Assembly: GCF_964204645.1 (NCBI RefSeq)
Contig: NC_134030.1
Coordinates: 4,193,855-4,257,854, forward strand
DNA: 64,000 nucleotides
Source of the DNA: Tubulanus polymorphus
Taxonomy: Eukaryota; Nemertea; Palaeonemertea; Tubulaniformes; Tubulanidae
Direction of reading: 5' to 3'
Under the pieces are notes generated by a model. It was given only the letters and a program-made list of their open reading frames with translations. It was not told the origin of the DNA and searched no databases. Positions 1-64,000 of this stretch are shown here, in pieces; position 1 is the first letter of the stretch, and every line of letters starts with the position of its first letter. The position numbers were made by a program, and so were the translations under genes.

Positions 1-302
1 AAAGTTGTTTGAAATAAACCAGATATCAGTATATGCCGTAGTTAAATTGCAGTTTTGATAGCTAGTATGTCAGTTTAGTTTACCACTGGTTAAAATTTCT
101 GACAAAGTTTGAGTAACCCATATTTTTGCACCCGTATTTTTAAGTATAAACAGTCTTTATTTATTCTATACGTTAACATCTCCTCTACATCTCCTCTGAT
201 GGGGTATAGGCTATTTGGTTTGAGCAACTTGAGACCATTTTCCATCACCTGCACAGGTTGTGGGTCGTATCTCATGTATATTCACATGTCTGATTATTTC
301 AG

Positions 303-3009
303 CCGGTGTCTACTTACAATATCAATGACAGTACAGCAGCATACAGTCACGCTTCGACGTCTGCTGAGAATGGTGGATATACAGTTGCCGTGAACACAGA
401 TGACTATGACTACGATCCGAATACTGTACGTGCTTAATCGCGTTATAGCCTGTCGTCATGCTTCCCATGAAATGAACTTGAACTTAAATAAATTCCCGTT
501 TTATTGAAAGCAATTTCGGTAGATTATGTTTACCGCGGGTAGATTGTTTACCGCGAAGTTGGCTATTTTCTTCCAATTGTCGTGTATTCCGGACAAAATG
601 TTTAGAATTTACTGCCCGAGGTTGAATTTATTGCACCATGTCAAATCTGAGGCGGGCGAAGTCTACTGTGCATCTATTTTCCTCAAACATTTTACCAGAT
701 ACAGAAGTCAAATTGACTCATGTATTTATAAGGATGAGCTTTTGATCTCTAATATCCAAACATTATTTTAAGTCCAGTTTTAGTTAAGTGCATTCGCATT
801 AGGTCCAGGAATATTGACTTGCTATGAATATTCGAATCTTAAATAGTTTTCTATTCTGATCTATGTGTATACTGATGTATGTATTTGTGTTGTTTTTCGT
901 ATAGACTGAAGAAGACAGACTGATCAACAATGAGATAGCACCACCTCTGTCACCTAATCCTGATCTACATCAAGCGATTTCGTTTCGGAGAGCTTTGACA
1001 ATTCCGGTTAGTAGAATGTGTCAAATCATGTGTAATTGTGGTATTACGCAATAGCGGGGCTATGAGACTACTACAGAAGTCATGCAGCATATCAATCTTA
1101 CTATACATAGACCGATCCTTATGTAACGGGTATAAAAAGTAAAATATTGAACAGCTTGGCACTTGTGGATAAATCAATAAATGAAATTGAAAGTGCCTTT
1201 CATGTACGTACCAGATTTCCGAGGCCAAGCTGTTAGTACACTTGCAATAAAACGAAGTATTTTATTAAGCAATTGACATATATAGTTTTTAACTCTTTTT
1301 TACAGGGCGTTATTGAGTTTGCGTTGGTTTTATTCTTTGCGAAGTTAGTCAGTTATACTTTTCTGTTTTGGTTACCAGAGTACATCAATGAGAGTAGTAA
1401 ATGTACGTATTGAAGAGCGTTATAAACTAGATTTCTTCGACTGGGATTAGCATTTCTAAATATAGCGTCAAAATGAGCGTTACGAAAGTGTTATTGAATT
1501 TGAAAATCAGCAAAATTTTCTCATCTTATTTCAGCGCATTTCGATGCACAGAAAGCGGCTGATTTGTCAGCGTTGTTTGATGTAGGTGGTATAATTGGGG
1601 GAATATTAGCCGGTGTAATCTCTGATTTGACGGGAGCTCGTGCTTCCACTTGCCTAGTCATGTTAGCATTAGCTGCGCCTATGGTTAGTACTAATGATCA
1701 GGACCCAGTTTTACCCTTCTCAATTTATAGTATTTTATTTTAGGGTTAAAAGATTGGGAATTAACTTATTGTAACCTTAACTGGGCTCAATTTCGCCTTA
1801 AACTGGAATTTTGAATTGATATCAATTTGAAGTTTGAAGTGTTTTTCCCTGGGATTTAAATATTCAGCCGTTCCTAATGGATTTTACATCAAATAAAATG
1901 TATCTTTCTATCTTTTCAGATGTTTTTATACGAACAATTTGGTAATACAAGTATGACGAGCTTTGTGGGTAAGTGCATAGATTATTTGTATGAAGTTCAA
2001 GGTTCTACAGAGTCAAAAAAAGTTCAGTTCAAATGTTTTAGCCCTGGACTAGTCAAATTTTGGAACAAGGTCCAGAATAGCGAATGAGCATCAGCTAGTT
2101 CACTGAATTGATTTGTCATTATTTTCAGCACTATTGATGGCGACAGGTCTCTTAGTTAACGGTCCGTATGCGCTCATCACAACAGCTGTGTCAGCAGATC
2201 TCGGAACTCATAAAAGCCTACAGGGAAATTCTAAAGCACTGGCTACAGTGACCGCTATAATCGATGGTACAGGCTCGATGGGTATGTGTATCATCATATT
2301 CATACTCAACACAATCTAATAATGTTGAAATTGTTTTGAAACTTCGAAATAGTCCATCAACGTCATAAGGTAGAGTGAAGCATCTCCCAGGCACATCGTC
2401 ACAGCTGTGACAGGTCTGACATGTGTGGGGCCATAATTTAAGAATAAACATTTCATAGATAAGCTGAAATATATTTTATGTAATGGGAGGTACCACTAAG
2501 CTATCATTTGCACAGATGATGGGATACTAGTCTACAACACTTCTAGTAAAAACAACTACTTGTCAAATATAAGTTCCAACCCTATTGAAATATAAAGGGG
2601 TGATCCATAAATTGTGTATAAATGCATTGAGGGTGTCAAAAAAGGGTTCGCAAATGTCTAAAATGAGATATTGAGTTTTTGTGTTATGTTTTATTTAGGT
2701 GCTGCATTGGGTCCACTGGTGACTGGTTTTATTTCTGATTCACTTGGCTGGAATTGGGTGTTTCGTATGTTAATACTAGCCGACCTACTCGCCCTCGTTG
2801 TAAGTGCTTATATCCTCATTTCGAAAGAATACCCGAAACTGAAAGCGAAATACTTATCGTATCAATCTCGATATCAAATCTCAGCTGCCGTCTTACGCCG
2901 CGGTCTTATTTTCATCAGCGTCACACTCTTAATCATCGTTGGCATTTACTTTGCACGTTACTATGAACAGAAGCAACGTGTTAACAAAATAGTAGTTCTA
3001 AAGAGTTAA
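303..3009 (+). CDS. SLC37 sugar-phosphate exchanger, 3' part (7 exons, 5' end outside window)
   Basis: Exons at 303-425, 905-1006, 1306-1396, 1535-1683, 1920-1968, 2129-2281 and 2699-3009 join in one frame. The protein reads through an acidic central loop, then membrane segments with the SLC37 landmarks KLVSYTFLFWLPEYI, ALFDVGGIIGGILAGVISD, NGPYALITTAVSADLGTHK and VTAIIDGTGSMGAALGPL. From family knowledge, SLC37A1/A2 are ER glucose-6-phosphate/phosphate antiporters of the major facilitator superfamily; here the C-terminal half is seen. The last exon can be read through to TAA at 3007-3009, giving a long tail with an extra hydrophobic stretch, or cut at a strong donor (gtaagt at 2800) and spliced to 4069 (separate entry). 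I prefer the spliced form as ancestral because vertebrate SLC37A2 ends in a matching short tail. A or B paralogy is not decidable by eye. Confidence 0.9.
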
Positions 3010-3040
3010 AGCTTAAAGCGATGGTGGAACTAGATGAATA

Positions 3041-3173
3041 CAGTCAAACTTGGTTAAGGCGCCAATGTGATCACATCTTTAAAAGTAATCAATATTTTCG
3101 AGTCCCAAATGTAAGTCGTCATTTGTACAAGTCAACTACATGATGATGATCTCAAGTATGATCACTTTGACTG
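3041..3173. mobile_element. MITE-like element with CAGTCAAA termini
   Basis: The ends TACAGTCAAACTTGG and CACTTTGACTGTA are inverted copies of one another and are flanked by TA, as in Tc1/mariner/pogo-type elements. It lies directly after the SLC37 read-through stop, so it would form part of that 3' UTR. It has no coding capacity. Confidence 0.55.
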
Positions 3174-3390
3174 TATTTTCTCTTAAAGAATATAGTTGCC
3201 ATGGCTCCAACTTTGGTCCGAATGTAACTGGAACAATCCTTGATATGAACGTTATGTACTTTATTTACTTAAAATACTAGGGCAGTCCCCTCATTAGTTT
3301 TATGGATGCTCTGCTCACCAGAGGAATCTATTTTAAACATTACTAACACTTAAATCGTCACTTCGAGCAAAATAATACATTCCATTTACA

Positions 3391-3537
3391 GTAGGCTCCG
3401 TTCTAATCGGATCTGATCAACTCGGATGATAACATTTAGCTCATGAGATTTCTGATCCTATACATGAATTATGTACAATCCATCTCTGAAAAATGTTCAC
3501 AGTCTAAAAACATCCAACTCAAGCGGAGTCTACTGTA
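3391..3537. mobile_element. Pogo/Tigger-like MITE (CAGTAGnCTCCG termini)
   Basis: Inverted ends CAGTAGGCTCCG and CGGAGTCTACTG are flanked by TA. Related termini recur at 37263-37437, and one end at about 57150, so this is a dispersed non-autonomous family. Confidence 0.6.
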
Positions 3538-4068
3538 ATTTATCATTTCCCAGTTTTAAGGTCGCATTTGTGTTTACTGAATATTTATTAAAGTTGAGTT
3601 GAAATAGATTTTTATATATTTGTTTAATCTTAATGTTTCATCATATTCTGATTTTAACATCTATTTATTTTATGTTCATCGCTCTTTGCGCAAATTAGTC
3701 TTTATTTTATCTGTGAGATTTGTTTACTTTTTCTGCCGCTCTTCTAGATATTTGTGTCCGTGAGACGTTTTCACATTTTAGCATATTAAAAGATGGTTTT
3801 ATATTTTTATCAAGACCAAAGTGAATGATCAATTTCTATCAAAGTTTAATAGCATGTATGAGGGAACTTCTTGCGCCTTGAAAGTGCCATTAGCTTTTCG
3901 AATATAAACAAAACTTTTGTACCTTATATAAACTTGGTTAGAGGGTCTATTTTATATAGGAAAAATATGAACTAAATGCTATGTATTCACATAACTTAGG
4001 AATAAAATCGGCGTGTTATTTCACAAAACAAATTTGTTTGACCTTGTTTTATTTTTTCTCTTTCACAG

Positions 4069-4173
4069 TGTCTCATACGATTGGTTGTTAAGGAATTCAT
4101 GCACTGTTGTGGTCGCAAGGTGCTTGCGGTTTCCGGACCCAGATACGGACCAACAGAAGATCACTCTGAATAG
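4069..4173 (+). CDS. Alternative terminal exon of the SLC37 gene
   Basis: A strong polypyrimidine tract and cacag acceptor precede 4069. Joined to the internal donor at 2799/2800 (phase 0), the protein continues as LALV-CLIRLVVKEFMHCCGRK and stops at TAG 4171-4173. The RLVxKE motif matches the C-terminal start of human SLC37A2 (RLVYKE, recalled from family knowledge). An AATAAA at 4001-4006, just before this acceptor, could end the read-through transcript. Another AATAAA near 4798 could serve this exon. The open frame at 4013-4282 in another frame is then a shadow. Confidence 0.75.
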   Translation, partial: CLIRLVVKEFMHCCGRKVLAVSGPRYGPTEDHSE

Positions 4174-6139
4174 ATCGGTCCCTACCGGAGATTCAATTTT
4201 AATCGACTCTGAGCTCTTGTCGTTAATGGAAATCTATGACAAACCTCGCAGGGCTGAAACGCGTAGATATAAGATGGTTTAAAAAAGATTGAATGATATG
4301 AATTTTTCGTATTTATGGTACAATCCAGATCAATTTAATCGGGTATCTACTGCCGTGGATTCGGGGCAAATTTTACGCAACGACATTATTAACAGACGTC
4401 ACGGTGATCACACGCGGCATATTGCCTGTCTTAATTGGCGGTCAACCGTTACGTCAGATGTGACGTCACGTGAATAGGGTCTACGTCTGGTTATAAGCTT
4501 GGACTCTTTCTTTTAAGACTCCATGATATAACTTAACTCATGTGTACTATATATACGACATGCTGCTCAGTATTTACAGCGCAAATTGTGATATTCATTG
4601 ACTTTCATTTTATTATAAACTGGCCGCATTAACGTGTAGACTTCGCTTCCACGTAACATAATGTTTAGATAGTAAGGGGCCGCATTTGCCGGTTAGGTTT
4701 TATTTTCTTAATTTCGATGATAGCAAATTCTTTAACTATTTAACGTCATCAACATTTTCCGAAAGATTTCGTCACTAATTCAGTGATTTTTAGACGGAAT
4801 AAACCTTAGATTACATTTAAAGGTTTACCGAAAGGTTTTTAGCATGTGAATGATTATGAAATGTCAGCGTTTAATCTGATGTTTTATTTATTGTTGTTGT
4901 TTTTTTTTTACGTCGATGTGATTGTTTTACTTCCAACAAACATAGAGGATAAACATCTAATAACGCCTTACGTGAAAATTAATCAATGACCCTTTTACAC
5001 GTACAATGTACCGGTATAAATCAGATCGAAACGTTCTGATCTACTTGTAAGATTGTATGTATATAATACAAATCTTTTTTCTAAAAATTCAAACTTGATC
5101 TTGTTTATTTCAAACTCGGCGAGATCGCGACGTTGCTGCTGCGCCGGTGATGATCAAACGGAATGAAAACAGTGTTATCTTTTTATCTTTTGACATTTCC
5201 ACTTTGTTGGCGTATCGATTGAGAAGCGAATCCCTGGAAATGTGCCATCGGTGAAAAAATTAACCAGATGAAACGATGTCGATTCATGATGGGTTGATAA
5301 AAATGGCAGGTTCGAAAGGTAATGATGAAAGGACAGCCGCGGTTTCACTCATGAATGTGAATTAACTGGTGACGTCGGTCGGTGCGTAACCTCGACAATC
5401 TGTGACGTTAAAGTTACACTGATGTTCAGCGTAAATCAACACTGAATATACAAAATTGAATTGTCTCTTCTGAACCCATCGCGCGCTAATGTCGCTGGAT
5501 CTATGGTTTTCTATTATCGCTACGCGGGACACCGGACGATCTATTCATATCAGAAATTAAGATTTTGCTAAGATCTGGTTCTAAAGGCGAGGGAGATACT
5601 GTTGAAGCGGTTAACACGTCTTTTTGTCCATTGATTGATTTGATTGATTGATACCACGAATAAGCACCGGTAGCGAGCCGGCGATTGACTATCCATCAGC
5701 GTGGATATGTCCTAATTTGTACAGACAGTAAGACATGAAGAAATCAATCTCAAGATTGCTTTATCCGATCGATAGAAAAGTTTTCACTACCCTTCATATG
5801 GATTACATCAGACTCGTTGCAAATCCCATTAAATACCTTTGTTAATTAAGTTGCTTATTAAAAAATTTATCTTGTTCTCATTACATCTACATATATTATA
5901 TACAAATGTATTTGATTAACCCTAAACCTTTCATACACAGGCAAGAATACAGCGGTTCGAAGCATCATTGCATTGTGATCGTCGTAAATCGATAAAAAAC
6001 GTTTCTTTCAATTTTTGATTGAACCTTGGCGGAATCGTTCGAAGACGGTTTCACTAGTCTGTACCAGATCCGCCAGGCAGAGTTTAGAGTCATCGCCGAC
6101 ACTTATAATACGTGACTGGATCGAAGTCGGACTGTATAA
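4174..6139. other. Intergenic stretch between SLC37 and opsin genes
   Basis: No supportable gene. It contains a cluster of CRE-type sites near 4396-4472 and short GATT repeats near 5630-5650. The short open frames do not look coding. It holds the 3' flank of the minus-strand opsin gene. Confidence 0.6.
4452..4472. promoter_or_regulatory. Overlapping CRE (TGACGTCA) and E-box (CACGTG)
   Basis: A palindromic TGACGTCA at 4461-4468 runs into CACGTG at 4467-4472. Two further ACGTCA half-sites lie nearby (about 4396 and 4451). This density suggests a CREB/bHLH-bound promoter or enhancer, but no adjacent transcript start is visible. Confidence 0.3.
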
Positions 6140-8444
6140 TTAAAGGGCAACCCTTTCAGTTGTTTGTGTAGACTCGGCGGGTAAACGTCGATAGCAAAAA
6201 AATATTTCTTTGCGTAAATCGTCATTAGTGCAGTAGTAAACGAATGGATTCACAATTACAATCGATTTGGCGAGAACCGGAGCTAGGATCGACCATTGGC
6301 TGTCGTGAATTGAATTGAGTCGGAACGCGCCTATAAACGACACGACTGCGTACGGAGTCCAGCAAACCAAAAAGGCACACACCATAACAACACTCATCTG
6401 AAAAGAAATATCGACACACAATCGATACGCACACAATTGAAGTGAAGTCAACCTTATTTTCAGAGAGCGGCTGGTGTTAGATAATGATAGCAAATTTGTG
6501 TTCTGATTTACTGCATATCAACGGTACGACTTACGATAGTGATTTTGTTTTCTGAATTTCTGATTTTTTGGGTCCTTTGTGTAGTTTTCGCGAATCGGCA
6601 ATTACGACGACGAAGCCAAATGATGATGGACGAATAGCAGTAAGCCATGACTGTTATGGGTATCAGGAACACGGCCAAAAACATTGAAACTATGAAGGCA
6701 ACGTTAGCAGGCTTGTCGTTGTGCCAGTCCACGCTACATAACGTCTACCATGGAAGAAACAATTGAAAACAATCGTCGAAACTAGGACCTATGATTTTTG
6801 CCAATGTTGGCCTTTGTTCTTACATCGCCGAACAGTTTATGGTAATGATCATTGCGACATGAATTGATTAAAAGGGAGGAGATAGGCATACTTACTTTCT
6901 GCGGTTCGAGTTTGTAAGAGGACCACCCGACAAGTGGAAACGTACTCCACATGATGCCATATAACCAAATTACTAAATTCACTATAGCAGCTTTCTGCAT
7001 TGTATCCAAACAAAATACTGAAAACAACGAAAGGACGGAGCATTTACTGCAAGTAAGTAGATATACCACCCACATCGGTGCAGAACAATTTTGGCGGTAT
7101 AGAGAGTACGGCGGTATAGCGGGGATGTTTTACTATGTACTTGTATAGAGGTACATTGAGAAAACCTGGCGTAGGCGGGGGTGGCGGTTTATAGGAGGGC
7201 GGTATATCGGGGTTGACTGTATATGTAATCTCAATCTAAGATGCTGGAGGAAGGAAGTTACCGCTGAATGGAAGTCGAACTCGTAAGTATCTGTCGACAC
7301 TAATCGCTGTTAGATTGTTAATGGATATATTTCCCACGAGAAAACACAAGAAGCCGTAAACCTGGCATCCTTCATCGCCGAAATACCACGACACCTGAAA
7401 GAAAAAAATAAAAGAGGATCTCAATTTTTCTTTCATTATGGCATATTGTTAATCACGTCGGTCTGAAATAGGGATTCAATTTCAAAAGATTAGTTCATTC
7501 ACCACGGATTTCTAATTAATAGTAAAACTATTAATCCGGATTAGACCCATCTATGCGATTCATTGATACGTAGAAGTGATCTTCTTACCCTTAATACTTT
7601 GGCAAAATAATTAAGAAGTTGCAATTGGAAAGCGATCCTACGTAATGATGTAACTGAAAGTGATGATATACACGCTACTACGATCAATGTCCCCGAAAGA
7701 CAATATACCTTAAGTGAAGATATGGCTGTCATTGGAATCGCCACAACGCAAGAGAACAAATCACCGATTGCCAAGTTCGCTAGGAATACATTCGTAGGCG
7801 TTCTCAGGGACGGAGTTCGTAACCATGTTATCAGAAACAGTCCGTTGAAAACAGTTCCAGCGATACCTTGAAATCATTAAGTAAATTATCTGGAATGCAT
7901 TTTAGCTCCTCTATCCGAATGATACGTAAATCATTAGATTTTAACATCGGAACTGTCAGAAAATAAACTTTTTCTTCGATCTACTTTGGATTTTTATTTG
8001 TTAGCTATACTGAGATTTGTATCAGTTCACTACAGTCACGAAACTCACGTACACAAATGACAGAAAACCTTTTAAAAATTAATCTTTGCGTAGAGTCAAA
8101 AAGGGTTAAAAATTCTTAAATCTTCCTATCGCTTGAAATTTTGTTTTCTTATCGCTAGAAATCAAGAATTTGCTGCGGATGTAAAAATATAAAGCACTCG
8201 TACAGGTATTAGTTATATCCCTTTTTCAGGGTCCAGAAAATGTGCCAGAACTGAGTGCGTTCAACATTTATTTGTAGCATCTCATTATCGCATATTATTA
8301 TTGGTTTGAAGCTGATAGTAAAATCTTCAATCGACTTAACAGAAACTATGAGATCTTACCTGTTAACACCATATAAATTCCTACAGCAATGCTCAATTCT
8401 GTACTCAAATGAACATCAACTACTGCAGATGAGTTATTGTACAT
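6140..8444 (-). CDS. RRH-like: Opsin, peropsin/RGR-like (6 exons, 321 aa)
   Basis: Exons (5'->3' on minus): 8444-8360, 7866-7709, 7394-7262, 7017-6896, 6744-6535, 6397-6140; 966 nt including the stop, with all phases closing. Retinal-binding Lys280 lies in TM7 (PVLAKS) and NPFVY (286-290) follows. DRY is at 115-117, the TM3 disulfide Cys is Cys91, and Tyr94 holds the usual vertebrate counterion site. Glu163, six residues before Cys169, matches the ancestral counterion position 181. GCQVYG, VDRYL and MSVVMVCAFLVCWTPY fit peropsin best. An N-terminal NNSS sequon precedes TM1. Peropsins bind retinal and act as photoisomerases or photosensors; the role here is inferred. A group-4 opsin other than RRH is possible. 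Intron 3 holds a MITE copy. Confidence 0.93.
7062..7223. mobile_element. MITE-like repeat, copy A (GGCGGTATAT family) in opsin intron
   Basis: Contains ATATACCACCCACATCG and, inverted, GGGCGGTATATCGGGG with a TGACTGTATAT end. The same modules in mirrored order occur at 44241-44440 in the DEG/ENaC gene, so this is a dispersed non-coding element inserted in two unrelated introns. Confidence 0.6.
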
Positions 8445-9459
8445 CGCCGACTGAACAGATACTGCTCCCGGGAGACGAGACAGGTCCCCGCTCAATGTCA
8501 ATTACCGAGAAGTTACGGATTGACTTCTATATTACCCGCAGGTGTTCCCGTAGTTGAATGAGTGTTAATGTTTTCGTCATGCTCGGTCTCATCTAGCATC
8601 GATAAGATGCGTTCAATTCGTGCGTTCAGATTGTTGTGGCGTCCCAGTGTGCCGGCTTTGTGCTGTGTCGTCTTTTCTTCAGACACTGCAGATATATGGA
8701 AAGCCTACGCAATTTAAGTACGGTATTCTTCTTACATATTGGAAACTAATCATCACCTCCATATTTATGAAATGCAACGATAATTGAGTATTTACTAGAA
8801 CTCGAGCTTCACAGCCAAGATTGGATTACCCTTACCCAAGTCTAAGATCAGTCATAGGTTCACGGTCCCCGCTAGAAGACTTGATTCCACGCGATTTTTC
8901 TATTTTCCAAAACCGTTAACCTGAAAGTATTACTTACATGTACAATAACACTTAACCCAACATGATATATGCGTGTATGTAAAATTTATTCATTTATTTA
9001 GACCTTCGTTAAATCAAGAATTAATCATTTAGAAGCCATATCAGAATCCGCGAGTAAAACCGAATTCAAAACTAGTCTTTCTCGCGCTATTGGCCTCTGG
9101 GTTTGGCCATTGGAGATAACGCCCTTATATGACCATTTTGTTTGGCCCGATCTTTAAACACATCATTAATAGATACATCATCAAACTAAACCTTCTTACA
9201 TTCTTACATTTTACGTATCCGAATTGACCTTTTGAAAATAAACATTAGATGATTTAGCTGTGAAGTCACGTAGTATTAGATACTAAGTGGCTAGTGGAGA
9301 ATTTCTTAAATTACAATTACACGTTTTGGGCTCTAAGTATAAATGAGTGTCGCACGTTCGAGGAAGATTCTTCATGATATCGAAATGACTGCGTGAATTA
9401 AGATGGCACATTGACGTGACAGGGCTATTACTGATGAATACTAACTTACGTAACTCTAG
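8445..9459. other. Opsin upstream region and spacer
   Basis: Upstream (minus-strand sense) of the opsin start, so it should hold its 5' UTR and promoter. No coding exon with splice sites was recognised; the plus-strand frame at 8255-8557 is antisense to the opsin first exon. The rest is AT-rich. Confidence 0.5.
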
Positions 9460-10276
9460 TTATTCAATAGTAGTTTCACTCATACTTTCGTTGCCTTTAT
9501 TATGATCCACATTTGCTGTATCCTTTTTCGCCGGCTGACTGTAATCGTACACCTTAGTTTTCTTTCTCTTAGATTTCAGAAAATCCCAAGCCTTCCAAGC
9601 GCCTACAATAGGCAAACCGATTAATCTGTTTCTTGATAATACACCCATAACACAATACATACGATATAATGAATCATCGCTATTACGTTTGATTACAACC
9701 ATGATGTGGTAAAATAACCAATTAAGACAAGTGTCCCGGGGTACATAGATTTTTTATTGTTTTCCTGGCTGGCATTTCGTTAAAACACTGACTCCTGATA
9801 GGTTAAAAGCACTGATATTTATTCAAGAATTTTTCATGTTCGTTTCGTAAAAAATAGTGTGGACAACACGCTCTGGTTTTGCACACTCTCTTTATCATGA
9901 AAATACAGTTATGATAATACATTTTTGTAAGTGATTTGATGTTAAACAGGCTAAGCTACGTATATATCATGACCAAGATTTGATAACGAACCTCCATACC
10001 CCACAAATGATAGATGATTTTTGAATATTTATTCAAAAAGATTTACCAAGACGTATATACAAGCTCGAAGTTTAAAAAACAGTTTTAACATTTACCTGTC
10101 GTCAATGATTCTCTGTTGTTTTCTTTATTCGTGATACATTTCACCAAAACACCGATGATTATCAAAATTTTCACTGCTGCTATTCCAAGTATATACAAAT
10201 ACAAGCGATCATTTGCGAGCGATTCCGAACCGTCTTCCTCGAGCACAAGCGTCGTATTATTTGTTGGTTTTACCAT
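9460..10276 (-). CDS. Small single-pass membrane protein, unknown family (2 exons, 107 aa)
   Basis: Exon 1 is 10276-10096 (60 codons plus G, donor gtaaat). Exon 2 is 9602-9460, acceptor tattgtag, phase matched. The protein has a short N-terminus with NNTT sequon, an acidic stretch (LEEDGSES), one hydrophobic segment at residues about 26-46 (LYLYILGIAAVKILIIIGVL), then a basic, polar tail of 60 residues with KSKRKKTK. The layout (extracellular glycosylated N-terminus, cytosolic basic tail) resembles small channel-modulator subunits such as KCNE, but I see no diagnostic KCNE motif. The start is the first ATG of the frame. It could also be the end of a longer gene. Family not recognised. Confidence 0.55.
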
Positions 10277-11151
10277 CTCTTGTATCCTTTTAATGAGAAA
10301 AGAGCAGTCTCGTCAAAAATAACACTTATCATCACGCAATGTTGTAGCTTGTCTGTGACGCCGGACAGTTATCACGAAAACGGAACACAATTCCTCAGCC
10401 TTCAGGAACCTGCGAAACTGTGAGCGGTCAAATAGTGTCATGAAGTTAGTTTACAGGTGATTACTAGCACAACTGATTACAGGTCAAGAGTATCAGCCTC
10501 GAAACGCTCACGCGTCGTAGACTTGGTACCACCAATATCTGGCATTTTCTTTTCTACGCACCGAATTTCAGAGCAACTGGCGGCCGCTTTATGACACCGT
10601 TTTGCAGGACCGATGTAATAAAATTAACTCAGCCCTAACTCACCTTGTCAATAGCGAATCTTGTAAGACTGAAGAACATCTTCCGTTTTTCTTACGATTT
10701 GATAATTCGTCGAGGAAAGATTAGGTGATTAAACTCGATCGATCGATTTTCACCGAATTTGCATTATAGTGTACGAAGGGATACGATACGAATTTCCTAA
10801 TCGGTGATTAGCAGACATATGCTAGTTATCTTCGCCGCGTCTTGAATCCACGATTGCTTATTTCACCCGGTGTGTCACCTCGACCGAATAAAAGCGGTGA
10901 AAAAAATGCGTACCGAATCGTGTGATAGGCGGTCCCAGTTTTTGTACTGAATTCGGCTATTATATACGCCGAAGAAAGTCGCCTAGCCGGTCTCAAGCAG
11001 GGATGTCATTTACAGAAATGACCTACCATATTCCAGCACAGGTAATTTCTAATTTGCATACGGAATAACAAGTGATTATCACGCATTCATATAAGCAAGT
11101 TACTACGTTACTACTGTTGAAGTTACTACGTATGGTGATTTAAAAGCAATT
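10277..11151. other. Spacer between orphan membrane gene and DYNLT5-like gene
   Basis: No gene seen. GATCGATCGAT tracts occur near 10735-10750. It probably contains the promoter of the membrane-protein gene and the very short 3' end of the dynein light chain gene. Confidence 0.5.
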
Positions 11152-12986
11152 TTATTCCATATAAATAGTATATACAGAACCAACAGCGAACAAGGAATTG
11201 TTTTTAAATGTGTAATCTGCACATGTATCCACATTGGTGTCCCACATACAGCGACTCCCGATGGTTAAACCCTGGTCTTCCAACTGCCCGATATTGACGA
11301 GACAAATAATCTTATACCGCGGGGCTTTGATATGTTTCACCTTGATCTTGATAGCCTGAAGAAGGTTATAAAAATAAGCATATAACTGATAAAACAAAAC
11401 AACTACAAAAAAAGAAATCGATTCGCTCTGACAATGTTCGCTTACGTCTGCTATAGTTTTTGAAAGTTGTTTGCATATTTCGGGATCGTATGGTTCATTT
11501 TGTAAATAGTGTTCCATCGTTTCTCTAATGATCTCCGTTGCGACGGTGTTCGGTACTTTTTTCGTCGGTTCAGTTCGGTAGTTGTTCTCGACGACGCGAA
11601 CGTTCGACCGCAATCCCGCTTCCGATGACGGCTCGTCGGCGAACGAAACGGTGCTAACTGACCTGAAAAACAACGTTGTGGAATTTTTTAGAATATTTTC
11701 AAATTACATTGATGGTGGAATGTTCAATGTGAAAGATTTTATCTCACATTTTGCAGAATGCATACAGCCAGGCGCACTTCTTTGTAAGTACGTAGTCTCA
11801 CAATCTTGAGCTACTGACTTTATGCCATATATAAATGTAAAATTATGAAAGTGACCAGAAAAGTTATTACCCCAACTGTTTGATATCCATTGGGTCGAGC
11901 ATAATGCACATTAGTAGATTTTACTTAATCCAATAAAACGTTTGTAAACGTTGCAAAATGCGCTACACAGGAGACCGCAAATGCTATCCATTAACATCAA
12001 GAGTGAATCCAGTTTGACCGATGCTGGTTGCGGCTCTGAACTATTCATGCTAATGTTGTTACGAATTCAAATGAAGCCGTTTGAATTGTCATTAATAGTT
12101 TACGCTATAGAAACCGTAACGGAGGTTAATTTCCCGTTAGCATTCACTCGGTTATTGATGCGACGACGCGGAGGAAAGTGTCGCCATGTGAGGCCATCGC
12201 CATAAAATATCGGTATGAATTTTGTGTACCAGGATTTCGATCGATTGCCTGGTGGTCGCATTGTCGGTTGATAAAGGGACATATTTAATCATTGATGATC
12301 GGAATTATCAGACATGATTACATGAGACATGAGAGGGTCGTTAGCTAAGATATTTATACCACCTATATTCATCGGTCCAATATAGCAGCGACAATTAGCG
12401 TACTGATCAGTACTACTTCTATATGACAGGCACCGACGCTTCATTTGGGATAAATTGCAATGCAACGAATGACTGAGCAAACATGTCAAATCTTAATCAT
12501 TAGAAGAAAGAGTCAACTAGGAATAGTTGGTTTTTAACCAATATTATTGATCCCAAACTCACCCACGTTTAGCCGTTTGATGTCGTGGGTGGTGGTTATT
12601 ATCGCTCGTCTGAGATGACACGTGACTGTGTCTGCGCCTGCGCAAAAGCATGGCAGCTCGGTCACGTGCCATGACGTCGGAAGTGGAAGTCTTGATAGAC
12701 GATCGTCTTTCAGCCACTGAAATAAAAAGACACGATAAAAGAAAAAGGCGAATGCCTGAAAACTACGAAATGCCTGACGTTTTTCCAACGATTTAGATTT
12801 TGTCTTGATAACAAGCATGACCTAGAATCATGATCTTTCAAAATTATCGACGTTAATTTCAATAGAACCAAAAACAAATGAAAACACGGAAAATATCAGT
12901 GCTTATGCATTCATAATTTCTAATCATTTTGCTAACTATTACATCACATCACATCACATCACACATGTCGCTGTCTAAAACTTACT
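11152..12986 (-). CDS. DYNLT5-like: Tctex1-domain dynein light chain, DYNLT5/TCTEX1D1-like (191 aa)
   Basis: Coding exons: A of the ATG at 12986, then 12716-12563, 11662-11446 and 11355-11152; 576 nt. The start codon is split by the first intron (A|TG), giving MAERRSSIKTS. A basic/His-rich N-terminus (LLRRRRHSHV) leads to SVSTVSFADEP and then a Tctex1 domain (about 78-191) with ICKQLSKTIAD, APRYKIICLVNIGQ, IGSRCMWD and a terminal FKNNSLFAVGSVYTIYME. Length and motif order match human DYNLT5 (TCTEX1D1). Tctex1 proteins dimerise and bind dynein intermediate chain; this branch is linked to cilia. The stop TAA overlaps an AATAAA polyadenylation signal (11151-11156). The 900-nt intron 11663-12562 contains only chance frames. 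Confidence 0.9.
12941..12965. repeat. ATCAC microsatellite
   Basis: Five-base ATCAC unit repeated about five times in the first intron of the DYNLT5-like gene. Confidence 0.8.
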
Positions 12987-13081
12987 TTCTGCTCCCGACA
13001 GCAAACGATGACGGTTCACTCTTCTCTGATAATGTCACGACAGCAGTACATATGAAGCTTTGTTTGTAGCTGCTTGGGGGT

Positions 13082-13100
13082 TGTTTACATATTGTAAACA
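13082..13100. promoter_or_regulatory. Palindromic forkhead site pair upstream of DYNLT5-like gene
   Basis: TGTTTACATATTGTAAACA contains two inverted forkhead cores (TGTTTAC and GTAAACA). It lies about 100 bp upstream of the 5' UTR exon donor of the ciliary light chain gene. FOXJ1-type factors drive ciliary genes through this core (established for the family); use here is inferred. Confidence 0.4.
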
Positions 13101-14481
13101 TCGCTGCAGTAACCTTTATTAGAGTTTAACAAAGAAAACAAAGGTCTTTATTAGGCGGGTTCGTAGCAGCGTCATAAACAGTAATAGTGCTCGCTACTCG
13201 TTTATGGCCTCTGTATATGATAAAACGAAACAACTATTGTGGCCCTAATGAATTATTGCCGGCCCTGAGCTAATTATTAATAGAGGTGTAACCAAGCAGT
13301 TCAGGCGTCATAAGCAGGGTTGATTAATGTCCTTTGTTGATACCGATAGTTTGAAATATAATGTTTCTCCGGACGTTAGTCTCTTAGAATACTTTAATAC
13401 CCAAATACAATCGAAACTTCCGTAATGTCAGTTATTTCTGGCCTTGCGGTAATAATGATTCGATCCAGTCAGTGCCACTTGAGCGAGAAAGATCTGTCCA
13501 TCTTTTTTTTCTATTACTTCATTGGGCTTTTTTTCTAATCTAACTTGCATATTTGCTATGCTATTTTTTATTTGCTTTGAAAAAACATATGACGTTATTA
13601 TCATTACCTGTTTCTAGTGTGCCACGAACCGTAACGTTAAGATATTCTTAGATTTCAATAAGCTGTCGTATCAAAGTAAATCTTAAGCCGTAAACTGACC
13701 CCGTTCTATTGACGAAACATGGACAATTCCACCAATTCAAAAGAGTTTTAACTTTATCAACGAGGTATAAACATTTACGAGACATTTTCAGTTGAAATTC
13801 TACGCTGCGAAGTCTACTCGTTCACTATGGTGGGTATACGTAGTTTCGACCAAATATATATTCGCTTAAATTGACACTGAATCAAAACAGACTGAATTAC
13901 TTTTATTTTGCACTTGCTTAAGGGGTATTGCTTTGTAAACAACATAATTTCTTTTTTTTACTCATAGGATCCAACACGCATTTTGGTAATTGCTTGCGCC
14001 ATACGTAAGTATTGGCTGAGTTCATGTTAAATTTCAACATGAACATTTTAACATTATTTTATAGATTTTAACATTATTTTATAGATCTGCGCTATATAAG
14101 AAAATATATTAGTATTATTATCATTATCATTAAATGATGTGAAATTATGAATGCGTATAGAATGAATTGATATTACGTACGGATTCATCGGGTCATACGG
14201 AAGCGATAAGAGGCCAACAACGTGGCGACAATAATTATGCCCACATATCGCGAAATATCGAATCAAGTCAACATTGATGTGTCCACGTTTTGACGACATA
14301 TTTCGTTTTGTCGGCAAAACCCGTACATTCACCTCAGCATATTAGCCGTCAAGAAGACCGTCGATAATCTCAGTGCACCAGTTCCGTGCAAACATCAGCC
14401 CCCTGAAGAAATTATCTCTTTTTCCTGCAAGGCTCACAACCCTCAAATGTAAAACCCTAGAGCTGCGTTTATGTTTTCTAG
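13101..14481. other. Intergenic region with unfound first exon of secreted-protein gene
   Basis: No complete exon recognised. The leader exon of the next plus-strand gene must lie here or further upstream, because exon 14482 starts with two bases of a split codon. A repeated ATTTTAACATTATTTTATAG motif occurs twice at about 14045-14085. Confidence 0.4.
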
Positions 14482-15450
14482 TTGGTATTGGTCTAGCCGC
14501 ACCGTATGTAACTTCTAACGAAGAGGAAATCTATCGTCTGCTCGCCGAACAAATTCTGGAAGCTCGCCTGGCTGAGGAGGGTAAGCCTAGATAGTTATTC
14601 CTAATGTAGCGATCCGGATATGATGGTGAATTATTATGAATTATGATGATGATGATATGAATTTTCTTTTCTAGCCTTTGTGCCACAACTGAGAGATGAT
14701 AACCCACGTCTTTCTGATTCTGAAGGTGAGTGAGAATAAAAAGTTAACTCGACTTGTGTTCTAATGCCTGTATTCATATATACGATATGAAGGACCCAAT
14801 ATCTGGGTAAACATAAGTTAGTAAATCATTGACAATGAAATTCTCTTTTTCACAAGTTGAGGCTGCCCTTGCTGATAGTTTCGAAGGTACGTACAATCTT
14901 GGAGTAATCATTTGATAACGATTACTCCAAGGTACGACGACGCTAAAAAAATACGAACAAAATTACGATGAATATTCAACTGCGGTTCTTATTTCGGTCC
15001 GTAAATATTATATTCATGAATCCTCTTTTTTCAAGAACTTTGAATTATGTTTTACTTTGTATTTCTAGATGATGAATCGATCTCTCGAAGGGAAACCTTC
15101 AGTAAGCTTAATTTTTTTTCTATCCCATGATGCACCGCATTCAAATTCAAATATGCGACGGACTTAACGTGTAGCGTTTAAAAGGTTGAATCAATGTTTT
15201 GCATAAATCTTATTTCGTTCGTTTTATAGAATGCGGGTTTGCGGATAAGGGAACTATGAGTGGCTCATCTCAGCTGATCAACATCAATGGCTCGGGTGCT
15301 AATGTCTGTCAGCTTAGGTGTCGTAGAGGTAGCCACGCCGCCGGTTGCAAGGGAATGATGTTCAAGGATGATAAATGTTACCTATTTACGGAGATCACTG
15401 ATATCACGCCGGTTGAGACTTCAGAGGCTACCATATACAAGAAATGTTAA
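14482..15450 (+). CDS. Small secreted protein with PAN/apple-like Cys domain (5 exons seen, 5' exon missing)
   Basis: Exons 14482-14580, 14675-14725, 14857-14886 (30 nt), 15069-15101 (33 nt) and 15230-15450 all have phase-1 boundaries. The first starts GIGLAAPYVTS, the end of a hydrophobic leader, so most of the signal peptide is on an unidentified upstream exon. An acidic linker (SNEEEIYRLL, RDDNPRLSDSE, DDESISRRETF) is followed by a six-Cys module of about 70 residues: CGF, VCQLRC, GCKGMMFKDDKCYLF, final KKC. The C-x-C spacing and KxCYLF resemble PAN/apple folds. Because each small exon is a multiple of three in the same phase, exon skipping would keep the frame. The gene runs towards the convergent GPCR gene with 340 bp between stops. 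Function unknown. Confidence 0.7.
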
Positions 15451-15790
15451 ATACCTGTTTAATACCAAAGTATATATGTATAACTCCTGGCACCTTTCGA
15501 TGCTGCAAACTTCACTTATTTTCCATATCGTGAATTGTGAGTCTACGTTCTTTGATTTGAATATACATATATGATTGAAGTTACAGATGTTTATGTATTC
15601 CAGACAGTGATGTATCAGTAACTGAAGTAAAATATGCAGAATATATCATTGCTTCGTTGATATAACATACGTTTTCTTTTCTTATGGATTTTATTTTCGT
15701 TGACTAACAATTGCAAGGGATATAACATGTTAATTCACGTTAAGTTGTGCCGGTAGAAGGATGATGCTTATGTTTCAAGTTGAATTATTC

Positions 15791-17938
15791 TCAACTTTCC
15801 GTCCAGTCAGTCTTATCATCGTTTTTTACGTTATTTGGTGTCTCCGGTAAAGCTGTAGTATTCGTTTCGATTGGACGATCACTCACCGGCGAATTCTCCG
15901 CCGAATTGCACGGTGCGGATTGCTGCCTTTTTTGTCTTCCTGTTACCATAGCGAACACGTCGTTTTTACACGTGAACGCAACTAATATGAAAAATCCCTG
16001 TGAAGTATTAAAAATCACGTAAAAATACCAGATGATAATGCTATCGACGGCATTAGCGACGTATACTAAAATCCACGCGGTTCCCATCAGTAATGTCAGC
16101 GTGAAATACATGCAAATCTCAATTCTGCCGTTTTTCGCAAATGTCTCATTTGAGTGCTTGTGTTCCGAACAGATTCTGTAAACGCAAAGACCGAAACAAC
16201 TAATATTTATGAACAGAATAAATCCCACAGGAATCATGAATAGAAATACATGTCCCATCGCGTTGGCCATCCAACAAACGTGTCCATTACCATATGAGGG
16301 ACTGAAATGTGTTACCGTGGCTTCGTAATAATCTAACAAAACGCCTAAACTGACTAAAGCTGCCGGAGTAAGCCAGGCGTACGCGTTGTATTTCAAAAAT
16401 ACGCTCAGATTTTTTGTCGGCGATGGCGCAACGCGATGTTTGAAAGCACGCGTAGCGTTCACGGGCAAGCAGCTCAACCAGAAAAACGCCGCTAAGAAGA
16501 AATAGTGGGTAAGTATCGCGAATATCTTACAAGTCAATCGTTGTCGAGTCCAACCGATACCGACGATTAACAATATTTGGGCTGTGAATAAAGACGCGTC
16601 GAGACACATCAGACATTGCCCTCGTAGATTCCGTAACGTCGGAAAACAGGTGTACATGATGAAATTAACTAGCAACGCTACCACGGATATTACACTGCAG
16701 ATATTCCATAGCAGCGTCTGCCGCGGATCTTCGCTGGAGAATGTGAACTTTTCAAAAATCGTCTTCGCTCGTCCGCCGCATAATTTCAACGTACCGTTAA
16801 CGATCGTATAGTTTTGCGGCGGAAATATCGCCTCGGTTTTCAGCAGTTTGGCGCTTTTATTCCGCATGACGACGAATTCCGATGCGTTAAACGTCACGAG
16901 GGCGCAAGGCGCGTCGTCGTCGCCATCTATCGGCAAGCACCGTCTGTCCACCAGACGGAAGCCGAAAGGACAAACTAGTGTCCGGCAATTATTTGAGAAC
17001 GGATCGTATATCTCATCGATGTGCGAACAGTTGAATCGTTTGCTATTCACGTCGTAGAGAAACGATATAGAAGTTTCATTGTTTGGAGTGTTAAACTGAA
17101 TATACGCAGATCGCCTGGGATACGCGCAAGTGAATCCTGCTGTACGTAATCTGACGAAGTTGCACTTGGCGCAGTAGGCGTTTTTGTAACTCTTATTCGA
17201 TGTTCTCGACGTCACGATAGCGGTGCCGTTGTTAGCGCATTTCTGCTTCGAGATAGGCTCCCTCCAACGATCGTGACATTTTTCTATCAAATGATCTCGA
17301 CGATTCTGGCATTTTAACGGCGTTATACCGATATTTTCCGTAGAATACATTTGTACGCATTCTGATTCGTTCGCGATGCGTTTAATGGTCGCATTTCCGA
17401 CCATTTCAGTTTCGACCAAGCTCACCACGCATTTTTTATCGATAGTCCAGAATTTGATGTTGTAGTCTTCCCAACACAAAGCGCAGAACATATTTCTATA
17501 AGTCACGCCCAACTCGTCACTCATTACCGGCCATAACGATAGCCGGAAATCATAGCGTCTTCTCAACACGTTGAACAAATCTCGGTCGTAACTCCCGCTA
17601 CATAACGAATCAAGCTTTGGGTCGTTAACGCCAGGGGGACACTGATTCACGACATATTTGCCAGCCTCGCACAACGCGTGTCCTCTATATCTGAGTAGCC
17701 GAATATTTTCAGGTTTGTAGTCGCGGCAACATGTTCCCTCGATCAGGCAAGAGTCGACGCAAGAGCAGGTTTCCCTATTCGCCATCGAGTTGTCGCCGCA
17801 ACGCGCGATTTTTTCGCATCTGCTGCCCAGCAGTTCGAAGGTCCTGCGTCCGTCACAGAAACCGTACATACCAAACGTTATTAGCAACATGAGTAAAATT
17901 CCACCCGAAAAAACGCCAATGAACTTGATACCTTCCAT
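15791..17938 (-). CDS. Intronless secretin-type GPCR with somatomedin-B-like domain (715 aa)
   Basis: One uninterrupted frame of 715 codons. Residues 1-28 form a signal peptide. Residues 41-75 have the somatomedin-B spacing (CxxxxRCG, CSCVDSC, GTCCRDYK). A long Cys-rich ectodomain follows (FCALCW at 151-156, CAKC at 256-259) with many N-glycosylation sequons. Seven membrane spans lie near 408-431, 441-463, 470-493, 515-536, 559-585, 604-627 and 632-656; TM7 ends FNTSQGFFILVAF, typical of secretin/adhesion/methuselah-like receptors. The tail (657-715) is polar and acidic. The single-exon structure is unlike the split neighbours and suggests a retroposed or intron-lost lineage, as in expanded methuselah-like families. 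Ligand unknown. An AATAAA lies on the minus strand at 15690-15695. Confidence 0.88.
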   Translation of the reverse strand: MEGIKFIGVFSGGILLMLLITFGMYGFCDGRRTFELLGSRCEKIARCGDNSMANRETCSCVDSCLIEGTCCRDYKPENIRLLRYRGHALCEAGKYVVNQCPPGVNDPKLDSLCSGSYDRDLFNVLRRRYDFRLSLWPVMSDELGVTYRNMFCALCWEDYNIKFWTIDKKCVVSLVETEMVGNATIKRIANESECVQMYSTENIGITPLKCQNRRDHLIEKCHDRWREPISKQKCANNGTAIVTSRTSNKSYKNAYCAKCNFVRLRTAGFTCAYPRRSAYIQFNTPNNETSISFLYDVNSKRFNCSHIDEIYDPFSNNCRTLVCPFGFRLVDRRCLPIDGDDDAPCALVTFNASEFVVMRNKSAKLLKTEAIFPPQNYTIVNGTLKLCGGRAKTIFEKFTFSSEDPRQTLLWNICSVISVVALLVNFIMYTCFPTLRNLRGQCLMCLDASLFTAQILLIVGIGWTRQRLTCKIFAILTHYFFLAAFFWLSCLPVNATRAFKHRVAPSPTKNLSVFLKYNAYAWLTPAALVSLGVLLDYYEATVTHFSPSYGNGHVCWMANAMGHVFLFMIPVGFILFINISCFGLCVYRICSEHKHSNETFAKNGRIEICMYFTLTLLMGTAWILVYVANAVDSIIIWYFYVIFNTSQGFFILVAFTCKNDVFAMVTGRQKRQQSAPCNSAENSPVSDRPIETNTTALPETPNNVKNDDKTDWTES

Positions 17939-18658
17939 CGTTTAGTATGCCAGTGTTTAGCTGGTTTCAGAGCGTTCATCAGTAGCAGTTTGTGTATTCA
18001 CTTTTCAAACAACGATATAACCCACTTTCCTGACGATGGTGAATTCGAAGAGAGATGTTTAGATATATCTATACTCCCCTTCCATCGGTAGTGGCGAGTT
18101 TTCCCCGGTCGACTGGTTTGAATGAGATGCTATACACAGTAAAAGCGCATCGTCTACGTACATCGAGATACCAAAAAAACAGTAAAACAAAATCCGAGAT
18201 AAACTTGAGCAGCAAATAAACGGCGGAGCAGGCCTTTATTGCGCATGCAGCGCCTCTGTAGCCTGGTTATTAGGCATGTTTAGATGTATAGGCCTCTGCT
18301 GATGTGGGTAATTGGCCGCGTAATGAGGGGGGCAAAATACAGAGTATTTGGGCCATTAAAACAACACCGCTTTTGATTCATTGTAATTATCCCCGTGGCT
18401 CCACGCTGTGCGATAATATTTCATCGAACGTCGACTGCAACGCAGACTAGTTAAGTGTTTCGCCGGATAATTTGATAATATTCGTGCCATCTATTTCCAC
18501 GCGGCGACCCATTTTCGCGTCAACCGGGTCGCCGTGTTTATATTACACCGAAATTAGACAGCATTGTGATGAGCGATAATTCATATTCTGAAGCGGTGTT
18601 CTATTATGTCACATTCTTTTTTCACCAAAATTGTGGTCTTGATACCTTTTGATCCTCC
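17939..18658. other. Upstream region of the intronless GPCR
   Basis: Minus-strand promoter side of the receptor. No coding sequence recognised. GC-rich islets alternate with ATTA-rich stretches (18220-18390). Confidence 0.4.
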
Positions 18659-18878
18659 GAGGCGTTTTTACGAGCATCCGATTTTTGCGATCGATTTCGT
18701 GAACGATTTGCTCCGATCGTACGATCGAATCGAACGTTCGTAAATATGGCGACGTTGAGAAAAAAATGTATGAGGCGTTTTTACGAGCATCCGATTTTTG
18801 CGATCGATGCTCGTAAAAACGCCTCGAGCGAGTTGGTCGATTTCAAAAATCGATCGCAAAAATCGGATGCTCGTAAAA
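18659..18878. repeat. Complex fold-back repeat (GAGGCGTTTTTACGAGCATC unit)
   Basis: A unit of about 37 bp starting GAGGCGTTTTTACGAGCATC occurs directly at 18659-18695 and 18772-18808. Inverted pieces follow at 18806-18825 (immediately adjoining, forming a near loop-free hairpin) and 18849-18878. This arrangement is typical of fold-back/MITE material. The open frames across it are by-products. Confidence 0.8.
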
Positions 18879-19016
18879 TCTCCTCCGGTGAGAATCGATC
18901 GGTCCTTGGGGAACCCAGCTTGCCGCAGCCAGTGTCATATATTGACTGTCAGGTGCTGCCCCTAAATTAATCGTAGGCGGTGACCATATTTGTGAACTAA
19001 CCCACTAATACAACAT

Positions 19017-19182
19017 TCTGGGCCAAATTCGGTTTTCGTATCTAATCGACTAGTGGTCGGAACTAATAACCGAATGCGCTTGATTTTCGAACTATTTCCG
19101 GAACATAGCTCCGACAAACGGACATTCGGTTTCGTTTAGTTCGACTATAGTCGACTTACTCAGATAACCGAAGGCGGCCCCT
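19017..19182. mobile_element. MITE-like imperfect inverted repeat (GGCC...TTCGGTT arms)
   Basis: Arms of about 45 bp, imperfect: GGGCCAAATTCGGTTTTCG at the left pairs with AACCGAAGGCGGCCCC at the right, including paired TCGACTA modules inside. No coding capacity. Confidence 0.5.
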
Positions 19183-19714
19183 TATGTGATGTGCGAGTAA
19201 TAAGTTAGTTCACATATTTACAGTCAATAGGGCGCCGCACTTGGCGGTTAAAAATTGTTTACAATTTTCCCTAGGGAATTTGAGTCTAAGCTATCATACT
19301 GTATTATCATCTAAAAATAATTTAAACCCATACTGCAATATAAGAAATCAACCTTTTGTTCTAACAGAAAATTATTTTCGCCGATTGGGCCGAGCCGAGG
19401 CAAGTTCCCGTTCGCCTTCGTTCGCAGCACTGTGGGATAAGGTGAGAAAAATTTTCCGTTCCAAAATATATTTTCTTCAATAGATTAACATAATATAGGA
19501 ATTCTTACGAGTCTCTTTTATATTATTGCCTACTAGAGAACAGGTTGAAAAGAGTGGTAAAATGAAAAGCTAGCGTGACTCAAACAATCCAACCGTACTG
19601 AGCGAACTTGCGCTTGTTTCGACCCTTTTGGCAACACGCCATGCTTAATACGCTTCACACGTGCCTCGAGAGAAAAATGATCGCTATATCGGAAAGCCTT
19701 TTTTGGGGAACCTG

Positions 19715-19757
19715 TACCACCCCCCCCCCCTCCCCAACACACACACACACACACACA
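19715..19757. repeat. Poly-C tract and (CA)n microsatellite
   Basis: A run of C with one T is followed by about ten CA units, directly before the relic SLC6 exon. Confidence 0.9.
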
Positions 19758-19761
19758 ATTT

Positions 19762-19846
19762 TGATATTTGGTATTTGATAGCCACAACTAACAATTTTCA
19801 GCTGCTACGTTCTGGAATTGACGGATGGTATTGGTAATTTGAGAGG
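19762..19846 (+). pseudogene. Relic SLC6 intron 3/exon 4 fragment
   Basis: About 85 bp nearly match copy 1 at 21157-21239: the intron tail TATTTGATAGCCACAAC, the acceptor tttcag, and the exon start encoding [11 protein letters not shown]. Homology stops after about 45 bp of exon, with no flanking exons. It is 300 bp upstream of copy 1, so it is a stranded duplicate piece, not a gene. Confidence 0.8.
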
Positions 19847-20163
19847 ATATAAATTTTTTGTATTGAACTGGAAAAATATGTTAATGTTGAAAACAATATA
19901 GATTCGTAATCGATTCTCTTTTTCGTACTGTTTGTTTAACTTGTGCTTAGAAATTACGATATCGAGTTATCAACGAGCTTTGAAAGAAATCAAACGCCGT
20001 CCTAAACGTGTTTGATGTGTATTATATTCGCCCGAATGAATTCGAGGTGAACTGTACTGAACTAGTTATAGGCGTGCATTCAATCTATACAATTTGGGTT
20101 TTCAATACCAGTTCAAGCGTCGCTTGTCATATCAGTTCTTTAAGTTGTAAATGATCGACGAAC

Positions 20164-23100
20164 ATGGTTGTCAGCAGTTGTTGCGGTAACCGACGAGAAA
20201 CCGTTTCTAAAAATGTCAACGGTGCAGCAGCAAAGAAGCTGATGATACAAGAGGAATCATGCGAAGACCAAACAGAGCACAAAAAAGAAAAATGGGGAAG
20301 CGACGTGGAGTTTTTTCTCTCTTGTGTCGGGTATGGAGTCGGTCTTGGAAATATTTGGCGTTTTCCGTATCTGTGTCTACGGAACGGTGGAGGTAAGCAA
20401 AAATAATCTCGACGATCTTCTTTTCGAAACATAACTGGAAAATGATAGAAACGCTCATACAGATTCACTATTCACGCGATCAATTGAAGTTTTATGTTAA
20501 ACGTTTGTGATATTGTCATATTTGCAGGTGCGTTTTTGATCGCATATTTCACGTTCATGATCATTGGAGGAATACCGTTATATTTTCTTGAACTCTGTAT
20601 CGGTCAATATTCCGGTAAAAGTCCGATAGCAGCTTTTGAAGCGCTATGTCCGATGGCAGCAGGTAATAATAATTTCTATCGTCTCGGCGTTACTTCTGAA
20701 TAGGATCTAGAAGGCCTTTCATGTATATTTGTTGATTTTACTGACCTAACCCGAACTTATGCGTGATCTATTTTCTATAATATATAGGTTTAGGATGGGC
20801 AATGCTGATACCCTCAGCAATATGTTTAATCTACCTGCATACAATTATGAACTGGATCCTGTATTATTTCGGTATGACATTTACAAGCTGGGAACCGGTT
20901 TGGGGGCGCTGTGATAATGTTTGGAATACCCCGAATTGTGTGATTACCGGGAAGCAGTCGGTCAATCAGACAAACCAAACAGCGATGATGAACGAAACAA
21001 CCACCAACTACTCACCATCAAATATCAGTTTCGTGTTGTCGAATGAATCATCTCTGAAACCGATGTCATCAGGGGAGGAATTCTGGCAGTACGTTTTCGG
21101 AATGATACATTATCCCATCTTACAATTTGGAGAGTATAGAAATATATATCAGGTGATATTGATATTTGATAGCCACAACCAACAATTTTCAGGTACAACG
21201 TTCTGGAATTAACGGATGGTATTGGTAATATTGGAGGATTTCGTTGGGAGTTGATAGTCTGTCACATAGCCGCTTGGATAATCGTTTATGCGTGTCTGTG
21301 CAAAGGAGTGCAATCTTCTGGGAAGGTAATTATCATAAGGTGAACGACCACTGTTAAACACTGCGGGAATACCAATCAAAGGCATGAAGTATGTACAATT
21401 GTATGTGAAAGGGTCAACTTACATTATAATTATAGCAACAAAATGCCTTTTGTTATAAGTTCACATCGACTAAAAATCGTATTCAATGTGTTTTATACAT
21501 TGATATTTGATGATACTCTTTTTCAAACCTTTAACTGATTATTCTGGTAATTTGTTTTCTTGTCTGCTATTCAGGTAATATATGTGACCGCAACAGCTCC
21601 ATTTGTTTGCCTAATCGCCTTATTAATAAGAGGTGTTACTCTTCCGGGGGCTCTAGATGGAATCATGTATTTTGTCGTACCCGAATGGAGTAAACTTCTC
21701 TCCGTTAAGGTAAATCATTTTCATCACAAAACCTATGTTGAAACGTATCTGCTGTTGAATATCTTAGATGTTAAAGAAGAGAACTATATTGTATTATCGT
21801 AGATCTGGGCTGAAGCTTGTTTGCAGATATATTACTCAATCGGTCCAGGTTGGGGTGGTCTGATTACAATGGCAAGCTACAATAGATTCAATCAGAATAT
21901 CTATCGGTGAGTTATTTTTCTGTCTCTATTTTCTCGTTATTTCCTTTCTTTCGTGCTGTCAATTTGCATTTTTGTCATTTCTCACAGAGACGCTATAGTC
22001 GTTCCTGTTATCACGTGTTTTACTAGTTTATTCGCCGGATTCGTTACTTTTTCAATCATCGGTAACCTAGCACACCAGGCTGGTGTTACAGTAAGCGAGG
22101 CCCTTACCTCCGGTAAGATATGACTCCACATTTACTCTAATTCTTTCGGCTGGGGTTGAAACAAAGCATACCTGCGTCGACGGATCAGGAAGTTAGAAGT
22201 CATTCGGTTGGATGATATGAGAAATTCGGATAAATTCTATCTGTTGTTGTTATAAACTTTTACCTCTAAAGCGCGTACTGCTTATCATTCTTATTCTAAA
22301 TACGTTTGTTTATACATTAGGTCCCGGTCTAGCGTTCATCGTTTTCCCGATGGCCCTTGCCAAAATACCAGGAGCGGCGATCTGGTCGGGTTTATTTTTC
22401 ATCATGCTAATGACCGTTGGACTCGATACACAGGTACGTATACGTCTTCTGAGCAATAATATCGCTATTCATAAAAGATCCATGAGATCCGAACGTATGA
22501 AGCATTTTTTCATGTTAGCATCACGTCAACGAACTACGGAACCTAATTTCATAATTGTAGTTTGTTATTATTTTACAATGTATAGTTTGTAACGATGGAA
22601 ACGTTGGTCACAACGTTGACGGATAAGTACCCGATTTTACGGAAGCGAAAGTCGCTGTTTATATTTTGTATCGTGATCGTGTGTTTCCTGCTTGGTCTTC
22701 TGTTCTCCAGTCGAGTGAGTATTCAATATTCCTGTTTTATGCTCTTACGCCTTGCTGAGTCTAGATAGAATATAGGGAGCTCCGGGAGTTACAGGGTGAA
22801 AAATGAATATTCTTCTTTTTTTTCGTTGGATTTCCAGTCGAACGAAATATTCGTTTCTTTACTTATTTTTCACCATGTCACCTCCGGGGCTCCGTAAGAA
22901 TACGCCGTTAACTACATTTTGAAAACAGATGATCGCTTCTTTGTAACTTTTCTTTTCTATATACCCGAACGACTTTTTCAAACACATCCGAAATGAATTT
23001 TTAGACAAAATACACTTTCAACAGGCATTTTGCTTGAAGTGCTGCACCCGTAACCTGCATGGAAAATATGTGATTTTTTCTTAGAGCGGAATGTATTGGT

Positions 23101-24157
23101 TTCAACTATTCGATTGGTATGTGGCGATGGTAGCGTTATTACTAGTATCAGCATTGGAATGTATAGTTGTGACTTATATTTACGGTACGCTTCGTTTGGC
23201 CATGCGCTCACAATTCGCCTCTTCACTCGAACTCGCAGAGCCAGGACATGTTTGGATACATATGTCACAAACAACGATGAGAACTACATGTTACTAGAAA
23301 AACAACCACGCATAATTCTGAATAAGCGATTAGTTAATTCGTTGCGTCATTTTCATTTATACAAATATCTCAGTCAACTATGAATAAATGAATTACTTAA
23401 CATTTTACGAATTTTTTCACATACATATAGTAATACGTACTTTATCTAAAAACAACAGCAAGTATTAAAGATTTCAAATCGGATTGAGCGCTAATTATGG
23501 TTAAAGCGTCACTTCGATAGCTACGTATACTTGCTGGTTAAGTATTAACGAGTAGATTAATTTAACACTATTGCAGGAATAAGCAGGGTGTATAAAGATA
23601 TAGAAGCTATGATTGGATACCGTCCGTCGTGTTTCATGAAGGTATTATGGTGTTCCGTTACTCCTCTCGTTACTGTGGTGAGTGTATTCGTAGATGTCTC
23701 CTGCAAATCGTTACTCCACCAATGATTCACTTTTGAATATTCATCATGAGATTTTTGTTTTCATTATACAATCCAGGCTATGCTGATCTATGTTATGGTA
23801 CAGCAGGTTCCACCCTACTATGGTGACTATTTCTACCCTGATTGGGCTGTTGGTATTGGCTGGTTGATCGCCACAATTTCAACCGTACCCATACCATACT
23901 TCATTTGTAGAGAGCTTTATCGCAATACGGGAACACTGAAAGAGGTAATTTAGGTTTCACACTTTGCGAGATATCTGTCAATGAATGTTCACGTAATTCC
24001 TACCAAGACTTCACTTTTACACTTGGGTATTTTATCTATGTTTTTCAAATAGCGATTCCTGAAAGGGCTCAAATCGACTGAAGATTGGGTACCTGCAAAT
24101 GAACAGAACAAAGCGGATTCTCAAATACCGATGGTGAATTTAAAACCCGGAGTATAG
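20164..24157 (+). CDS. SLC6 Na+/Cl- transporter, array copy 1 (13 exons, 625 aa)
   Basis: Exons 20164-20392, 20528-20662, 20788-21088, 21193-21325, 21575-21709, 21803-21906, 21988-22112, 22321-22433, 22586-22714, 23085-23184, 23577-23677, 23777-23944, 24053-24157; 1878 nt, all phases close. TM1 carries [14 protein letters not shown] with Gly, not the monoamine Asp. ECL2 has the paired Cys ([11 protein letters not shown]) and six N-glycosylation sequons. TM6 has [21 protein letters not shown] (Cl- Gln/Ser), TM7 FSIIG, TM8 GLDT (Na+ site). [36 protein letters not shown] and the C-terminal DWVPAN tail fit the glycine transporters SLC6A5/A9 best among families I recall. It would import an amino acid with Na+ and Cl- at the plasma membrane; the substrate is inferred. 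The N-terminal CC pair is shared by all copies. Confidence 0.93.
22776..22893. mobile_element. MITE-like inverted repeat in copy 1 intron 9
   Basis: Arms of about 30 bp: GGAGCTCCGGGAGTTACAGG then GTGAAAAAT, mirrored by ATTTTTCAC and CACCTCCGGGGCTCC. It is absent from the same intron of the other copies, so it inserted after duplication. Confidence 0.6.
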
Positions 24158-25866
24158 AGTTCGCTATATCCTGATGCGTATTTTAACATTGATCTTTCGA
24201 CGAAAGAACTAACTATTCGATAGCAGAATCGATTTACAAATGATGTATATTACATCAGTAATTTGAAAGACTGAGCTTTGGACTAGCTTTGTGTAATGTT
24301 ATCAACCTGATAATATCATTATGCAATATGGATACTGCTGATTTGTGACAGCCTAGATTAAACCATGGACGTGTAATCTCCCGATTCAAACGTCCACGAT
24401 CTGAAACTGTGGACCCATTTTTCCGGGTCGAAGCTACACCCCAAGTAACTAGCGCTGATTATTCAACGATTTCTTTTGTGTACGAGAAATGCAGCCTCCG
24501 TCCAGCTTCTAGAGATCTCATGTTATATAGTGAGACTATTTTCATAGTTTTATGTACCTACATCGCATCGTGGGATGAATTTTATTTTGTATTTTATCAT
24601 TATTATCAATATCAATATTATTACAATACCATATCAAATATATTATTTGAGGTTGTTGCATTCGAAAAATATACATTTTGAGCTTTATCATATCATTGGT
24701 TCATTTATTGGTGCTATTTATTCTGATCCTATTCTCGAACAATGGTCAACGTCTGAAATCCGGAACAGATCGAACCAGTAACGATAGAACTATGCGCTCG
24801 GAATACCAAAACTGGACTGACTTCATTTTACACAATTTTACATACATTGGAAACAATACGAGTAGAAACAAGGGAATTGATGTACAAACAAAGGTGATGA
24901 GTAATGACACGACAAGAGAGACGAACAATAATCAACACGCAGAACTGTCTCAAAGGAACATAGAGTAATTACATACAGCCATTTAAAAATTAAGAGAATA
25001 TGAATATAGATTATACAAGAATTAGTGAACTTTGGCTTTGCTATACTATATGAGGATCCACTTCGGCGACGTCTATATTATAAGAAGATGTACACATGAC
25101 ACAGACACAAAGAGGGATTCCTTATATGATAAATGATTTTATTTTAGAATTTGAGATGATGATTATCATCAGTATTCAAGACCCAGCAGCTTATTCTTTG
25201 CGGACTGGGAAGCGAGTGGCCCCTGGTTCGAAACCACCTTTGGCGTTGACGTTAGCGTTTTAGATATATACGATTTAGATCAGAGTCTTATTGCGTCGTT
25301 GACTATCACACCAGACTACCAATTGACATGATATTCGAAACCATGAAGTGGTTGCGTATATCGGCGAGCGGGTCGATTTGAAAGATAATTCCCATAGGTG
25401 GAATTTATTGGCAAATTATCAGATTGGCAAATTATCAGGTCATTTTCAAACAAACTCATCACTTATCATGTGCCATAAGTAAACAAATCCAATAACTTTG
25501 ATATCATGAAATTTGGTGGAGTAGATCATATACAATTTTCTGTCGTCACTTATTGATATTAAAGCTACATTAAAAGGTTATCATTACCTAGGTCATCTAT
25601 ATCCTATTCGAAGATTAATTCACATTCTTCAAACTTCTGTCGATAGGTGTTGATTTTGATGATATACGTAAACAACCGCATGTGTCACAGCTTTGGTAAG
25701 TAATATATTCACTAATGCTTATTATTATAACATGATCATCATATATTCAAATTCCATGCATTTCGATTATGCACAGGTGTTTTGAAACAACTGCGTACAC
25801 TATAGATATACTCATGTGCATCAGATGTAGGACCGATGATCGTGTGATTATTGACAAATCAAGATT
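24158..25866. other. Spacer between SLC6 copies 1 and 2
   Basis: About 1.7 kb, AT-rich. It holds the 3' UTR of copy 1 and the promoter of copy 2. One small open frame with a leader-like start lies at 24678-24968 (separate entry). No relic exons were recognised. Confidence 0.5.
24678..24968 (+). CDS. Doubtful small secreted ORF (96 aa)
   Basis: MSFIISLVHLLVLFILILFS would serve as a signal peptide. The remainder is polar, Asn/Thr-rich, with four N-glycosylation sequons (NWT, NFT, NTS, NDT) and no Cys. There is no homology I recognise, and AT-rich spacer DNA readily yields such frames. It is probably chance. Confidence 0.15.
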   Translation: MSFIISLVHLLVLFILILFSNNGQRLKSGTDRTSNDRTMRSEYQNWTDFILHNFTYIGNNTSRNKGIDVQTKVMSNDTTRETNNNQHAELSQRNIE

Positions 25867-28800
25867 ATGGTTGTCCGTAATTGCTGCGGGGCTCGACCAG
25901 ATATCGTTGCCGATAATGTCGACGAACCAGGAGCGGCAAGTGAGCTAACGATACATAATGACGCATCTAACGAAAAACAAACAGAGCATAAAAAAGAAAA
26001 ATGGGGAAGCGACGTGGAGTTTTTTCTCTCTTGTGTCGGGTATGGAGTCGGTCTAGGGAATATTTGGCGTTTTCCGTACCTTTGTCTACGGAACGGCGGA
26101 GGTAAGCATTTCAGTAAAATACCACATATTATCATCTATTGACATTCAAAACGACATCGAGATAATTCATAGATTACACAATCGTATAGATTACAACAAT
26201 GTGGGCTGAATAAAAGAGCCATAAAACAATGAAGTGGCTCAACGTAATTAGGCAGCGGTAGGTTTCATTTTGGTTCTTCCGAATCGCACAAACTATCGGG
26301 TTAATTCTAGTATAGAATAGAATATGGCGGCTGATTCGGACCACAAAATCGCCAATTGATTTGAAGTAAATTAAAGTAATCTTCATCATGCCGCTCGTGA
26401 AACAACTAGTAGATTTCACCTAAAACACTGAAATCATCTTTTTAGTCGAGTAACAACTTTTAGGTAATTTCATCAGGGTCTTTAGTCTGGAATATATCTT
26501 ACTCGGACCAATTTCTTTTTTTTTGTTTAGTTTAAAGTTGGTTTCTTTATCAAAATTGTTTTAAGGACCTAAAACGTTTGTTTGAGCGTTAGTGTTCCAA
26601 ATCAGCCGCCATAGTATACAGCCAGTTCGCATGGAGCACATCGGCTGGTATAGAAATTATGTCCCTCCCGTATCACCCGATGTTAAATTGTGATCAATGA
26701 TAACATAATATCTTAAGGATCGTGCAAGGATTCATTTCTATATAAACCTATTCAATTGTATCATTTGCAGGTGCATTTTTGATCGCATATTTCACGTTCA
26801 TGGTCATAGGAGGAATACCGTTATATTTTCTTGAACTCTGCATCGGTCAATATTCCGGTAAAAGTCCGATAGCAGCTTTTGAAGCGTTATGTCCGTTGGC
26901 AGCTGGTAAGAATCAGTCGGAAAAATAGAATCAGCGTTCTTCACTTCTATCTTCATCATAAGTATTATATTATATATTTGTACGCTGTCTCTATGGGAGA
27001 AATTGCTACTCACAGAACGTATACATTAGAACTTGCCATTACAGGTATAGGATGGGCAATGCTCATACCATCAGTAATATGTCTGATCTACCTCCATACA
27101 ATTATGAACTGGATCCTGTATTATTTTGGTATGACATTTACTAGTTGGGATCCGGTTTGGGGGCGCTGTGATAACGCTTGGAATACCCCGAATTGTGTGG
27201 TTACCGGGCAGCAGTCGGTCAATCAGACAAACCAAACAGCGATGATGAACGAAACAACCACCAACTACTCACCATCAAATATCAGTTTCGTGTCGTCGAA
27301 TGAATCATCTCTGAAACCGATGTCATCAGGGGAGGAATTCTGGCAGTATGTGGTCAGAAAGACTAGTCATTCAAATAGAAAAACTTCTAAAAGATATAGT
27401 TTCATTGATGTATTGGACTGCACCTTATAATTTTCAGGTACAACGTTCTGGAATTAACTGATGGTATTGGTAATTTTGGTGGATTTCGTTGGGAGCTGAT
27501 AGTCTGTCACGTGGCTGCTTGGTTAATTGTTTACCTATGCATGTGCAAAGGAGTAAAATCTTCGGGAAAGGTATGTCTTCCTGTGATATCTGATAAAAAT
27601 TCGGTCAATAAATCTGAAATGTAGGCCTAAGGTAAATGTGAAGAGATACGTGTTATATCCACACCGTAACGCTGAGGTTATAGCTTCCAATATCTGCGGT
27701 TCAAAATTATGGGAATATTCATATGCTTATACTTTTAGAATTGATCAAGTTGTTCCATATCCTCTATTAAGGTAATTTGTTTTCTTGTATTCAGGTAATT
27801 TATGTGACGGCAACAGCTCCATTTGTTTGCCTGATCGCCTTATTAATAAGAGGTGTTACTCTTCCGGGGTCTCTAGATGGAATCTTGTATTTTGTGGTAC
27901 CCGAATGGAGTAAACTTCTATCTGTTAAGGTAACTTAATCATTATCGAAACAAATAGAGAAAAATAACTGCTTTTAAATATCTTACATAAGTATATATTG
28001 TATTATCGTAGATCTGGGCTGAAGCTTGTTTGCAGATATATTACTCAATCGGTCCAGGTTGGGGTGGTCTGATTACAATGGCAAGCTACAATAGATTCAA
28101 TCAGAATATCTATCGGTGAGTTGTTTTTCAGTCTCTATTTTCTCGTTATTTCCTTTCTTTCGTGCTGTCAATTTGCATTTTTGTCATTTCTCACAGAGAC
28201 GCTATAGTCGTTCCAGTGATAACGTGTTTTACTAGTTTATTCGCCGGATTCGTTACTTTTTCAATCATCGGTAACCTAGCACACCAGGCTGGTGTTACAG
28301 TAAGCGAGGCCCTTACCTCCGGTAAGGTCATTTCGATCTACATTTGATGAACAATTTTGGTATAGGTCATGTAAAAAATTTGCCCATTTGAACACAGGTC
28401 CCGGTCTGGCGTTCATCGTTTTTCCGATGGCCCTTGCCAAAATACCAGGAGCGGCGATCTGGTCGGGTTTATTTTTCATCATGCTGATGACAATTGGTCT
28501 CGATACACAGGTACGTCGTATAAATACATATGTGGTGAAGAAATAAACGCAAAACAACAATTGGAGATTTGATAATGCTGTAAATCATTATCTATCCAGT
28601 GATCACCATAATCAATGCTTTATCAAGCCTGATTCCCTTTTTTGATTCCAGTTTGTCACGATGGAAACGTTTATCACAGCTTTGATGGATAAGTACACGA
28701 TTCTACGGAAGCGAAAGTCATTGTTCATTTTGTTTAACGTCACTTTCTGTTTTCTATGTGGTTTATTATTCTGTTGTCGGGTATGTACATATGTGATTTC

Positions 28801-30202
28801 ATTGTGCCTCTGTTTATTTTCTTGCTTTCTCCTTCGTTTGCTATGGGGTCCTATTATGATTTTTTTACGTCGACAAAAAGTCATAATCATGGCTACGTAA
28901 ATACTTATATATTTTTCTGTCAAAAACGTTTCATTTTTCGTTCTTATTATGTAGAGCGGGATGTACTGGTTTCAACTATTTGACTGGTACGTGGCTATAG
29001 TTGCATTGCTTCTAGTATCAGCACTGGAATGTATAGTAGCGACTTATATTTACGGTTAGTCCTTTAATTCGTCGAAACGCGATATTTTGCAGAGTAAAAT
29101 TAAAATATCACGGCGTATAATATATACGTAACTTAATGTGTTGCTGCTATAGTTTGATAGCGTTTACTTAACCCGCTGGTAATGCGATATCCTTCCACAG
29201 CAGGCATTCGAACCTGATGACACCGAAGACACCTGCCACGGCAGCGATGCCATCGGGTTCGACACCCTGATGGGGGAGATTATAATGTGAATTTTCTGAT
29301 ATGATATCTAGGTGTTAACAGATTGTATAAAGATATAGAAGCTATGATTGGATATCGTCCGTCGTGTTTCATGAAAGCACTGTGGTGCTCCATCACTCCT
29401 ATTATCACTACAGTAAGCTGATCTTGTTCATGATGAATCGATTGATTTGCTTTAAGTCCATCGCACCCGCCATCTATACAAGGCGTCTGAAAAGCCAAGG
29501 CTAAAAAATGGATACCTTGTTTCTCCGCTCTGCTGAGCTTAAAAGTTGACCCGGCTGGCCGCCTAGTATCTCCCCTGTACATTACGTTTTTTTTTTAAAT
29601 CGTGATAAATTTTACAACAACTGGCCCGGCAGCCATAGAAATGATTACAAATTGTATTATATTTAACAAAAATGGCCCGGCCGCTGCAGAGAAACAAGGT
29701 ATCATTTTTGTTTAGCCTAGGCGGATTTTCAATGTTTCTAGCTAATGAAAGCATTAAGGCATATATTCGTATTTGTCTATTTTAGGTTATGCTTATATAT
29801 GTTATGGTGCAGCAAGTTCTGCCTTATTACGGAGACTATTTCTACCCTGATTGGGCTGTTGGTATTGGCTGGTTGATCGCCACAATTTCAGCCGTTCCCA
29901 TTCCCTACTTCATTTGTAAAGAGCTTTATTGTAATACTGGAACACTGAAAGAGGTAAACAAGAATTAAGCAGATATTGACTTGTACATAAATATGATTAG
30001 ATAAATGGTTTGCGCAGTTTTTTTTACAAGAATTTTTGTATATTTTACGTAGCGATTCAGGAGAAGTTTAAAGCCGACTGAATCTTGGGTGGCTGCAACA
30101 TTACAGAATAAAGAGGATGCTTTACTACCGATGGAGGATTTGAAACCAGGAGCCAATTACATAGTCGAGGCATTTAGTCACGATCAGACTCTTTCATGTT
30201 GA
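25867..30202 (+). CDS. SLC6 Na+/Cl- transporter, array copy 2 (13 exons, 642 aa, extended tail)
   Basis: Exons 25867-26101, 26771-26905, 27045-27345, 27438-27570, 27795-27929, 28012-28115, 28197-28321, 28398-28510, 28652-28780, 28955-29054, 29312-29412, 29786-29953, 30053-30202; 1929 nt. Intron positions and phases equal those of copy 1. All transport motifs are intact ([29 protein letters not shown]). The tail differs: where copies 1 and 3 end KPGV/KIGV, this copy reads KPGA and runs 15 more residues to FSHDQTLSC, a stop-loss extension. Exons 6-7 and intron 6 nearly equal copy 1. Introns 1 and 11 carry inverted-repeat insertions. AATAAA is at about 30385. Confidence 0.93.
26321..26614. mobile_element. 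MITE-like element in copy 2 intron 1 (TATGGCGGCTGATT arms)
   Basis: TATGGCGGCTGATTCGGA at the left is mirrored by TTCCAAATCAGCCGCCATA at the right. It accounts for much of the extra length of intron 1 in this copy. Confidence 0.55.
29495..29721. mobile_element. MITE-like element in copy 2 intron 11
   Basis: Inverted arms of about 32 bp with cores GATACCTTGTTTCTC (left) and GAGAAACAAGGTATC (right), and AGGCTAAA/TTTAGCCT outside. GGCCCGGC motifs repeat inside. Non-coding. Confidence 0.65.
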
Positions 30203-31189
30203 TTCTATGATAAAAACCGGTTCATTTGGACTTTTGATTCCCCCTCCTGGAACGGGTATAGAATATAAATTGTCGTCATAAAACCTCATATATACATGAC
30301 ATGTTTAACACTGACGAGAGACAATATTATACTGACCCAGACATATAACATGTAATGGAGAAATCTAAATCATTACGGAATGTCGAATAAATCACTACTA
30401 CTCGTTGATTATGAATATTCAAATTAGCAAGGTGGATGTTAGGGGGCTATTTTGTAAGACATAGATTCGTCGGACGAGTTTCAGTTATCAGTTGATATTT
30501 CATATCATTTTAGACTGCAGAGGGTGGTAGTTACACCCGACATATTTCTACTTGTAATCAATGCATTAGTTTAATTATTTGGGTTTTACGTGTTTTCAAA
30601 TCTAAAGATATACAAGAATTTTACTCGTGCTTAAGTAGGATACCCGTCACAAGGAAATGATAATTTTTTTTCAATGATTCATCAGCTAATTGATCGTTAT
30701 CCTTGTTGTGTTCCCTTGTGCAAAAGAGGTTTCCATTTTCTATTGTATATAATCACACATTCACGATGCTATTGTATATATATCTTTTTATCTTGAAAAT
30801 TGGATAATTATTCCCCATTAACTTTGATTTGATTTGATACTTTGGTGTCTGGGATTTTTTTCACTTTGAAATCGGAAATCGAAGTTATAAGGGCTTATAT
30901 TGGCCAAAATGGGGATACTGTATATATTAGGACATTTCAACTTTTCACTCATCAGAAGAAAGTGTAGAGACCCGCTAACGAAGCATTTCTGGAACGAAGT
31001 ACACAGCGTTGAAGATCATGATATTATAGGCCTGGATAAAATGAATGGTGGATGGACGTGCAGAAATATGTCGAAAATTTGTGGATAGACAATTAGCTGA
31101 AGACATAAGCCTTGGAATAAACATATAGATCAAATAACCCAATTAGTGTCCCTAGTTTCCCCTTCAGGATCTTGGCAACTGTTTTGTAT

Positions 31190-31545
31190 TTTGTATCCTT
31201 AAGCCGGGCGTAGGTCGGCCTTGCGACGCGACGCGATCGTCGCGTTGCGTCACAAGTGACCGCACAAGTCGGTTGCGATGCGGTTGTCAGCAACTGTGTG
31301 CGACTAGTTGCTGCCAGGGCCCGGTTTCACGAACAGGGATTAAGTCCGTAATTCGAATTAATTCTCTAATTCGAATCAAATGTTAATCCCCGTTCGTGAA
31401 ACCGGGCCCAGTCGCAACAGCGCGTAGGTCGGTTGCGACGGTCGCGTCGCGTTGCAGAAAGTAGAACATGTGCGACTCATTGCGACTGGCATCGCTGGCA
31501 GTCGCAACCCGTCGCTGGCAGTCGCTAGGTAGCGTAGGTCGAGTT
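31190..31545. repeat. GTCGCAAC-rich repeat region, split by a MITE
   Basis: GCGTAGGTCGG plus runs of GTCGCGTCGCGTTGC recur on both sides of the inner element (31197-31240 and 31420-31460), with further GGCAGTCGC units to 31530. GC-rich in an AT-rich spacer. Probably a palindromic transposon relic. Confidence 0.6.
31317..31409. mobile_element. 93-bp MITE with GGGCCCGGTTTCACGAA termini
   Basis: Terminal inverted repeats of 27 bp with one mismatch begin GGGCCCGGTTTCACGAAC. The short AT-rich centre has no coding capacity. It is nested inside the GTCGCAAC repeat, which reads CTGCCA before it and GTCGCAAC after it. Confidence 0.85.
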
Positions 31546-31559
31546 CATAGTGACCTTGA

Positions 31560-31560
<1 letters not shown>

Positions 31561-31597
<37 letters not shown>
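31561..31597. repeat. (TA)n microsatellite
   Basis: About 18 uninterrupted TA dinucleotides. Confidence 0.95.
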
Positions 31598-31600
<3 letters not shown>

Positions 31601-31992
31601 AATGATCGCACTAATTTGATGATACTTTGTTTAGATCGAAGTACATTTTGGAATTTCGCTTCCGGGTCCGGCAAGCGAGGCCTTTTTCGGCCGCTTATTG
31701 GATACATCTAAATTTGGCAATAGCTATCAGGTTTTAATATCATATGTTGCATATGTTCTAACATTAACAAAGATGTTCTGTCAACAGAAAATTATTTATA
31801 AAAAACCAATCGATAAGCTGAAAAGAATAAAAAAAACCTGTTTGAACAGCTTGAACGAGCTTGTTACATTGATATAGAGCGTATACTCTAGCGTATGTTG
31901 TCGTACGCACGACTGACTGCTCCAGTCAAGTTTTAGTCGATACCACTTCACGTTCATCGAGCCATCCGTAGGTATGTCGTGAAACCGGCGAA

Positions 31993-34900
31993 ATGGTTTT
32001 CAGTAATTGTTGCGGAACTCGACGAGATGTCGCCTCGAATAATGTCGACGACTCAGCAGCGACAAAGGAGCTAACGATACATAATGATGCATCTGACGAA
32101 AAACAAACAGAGCATAAAAAAGAAAAATGGGGAAGCGACGTGGAGTTTTTTCTCTCTTGTGTCGGGTATGGAGTCGGTCTTGGGAATATTTGGCGTTTTC
32201 CGTACCTGTGTCTACGGAACGGTGGAGGTAAGCATAATAAGCACCTACAAATATACGCTGATGCATCTATATTGCATCATTCAATGACTGATCTGAATGT
32301 TTTATTCAATATTGAAAGATTTCGCAGAAATGATACAAATCTGGTTGATATCTAAAACTCTATTGCTTTAATTTCTGATTACACTGAACTCTGGAATCGA
32401 ATTCATACGTAGCCTAACTAACTGCATGCAGAATGTATGGCCACTGTTACGAGAAAAATATCAGGGTTTTTTAGCATCAATTGAGAAATAATAAAATGAG
32501 TCATTTTTGCTGAGTAATTACAGTATGCTCTAATCACCCACATCTGTTGATACTGGTAGATACCAAAACATACCAAGGGGCGTTCGCTTATGTACCAAAT
32601 GTAGCTTAAACAAAATTCAGTATCCCTGTATGATAAATATACAGGGATACTGGGGTTAGTTAGCCAATGATACTGGTTTTGTTCATTCTCAATTGCGACA
32701 AATCCCTGTCACAATTGGTGACGAATTGAATAATGTTTTTGAAAATTTATGTATAATTTGGAGCAATGAGGAATAATCTAATCTAATCCGCATGCATGGA
32801 TTTTCCACTTGTAGAAATTTACATCAGCTAAAAACGGCTGCATGCAAAATAGGCAGCGCAGTCGTAGCCCTTCTCTATCATCGAGCCGACTACTATATGT
32901 AGTAACATTTTTTCTTACTCCGGTTTTTGTCTGGTTTTTGTGTTTGACGAAAATTTTGAAGGCCGTGTAATTTTCCATTGCATTCAATGCAGGTCGTGAA
33001 TTATTCTAAACGATCGCTTATTCATAGTGTAGACACTATTCATAATGAAACGCGACATGTTACCGCACATTAATCATGATCGGAATAATCGTTTTGAATC
33101 TGTTTTATGTAAAAAATTACTAAACTTTTTTCTAGTTTTGTATGAAGCTCTTTTTGTAAGTGATTTAATTCATTCAATTCCTTCGAATGATCCTTTTTTT
33201 CGTGAGCGTTTGCTTAAACTTAATAAAAAGAAAAACGACCGATATTTTTGTCATTCATTCATTTTCTCATTCATGAATTCTAGGTGCATTTGTGATCGCC
33301 TATTTTACGTTTATGATCATAAGTGGAATACCGTTATATTTGCTTGAACTATGCGTTGGACAATATTCCGGTAAAAGCCCAATAGCCGCTTTTGAAGCGC
33401 TATGTCCAATATCAGCGGGTAAGATTTACAGTATATATTATTAACATACAGATTGTAAATTAAACACAAAATGCCAAAACCGTCCAAGCTTTCACCAGGT
33501 CTGTATCATTACAGGTTTAGGATGGGCAATGTTGATACCCTCAGCATTCTGTCTAGTCTATCTCAACAGCATCATGAACTGGATTCTGTATTATTTTGGT
33601 ATGACATTCGTTAGTTGGGATCCGGTTTGGGGGCGCTGTGATAACGCTTGGAATACCCCGAATTGTGTGGTTACCGGGCAGCAGTCGGTCAATCACACAA
33701 ACCAAACAGCGCTGATGAACGAAACAACCACCAACTACTCACCATCAAATATCAGTTTCGTGTCGTCGAATGAATCATCTCTGAAAGCGATGTCATCAGG
33801 GGAGGAGTTTTGGCAGTACGTGGTTAGAATGAAAAAACGTATTGTTTGGATAGAAACACTTCCAAGTGATATCTTCACGGTTCCATAAGTATTTGATAGC
33901 AACTACTTATCATTTTCAGGTACAACGTTCTGGAATTAACGGATGGAATTGGTAATTTTGGTGGATTTCGTTGGGAGTTGATAGTCTGTCACTTGGCTGC
34001 CTGGTTTATTGTTTACGTATGCCTTTGCAGAGGAGTGAAATCTTCAGGAAAGGTCAATAATATATGGTGAACATTGTAATAACTATTCTCAGCTCAGGAG
34101 AACTAATTGAAGATCTGAAATATATATGATGCTTTTAAGATATCAGGGGCTAATTATAATCCATTTAGAACTGCTCACATTCTCGATTATTCAGGTAATA
34201 TACGTGACGGCGACAGCTCCATATGTTTGCCTGGTCGCCTTATTAATAAGAGGTGTTACTCTTCCGGGGGCTGTAGATGGAATCATGTATTACATCGTAC
34301 CTGACTGGAGTAAACTTCTCTCCGTCAAGGTAAATCATTATCATTAATTGAAATAGAGCAAATACGTCTGCTGTTAGATATTTAAGAAGAGAACTATATT
34401 GTATTATCGTAGATCTGGGCTGAAGCTTGTTTGCAGATATATTACTCAATCGGTCCAGGTTGGGGTGGTCTGATTACAATGGCAAGCTACAATAGGTTCA
34501 ACAATAATATATATCGGTGAGTCTTATTTTTAAACCAAAAACGATGTCTCAAAATCTGACTAATTCATGATGGTTATTTTCAGAGACGCTATAGTTATAC
34601 CAGTGCTGACATGTTTTACTAGCTTCTTCGCCGGGTTCGTCACATTTTCTATTATCGGTCATCTAGCACACCAGGCTGGTGTAACGGTTAGTGAGGCCCT
34701 TACCTCCGGTAAGACACAAGCTACATTACCTTTTACTAACATGCATATTTCATTCCGTACTTAAAATAACTAATTTTACTTACTATTGCAGGTCCCGGCC
34801 TGGCATTCATTGTTTTTCCGATGGCCATCTCCAAAATACCAGGAGCGCCAATTTGGTCGGGTTTATTTTTCTTAATGTTGTTGACAGTCGGGCTTGATAC

Positions 34901-36674
34901 ACAGGTAAATGCCAGAATTCTTAGAACGTCTTTTACTACTTCAGAATAGAACTAAAAAGTGTTTGAATAAATTCGCTTTCTCGTAAGAATGATAATTAGT
35001 TTTCAATATGGGCCGAGGAATGAAAATCCAGCCCTAAAAAGGTGATGAAGATAAACTTGTTTTATTTGTGGTTGTGGTAGCGTCTATTCACAAAGATCAT
35101 TGTTATTTAAATATATAGTTCGTTATGATGGAAACATTGGTCACGGCTTTGATGGATAAGTACACGATTTTACGGAAGCGAAAGTCGTTGTTCATATTGT
35201 TTATCGTCGTTGTATGTGTCCTGGTCGGCCTTTTGTTCTGTTGTCGGGTAAGTGTATAAAGTCAGATATGAAAAGTCCATTTTCTCCTCGACTAACGCGT
35301 CGTTAAGTGAAAGACTGTTAGACCCAGACCAAGATGACGCAACGTTGGTGGCATAACGTGTGTGTAGCAGTGCTGAAAGCAATTAACGCCAAATAACGAC
35401 ATTTTCCAAATGTATTGTATTGAAATTTATTGTATTTAAATTCTATGTAATGAAATTTAGGACCATTATGGCCTATTTCAATTAACAAAACTTAGAATTT
35501 ATACTTTTTCTCTCCCAGGGAGGCATGTATTGGTTTCAACTATTGGACTGGTATGCTGGCATGTTCACGTTACTGATAGTATCTACTTTAGAGTGTGTAG
35601 TTGTATCATATATATACGGTATGATATGTATCCGGTGAATTCAATTTTTTTCTAGATATTAGAATTGCACGTACATTTATCAATTAGCATTGGCATGAGT
35701 TACGTTATTTATTAGCCTGTGATTAGCGCGTTGAACAATTTTAAATCAAAATACACAAAATCAACAGGATTGTAGAGAACCGAATGACAAACTGGCCTAT
35801 TCTCTAAACCACAGATACAGTATTTCCTGGATTATAGATGAATAATCACGCGTCTGTAGTTTCGAGAATATAGGTCTGGCCCTGGTCCTATGTTATGTTG
35901 GGTTTGATTATAGCCTACAGAGTGAAAATGACAACATATTTCACTGGATGCCTGCGAGACAAAACTGTTTCGAAAATTCTAGAAACATGTACAAATGAAA
36001 AAGTACGATCTGATCTATAGGAATGAACAGAATGTATGACGATATAGAAGCTATGATTGGATATCGTCCTTCATGTTTTATGAAAGCACTGTGGTGTTCG
36101 ATCACTCCAATTATAACTACAGTAAGTGCGTTTTGAGTACCGGCTTTCGGACTCTTCTAGCATAACAATTGAAATACATATTGATTCCTAATCCATTCAA
36201 ATGACATATTTTCACTTGCATCCGTTGTAGGTTATGCTGGTATATGTTATAGTGCAGCAAGTTCCAGCCTACTATGGTGACTATTTCTACCCGGATTGGG
36301 CTGTTGGTATTGGCTGGTTTATCGCTACAATTTCAACCGTTCCTATTCTGCTCTTCTTTTGTAAAGAACTTTACAACAACACCGGCTCATTGATAGAGGT
36401 AAATATTATCTAAATGGAAGGTTTTTGCTATAAGGGTCCTTGCAACAAAGAATATACATGATTAATACTACTCCCATCCCAACCACCACCCCCCCCCTCA
36501 CTCCACATCTAAAAACATCCTATTCTTAAATGCTCTTAATTTCGTGTTGATTTGATTTATTCTGCGCAGAGATTCAAGAATGGTTTAAAGCCGACTGAAG
36601 CTTGGGCAGCAGCAACTCTACAGAATAAAGAAGAAACTTTACTACCGATGTCGGACTTAAAAATAGGAGTATAA
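31993..36674 (+). CDS. SLC6 Na+/Cl- transporter, array copy 3 (13 exons, 627 aa)
   Basis: Exons 31993-32227, 33284-33418, 33515-33815, 33920-34052, 34195-34329, 34413-34516, 34584-34708, 34792-34904, 35119-35247, 35519-35618, 36021-36121, 36231-36398, 36570-36674; 1884 nt, all phases close. Core motifs are as in copy 1, including the TM6 [16 protein letters not shown]2 is more divergent ([17 protein letters not shown]) and TM12 reads [15 protein letters not shown], the most altered of the set. The exon 4 donor is the weak gtcaat. ECL2 keeps six sequons and is almost identical in DNA to the other copies. AATAAA is near 36765. Substrate inferred as for copy 1; paralogue-specific tuning is possible. 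Confidence 0.93.
32618..32652. repeat. Perfect 14-bp hairpin in copy 3 intron 1
   Basis: CAGTATCCCTGTAT, a 7-nt loop, then ATACAGGGATACTG. Possibly the remains of a palindromic element; no function is implied. Confidence 0.85.
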
Positions 36675-37488
36675 CGCTATCTAAACTACCGGTTATCTAG
36701 GCTAACAAACTGCTGAACTAATTGTAATAACTAAAATCAATAGATACATCGAACTACCTTTTGAATAAAATGAATAATTTGATTTTTATGCGAAAAAGAA
36801 TTTCTTGTGTTCTCTTTTATATTGGATGAAGGACAATTTAACGAAGACAGAGAAGAAAAAGCTAGCTTTTCCATGATACATTATAACTTCCGCTTACTCT
36901 ATGACGTGATATGACATTGTGCTCACGGGTTACAGGGATGTACCACCATATATTATGTACGATTATCAATATTTGACTGAAATTATACTGATTTCGCTGA
37001 TAGTTTTTTTATATTTAGAAATGCAGCTGAAGTCCCGTTTAACGGATCAACTTAAAAAAGAAAAATTATGGAAATTAATTGAAATATTTAATCACGTTCT
37101 TCTGCCAAAAGGGTAGATTGGGAGTAGACGGCATTTTATAGTGGGCCCTAAATTGTAATGATTCTTATTGCATTGTATAAAAATAGTTCAATTATACCAT
37201 TGAAGGAACGTTTCCATTCAAGACCTGCTTGGTATATTATCCCTTCATTAAGTCATTATATCCAGTAAGCTAATAACTCGTTTAATTCGAATCGGTATTT
37301 TTTATTCACTTAGTATGGACTAGAAATCCTGTCTACGCTATGTTATTTCTATCCAAATGAGAGAACATAATTCGGATTTCGTTTAATTCGGTAAAAATTT
37401 CCCAGTCCCAGGTGATACGAATTGAGCGAATCTACTGTGCGTGTGTATGATTCTACGAGTCAGTTCATTAAACAGCTGAACAGCGAAT
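36675..37488. other. Spacer between SLC6 copies 3 and 4
   Basis: The shortest spacer in the array (0.8 kb). It contains a pogo/Tigger-like MITE at 37263-37437, ending 50 bp before the copy 4 start codon, so the element may supply part of the promoter or 5' UTR. Confidence 0.5.
37263..37437. mobile_element. Pogo/Tigger-like MITE upstream of SLC6 copy 4
   Basis: Ends CAGTAAGCTAATAACTCG and GAGCGAATCTACTG form degenerate inverted termini related to the element at 3391-3537. TTAATTCG motifs repeat inside. Confidence 0.45.
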
Positions 37489-40400
37489 ATGGTTGTCAGA
37501 AGCTGTTGTGGCGTTCAGCAAGAAATCGCTTCGGAAAATGTCAACGGTTCAGCAGGAAAGGAGTTGATAGTACAAAATGAATCGTGCGACAGAGGAAAAA
37601 CAGAGCATAAAAAAGAGAAATGGGGAAGCGACGTGGAGTTTTTTCTCTCTTGTCTCGGGTATGGAGTCGGTCTTGGGAATATTTGGCGTTTTCCGTACCT
37701 GTGTCTACGGAACGGCGGAGGTAAGCAAAATGAATATATATATAGTTGGCCCCGTTGATTGAAAGATTTTATCTATTTTATTTCTAACATTACTCGGCGA
37801 ATTTAACCATAAAAATGGTCGGATACCGATTTCTTATAAATTTTGATATAGATCGCTGAATTTGGAGTTAACTCATCGTAATTTCATTATAATGTAGGTG
37901 CGTTTTTGATCGCATATTTCACGTTCATGGTCATTGGAGGAATACCGTTATATTTTCTTGAACTATGTATTGGTCAATATTCCGGTAAAGGTCCGATAGC
38001 AGCTTTTGAAGCGCTGTGTCCGATGGCTGCTGGTAAGAACTGAGTCATATTTAGTGTTTTTTTGGCCATGGTCAGATATTCAATTAGTTCATTATTACAG
38101 GTTTAGGATGGGCAATGTTGATACCCTCAGCATTCTGTCTAGTTTATCTCAACAGCATCATGAACTGGATTCTGTATTATTTTGGTATGACATTTACTAG
38201 CTGGGATCCGGTTTGGGGGCGCTGTGATAACGTTTGGAATACCCCGAATTGTGTGGTTACCGGGCAGCAGTCGGTCAATCAGACAAACCAAACAGCGATG
38301 ATGAACGAAACAACCACCAACTACTCACCATCAAATATCAGTTTCGTGTCGTCGAATGAATCATCTTCGAAACCGATGTCATCAGGGGAGGAGTTTTGGC
38401 AGTACGTTGTCAGAAAATATTCGCTGTCTCATTTGCAATTTGTAGAATATATGAAACATCTTAAGAGTTTTATCGGTATTTCGTATCCATATCGCACTGG
38501 TTTCAGGTACAACGTTCTAGAATTAACTGATGGAATTGGTAATTTTGGTGGATTTCGTTGGGAGTTGATCGTCTGTCACGTGGCTGCTTGGTTTATTGTT
38601 TATGTGTGCATGTGCAAAGGAGTAAAATCTTCTGGAAAGGTAATTTGCTTATAAAAATTAGAAGCCTACATTCTAGTTAGTTAAACTATGTAGACGTCAC
38701 TGTTTGTTGAAGTCAAAATCATTGAAAAAATGGAAAATCATCACAAAATTACTGCCATATTTTGCCAAAAATGAAATTTCATTACGAGGATTCTTACGAA
38801 ATGATCAATTTCAGCGATTTTGCATGGTTTAGAGTTTTCGATTCAGGTTATTTATGTGACGGCGACCGCTCCATATGTTTGCCTGATCGCCTTATTAATA
38901 AGAGGTGTTACTCTTCCGGGGGCTCTAGATGGAATCATGTATTACATCGTACCTGACTGGAGTAAACTTCTCTCCGTCAAGGTAAATCATTATCATTAAT
39001 AGAAATAGAGCAAATACGTCTGCTGTTAAATGTTAAAGAAGAGAACTATATTGTATCGTAGATCTGGGCTGAAGCATGTTTGCAGATATATTACTCAATC
39101 GGTCCAGGTTTCGGTGGTCTGATTACAATGGCGAGCTACAATAGATTCAATCAGAATATCTATCGGCGAGTAGTTTTTTCTATTTTAATATATTCCCCAC
39201 ATCACTTACATTTTACTAAAATGTTCGTTACATTTTACAGAGACGCTATAGTTATACCAGTGCTGACTTGTCTAACTAGTTTTTTCGCCGGGTTCGTCAC
39301 ATTTTCTATTATCGGTCATCTAGCACACCAGGCTGGTGTAACGGTTAGTGAGGCCATTACTTCTGGTAAGTTTTTCTATTATGCATCGTTAAGACGAATG
39401 CTTTACTAACTCAGTCGCCGACTTGCATTTAGCAGAATGCAAATATACGGCTTCTGTTGAATACAATTTAGAGAGCTCTTCAACCAATTGTTTAGATTTC
39501 TTCACCGCAAAAATTGTATTGCTTTTTATGTGGGGCGTATACCGTGCGAAATATGCTTACATGCTTGACATTGTGTTGACATTTTGCTTATACATTAGGT
39601 CCCGGTCTGGCGTTCATTGTTTTCCCGATGGCCATCTCCAAAATACCAGGAGCGGCGATCTGGTCGGGTTTATTTTTCATCATGCTGATAACCGTTGGAC
39701 TCGATACGCAGGTAGATTGTGTCCTCGGACTGAGTAGCATGTTTAGAAAAGGAATAACGGATTCGTGATAGCTCTGTCAAAGGCGGCCTTCTCTAGTAAA
39801 AGGGGTCTAATAAATCTGCATTTTTTAAGTCAACGTTTAACAAGACCTACGATATGTTCTAGTATCCATCAATACGCATTCGTTTGATCAGGATTCCAAG
39901 ACAAAAAAACTTCATCTAAACCAGAATTTGAACAATAGTGAAATGATTAAAAACACATTTTTTTAAGCCTGTATGCCTGCCATCTGATTAATCAGCTGTT
40001 CAACTTTTTCATGTGATATGTTTGCAATTATTATTTTTCAATATTTAGTTTGTCATTATGGAAACTCTGATCACGGCTTTGACGGACAAGTACAAGATTT
40101 TAGGGAAGCGAAAATCGCTGTTTATTCTGGTCACCGTCATCGTATGTTTCCTGATCGGTTTTCTATTCTGTTGTCGGGTAGGGATTCTAAGATCTTCATG
40201 TATGAGATACTTCATTTAAAGGTTTAAAAAAGATATTCAGGAAATGTAATATGTCCTTTAATCTGCAACCCGTAGAGCGTTCACCATTCTAGCATGGAGT
40301 CTTTTTGAAAGCACATTCATTGATTAAAACATCTAATATTTGGTGGTCGTAGTTGATTCCCAGTTATCATCAATGTCCTCTACGATCACAAATTGAGAGA

Positions 40401-41424
40401 ATGACGATGAAGTATTGAATGTCTTAATCGAAAAAGATTGGTGCCAAAATTTATAAAGAGATCTATTTCTTTAAATGGGAAAAATGAAAATAAAATTTTT
40501 TTTCGCAGTTTGAATATTTTCCACACGAAACCATCAAAACATTGCAGAATTCCGGGAGGCGCTTCCGTACGCCAATATATTAAAAAGGACCTTAGTTGAC
40601 ATGCTTCGTAAAATACATATTTTCTCTTAGGGAGGCATGTATTGGTTTCAATTATTAGATTGGTACACTGGTATGTTCACTTTACTCATTGTATCTGCGG
40701 CAGAAAGCATAGTTGTAGCACATATATACGGTAAGCCTGTTTGGCTAACTAGTTATAATTTCCACCGTGATTGGTCAAATTTTGCTCGAACAATTTTGAA
40801 ATTAGCCTCAAAGGAGAGAATGACCGTATATGTAAATCACATTATCTAAAATTGCAGGAATGAACAGGATGTATACAGATATAGAAGCTATGATTGGATA
40901 CCGTCCGTCGTGTTTCATGAAGGTATTGTGGTGTTCCGTTACTCCTATTGTTACCGTGGTAAGTTTGAAATTTTCAAAGGGATTTGATGTTTCAACTGCA
41001 TATGAATGTTTAATTAATATATCGGCATATATTTTGCTAGGCTGTGCTGGTATATGTTATAGTACAGCAAGTACCAGCCTACTATGGTGACTATTTCTAC
41101 CCTGATTGGGCTGTTGGTATTGGCTGGTTTATCGCTACAATTTCAACCGTTCCCATACCATACTTCATTTGTAAAGAGCTTTATCGCAATACCGGAACAC
41201 TGAAAGAGGTAAGACAGTTTAGAATCACAATTAATTTTTGGAATTCCGGACCTTGTCCTCTTTTGGCTCAACTGATATCTCAATATTCTGCATCGTTTTT
41301 CCAGAGATTCAAGTATGGGATAAAACCGACTGAAGCTTGGGTAGCAGCAACTAACCCGATTGAAGACGATACTCTCCATTTATCGATGGTAGAAATGAAA
41401 ACGATACCGGTTTCGAGCAGCTGA
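37489..41424 (+). CDS. SLC6 Na+/Cl- transporter, array copy 4 (13 exons, 631 aa)
   Basis: Exons 37489-37720, 37898-38032, 38101-38401, 38507-38639, 38847-38981, 39062-39165, 39241-39365, 39599-39711, 40049-40177, 40631-40730, 40858-40958, 41041-41208, 41305-41424; 1896 nt. The exon 6 donor is GC (TATCG|gcgagt) where copies 1-3 have gtgagt. TM6 reads [14 protein letters not shown]: the Trp of the other copies is Phe (codon 39110-39112), at a pocket-lining position in glycine transporters. TM2 has SGKGPIAAF for SGKSPIAAF. The last exon encodes its own tail ([13 protein letters not shown]). Other Na+/Cl- site motifs are kept, so it should be functional if the GC intron is spliced. AATAAA is near 41510. 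Confidence 0.92.
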
Positions 41425-41773
41425 TAAAAAACAGCCGCATCGACGTTTCGTATAAATATATAGATATTTATACATGTTGCTTTATTCAGCAAATGATATA
41501 ATCATTCAAATAAATTATCTCAAAGTATTAACAAAAATCATTTAGTCATTTCTACAGAGGTGAGCCTGTCCAAAGATGGATAAAATGTAGCGGCATTCCG
41601 ACAAAGAAAAGGTTTTTACCTGTGTACAAAAAGATAATATCGCATGTGCCGTTGGGGACCTCAGTCTTCTTCTTCTTCTTCCGATATCTGTCAACATCAA
41701 CTGGTTGATGAAACACAGTGTATAGGTGTGCGCAAATAAATATATACAAACATTACTAATAAATTTAGTATTA

Positions 41774-41890
<117 letters not shown>

Positions 41891-42010
41891 GAGTTTTTAA
41901 GCTAAGCGGTGTTGGAGAGAAGAGTCTTAAAGGCTTCGATACTCTCCGCTGACACAGTATCTGCAGGTAGAGCGTTCCAATCCCTGACTGTTCTGGTAAC
42001 ATCTTATAAC
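41891..42010 (-). mobile_element. 5'-truncated non-LTR retrotransposon (LINE) 3' end
   Basis: Minus-strand translation gives TRTVRDWNALPADTVSAES, then IEAFKTLLSNTA and a stop. This is the conserved C-terminal end of jockey/CR1-type reverse transcriptase proteins. An in-frame stop lies shortly upstream, and no further RT sequence is visible, so this is a dead truncated copy of about 120 bp plus its (TTA)n tail. Confidence 0.75.
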
Positions 42011-42334
42011 ATCTGGTGACGGGCGAGTATGAAAATTACATATATATCATTGAAATCGATCATCATAGGAATTTTACGAAAGTTTGTGACGTAGAGACGA
42101 CTGTAGCATTGAGTAGTCTGTCTTCAGAGACCCTTAGTGCCTGTGATCACTACCGTGGTCCCTCATTCAAGTGCGTTAGCACGGATTGCCGGATTAGGTG
42201 AAGATCTAGGATATTCAACTTGAAATGTCAGGCAACAATCTTAACAGTTTAGTTGCTATGTGCCCTACTCATATTAGCTCATGTTCCTTACTCCAGACCC
42301 ACCGACCCGGGTGGCTGATTTTTTTTCTTTCAGC

Positions 42335-43415
42335 ATGAATATTCTTGCGGATAGCTTCAAAAAAGCTATAAACATATTGTCACTGAAGAGAGACGCGGAC
42401 GGCTCCTCAATAGAAACAGATTCCGAATTAAATCCATATAAACGAGATGTGAGACGATATGAAGGCATTCTTCAAGATGAAAATGCATCTTTCAAAGATA
42501 AAATTGATGCAATTCGACAAATCGGACATAACGCCTACACCGGTATTATTCACTATAATGAAATTATGAACTGTTAGATACATTAATTGAAATGATAAAA
42601 ATGCAGTGCTTAGTGATTATCTATATAAACTATTTAACACACAGACCTACTATACTTCATTTTGTAAAAACATATTTAAGGTGGTACGGAAGTGAGCAAG
42701 TTCGTTGGGGTGCAGGTTCTGAATGATTTGCTGAATATCATGAAAGAAGGTGACCCTCCGCTTGGCAACGGCATCAAAATACAAGTCATCAAATCGCTAT
42801 CGGAGATTCTTCATCAGTGTAAGGACAATCAAGAAAAACTTCGCAAGAACGCCGGCGCTTTGGAATGTCTGATCGACGCTGTCGGAGATCGAGGCAATAA
42901 GAAAATGTGTCGCTGGGCGTGTTACACGTTAGCCACGATAATGGCTGATAACGTTCCGCTGATGAGGGATATCCTGCGTACGTAGAGTTTAGTTCGGTTA
43001 TTGCCTGATTTATAGGATAAAGTTATATATCCTGAATTCAGTGATACCGATTTCTTTTGCGCAAATTCATTACTGACTAATTGTATTCGCAGAACTGGAA
43101 AATGTGGAATTAAAGTTGCGTAATGCGGCACTATTACCAGAAGAAGAATGGGACGGATGGCCGGAAAACTACGCCGAAGTTATGCTACGTCTATTGGGGC
43201 TTCCACTACCGACCAAACTGTCAGCCAGCACTGAAGAACTACTGCGACAAAAAGAAGCCATGATTCGAGAAGTTCGTTCGAATATTCGAGCAGGTCGTAG
43301 CGGCGAGGACACTGACGGCAAAGTCTCTATTCCGAAAACCGCTGCTGAAGCTTCTGCCGGTGCGACCCTGCGCACACTGACACCAACCAAAGGCATGAAT
43401 CTACTTCATTTGTAA
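42335..43415 (+). CDS. ARM-like helical domain protein, ARMH2-like (3 coding exons, 275 aa)
   Basis: Coding exons 42335-42542, 42681-42977 and 43093-43415; 828 nt. A 5' UTR intron ends two bases before the ATG (tttctttcag|cATG). Residues about 33-170 form alternating amphipathic helices of armadillo type: KIDAIRQIGHNAYTGG, KIQVIKSLSEILHQC, RKNAGALECLIDAVGD and CRWACYTLATIMADN. A WDGWPENYAEVMLRLLGLP motif and a Lys/Ser/Thr-rich tail follow. The AYTGGxEV, RWACY and WxxNYAEV signatures recall the small vertebrate ARMH2 family, but this is from memory and uncertain. No catalytic residues are expected; a protein-binding role is likely. Confidence 0.75.
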
Positions 43416-43559
43416 AATCATTTAACACAAAACTGTTGAAAACGTCGCTGCTTCGACTTCGATGTATGAAATGTTGATTTTTTCTAACGTTTAATGTCAC
43501 TGACGTAAATTATCAAAAGTGTTACTTCAATCCTGTTACGCCGCTACGTGCTGTTTATG

Positions 43560-46412
43560 TTAGTAGAGTTCTTCTAAATATAACCCGGTTTTCTTTTCGT
43601 TACCTTCTTGTTCGTTTGGCCTTTCATTCGCAACACCGACGCGCGATGCTGTCCTCGTTTTCACCTTAGTGAACGATTTTACCGCGAAAACAATAATGAA
43701 CTCCAGTATCTCATAAAGGCTCAGAATACTGGCTCCTAAACAAAACCCCAGCTGCCCACCAATATCACCTGAAATAGATAAAATAGGATACATCCATGAC
43801 ATAAACATGAAAATCTTAATCGTACAATGCAGTAATGATTGAACTTTTTTACCCTAAACTCACTGGGCCCCATTAAGAAAATGTTTGCAGGTTCAATGTT
43901 TCATTTGCCCTGCTAAGGAGAAAGAGAATAAAGCTTCGACTAAGAAACTCTGTCACCACTAGGATTCGAACTCATGAACCCTGGAGAAACCAGCGACCGA
44001 TGGTTTAAACCACTCTACCACTTAGAAATCATTCAACCGACTGCTGAGACTAAAGTTAGATTCATTCTTAGAGAGGATCGATATCATACCTATAAGTTGC
44101 TGCCATTCGTATTCCGGAACCTGTCGGATGCTATCGTAATTCAGTTCTTCGAAATATACCCTCATATCAATGAAATTATTCCTAGTTATGAAAATAAGAC
44201 GTTACATACAAACGGTAAATACAAAACTAGTAGAAAACGCTGTACATTCAGCCCTCGAGATATACCGCCCTCCCATTTACCGCCAACCTCCCCCCCCCCC
44301 GGGCCTACCGCCAGGTTCTTTCAATGTACATCTATATACGAATACATAGTTAAACACCCCCGATAAACCGCCATACCCTCTTAACCGCCAAAATCGCTCA
44401 GCATCGATGTGGGCGGTATATCGGGGGCTGGCTGTATATAGTATTTACCTGGCAAAACTTTTTGAGATATTTCTTGTGTCGGAAAAGTACTTCGCAATTC
44501 GATTCGAAGGCATGAGAGCTGAGGAGACTTGAACACGATAGTTGGTCACAGTACACGGTGGGATGCAATATGGATTGCATGCATAATCAGACACTTCTGA
44601 AATATTGATGAATGAAATGTCTATATCTGCTTCATACGTACATGTATTTCAAATATCAATCTCGCCAACAAGTTCCAACCTGGTTTTGCGATATCTACAC
44701 AAGTCACAAACTGTTCCATGGTGCATGGTTTATATTCTGGAACAGAAAAATCGAATTTGATGGAGAAAAAAAACTGTGAAAAAAATCTCATAGATAGTAA
44801 TATATAAACAATCAAGCAACGAAAGTATTTCTGACAATAACTTAGGTAAGATGATAACAGTGGCTACCCTTGGCTTATGAATTCAATACACTCATGTACC
44901 TATCTGAAAGACAAACAGCGCATCGACTATATGCTTACTTGGGTCAGGAACGTTGTAAGAGCAGTTACAAATTTCGAATATTTTCTTGAGGAAACATTCC
45001 CGACGACATGAGCTGTGCGAGTAGTGCTTGAAATATTTCAACGGATTCTTGATAGTCGGATCGGACATATTGCGACACATTCCACCTTCGTAAGGAGCGG
45101 GAAGATAGTTTATCTACATCGAAAAAAATATTTATAGTTGAGCGTTTTTCTCTCTTATCCCACAATACTTACTCATAATTCAGGATTCATTTATCTGAGA
45201 GAAATATCAGGTTTGATTTATACGAAGAGGAGAAATTAGTTTCACGTGACAGGTTGACAGCGCGCCTAGCGGATCATAAATTGCCACAGTAGCATCCACA
45301 TTCATACACGCACCTTCTGAGCGCGAACTGCCGCTAATAGTTCGACACCGGGTTGAACAGCGAACCCAAACTCTCCAATTAATGGTTCTTCTATTTGATT
45401 GTGTACCAAAACCTGAAAATGTTAGACGATCATACATTTCATGAGCCCAAACGTACTCGGTGTTTTTCTTAATGCGCACGGTTTCTAAAATAAGAAACCA
45501 AAAAAGAATTTCTTTTGAATTGATAGAGATTACCTTGATTCCGGCAGATAGTCCAACGGATGCCGCGTATTCATCTTGTTCTACGAAAACTCTCAACCAT
45601 AAACCGTGATCGCTACCGGAAGATGTCGTTGTTAATAGCTTACCGCCTTTACGAACTCGCTCCAATGAATTAAACGTGTAGCACTTACCGAACGCTGTTA
45701 GACGTTCAGTAAAATATTCCGAACAATTGATTAATGAGTCTAACCATGAACACCTGTTAAACAGAACATCCATTTTGTGTCCGCCCTTGCGCAGCACATC
45801 GTCGTAAGTAAAGTTCCGAAAATCCTGCAAGGTGGCGTTGCTGTACGTATATCGAAACCCGGCCGGTGGAAAGTCAGCGATGATTTTGAGGCCCGGCTCG
45901 GACATTAAGTAGCTCAAACGTAAATAATTTAGGTTACAAACCGTAACAGCAGGGAATTGCAATGGACTTTTGTATTCTAGTGTTACTTTGGTACTTACAG
46001 GCCTCCTTTGGAATACTTGTACGCGCGGATAAATCATGAAACTGCAAAAAAAGATCGACAACAGAATCGCCGTTGCCCAAATAATCCTGAAATAAATCAT
46101 AAAGAAACATTATGTGAGGATGTATCGTACTGGCCTGCTCTATGAAATTTAACATCAAAAAAGATCGAGCAAAGACGTTATATTTTAAATCAAAACAGAA
46201 AAATTAACGGATGCATTTCGAACGTACTTTCGCAGGCCCGCTATCTGATAGCCACCGATATATTTAACCCCGTGAACCGAGCTTTCCTGACTGTAGTTAG
46301 TGAGCGTTTCTTTAATACTCGTATCTGAACGCTCATTGTCGTCGGTGATCTTACGACGATCATCGGCATCTTCCATTATAGAGTACACGAAGTAACCTCT
46401 AGAGTAATCCAC
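43560..46412 (-). CDS. DEG/ENaC sodium channel subunit (8 exons, 505 aa)
   Basis: Exons 46412-46228, 46086-45534, 45412-45314, 45113-44939, 44736-44680, 44596-44449, 44181-44090 and 43768-43560; 1518 nt, all phases close. TM1 is 63-82 (IIWATAILLSIFF), followed by FPAVTVCNLN at 106-115. The extracellular domain has LPAPYEGGMC, SCRRECFLKKIFEICNCSY and CNPYCIPPCTVTNY. GDIGGQLGFCLGAS at 437-450 contains the G-A-S selectivity filter, then TM2 to about 467 and a basic/polar cytosolic tail. Length is at the short end for the family. DEG/ENaC subunits form trimeric amiloride-sensitive Na+ channels; FMRFamide-gated, acid-gated or bile-acid-gated branches cannot be told apart here. The exon 5 donor (gttgga) is weak. 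Introns hold a SINE and a MITE. Confidence 0.92.
43920..44040 (-). mobile_element. tRNA-derived SINE in the last DEG/ENaC intron
   Basis: On the minus strand a pol III A-box-like TGGTAGAGTGG (44020-44010) is followed about 37 bp later by B box GAGTTCGAATCCT (43973-43961). Spacing and sequence resemble a tRNA head. It is too degenerate to fold as a functional tRNA and sits inside an intron, so it is a SINE. Outer limits are approximate. Confidence 0.65.
44241..44440. mobile_element. MITE-like repeat, copy B (GGCGGTATAT family) in DEG/ENaC intron
   Basis: Inverted ends: TGTACATTCAGCCCTCGAG then ATATACCGCCC at the left, GGGCGGTATATCGGGGGCTG then GCTGTATATA at the right. Internal TACCGCC motifs repeat, with a C-run of 12 or more. 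It ends 8 bp from exon 6 of the gene, whose donor is at 44448. Confidence 0.75.
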
Positions 46413-48460
46413 GATGAAGTTGAAATCACTTTATATACCAACAGAAATAGATGTAATCTGCAAGATCGTGCCTGATGTGACCCTCGAAATTTCCGTGTCT
46501 TTTTTACAAGAAAAGTAAAAACTATTTCATCCTCATAAAACTTCCACTTCCATTCGAATTAGTAAATGATATCTAGTGTGCTAACGAATGAATAACAGAG
46601 ATTTGGAGAAATGAAGTTTACACCGACAAGAGCTGTACTGAAATATACACTATCTGTGGTTAATGTCACTTGTACCTCGAATACATATAACATTCGATGC
46701 TGAAAATCACACCGTTACAATAGACGTGGGTGATTTTTCACGATATGCGCAGAAACATTAAAAGCATGGTAAATAACGTCCATCTATGCGAATAAAACAG
46801 AGTTCATGTAGCAGAGGGCAAAATACACACCTTATTTTGCGGTTGCTATGCTATGTACAAACAAAGAGGAGGCCCAGTGGATATAGGAGACATTGATGCT
46901 AAAATGTTTGAATGAATGATCACGGAAAACTCGTGGTAAAACCTTTTAGTTAAACGACAGAAAATACCAGCAATAATTACTGTGGATTTTTACCTTATGT
47001 CGACAAACAACCCGAAAACTAGAATTGAAGAGTATACCATTTCCTGTCAGGCTCAACGGGATGCTAGAAAATACATCTGGTTCATCGCATACCGTGTCGC
47101 TTGTCGGTAATTCAGTAATTACTAGTTTCTCATGTGTCGACTACAAACAAATATATTGACTGTCCTTCAGTCGTTTCTAACCATATCTCCGACGAATGGG
47201 CGGAAAAATTAATGATGCTCTTTGGCTCGATTATAGGCTCGATTAGTAGACCAGGTCGTTTGCAATATAACGGGTTGCTTCACACGGTGTGAATACCTAC
47301 AGATGATACTGAAAAAATGCCATGAAAGTAAAACAAACTGAACTCTCTCGGTCTGTTTTGTAAGGTGGCCATGCAAGCCACGTTTACAGTCATGAACAAC
47401 ACGCACACACACACGTGTTCGCATTGGTATGCAACGAAAATCTTTGTCTTAAAATCATGTTGAAGCAACTCAGATTCGTTCAGAGACCCATTTCACAAAT
47501 AGATACATATTGTGTGGTTTCGATAGAATCGAAAACTAAGTAGGGTTAGCAATTTGTGATAGCTTGAAGATTCTCCGAGTATCGACTACAAAAATTATCA
47601 ATTTATAAAGCGACGCTTCTGCGCCACTTGAATTTTCTACTCCATCTCAACTGAACGTGCGTCGTCGATTGCTCTCGGCGAAAAACGGATGGATCTATTT
47701 ATTTCGAAGTACCATCAAAAAGCGCGTAAGATGATTCCGAACTCTGAACTACCCTCAGCTCACGAAACAGAATATTTTCTACTGAAGATCAGCGAAGATT
47801 CTAAATGCGATGAATGACATAATTTGAGTGCGAGCAGATTAAATTCTCGCAAAGCACATTGATGAGTAGACTCTTCTCAAAATGGATATTGGAAAATTTT
47901 GCAGAAAATGATGCAACTGTAAAATTTAAATAGTTTAGTTTTTAGTTTGCCATAACTTCGATAATTCTATGAATATGAATATGACATTTCAAATTGACAA
48001 AAAAAGGAACTTGGTTTCAGTGTTTTTTGAAAATGATCTGCAGATAACGTGGATCAGCTCCTTTGATATATCATGTATGTCATAGCTATAGAAGAAAAGT
48101 TAAAGAAGTATTTAACCAAGTTGCCGATAATAAACTCTTGATTATTCGAAGTACGTGATATGATGCGTGAGTAGATTATTTACGGCACCCGATCCGATGT
48201 AATAAATAATGTAACGGTTTTTATCGTTAATTTGAATATTGGATTTCACTTTTCGTTAAGGGTTTCGAGTCGGTAGTTAATGCATTTTTGTCGTTTAAGT
48301 ATCGGATATTACTGAGCGATGATATTCTATGTGAGAGCATCGTTAAACGCATTTTGTCCGTTCTGAGAAATGGGTAATGGTTAACACAGCCGATCGATTT
48401 TGCTGAAATAATGCTGGCTAATGGAAAGACATACAAACAAATTCAGAAATATGTACAATA
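46413..48460. other. DEG/ENaC upstream region, no gene seen
   Basis: Promoter side of the channel gene. It contains a short (CA)n tract near 47400. Frames at 47209-47468 overlap it and look like chance. A 42-codon frame starting at about 47689 has no support. Confidence 0.4.
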
Positions 48461-48630
48461 TGCACAAGGTTCCAGCGCCTATTTCTATGTACAGCATGTT
48501 GGCTTGCGCTGGATGCCTCGTAACCGTATTAGAATAAGCGAATAATAATTTATTTTCGTAAACCGGTTATGAGGTATCCAGTGCAAGCCAACAGGCTGTA
48601 CATAAAATTAAGGCGCTGGAACCTTGTGCA
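48461..48630. repeat. 170-bp long imperfect hairpin
   Basis: Arms of about 68-70 nt pair with few mismatches: TGCACAAGGTTCCAGCGCC at the left end is mirrored by GGCGCTGGAACCTTGTGCA at the right end, and TTGGCTTGC pairs with GCAAGCCAA. The loop is about 25-30 nt. It may be a MITE or a small-RNA-like fold-back. Confidence 0.9.
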
Positions 48631-51600
48631 GAGTGCAGGGGAATGTGCAGTGATACTTATAAATAATGCTATTAATAATCTTAATTATAATCTTAATCTT
48701 AATTATTATGTAATTTATTAAAAAGTATTAACTGTTCATGTGATTGTTTGCATTATGGTTCACGAAAATAAATCATCATTATTAATTCGTTATCTACGCC
48801 CTAGGTTATGGCGTAAGGGTCAGTCGTTGAAATTTGATATCTCGTGACTGGCAGTCCATTCAGATCATACCCACAGATGTTTTGTGGTTAATACTAATCC
48901 CATTAACGTTAAGACCTATCAATGAAACGTTTCCCCGAAAGCAATTACCGGCGTAGAAATGTCTGGAGAGTTCTGCTCGTCGGTCCGCATTGTAAATTAC
49001 TGTTGTAGTCGGTTCGCTTCGCAGATTAGCATCATAGTTGCCGTATTCAATTTATTTCCGGGCTCGATCATCGATCGTATCATCGCTTCGGTTCACTCGG
49101 GATAATTCATCGGCCAGTTGGTCAGACGTGACACGCACGCACTCATTCGACTTCACCCCAAAAAGCGAAAAGACTAATTAGATTAATTAAGGACTCAACT
49201 GCGTAGTCGCGTTTTTAAGTCCAATGAAAAATGAAGTAGAATGGATGTGGTTTCAACTGGCCATAAACGCCTCGACCGTCCAACTGGCCATAGAGTATCC
49301 AATAGAATCAATCTCCAAGTCATCGTTAACGCGTCTCAGTAGAATAAATGTCGATTCTTTGTGAGTAGTACGGTATCGAGCTGATATCATTCTATTTAAA
49401 TGGATTGGAGTTGACGCTCAATTGTAATGCAGTGTCTCTAAGCGCCTTTTAGCCGAGTTGATGATATACTCGTGGAGCACGCAACTAACCCGTACTGATA
49501 TTTTTAAGACGGTAAACATAACTCAATCAGACAATATTTGATGTACGAAACGACTTTCTTATTTTCGTTCACGTGAGGTGGATCTTTTCACTATGATAAT
49601 AAACAGTACCGCCGTGTGAAGCAATATATCCATAAAATATCAGCAACATTACGTAAAACACTGATAGAACGCGGTGCATTTCACTCAGGAACATTATACC
49701 GCAAACAAATCAGTTGACCGTTAATATAAATGTCCTGACCTTGACCATAGATCCTACGACACCTCGTTAAAAAAGCGCGCTATAGAGCAACGCGCAATTA
49801 GGGATCAAGTTGTAAAACTACGGTGAATTAGTATTCGAAGCAGAAAATCGCTTTCTCCGCTGCGGCGCTAAGATGCTTTACCGGAAATATTGACCACGAA
49901 AAGATCTGATGATTAATCACGAAAACTGCGTTCCCTCTGCACTAGAACCACCGATAACCTTGAAATATATATGTATGTGTGTCTTTTAGGTAGTTAGATA
50001 TATACATAGCAAAGGTCGGAGGTAAACTTTTCGTAAAGAAACTTTTTCTACTGGAATTCGACGTTTCATCTCGGTGATAATTGCACCTTTTTGATACTGT
50101 AATTACGATCGAATGGTTCTGGTGCTTCTAGCAAGTATCGAGTACTTTGTGTGTAGCCGAAATAACAAACACTGTGCGTGCATTTGCGCTCTCGCGAAAT
50201 CGATGAAAAACCCTGGAAATGTCAGTTCCACTGGTCGGCCAATCAATCAGGATTGAATACATCAATAATCTATCAGATGTTGTATATGTCGTAATGCTGA
50301 AAAAATACGTGAGAAAAAAGCACAAACACGACACCACTAGCCGACGAGAACGCGCGTACATAAATAACACTCAATACGTAGAGAAATGAATTGATGCACA
50401 GCAAAAACTGCAATTGTTTCCTCAAGATCTGTACTAATTGAAGTTTTATGTTAAGATAAGTGGACGCAAAGAAGTGTATATGAAATGACCTGTGGAATGG
50501 TAACCCCTACCAAAACGCGACTGGTGATATTGTTAGTGTGGTGGCTGACGGTGTAGTGGGTGTACACCTCTTTAGTTCCAGGAGGGCAATAATTTATTTC
50601 GAGAATAATCTTACGCCGTTTTCTTAATATTATTCACCACTGATGAGGTGAAATATAAATGGATAGTAATAAACTACCTGTAATTTTAGCAGATGTAGGT
50701 ATGCCTATTAAAGTCGTGTTTGAAAGTGGTGTTTTTGTTGTTTTTGGTCCATCCTGTTGTGGACAACGCCGAAACCAATACCTTTTCCCAAAGAAATAGA
50801 CAAAGAAATGGTTTTTCCGTGTTACTGCCTTTCAGATCATTTCAGTACAAATGTCAGGTGCTCCAACCTGTTTTCCATATTGCCCTATTCAGTCCCGTTT
50901 CGGTTGCAACAGCCGTCGAAGACACAACATCGCGCGCTGTGCGAGCGTGCCAGCGTTTCAGCCGTTACGCCAGTATCTGCCTCTGTTTCTATCTGTATCA
51001 ACGAGCGAGCCGGATCGGTCGCTGTTTCAGTTCACTGATCCTTTAAGACGTGATTTCGAACGATGTGGAAATTATGTAATCCTGAATCACACGAAAAGCT
51101 TCATTGAAAGGGTATGTACAATATTTACTTTTTATTCTTATTTCTCTAAACCTATGAAAATGGTTTTCACCTTTTTATTGAAAAACGTTGTTTCGATTGT
51201 TCCTTCGTTATAGCGTATAACGCATGTATTTAGCAGTATTGGAATCTATGATCGATTCTCGACGAGAATTTCAATCTGTGCACGTTCGGTCGTTCCCGCC
51301 TGACTCTTCCGTGGTCCCCAGAAGCGAGAGAAATCGTGCTGGTTCACCGGGTCATTTTGTTGTACGCGAGTTGTCTAAATGTCATTTTTCTCCGCCCGAT
51401 GTTATCGTCAGTATATTGATGCGGAAATAATTTTCCGGATGATTTTCAAATGGCGCTGATAATTTTCAAATACGAGTTCGTTGAATATTCAACGGTGTTC
51501 CAGCTTTAAGTCGTTGGAGCGTTTTAGTATTGGTTGATTTTTCGTATTTGGTGCATAAAAGCTTTTCGCATTTCATTCAGTACATCGCGCAAGACCACGA

Positions 51601-54061
51601 TCGATCGATCGTTGCCCTAAAGAAATAGTTAGAAAAACAGTTCATGACTAATTCATATTTTGCTACAGGTTACGTTTCATAATATACGTATCACGGGCGG
51701 CGCGATGTTTCTCGTGAATAAAATATTCAATATTTCAGTCTGGAATAGCGAGTTGCAGCTGTATATGCCACCGCATAAATACAATAGATCGAAAGAATGA
51801 ATGAATTGCACATTCGTTGAATAGGTCTAAACCTCTTGATGAATTCCCGACCAACGCCGCGCATATAGCGGCTGAATTGATAATTTTCTCTGTGTACATA
51901 AAAAATCAACGAAGTTAGGCGCACATATACACGTACATACAGATCTATCACTCGATGAAACATGTCGAATAGATCGAATATTAATCATTTCTTCTGAAAG
52001 ATTTTCACTCTCTTAAAGACTCGACGAACCGAGAATTTCTGAATAAGATGTACGATTTCGCGATACGCTGCCGATGATAAAACGCGAATCATATTTTCCC
52101 AAGACTTCAAAAGGACATAATGAGTGGAAACTATAGGCTTTTAAGCGAAAAACCCTCAACAAAATTCAAAAGCTGGAAAAGTCTAACTTTTCGACTCAGA
52201 TTTCTTATAATGGCTTATAGAATTGAGTCGAAACAGATTCACTTCTATTTTTCTTTTTTCATTTTATTGTGTGTTTTTCGCTTTATTGATAGGCCTACCA
52301 GGCAGTCACTTATCCATGGATACCAACTATACAGGGCTTAGCTATCGCGGTATAAACATTTTATAGTGTGCTCCTCTGAACTTGGTGATGGAAGAATTAT
52401 ATCCGCAGGATGTTGTCGTATAAGAGGGTTAAAGTCGGTTGTAAATTGTTCATTGGGCATAAAATTTCCTCACAGATTTTTAATGTGTATCCGCCTGCTC
52501 TGCCAGGCTTTAATAAGAGGTATTACGTGATGGAACTGATGGAAAAGACGGGTTTCATGTCGTGAAATTCTACCCCGGAGACTGCTCGGATAATTTGCTT
52601 TCATGCCTGGTTTGATTTCGAATCGTTTGATGTGAAATCACGTTCCTCGCGCGATGATCATAGTTTTATTCATATGCAGCTAGAAGGAAAAAGGATATTC
52701 GCTATCTACGAACAAGCCCCCAGCGAGGAAAAAGGGGCTCTGATCTTTTTGATCTCGATAGCCGGATCGCTTTTAGGGAAAGGAAAGATGATGCGTTGAA
52801 ATTTGATATCTCGACATGGTTGGAAAAATATCGCAACCAATTCGCGCCCGTCATTACGTACGAAATTCAAGCAAAAATCTGAGGGTTTTATGGTTGATTC
52901 CTATTTCTACTGAAAACCTTTATATTTCATGCGATTACTAATCTTTCTAGTGTCTCTATAAAGGTTATGTACGTCACGCGGATTTGTTCACATATAACCA
53001 CGTCATCATCGCTCTTATGAACTGTTGGACTTCTAACTTCAGTTAAGCCGCCTGTGAATGCGATGACGTCATCGTATGTTTACCTTGTTTACGTGACTCT
53101 ATCGGATGAGAATCATGGCATTTAGATTTTAGAGCTATATTTATACACGAAGAACCTTAGAAAACGACGAATTAACCAGACAGCGACGTGAGGGGAAATG
53201 ACTGTAAGATAGTAATACGGACGAAGAAACTACTGGATTCAGTCATATTGATCTTTAAAAAGGTTTTGAAATCGGAAATCGAAGTACAGATATAGTTGCG
53301 TGACTGAACCGGCAAACGGCCCGATATGGTGCCGTCATGTGAAAAAGATTTGATTCCTATAGAAATAGCTCAGTAAAAATCCCGTGTTAGCGCGTGAGTA
53401 GTTCCTAAAACTATTCGTGTTCGCTGAGACGTTGGTTAACTCGCTTTTTCCTTGGAACATTAATTTCGAAGCGATAAATAATTTTCCGTCAGTAGCGCGC
53501 CGCTCCAACCATAAACGTCTTCGACAAGGCGGTTTTATTTACCTCGTCTCTCGTTTGTTTCCTTATTGACTTTCAATTCTCTCGATAATTGCTGACAACA
53601 AATGTCGCAAGTCGACGTCAAACAGTCGTCTGACAAATATACAGAGCAGCGGTCGTGCGTTGAATTTGACGTGCATTCTATGCATATATATGCATGTGCA
53701 TATATATTTTTAGCAGACTCTACGAAAGGACCATTGCCACGCGGATATTTTTTTTTTCATGGAAAAAATTTCCAAATCTCGCCTGCCTTGTTAGGAAATA
53801 CAACCCAACTTTCTTTTCTCGACACTCGTGGGATCTGAAAGACAGGAATGTGTCACCTATATTTTCGACACCTTCCGATATTTCAAATTCAGAAGAAGCC
53901 GTACGAATAAGTCAATCATTTGCATACACGTACACGCTTCATTTTATCCTATTTTCGATGTTGTCTGGAGCAGTGTTTTATCCAGTTTGCCGATTAATCG
54001 GTTTACTCGTCAGTAGACACCTGACGTCGGCATCAGCTTAGGCAAGAAAACGATTTATCGG
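48631..54061. other. Gene-poor stretch
   Basis: No exon with matching splice sites and family similarity found on either strand. Overlapping frames at 50720-51213 are stop-poor in two frames but unrecognisable. A homeodomain-type ACTAATTAGATTAATTAA motif lies at about 49171. GATCGATCGATC occurs at 51598. Confidence 0.4.
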
Positions 54062-54214
54062 ATGTTCATCAAGATGAGATCTTTAGCAACATATGTAGCT
54101 AACTACCCCGTTTATGTTGAGCAAGAGCCAGGCAAAGAGTTGACTATTGCTGAACTGAATGACAATGTGACTCGACTATTAATATCACTCTGTGTACTTC
54201 TTGCTGAAAACTGA
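54062..54214 (+). CDS. Short coding-like frame of unknown origin (50 aa)
   Basis: Reads MFIKMRSLATYVANYPVYVE and on to a TIAELNDNVTRLLISLCVLL end. The composition is protein-like (mixed charged/hydrophobic, heptad-like C-terminal part), unlike the surrounding AT-rich frames. No splice acceptor of quality was identified upstream, and an in-frame stop lies about 45 bp before the ATG. It could be a terminal exon, a transposon gene fragment or chance. Confidence 0.2.
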   Translation: MFIKMRSLATYVANYPVYVEQEPGKELTIAELNDNVTRLLISLCVLLAEN

Positions 54215-57200
54215 TACATCGGCAAAGCGATGTTTCATGGAGACAATGCTATTATAAAAGCTGACATTAACGATATTAACGATGTATGATATCAATAGCA
54301 TAATAGTTCTTGTATCTTAATACTACTTTATTCATAATGGACATGGCTGAATATAATAGATGTGAATTGGTTTCCGATGTATGAATGTCATATTAGTAGG
54401 AGATTCCATCCGAAAATATTGTTGTATTGTTGTTAGTAAGTAAAATGTTTGAAATCATTCCATTCTATTATATCCAAAAATTTCGCGAATGTAGACCTAC
54501 AAATTCAAGTTAGTTTTAAACTCGACGATCGGTTCATCGGTTCACCTGTTTAACCTTGCAAAAATATTTCACGGTAGCTTTCGCACTCACAAAAATGACG
54601 GTCGTATCGATTATCGCATAAAACATTGACGGTATATCCTATAGCGGAATCCTACTCGTCAAACAAAAGAGGCAGCTGCTTCGAGTCTGCAGGTGAAAGC
54701 CCTTAGAGTGGAATTCATAAATACTTGATTAAGTAAGATCTACATTGTGCTGATAACGTATCTAATCGACCATCAGACTCCAACTGGGAATAATAAACGC
54801 TGACACACAAAACCGTACCTGGCAGCCATCTTAAAAAGCCGTAACCATCATCAAACACACAGCCTTTAGAGTAATGATATAATTCATTAATCTATTAGAA
54901 AATTCATTAATCAATGACTTATTTATGTTGGATTTCTTCTTTCTTTCGTAACTGCTATATCAACCCATTAACGCCGAAGTTTCAACTTTGATATACATGA
55001 CAAATTGCGTGTATCATCGGAGCCGGGCATAGTGATCGAATTACGCGACTAAAGCTTCTGGAAATTGCACGAATTTCATGATTTGGTAAGTTTGTTCCTT
55101 TGAAGGGTTTTCGACCAGCAAAATGCACCTAATCGTCCATAACTATATGAACGAAATTATCACAAAGCCACGAAATGACGAATTGTTTCTGGACATCGCG
55201 ACAAATTACGATACAAATTCAATCCACGACGTTATTAACTACGTCAGATATTTCTCCGCTGTTGCATCTATCGTTTTTTTTTCATCAAAAGGAAGAAAAA
55301 ACACGTGCGCAACAACAAAAGTTTCCCGTAACTTTTACGAATCCATTTATTACGCGTCGGTATTACATAGATTCATAAAATCAGATTTGCGCTGGCAATT
55401 CGCCGCAACGAAATCGAATTGCATATTAAGCTCGGGTAGAATCGCGCCAATTTGCTCGCCTATTCGTCGGTGCCTTTCGTGCGCTTGATCTCATTTCTAG
55501 TTGGCTAAATCTGACATGTTTCACGCGGTATCTGCGCGGAATACCGGCAATTTGGGCCCCGATTTGATTTCGCCGTGCGCCTAAGCCACTAATAATCGCC
55601 CGTTGATGAGGCACAAAGCGATCGATTTTCAGTCGTTCACCAGTGACAGATTTTGCCGGCCGGCGTCTCGAGAGTCGCCGTGTTGTGGCATATTTCCCAC
55701 GTCTAAAAACGGGAAGCGAAATAATGTCACCGGTCATGCGCAAATAAAAAATTGACATGTTCTTCGATGTCTTTATCTCTAGTCGATTTTTTTTCTGCCA
55801 TTCACAAGTCCTGCAGCATTTACGATCACTCTACTCAAAGTTACCCGGAGAAATCATGTGAAATTCTCTTCATGTGATATTCCGTCGTAAGGCTAATCGG
55901 GCATCTTGTTGTTTTTTGGAGAGCAAGGAAAAAAGTCGGTGAGTTCTACAACTTTTCCCTTTCAGTTTGTTGTTTCGTTTAATTCATTTTTCTATCTAGG
56001 CGAAACTACAGTTCTTATCTGGGATTTTGGAAACACGTCTGGCTTCTTCTGAATATTTCCACTTTCGCAGCAGTCATATACGTCCATTCAATCTGTATAT
56101 ATTAGTCATCCGAATTTTAATTATTCACGATGTCTTGGTTAAAACCCCCCTGGGGACTTTTCATATCAAGATACGGCGCGCGCGAACGGAATTCTATCAG
56201 AGTAAAATGATCAACTAATAATTACTGAAACCAGCCCTCGAGCACCAGCTGAAGATTGACGTCAATCAGTATAGTGTCCGTGTTTTAGTGTTTCGATTAT
56301 TCAAAATGACGTCCGCGAACTTCGAGTTCAGCTAGAATGAAAATTGTTGACGAGTATTGTTGACGAGTATATTTGACGAGTGTAGACATTCTTACATTAA
56401 AGAAACGATGGCACTTTAAGCACGCTGAAAAAAATGGCGTATACTTTGAACGATTTCCCGAATCTGGATCACGACAACTGCAGTTGCACGCTTATTGATT
56501 AGCCTTGTTTTCAGAAATGCGCTAATGAGAAAATCCGGTATCTGTTTCGCGCGCCAAGCGATTTTCGCTCGCGCTCTGAATCAATATCATCGACAAGTTC
56601 CAATTATAATGTTTCACAATTTTGAAATGTCTGATTGATGAAATTTCTTCGTAAGAAAGCCCTGAGCGCTCCTCGCTCGGTGCGATCATTCAAAATTGAA
56701 TATCTTTTTGATGTCTCCGAAATTGACTCGGGCGTACAAATAAACTGAACAAATTAAGTTGCTTAGTACCGAATCAAAATCGTAATAAAATAAATTCTTA
56801 TAATTTTTCGAATAAAACCAGCGCTTTATCGCTGTGCGCTGAAGCATACACATAAGATTTAACCCCTATACCCGATTCTACAGCCAGGCGTGTCCTTTAA
56901 AACTGGCTCTTGATTTCGCTGAAATCATTTTAGTATAATGCACGTCGGTTTCAGTTTCTACATTTAGCCTACCAGTTTCTGGTATGCAGTCCAAACCGCA
57001 TAATTCGGATCGGCTTAATCCGGATCTTAGGTATAATCCGTATAATTTTGCAGTCCTTTTTGAAATTTGATACAAGAAAATGACTTTTGATTTGGATAAA
57101 CCGGATGGATTTTGTTGGTCCCAAATGATCCGAATTAAGCGGATTCTACTATATACATATTGCCCTTCACTATCTGACTGGAAATGGTCGTTCGTACTGT

Positions 57201-60200
57201 GGAGCTATATATAATTATGTATAGCCTCCACCGCTGTAGATGCCGTCAGGAACACTTCTTAGTTAGATATGTAAACATAATACGTATATTCGCGAGTCTT
57301 CAGAATTCCGATTATTATACTTGAAAGAGGCTTTAAGACAATATACCAACCAGCTTTGCGTATTCGTCTTCATGTACCTAGAACAACAACAACAACGGCA
57401 ACACAAACAATGATGGAAGATATTTGGTCTCTATTTTTTGCGAAATTCTAAATTGCAGCATCTTTTAGAAAAATTATTTCAGCGGGATTTTAATGTTCGT
57501 GCGTTTTGATTGGTTCGCCGTTACAACGTCAATCTGTATTAGGACAATGGCGGATTAGAGGATGTTGATAAATGTCATACGTGGCTGACATTTATCTTCT
57601 GTCTACAAGTTTTTCATACGATAACAATTCTCAACGGCCGTAAATAATTCGTTAGCCCCGAGACGCTGACAAAACGACCGTGAAATCGTCCAAAATAGAA
57701 AATAACCAACGACCTTTTGTATCGCGTAATAAATTGCCCGATTTCTCCATGCCGATTATCGGTAACTATAAACGCATCGGACAGATCATTATCTACACGA
57801 ATAATGATGACCCGAACAGTCTGTTGAAGCGAATGTTGTACGGATGGTTAGACCAACGATTCATAAACAACCGATCAGCTATATTCTCTTAATGAATGCC
57901 TCATTAAGCTTCCCCGAGAGCTGTATCGAGAAACTATCATCCCGAGTAGCGAGATATATGGCTGCAATGATTAGTCCAGTAAAAGAATCTGTAATTGCCA
58001 ATTTTGTACATACGTTTCCATCTATACACTATAACCACGAAACAGAAATACGTACGTAACACCTACATAGTATCGATAAAGCGAGAGCTAACTAATTAGT
58101 CAATTAAATGGCATATTGTATCCTTACATAAATGCAGTAGAAAGCTGGCTTCGTTTCTATTGCTGCTGAAATGGCGTACGAAATATGGGATATAGTTGCA
58201 TATATTCACTCATACTCACACAAATAAACCTCACTAGAGGGGACTTGTTGTTTATATTTTCACTTTTTTATTAAAGCTTATAAGAAATGTTATCTCATGT
58301 TATAAGAATCTCCACAATTGGCCGCGGGCTGATAATAGCTTGCAACACGTGTATAACATGGAATTGCTTCTTTGATTGACGAGATTCTTCCATTTCCAAT
58401 AAAAACTATCTCGCGCGCACTACAACGATCAGATCCATTAGAGAATGAAGCAGTAGTAAAGAGTAGCCATAAATATCGGACGGTCAGTTCACGCAGCGCC
58501 GGGTCAAAGTGCGATATTAGTCAATGAATATAACACACATTTTTATTTCACTCATTCTCGACGATTTTATCGTTCGCCGCGTAAACTGGGTCGTAAAAAT
58601 CGTTACCGTTGACAGTAAATTGATGTCGTATTATGATCTGCGAGACGCTGAAATCCCGTCATAAATCCACGCAATCATCGTAATAATTCTTCGTTCTCGT
58701 CAGAAATGTCGCAGAATTAACGATAACTTGTCACCATCGCGTTATTCCAGCAACGAAAATTGACTAAAACGTAAAACAAACACTAAATTAAGAATGTTCT
58801 GTGTTCAAAGACACATAAATGGAATTCTTAATGACGAATATAATTTGTATGGCTTATCATAACCGAGTAGTGAAAATTATTGTTAGGACGTCAGTGTTAA
58901 ACCGTAGTTCTGTTTGTTTCATTGAATCTCAGATTTCGAATAGTTTGACGTGGGCCACGTTCCGTAATCTCATCAGTTCTCATTTCAGTAAAAGATCGGT
59001 TCTCATTTCAGTTTGAGATCGGTGTTACCCGTCGACTCGTCGTCATCGATCGAAGTTACATGTTAATAGAATTAGAACTGACTCTCTACCTCCATACCTC
59101 ATCTTTCAGACAGGAGCTTGCTCACTCTCGGTGCTCATCTCTTTAATAGTTTTTCCGTGTTTACCGTATTCTTAATACGACAGATATGCGCAGCTTAAAT
59201 CTCTATCAATCCGGTTGTGGATTATAAAAAGCAACTGCAATCTTTTCCCAGCAGAGATTACGAAAGAAATGACGAACAAACAAACTGGACCAGTTCTAAA
59301 TATTTTTGGATTCAAAATCTAAAGAATACACCGGAGCAATATTGGATTATTTAAGATGTTCACATGCTATAAAACATCTTCAATCTATAATGATATAACG
59401 TGGGTGGTTTAGAAATTTTTTGTCAGTTCAGTGAAGTCGTTGTACTCGTTTGATGTTCGGTACAACGTCTGAGCAGACGGTGATTATATGAACGATCATT
59501 TGCGGATTCCGCAGAGAGATAGGCAGTAGGGGGATTGTCAATCACTCGCTCCACTCAATAATAATCCACAGACATCAGATCAAACAGACGACATCTCCGG
59601 ACAGTAAGTAGTGGAGAGAGAGAGAGAGAGAGATGGAAGCCAGCAGATTATCTAATATAAGTGAAGTATAGAGAAACCTCTGAAGAACGTGCAAGGCGAA
59701 GAAGGCTTTCAGCTTCGCTGCTTAAGGGTCTTAGCGTAAGATTGTCTTAAATTTGAGCGTATAAGTAGATCGGATTATCAGGCTATTAAAAGTAACATAT
59801 ATCGGTGTCGTGTCACATTTCATTTTATCTCGCATGAACAAAACTCAATTAGTTTTGATGTATAAAACCACTGGCGATATAGTCCATTATTTCATCAGAT
59901 CTGACAGATTTTTAATTTCCGGTTCGCCTTTCCATGAACATATCTAACTCACGTTACATCTACCGCATTTTCCAACAACAGGACAAAAATATTCGCCCAA
60001 CAATGATTACATCTCGCTCCCGAGATGCTCGAACGTTGCTTAATGTCAAACTATGTTAACGGTAGCAACTCCAATTATGTTGCATGAATTTCGTTTGAAT
60101 AAAACGATTTCGGAAGCTGGTTCCGCGGGTTTCAAGTTGAATACATGAAAATGAATGACTTCAACTGTATCTACCCAGTGAACTATTGTACCATATCCAT

Positions 60201-61199
60201 GATCTGCCAGCCTAATATAATGTGATTCTTGGTACAACTACGCGTAATCGCTCATAATCCGATGGTAATTTCAATTACCCCATAGCTAACGGAATTTGAT
60301 TTAGCACAGCCACAGTAGGTTGGCAGATGATCGATATTGATTTGATTATAGAGAAAATTAGATATATCTTATTATTGAAAGTCCACCACTGTACGTTGCT
60401 TATTGAATGTATAATCGTTTGATATATACATCCATTCGAATAACCAACTCTGTATAGGGTATTTTTGTAATTTTAATATTGTTAGCAAAATGTATCTAAT
60501 TAGTCTCAGTAGTACATCAGTCTTATCAGTGCGCCTTTATCAAGAGGTATCGAGAAATCTGAGGTAAACCTTCCTCAGTACTGAGAACTCATGTATATAG
60601 GATGGCCCCTCGCCAAGTCGTTTGGCATTTGTACAAAGTTCGATTCTATAGATGTATTATAACAGGTTTCGAGAATTGATTTCACCAATAATACGAACGA
60701 CAAAGCCGAATAGTATGTTCTACTGCCCACGCCGTATCGAACATTGCGAGGAACATCATTAATTGATAATTCGCAGAAAGGGATAGCTGATTGACAGGTT
60801 GACTTCAACGGTCTTATATATATACTGCATTGGAATATTGAGGAGAATTATCGACTTCATCAATTGTACATGCTCGATCGAATGCAACAAGTGGATCCTA
60901 TACTTGCTCTTGACTGGAACCGTCTTACTCACCCCATCGATCTGTTTAATTGAACATGTTTACCGACTTGTAAATTATCTTAATACGAAATCGACACGGC
61001 TGTGTTCATCGCTTTTCGCCACGCGGAGTGCAGATGATATGCAATTTCCAACGAGAGCAACGAAAGTCCACTCTATATCGACTAGTTCGATGTTTGTTTG
61101 GAGGATGGTAGCGACTAGTCGGGCCTAAGCGTAGAATCCGGTTAAGTAGTTCCAGAGCGAATCACATATTTATATTCATCCGCACTACTAATATGCACA
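54215..61199. other. Gene-poor stretch
   Basis: No supportable gene. It contains one end of a Tigger-like MITE near 57110-57150 (AGTAGAATCCGCTTAATTCG on the minus strand), a (CAA)n patch near 57380 and a (GA)n tract near 59617-59633. The 121-codon frame at 55123 and the 110-codon minus frame at 55426 lack recognisable domains. Confidence 0.4.
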
Positions 61200-61482
61200 G
61201 CTGACTGGTTGGATGACTGGGCGACTGGATGACTTGCCGACTGGTTGACTTGCCGACTGGATGACCTGATGACTGGGCGATTGGATGACTTGCCGACTGG
61301 TTGACTTGCCGATTGGTTGATTTGCCGACTGGTTGACTTGCCGACTGGATGACCTGATGACTGGGCGATTGGATGACTGAACAACTGGTTGACTGGCGGA
61401 TTGGATGACTGTCGATAGTCATCTATTCATCCAGTCGTCCAATCGTCCAGTCGTCCAGTTAACCTGTCATCCATTCGCCCAG
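61200..61482. repeat. GACTGG(A/T)TGA minisatellite with an inverted block
   Basis: From about 61200 to 61410, units of 10-11 bp (GACTGGATGA, CTTGCCGACTGGTTGA, CTGGGCGATTGGATGA) repeat in tandem. From 61419 to 61482 the same unit runs in opposite orientation (CATCCAGTCGTCCAATCG). The minus-strand frames rich in QSASHPVGKS are translations of this repeat. Confidence 0.9.
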
Positions 61483-64000
61483 TATACTGTTGCTGCTGAA
61501 GATCCTTTCATGATATATGATGATTATTCAAAGAATTCTGCTTCTGGTTTCTACAATCCGACATGCAAACCCTGTTACCTTCAAATAGTACGGCCTTTAG
61601 TGAATTCTACACAGAAAGTTCACTCGTGGCAGCTATATCTTACCGTGCCCTGTCTAGTATAAATTAATCACCCAATGACGAAGAAAATGAGTTCTATGAT
61701 TAAAGTAAATAAAGTTTTAGACTATGGAAGCGTTAAATCGTGTTCGAGGTGATTCGACTACCGACGTTAAAAGGTTTTTCTTTGAGTTCTTGATTATGGG
61801 TTCGTGGATTGTAAAATAAGACGCCGACCAATTTTCCGCTTAAGTTTAACAACTCCTATTCACGGCACATATTGCCATCGATTATGCGTCAGACTTTTAT
61901 GTTTTGAATGGTTAAGAGCAGAGTTCATTCGAAAATACTCGAATTTAGAGTCTATACGAGACGTCAATGCATTAGGCGAAGTCCGGAAAATGAGCAAAAT
62001 ATTGAAAATTCGTTGGTCAGTGGCCAACGATAGAAACAGTATATACGAGTGTACAATTTGTAGTTCAGATATTGCATGTTTTTCCTCCGGTTCTGAAGGT
62101 TGTGGATTTCCGATATATCGTTAATTTGGATGTCGTTAAAATGTCACACTGTATTTTATCAACGACACTCTACGCGTGTACGGTCGTGTCGACTTCGGAA
62201 TCCAAGCTACGCACAACTCGATGTCAACGAATGATATTGGATAGTTGGATATTGGTTATTGGATATCGGACAGAATAAACACGAATATGATAGGCTTATT
62301 TTTCAACTTGACCTACATCCGAAGAAATGGCAGCATCCCACTGTCGGTCGTTTCGGTATGAAATCCGATATCACTACCCATTATGTGCCGTGTATGCGCA
62401 GGACTCCTACGAGGTTTTTTTGGTCAGGATGGAAACGAGAATATCAAGTGACACGTAGACCACGTCACCGGATGTGAGAAGATCAGTCAACCGAATGCGT
62501 TCACAGATTGTGGAAATATCATATAATACGAAACACGTGGTAGAGTTAACAATATAGAAAAATTCGAGCCAGAAAAAAAACAATAGTACACATAGGGCGC
62601 TGGGTTTAGAAAGGATGAGGTTGATCGGAACTAGAATTAAAACAGAATCGATTGGGGCCGAAAACGTATTCTTGAGAAGATACCCGATACGGTTTCTAGT
62701 GCTGAAAAGAAATTCTGCAAAGGAATCTGACATCAGGTCGTAACGTATCCGTACGATCGGCGCCATTTTCTTTTTCTTCATGATACGTCTCATCCGGTTA
62801 CCTCGTAAAATCTCAATAGACAAAACGATTCTGCGCAACACACCGGGTCGATGCGCGACGTTCATGACAACTTCCGACAAAAATCAATGAATCTCCTGTG
62901 TTATTCTAGTCCCCAGTTTTATTTTCTATTCAGACGCGTAACGTATCAAGTTGATGAATCCGTATTGATCCGCGAAACTGCGACGATTCGTATATATAAC
63001 CTACTTGTTTTTCTAAAACCGAATCTAGTTAAATACGGCCCGTATTCTCAATTCAGAGCTCAAAACCCTAAAGCCATCTCTCCAGCAGGCGAGCCAAATA
63101 CATTATCTAAAGATGAGGCAGAGAACAGCCGGGTCCAGTGCACAATAAAGTGTTCTCCATTTTATACAAGTTGCCGACAACTGGGTTTACAGGGTTTATT
63201 CAGTTGAGAAGAAAATACGTTTCCCACAAATCACCCTGTATATTTATAATACTGGCAACTGTTATGATGATAGAAAGTGGCAATGGGTTTGCGATAATGT
63301 TTTCAGGACTATACAATAAACATCCAGCTACCAAAATGACTCGGCACAATTGCTACTCGCGTTTGCTTGCTCAAGAAACAAGAAACAAATATCGCCGGCG
63401 GCCACAACTCACACAACTCACATGAAAAAAGGGAACGCTTTAGTTATTACTGCTTGCTGAACGTGAATGGAAGAAAACCAACCGTCCGTAAACAAAACGC
63501 GCTGGAAAAATGGCCATTTGCTACATTACCATATCCGCCATTAGAGCCCCTGTAACAGTGATTACGATTAACGTTAGTTTGCAGTGTGTGACGATGGTAA
63601 TGGCTTCATCAATCCTGACGGATGTCTAGTGTATTTCCCACTTTTCCGACACGCGCTGCAAACACGGGGAAAGAGAATCAAACGTTAAACGGTGTACGAG
63701 GCGTCAAATGTCGAAGTTTAAGCCAATTTGATGAATAAACTCTCGAAATCAAATCATATTCTCGAACGAATTGAAGTTTTTTGACAAGTTAATCGAAATG
63801 TAGCGTCGTTTCGTACGATACGATACGACATAACGCTATTAGAAGTCTGCGTATAAAGCGCCCGCGACCAGAAAGTGCGGGCTTTTCATAATGAAATGTT
63901 TTTCCGCAGAGAAACAAGACCGTGAGACATCGACGAATGTTTCAACGGAGCCTCTCACCGCTTTTGGCTATAAGAAAAAATCATCGGTTATTACTTCTCC
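61483..64000. other. Gene-poor stretch to window end
   Basis: Several open frames of 85-157 codons occur (longest on the minus strand, 62407-62880, with two hydrophobic patches) but none has a family signature or clear splice context. If a gene continues to the right of the window, its 5' end is not evident here. Confidence 0.35.

Follow-up and report, generated by a model that had tools for sequence, protein, structure and literature searches.

Four complete SLC6 genes lie head to tail at positions 20164-41424 of the window, the whole stretch of 64,000 nucleotides that was analysed, and form a real tandem array. Each copy is an intact plus-strand gene with 13 exons; as the initial annotation had described, only exons 1 and 13 vary in length. 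The genes are:

20164-24157, plus strand: SLC6 gene copy A, 13 exons, 625 aa (exon model and splice sites; Pfam SNF domain, PF00209, 595.5 bits)
25867-30202, plus strand: SLC6 gene copy B, 13 exons, 642 aa (exon model; a spliced aligner agrees on the borders of all 12 introns)
31993-36674, plus strand: SLC6 gene copy C, 13 exons, 627 aa (exon model)
37489-41424, plus strand: SLC6 gene copy D, 13 exons, 631 aa (exon model; PF00209, 602.2 bits; GC donor of intron 6 at 39166)

From exon 2 to exon 12, lengths are identical between the copies (135, 301, 133, 135, 104, 125, 113, 129, 100, 101 and 168 nt), and the introns are GT-AG throughout, with the GC-AG intron 6 of copy D as the sole exception. 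The Pfam search was run on copies A and D; copy A covers profile positions 2-521 of 524, indicating a full-length SNF domain, and no extra domain beside SNF was found in these two copies. Pairwise protein identity between the copies is 80.8-87.0%. Chance, artefact and collapsed or false duplication are ruled out, as are pseudogenes: the 13-exon frames are intact, selection is purifying and the introns have diverged. The array as such is ordinary, since other SLC6 gene clusters are present in the same genome and much of the exon pattern recurs there: exons of 135, 104 and 125 nt are consecutive in 20 of the 25 other SLC6 models, and also in the paralog C7 (21 of 26 on a recount). The survey of the host genome scored 82 of 316 first-look candidates, so that further SLC6 genes may exist in it.

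The binding pocket is altered in all four copies. The TM3 Tyr of the substrate site (Tyr140 in GAT1, Y108 in LeuT) is replaced by Leu, and two Na1 ligands, the TM7 Asn (GAT1 Asn327) and the TM1 Ala (GAT1 A61), are replaced by Thr and Gly, respectively. The codons of these positions, and of a further pocket position in copy D, are:

A 20335-20337 (GGA), B 26044-26046, C 32170-32172, D 37663-37665, plus strand: Gly58 (copy A numbering), TM1 Ala position
A 20835-20837 (CTG), B 27092-27094, C 33562-33564, D 38148-38150 (all three CTC), plus strand: Leu138, TM3 Tyr position
A 22013-22015 (ACG), B 28222-28224, C 34609-34611, D 39266-39268, plus strand: Thr355 (copy A numbering), TM7 Na1 Asn position
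39110-39112, plus strand: Phe of copy D at the GlyT1 Trp376 position, which is Trp in A, B and C (from the alignment)

Within the Na1 set (A61, N66, S295 and N327 in GAT1), N66 and S295 are conserved, and the changes at A61 and N327 leave the canonical set incomplete in every copy. By homology, the copies are SLC6 members beyond question; what is in doubt is their ordinary Na1 site. Thr can itself offer an oxygen at Na1, which counts against the explanation preferred below. The Cl- ligands (GAT1 Y86, Q291, S295 and S331) are all present in the four copies, as Y104, Q319, S323 and S359 in copy A. At the Na2 ligand positions (GAT1 G59, I62, L392, D395 and S396), the copies have G, V, V/I, D and T, which correspond to G56, V59, V/I420, D423 and T424 in copy A; Thr at the S396 position is also found in GlyT1 and GlyT2 (PMC12655857). 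The initial annotation had described the Na+ and Cl- site motifs as kept throughout, which holds for the Cl- and Na2 ligands but fails for Na1. The extracellular Arg/Asp gate residues are also conserved, and TM6 carries Tyr321, at a position where each of the 21 aligned genes from outside the array has Phe.

An alternative Tyr-bearing exon has been rejected, as exon 3 contains TM3, and the introns on either side of it (intron 2, 68-139 nt; intron 3, 92-105 nt) leave no room for a second version. RNA editing was likewise rejected by sequence reasoning: neither the Leu codons (CTG, CTC) nor the Thr codons (ACG, ACA, ACT) can be changed to Tyr or Asn by A-to-I conversion.

In the host genome, the TM3 Tyr is present in all 21 aligned SLC6 genes outside the array. 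The TM7 Asn is present in 19 of these, with Thr in C7 and Cys in one gene as exceptions, and the TM1 Ala in 19 of the 20 genes covered at this position; Leu at TM3 and Gly at TM1 are confined to the array. Among prokaryotic and viral-contig relatives, whose prokaryotic loci are the best 80 of at least 586, the TM3 Tyr and the TM1 Ala are both found in 82 of 82, and TM7 has Asn in 71 and Asp in 10 of 81. These relatives were found by patterns fixing GLGN[IV]WRF and N[IV]WRFPY, outside which the TM1 Ala, TM3 Tyr and TM7 Asn all lie; the counts of the TM1 Gly and Asn among them are not independent, because the patterns fix these residues. Five of the 74 columns that are invariant in the 21 other genes are altered in all four copies, and Y138L is the only pocket change among the five that loses a side-chain ligand. 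Known members differ at the TM1 position (the proline transporter has Cys, PMC12655857), and relatives differ at TM7 (Thr, Cys, Asp), so only the loss of the Tyr is unique here. The comparison covered one animal genome and the prokaryotic and viral relatives, and Tyr-less relatives from elsewhere may be present in databases.

Five of the 25 models were omitted from the tree and the table as partial, mis-modelled or long-branch. C3_3414k-1 has Tyr and Asn, C5_215k+1 has Tyr with TM7 outside its coverage, C5_20420k-1 has Tyr and Asp, and TM3 is outside the coverage of C5_20420k-2. C1_19970k-2 has Cys at TM7 and a badly modelled TM3, and its omission is to the tree's disadvantage for TM7. Locus L039 (C5:21.11 Mb, Tyr) is outside the tree, and L041 and L042 are without TM3 coverage. 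The non-Tyr readings at L024 (6053-6253; the Tyr is at 6475-6711 of the same gene) and in the TM3 stretch of C1_19970k-2 were taken as misplacements. Readings of Ser at TM7 (L006, L008, L013, L018 and L034) are read-through past an exon end, the proper exon showing Asn or Cys. Model C1_6178k-1 merges more than one gene over 16 kb; L009 and L010, taken separately, both have Tyr.

In the tree, the array is a clade with support of 100/100, array and C7 group together with 97/95, and one change is needed at TM3. This supports a single origin for the local expansion proposed in the initial annotation; descent of the copies from different ancient subfamilies, the outcome checked against it, is ruled out. 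The closest paralog, C7 (G000:C7:18581966-18589985), is 59.6-59.8% identical to the array. It shares with the array the 13-exon layout, a Cys in TM3 (GlyT1 Ile192 position) and a heavily sequon-rich loop 2. Unlike the array, it is single-copy at its place and retains the TM3 Tyr and TM1 Ala. As C7 has this Tyr while its TM7 residue is already Thr, the change from Asn to Thr is placed earlier than the other two. Asn to Thr thus came first, Tyr to Leu and Ala to Gly followed on the array stem, and amplification came last. The array copies have 72-84 lineage-specific differences versus 44-51 in C7, indicating that the array evolves faster. Loss of a binding residue together with faster evolution also fits relaxed or lost transport, which likewise counts against the preferred explanation.

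The description of the copies as glycine-transporter-like agrees with the solved structures, among which GlyT1 (525.8 bits), GlyT2 (515.0 bits) and the proline transporter (487.6 bits) score highest; this assignment to the SLC6A9, A5 and A7 group rests on these scores rather than on a tree with named animal SLC6 subfamilies. The array shares with this subfamily the 12-TM SNF fold over its whole length and the Cl- and Na2 ligands, and differs from it by the three substitutions in TM1, TM3 and TM7. The TM6 Gly and Trp are GlyT1-like in copies A-C. Against the GlyT2 chain, C7 scores 600.4 bits, which puts the array about 100 bits further off. A partly comparable case is amphioxus GlyT2.1/GlyT2.2 (PMC8699752), where a local duplication of glycine-transporter genes likewise took place within an invertebrate lineage; there, two copies are about 100 kb apart, and the part of that source seen mentions no loss of pocket residues.

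Over the whole core, dN/dS is 0.14-0.19 in all six copy pairs, which indicates purifying selection on the array copies. Synonymous divergence among the copies is mosaic, in a pattern consistent with gene conversion and most pronounced in extracellular loop 2. The tracts concerned are:

A 20893-21078, B 27150-27335, C 33620-33805, D 38206-38391, plus strand: extracellular loop 2 tract, nearly identical in all copies
A 21907-21987, B 28116-28196, plus strand: intron 6, 98% identical between copies A and B

Intron 6, together with exons 6-7, fits best as the clearest A-B conversion tract. In a longest-run permutation test, the A-B pair was clear (p 0.001, run in exons 7-8) and C-D was nominal (0.042); B-D (0.09), B-C (0.13), A-D (0.23) and A-C (0.42) were not significant. 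For the loop 2 tract alone, identity might instead be kept by a constraint at the DNA or RNA level, such as an overlapping element. In favour of this, all four copies preserve the tract, whose two edges both fall within exon 3, and over the codon interval that starts at core codon 120 the six pairs all show synonymous divergence of 0-0.03. The tract's centre also lies at the same place in every copy, which conversion alone would not demand. This alternative is nevertheless quite improbable: RNA structure was rejected for the tract in copy B, which folds no better than shuffles (z 0.34), Rfam gives no match in the 64,000-nt window, 8 of the 11 changes in the tract are at codon positions 1 and 2, and the pair-specific A-B tract crosses an intron.

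Roles of the pocket residues have been described (PMC10352132, PMC10137170, PMC7377260, PMC12655857). The best explanation, to which we give about even credence on the sequence evidence, is that the array encodes functional, tandem, glycine-transporter-derived SLC6 carriers whose central substrate and Na1 site was rebuilt before the copies multiplied. Their cargo binding is probably unusual. Because the Na2, Cl- and gate residues are kept, the copies would remain Na+/Cl--driven LeuT-fold carriers. GAT1 grips an alpha-carboxylate between the Na1 ion and the hydroxyl of the TM3 Tyr; in the array copies this clamp would be lost. Na1 would then be weakened or missing, and the copies would take another substrate or hold a small amino acid in a changed pose. 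A replacement hydroxyl may come from TM6 Tyr321. In its most specific form, this reading describes an SLC6 clade that still transports without the TM3 Tyr and the canonical Na1 ligand set, is driven mainly via Na2 and Cl- and recognises substrate without the carboxylate clamp, C7 being a surviving intermediate from which the order of changes can be read; this can be put forward tentatively, as possible rather than probable. The best explanation is weakened by the fact that Na1 is not strictly essential, as GAT1 N327A/C still transports GABA at higher Na+ (PMC10137170).

That some transport is left in such mutants also suits an unlikely reading, in which the copies are ordinary glycine or neutral amino-acid carriers that tolerate the substitutions, with Thr standing in for Asn at Na1 and the TM6 Tyr for the TM3 hydroxyl, and the array is a dosage amplification. 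Glycine transporters as best solved relatives, the GlyT-like Trp of copies A-C, the retained Cl- and Na2 ligands and the commonness of tandem SLC6 copies in this genome all agree with it. It is opposed by the presence of the TM3 Tyr in all 21 and all 82 of the relatives counted, by its critical role in GAT1 (PMC10352132, PMC10137170) and description as indispensable in the Ntl paper, and by the GlyT2 TM7 Asn mutation N509S, which is disease-causing (PMC7377260). The loss of both the substrate Tyr and the Na1 Asn would also fit a loss of transport itself, with the fold, Cl- site and glycosylated loop retained for a surface receptor, channel, chaperone or binding partner. The faster evolution of the array fits this, as does the fact that the tract made uniform across the four copies is loop 2, which carries six N-glycosylation sequons in each of them. 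Such pseudo-transporters are rather improbable, given the retained Na2, Cl- and gate residues, the low dN/dS across the whole core and the lack of any added Pfam domain in A and D.

Coupling of substrate to sodium in SLC6 carriers depends centrally on the TM3 tyrosine and the Na1 asparagine. Among the matches listed from the open-access literature, titles and abstract openings mention no such natural variant. The array is a natural clade in which the Na1 Asn was changed and the Tyr then lost, with a Tyr-bearing sister gene in the same genome; array and C7 therefore permit tests of coupling on evolved, constrained proteins, beyond point mutants alone. The initial annotation also expected redundancy or subfunctionalisation. 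With the Na1 and substrate sites altered in every copy, the picture of ordinary, redundant amino-acid carriers is unsupported. Subfunctionalisation is plausible: copy D, in which the size-limiting Trp is replaced by Phe, offers a further test of how the pocket diverges between tandem copies, and the next pocket position, 428 in copy A numbering, is T, T, M and I in A, B, C and D, respectively.

The four SLC6 copies of the array are complete genes that lie head to tail on the forward strand, which bears out the arrangement given in the initial annotation:

20164-24157, +, SLC6 copy A, complete gene
25867-30202, +, SLC6 copy B, complete gene
31993-36674, +, SLC6 copy C, complete gene
37489-41424, +, SLC6 copy D, complete gene
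39166, +, GC donor (GCGAGT) of copy D intron 6

As was also stated there, exons 2-12 are identical in length across the copies, and the variation is found in exon 1 (229-235 nt) and exon 13 (105-150 nt). Splice sites are GT-AG throughout, with the GC donor of copy D as the sole exception (the remaining 47 of 47 array introns begin with GT), and the intron borders of copy B were reproduced by a purpose-written spliced aligner. Pairwise protein identity is 80.8-87.0%, and over the 1668-nt coding core common to all copies dS is 0.30-0.48 and dN/dS is 0.14-0.19 in all six copy pairs, which makes A-D look like constrained proteins. Immediately 3' of copy D lies an (ATA)n trinucleotide microsatellite of about 114 nt (window 41776-41889).

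In the host assembly (267.8 Mb, 77 contigs), at least 149 exon matches to the Pfam SNF family were found (82 of 316 candidates scored), and spliced gene models were built for the loci surrounding these matches. Further SLC6 clusters are present at the following contig positions:

C1, 6.18-6.20 Mb, SLC6 cluster with three first-exon matches
C1, 19.97-20.00 Mb, SLC6 cluster
C1, 20.54-20.61 Mb, SLC6 cluster of three genes
C2, 28.05 Mb, SLC6 cluster of two genes

Consecutive exons of 135, 104 and 125 nt are shared by 21 of the 26 SLC6 models outside the array. Tandem duplication and the exon pattern thus fail to distinguish the array, which is confirmed as described, yet ordinary in itself. An odd SLC6 gene, L033 (C5, 20.42 Mb, - strand), has GYTLGLGNVLRFPY in TM1, Asp in TM7, and fewer and longer exons.

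Of greater interest than the array itself is the correction of the claim that all Na+ and Cl- site motifs are kept, which is wrong, as the Na1/substrate set is changed in all four copies. The array was aligned to GlyT1 (8wfj), four GlyT2-like chains and 21 other SLC6 genes from the host genome; the Cl- and Na2 ligands are kept, and all four copies have Gly for the TM1 Ala (GAT1 Ala61), Leu for the TM3 Tyr (GAT1 Tyr140, LeuT Y108) and Thr for the TM7 Asn (GAT1 Asn327). Ligand identities were taken from a GAT1 structure study (PMC10352132) and a glycine-subfamily study (PMC12655857), and the residue correspondence between LeuT, GAT1, SERT and DAT from PMC2194793. The TM3 Tyr is present in all 21 other host genes, while TM7 has Asn in 19, Thr in one (C7, discussed below) and Cys in one, and TM1 has Ala in 19 of the 20 genes covered and Ser in one. 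Among 82 distant relatives, comprising two viral contigs and the best 80 of at least 586 prokaryotic loci, the TM3 Tyr and TM1 Ala are found in all 82, and of the 81 that cover TM7, 71 have Asn and 10 have Asp. No description of a natural SLC6 protein without the TM3 Tyr was found among the literature matches listed.

Across the 21 other genes 74 columns are invariant, and at five of these every array copy differs (P82A, Y138L, V268I, F321Y and Y396F, copy A numbering). As a control, each other gene taken singly departs from all the rest, including the array, in 0-4 otherwise invariant columns, so a count of five is unremarkable in itself; the remarkable point is the identity of Y138L, not the number of changes. 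In L012 and L013 (C1, 19.97-19.99 Mb, - strand), two kin of the sister group of the array, the TM7 Na1 Asn is replaced by Cys. This is a second, separate change of the TM7 Na1 ligand in a clade that also holds the array.

The closest relative among the host loci found is the single gene C7 (contig C7, 18581966-18589985), with 59.6-59.8% identity to the array; it has kept the TM1 Ala and TM3 Tyr and has Thr in TM7. In a tree made with the pocket columns left out, support is 100/100 for the array, 97/95 for the array with C7, and 100/100 for these joined with four further genes. On this tree one change is needed in the TM3 column and two each in the TM7 and TM1 columns. In the simplest history, TM7 Asn would have become Thr in the ancestor common to the array and C7, TM3 Tyr to Leu and TM1 Ala to Gly would have followed along the array stem, and amplification would then have proceeded as ((A,B),(C,D)). 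Sequence change was faster in the array than in C7, with 72-84 against 44-51 lineage-specific differences (chi-square 5.25-10.45) in eight relative-rate comparisons, which are not independent (four copies by two outgroups). C7 is also nearer than the array to known transporters, matching GlyT2 chain 9wbr with 600.4 bits versus 515.0 bits for copy A. Judged from sequence, the array is an SLC6 clade under constraint, in which the Na1/substrate site has been remodelled and whose sister gene still bears the Tyr.

The hydroxyl of the TM3 Tyr in GAT1 touches the carboxylate of the substrate, and this carboxylate also completes Na1 (PMC10352132); the Tyr belongs to the extracellular lid as well (PMC7466448). 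Replacement of GAT1 Asn327 by Ala or Cys lowers transport 20- to 80-fold and raises the Na+ need without abolishing activity (PMC10137170). The matching TM7 residue by chain numbering in the alignment is GlyT2 N509, and the hyperekplexia missense mutations listed in PMC7377260 include N509S, in a Na+ site. From these roles, the carboxylate-Na1-Tyr clamp would be lost or rebuilt in the array carriers. The proteins probably still transport, since they retain the Na2, Cl- and gate residues and are under selection. At the position where a Trp restricts the size of the pocket in GlyT1 (PMC10352132), A-C have Trp and D has Phe, and position 428 is T/T/M/I in A/B/C/D; because of these differences, the copies may differ in the cargo carried.

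Synonymous divergence forms a mosaic across the core. In a 186-nt stretch of exon 3, encoding most of extracellular loop 2, only 3 of 11 polymorphic columns are at third positions, compared with 208 third-position polymorphic columns in the remainder of the core, and an equally wide third-position gap was seen in 0 of 2000 permutations (p 0.0005). A and B share an identical run of 110 nt over exons 7-8 (p 0.001), and their intron 6 is 98% identical; in the longest-run test C-D reaches only nominal significance (p 0.042) and the remaining four pairs none. Recurrent conversion accounts for the mosaic and the loop 2 tract better than an overlapping element. The tract DNA matches the host assembly only at the four array places, its RNA shows no notable folding in copy B, the copy tested, and 8 of the 11 changes fall at codon positions 1 and 2. 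Recurrent conversion leaves the focus on loop 2 unexplained. Each copy has six N-glycosylation sequons in this loop.

The neighbours of the array in the window are as follows:

2662-3006, +, major facilitator transporter fragment, PF07690, 34.7 bits
6143-7873, -, rhodopsin-family receptor exons, PF00001, one stretch above cut-off and one below
11155-11703, -, open frame, Tctex-1 domain, PF03645, 91.2 bits
15794-17941, -, 716-aa single open frame, secretin-family 7TM domain, PF00002, 82.3 bits
43563-46109, -, amiloride-sensitive (ENaC/ASIC-type) channel exons, PF00858, 103.4 and 26.5 bits

The channel exons lie close to the array on its downstream side. The 716-aa frame also has a weak somatomedin-B match, below cut-off, toward its N-terminal side. 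The last exon of the rhodopsin-family receptor reads LAKSIVIVNPFVYY, which appears opsin-like.
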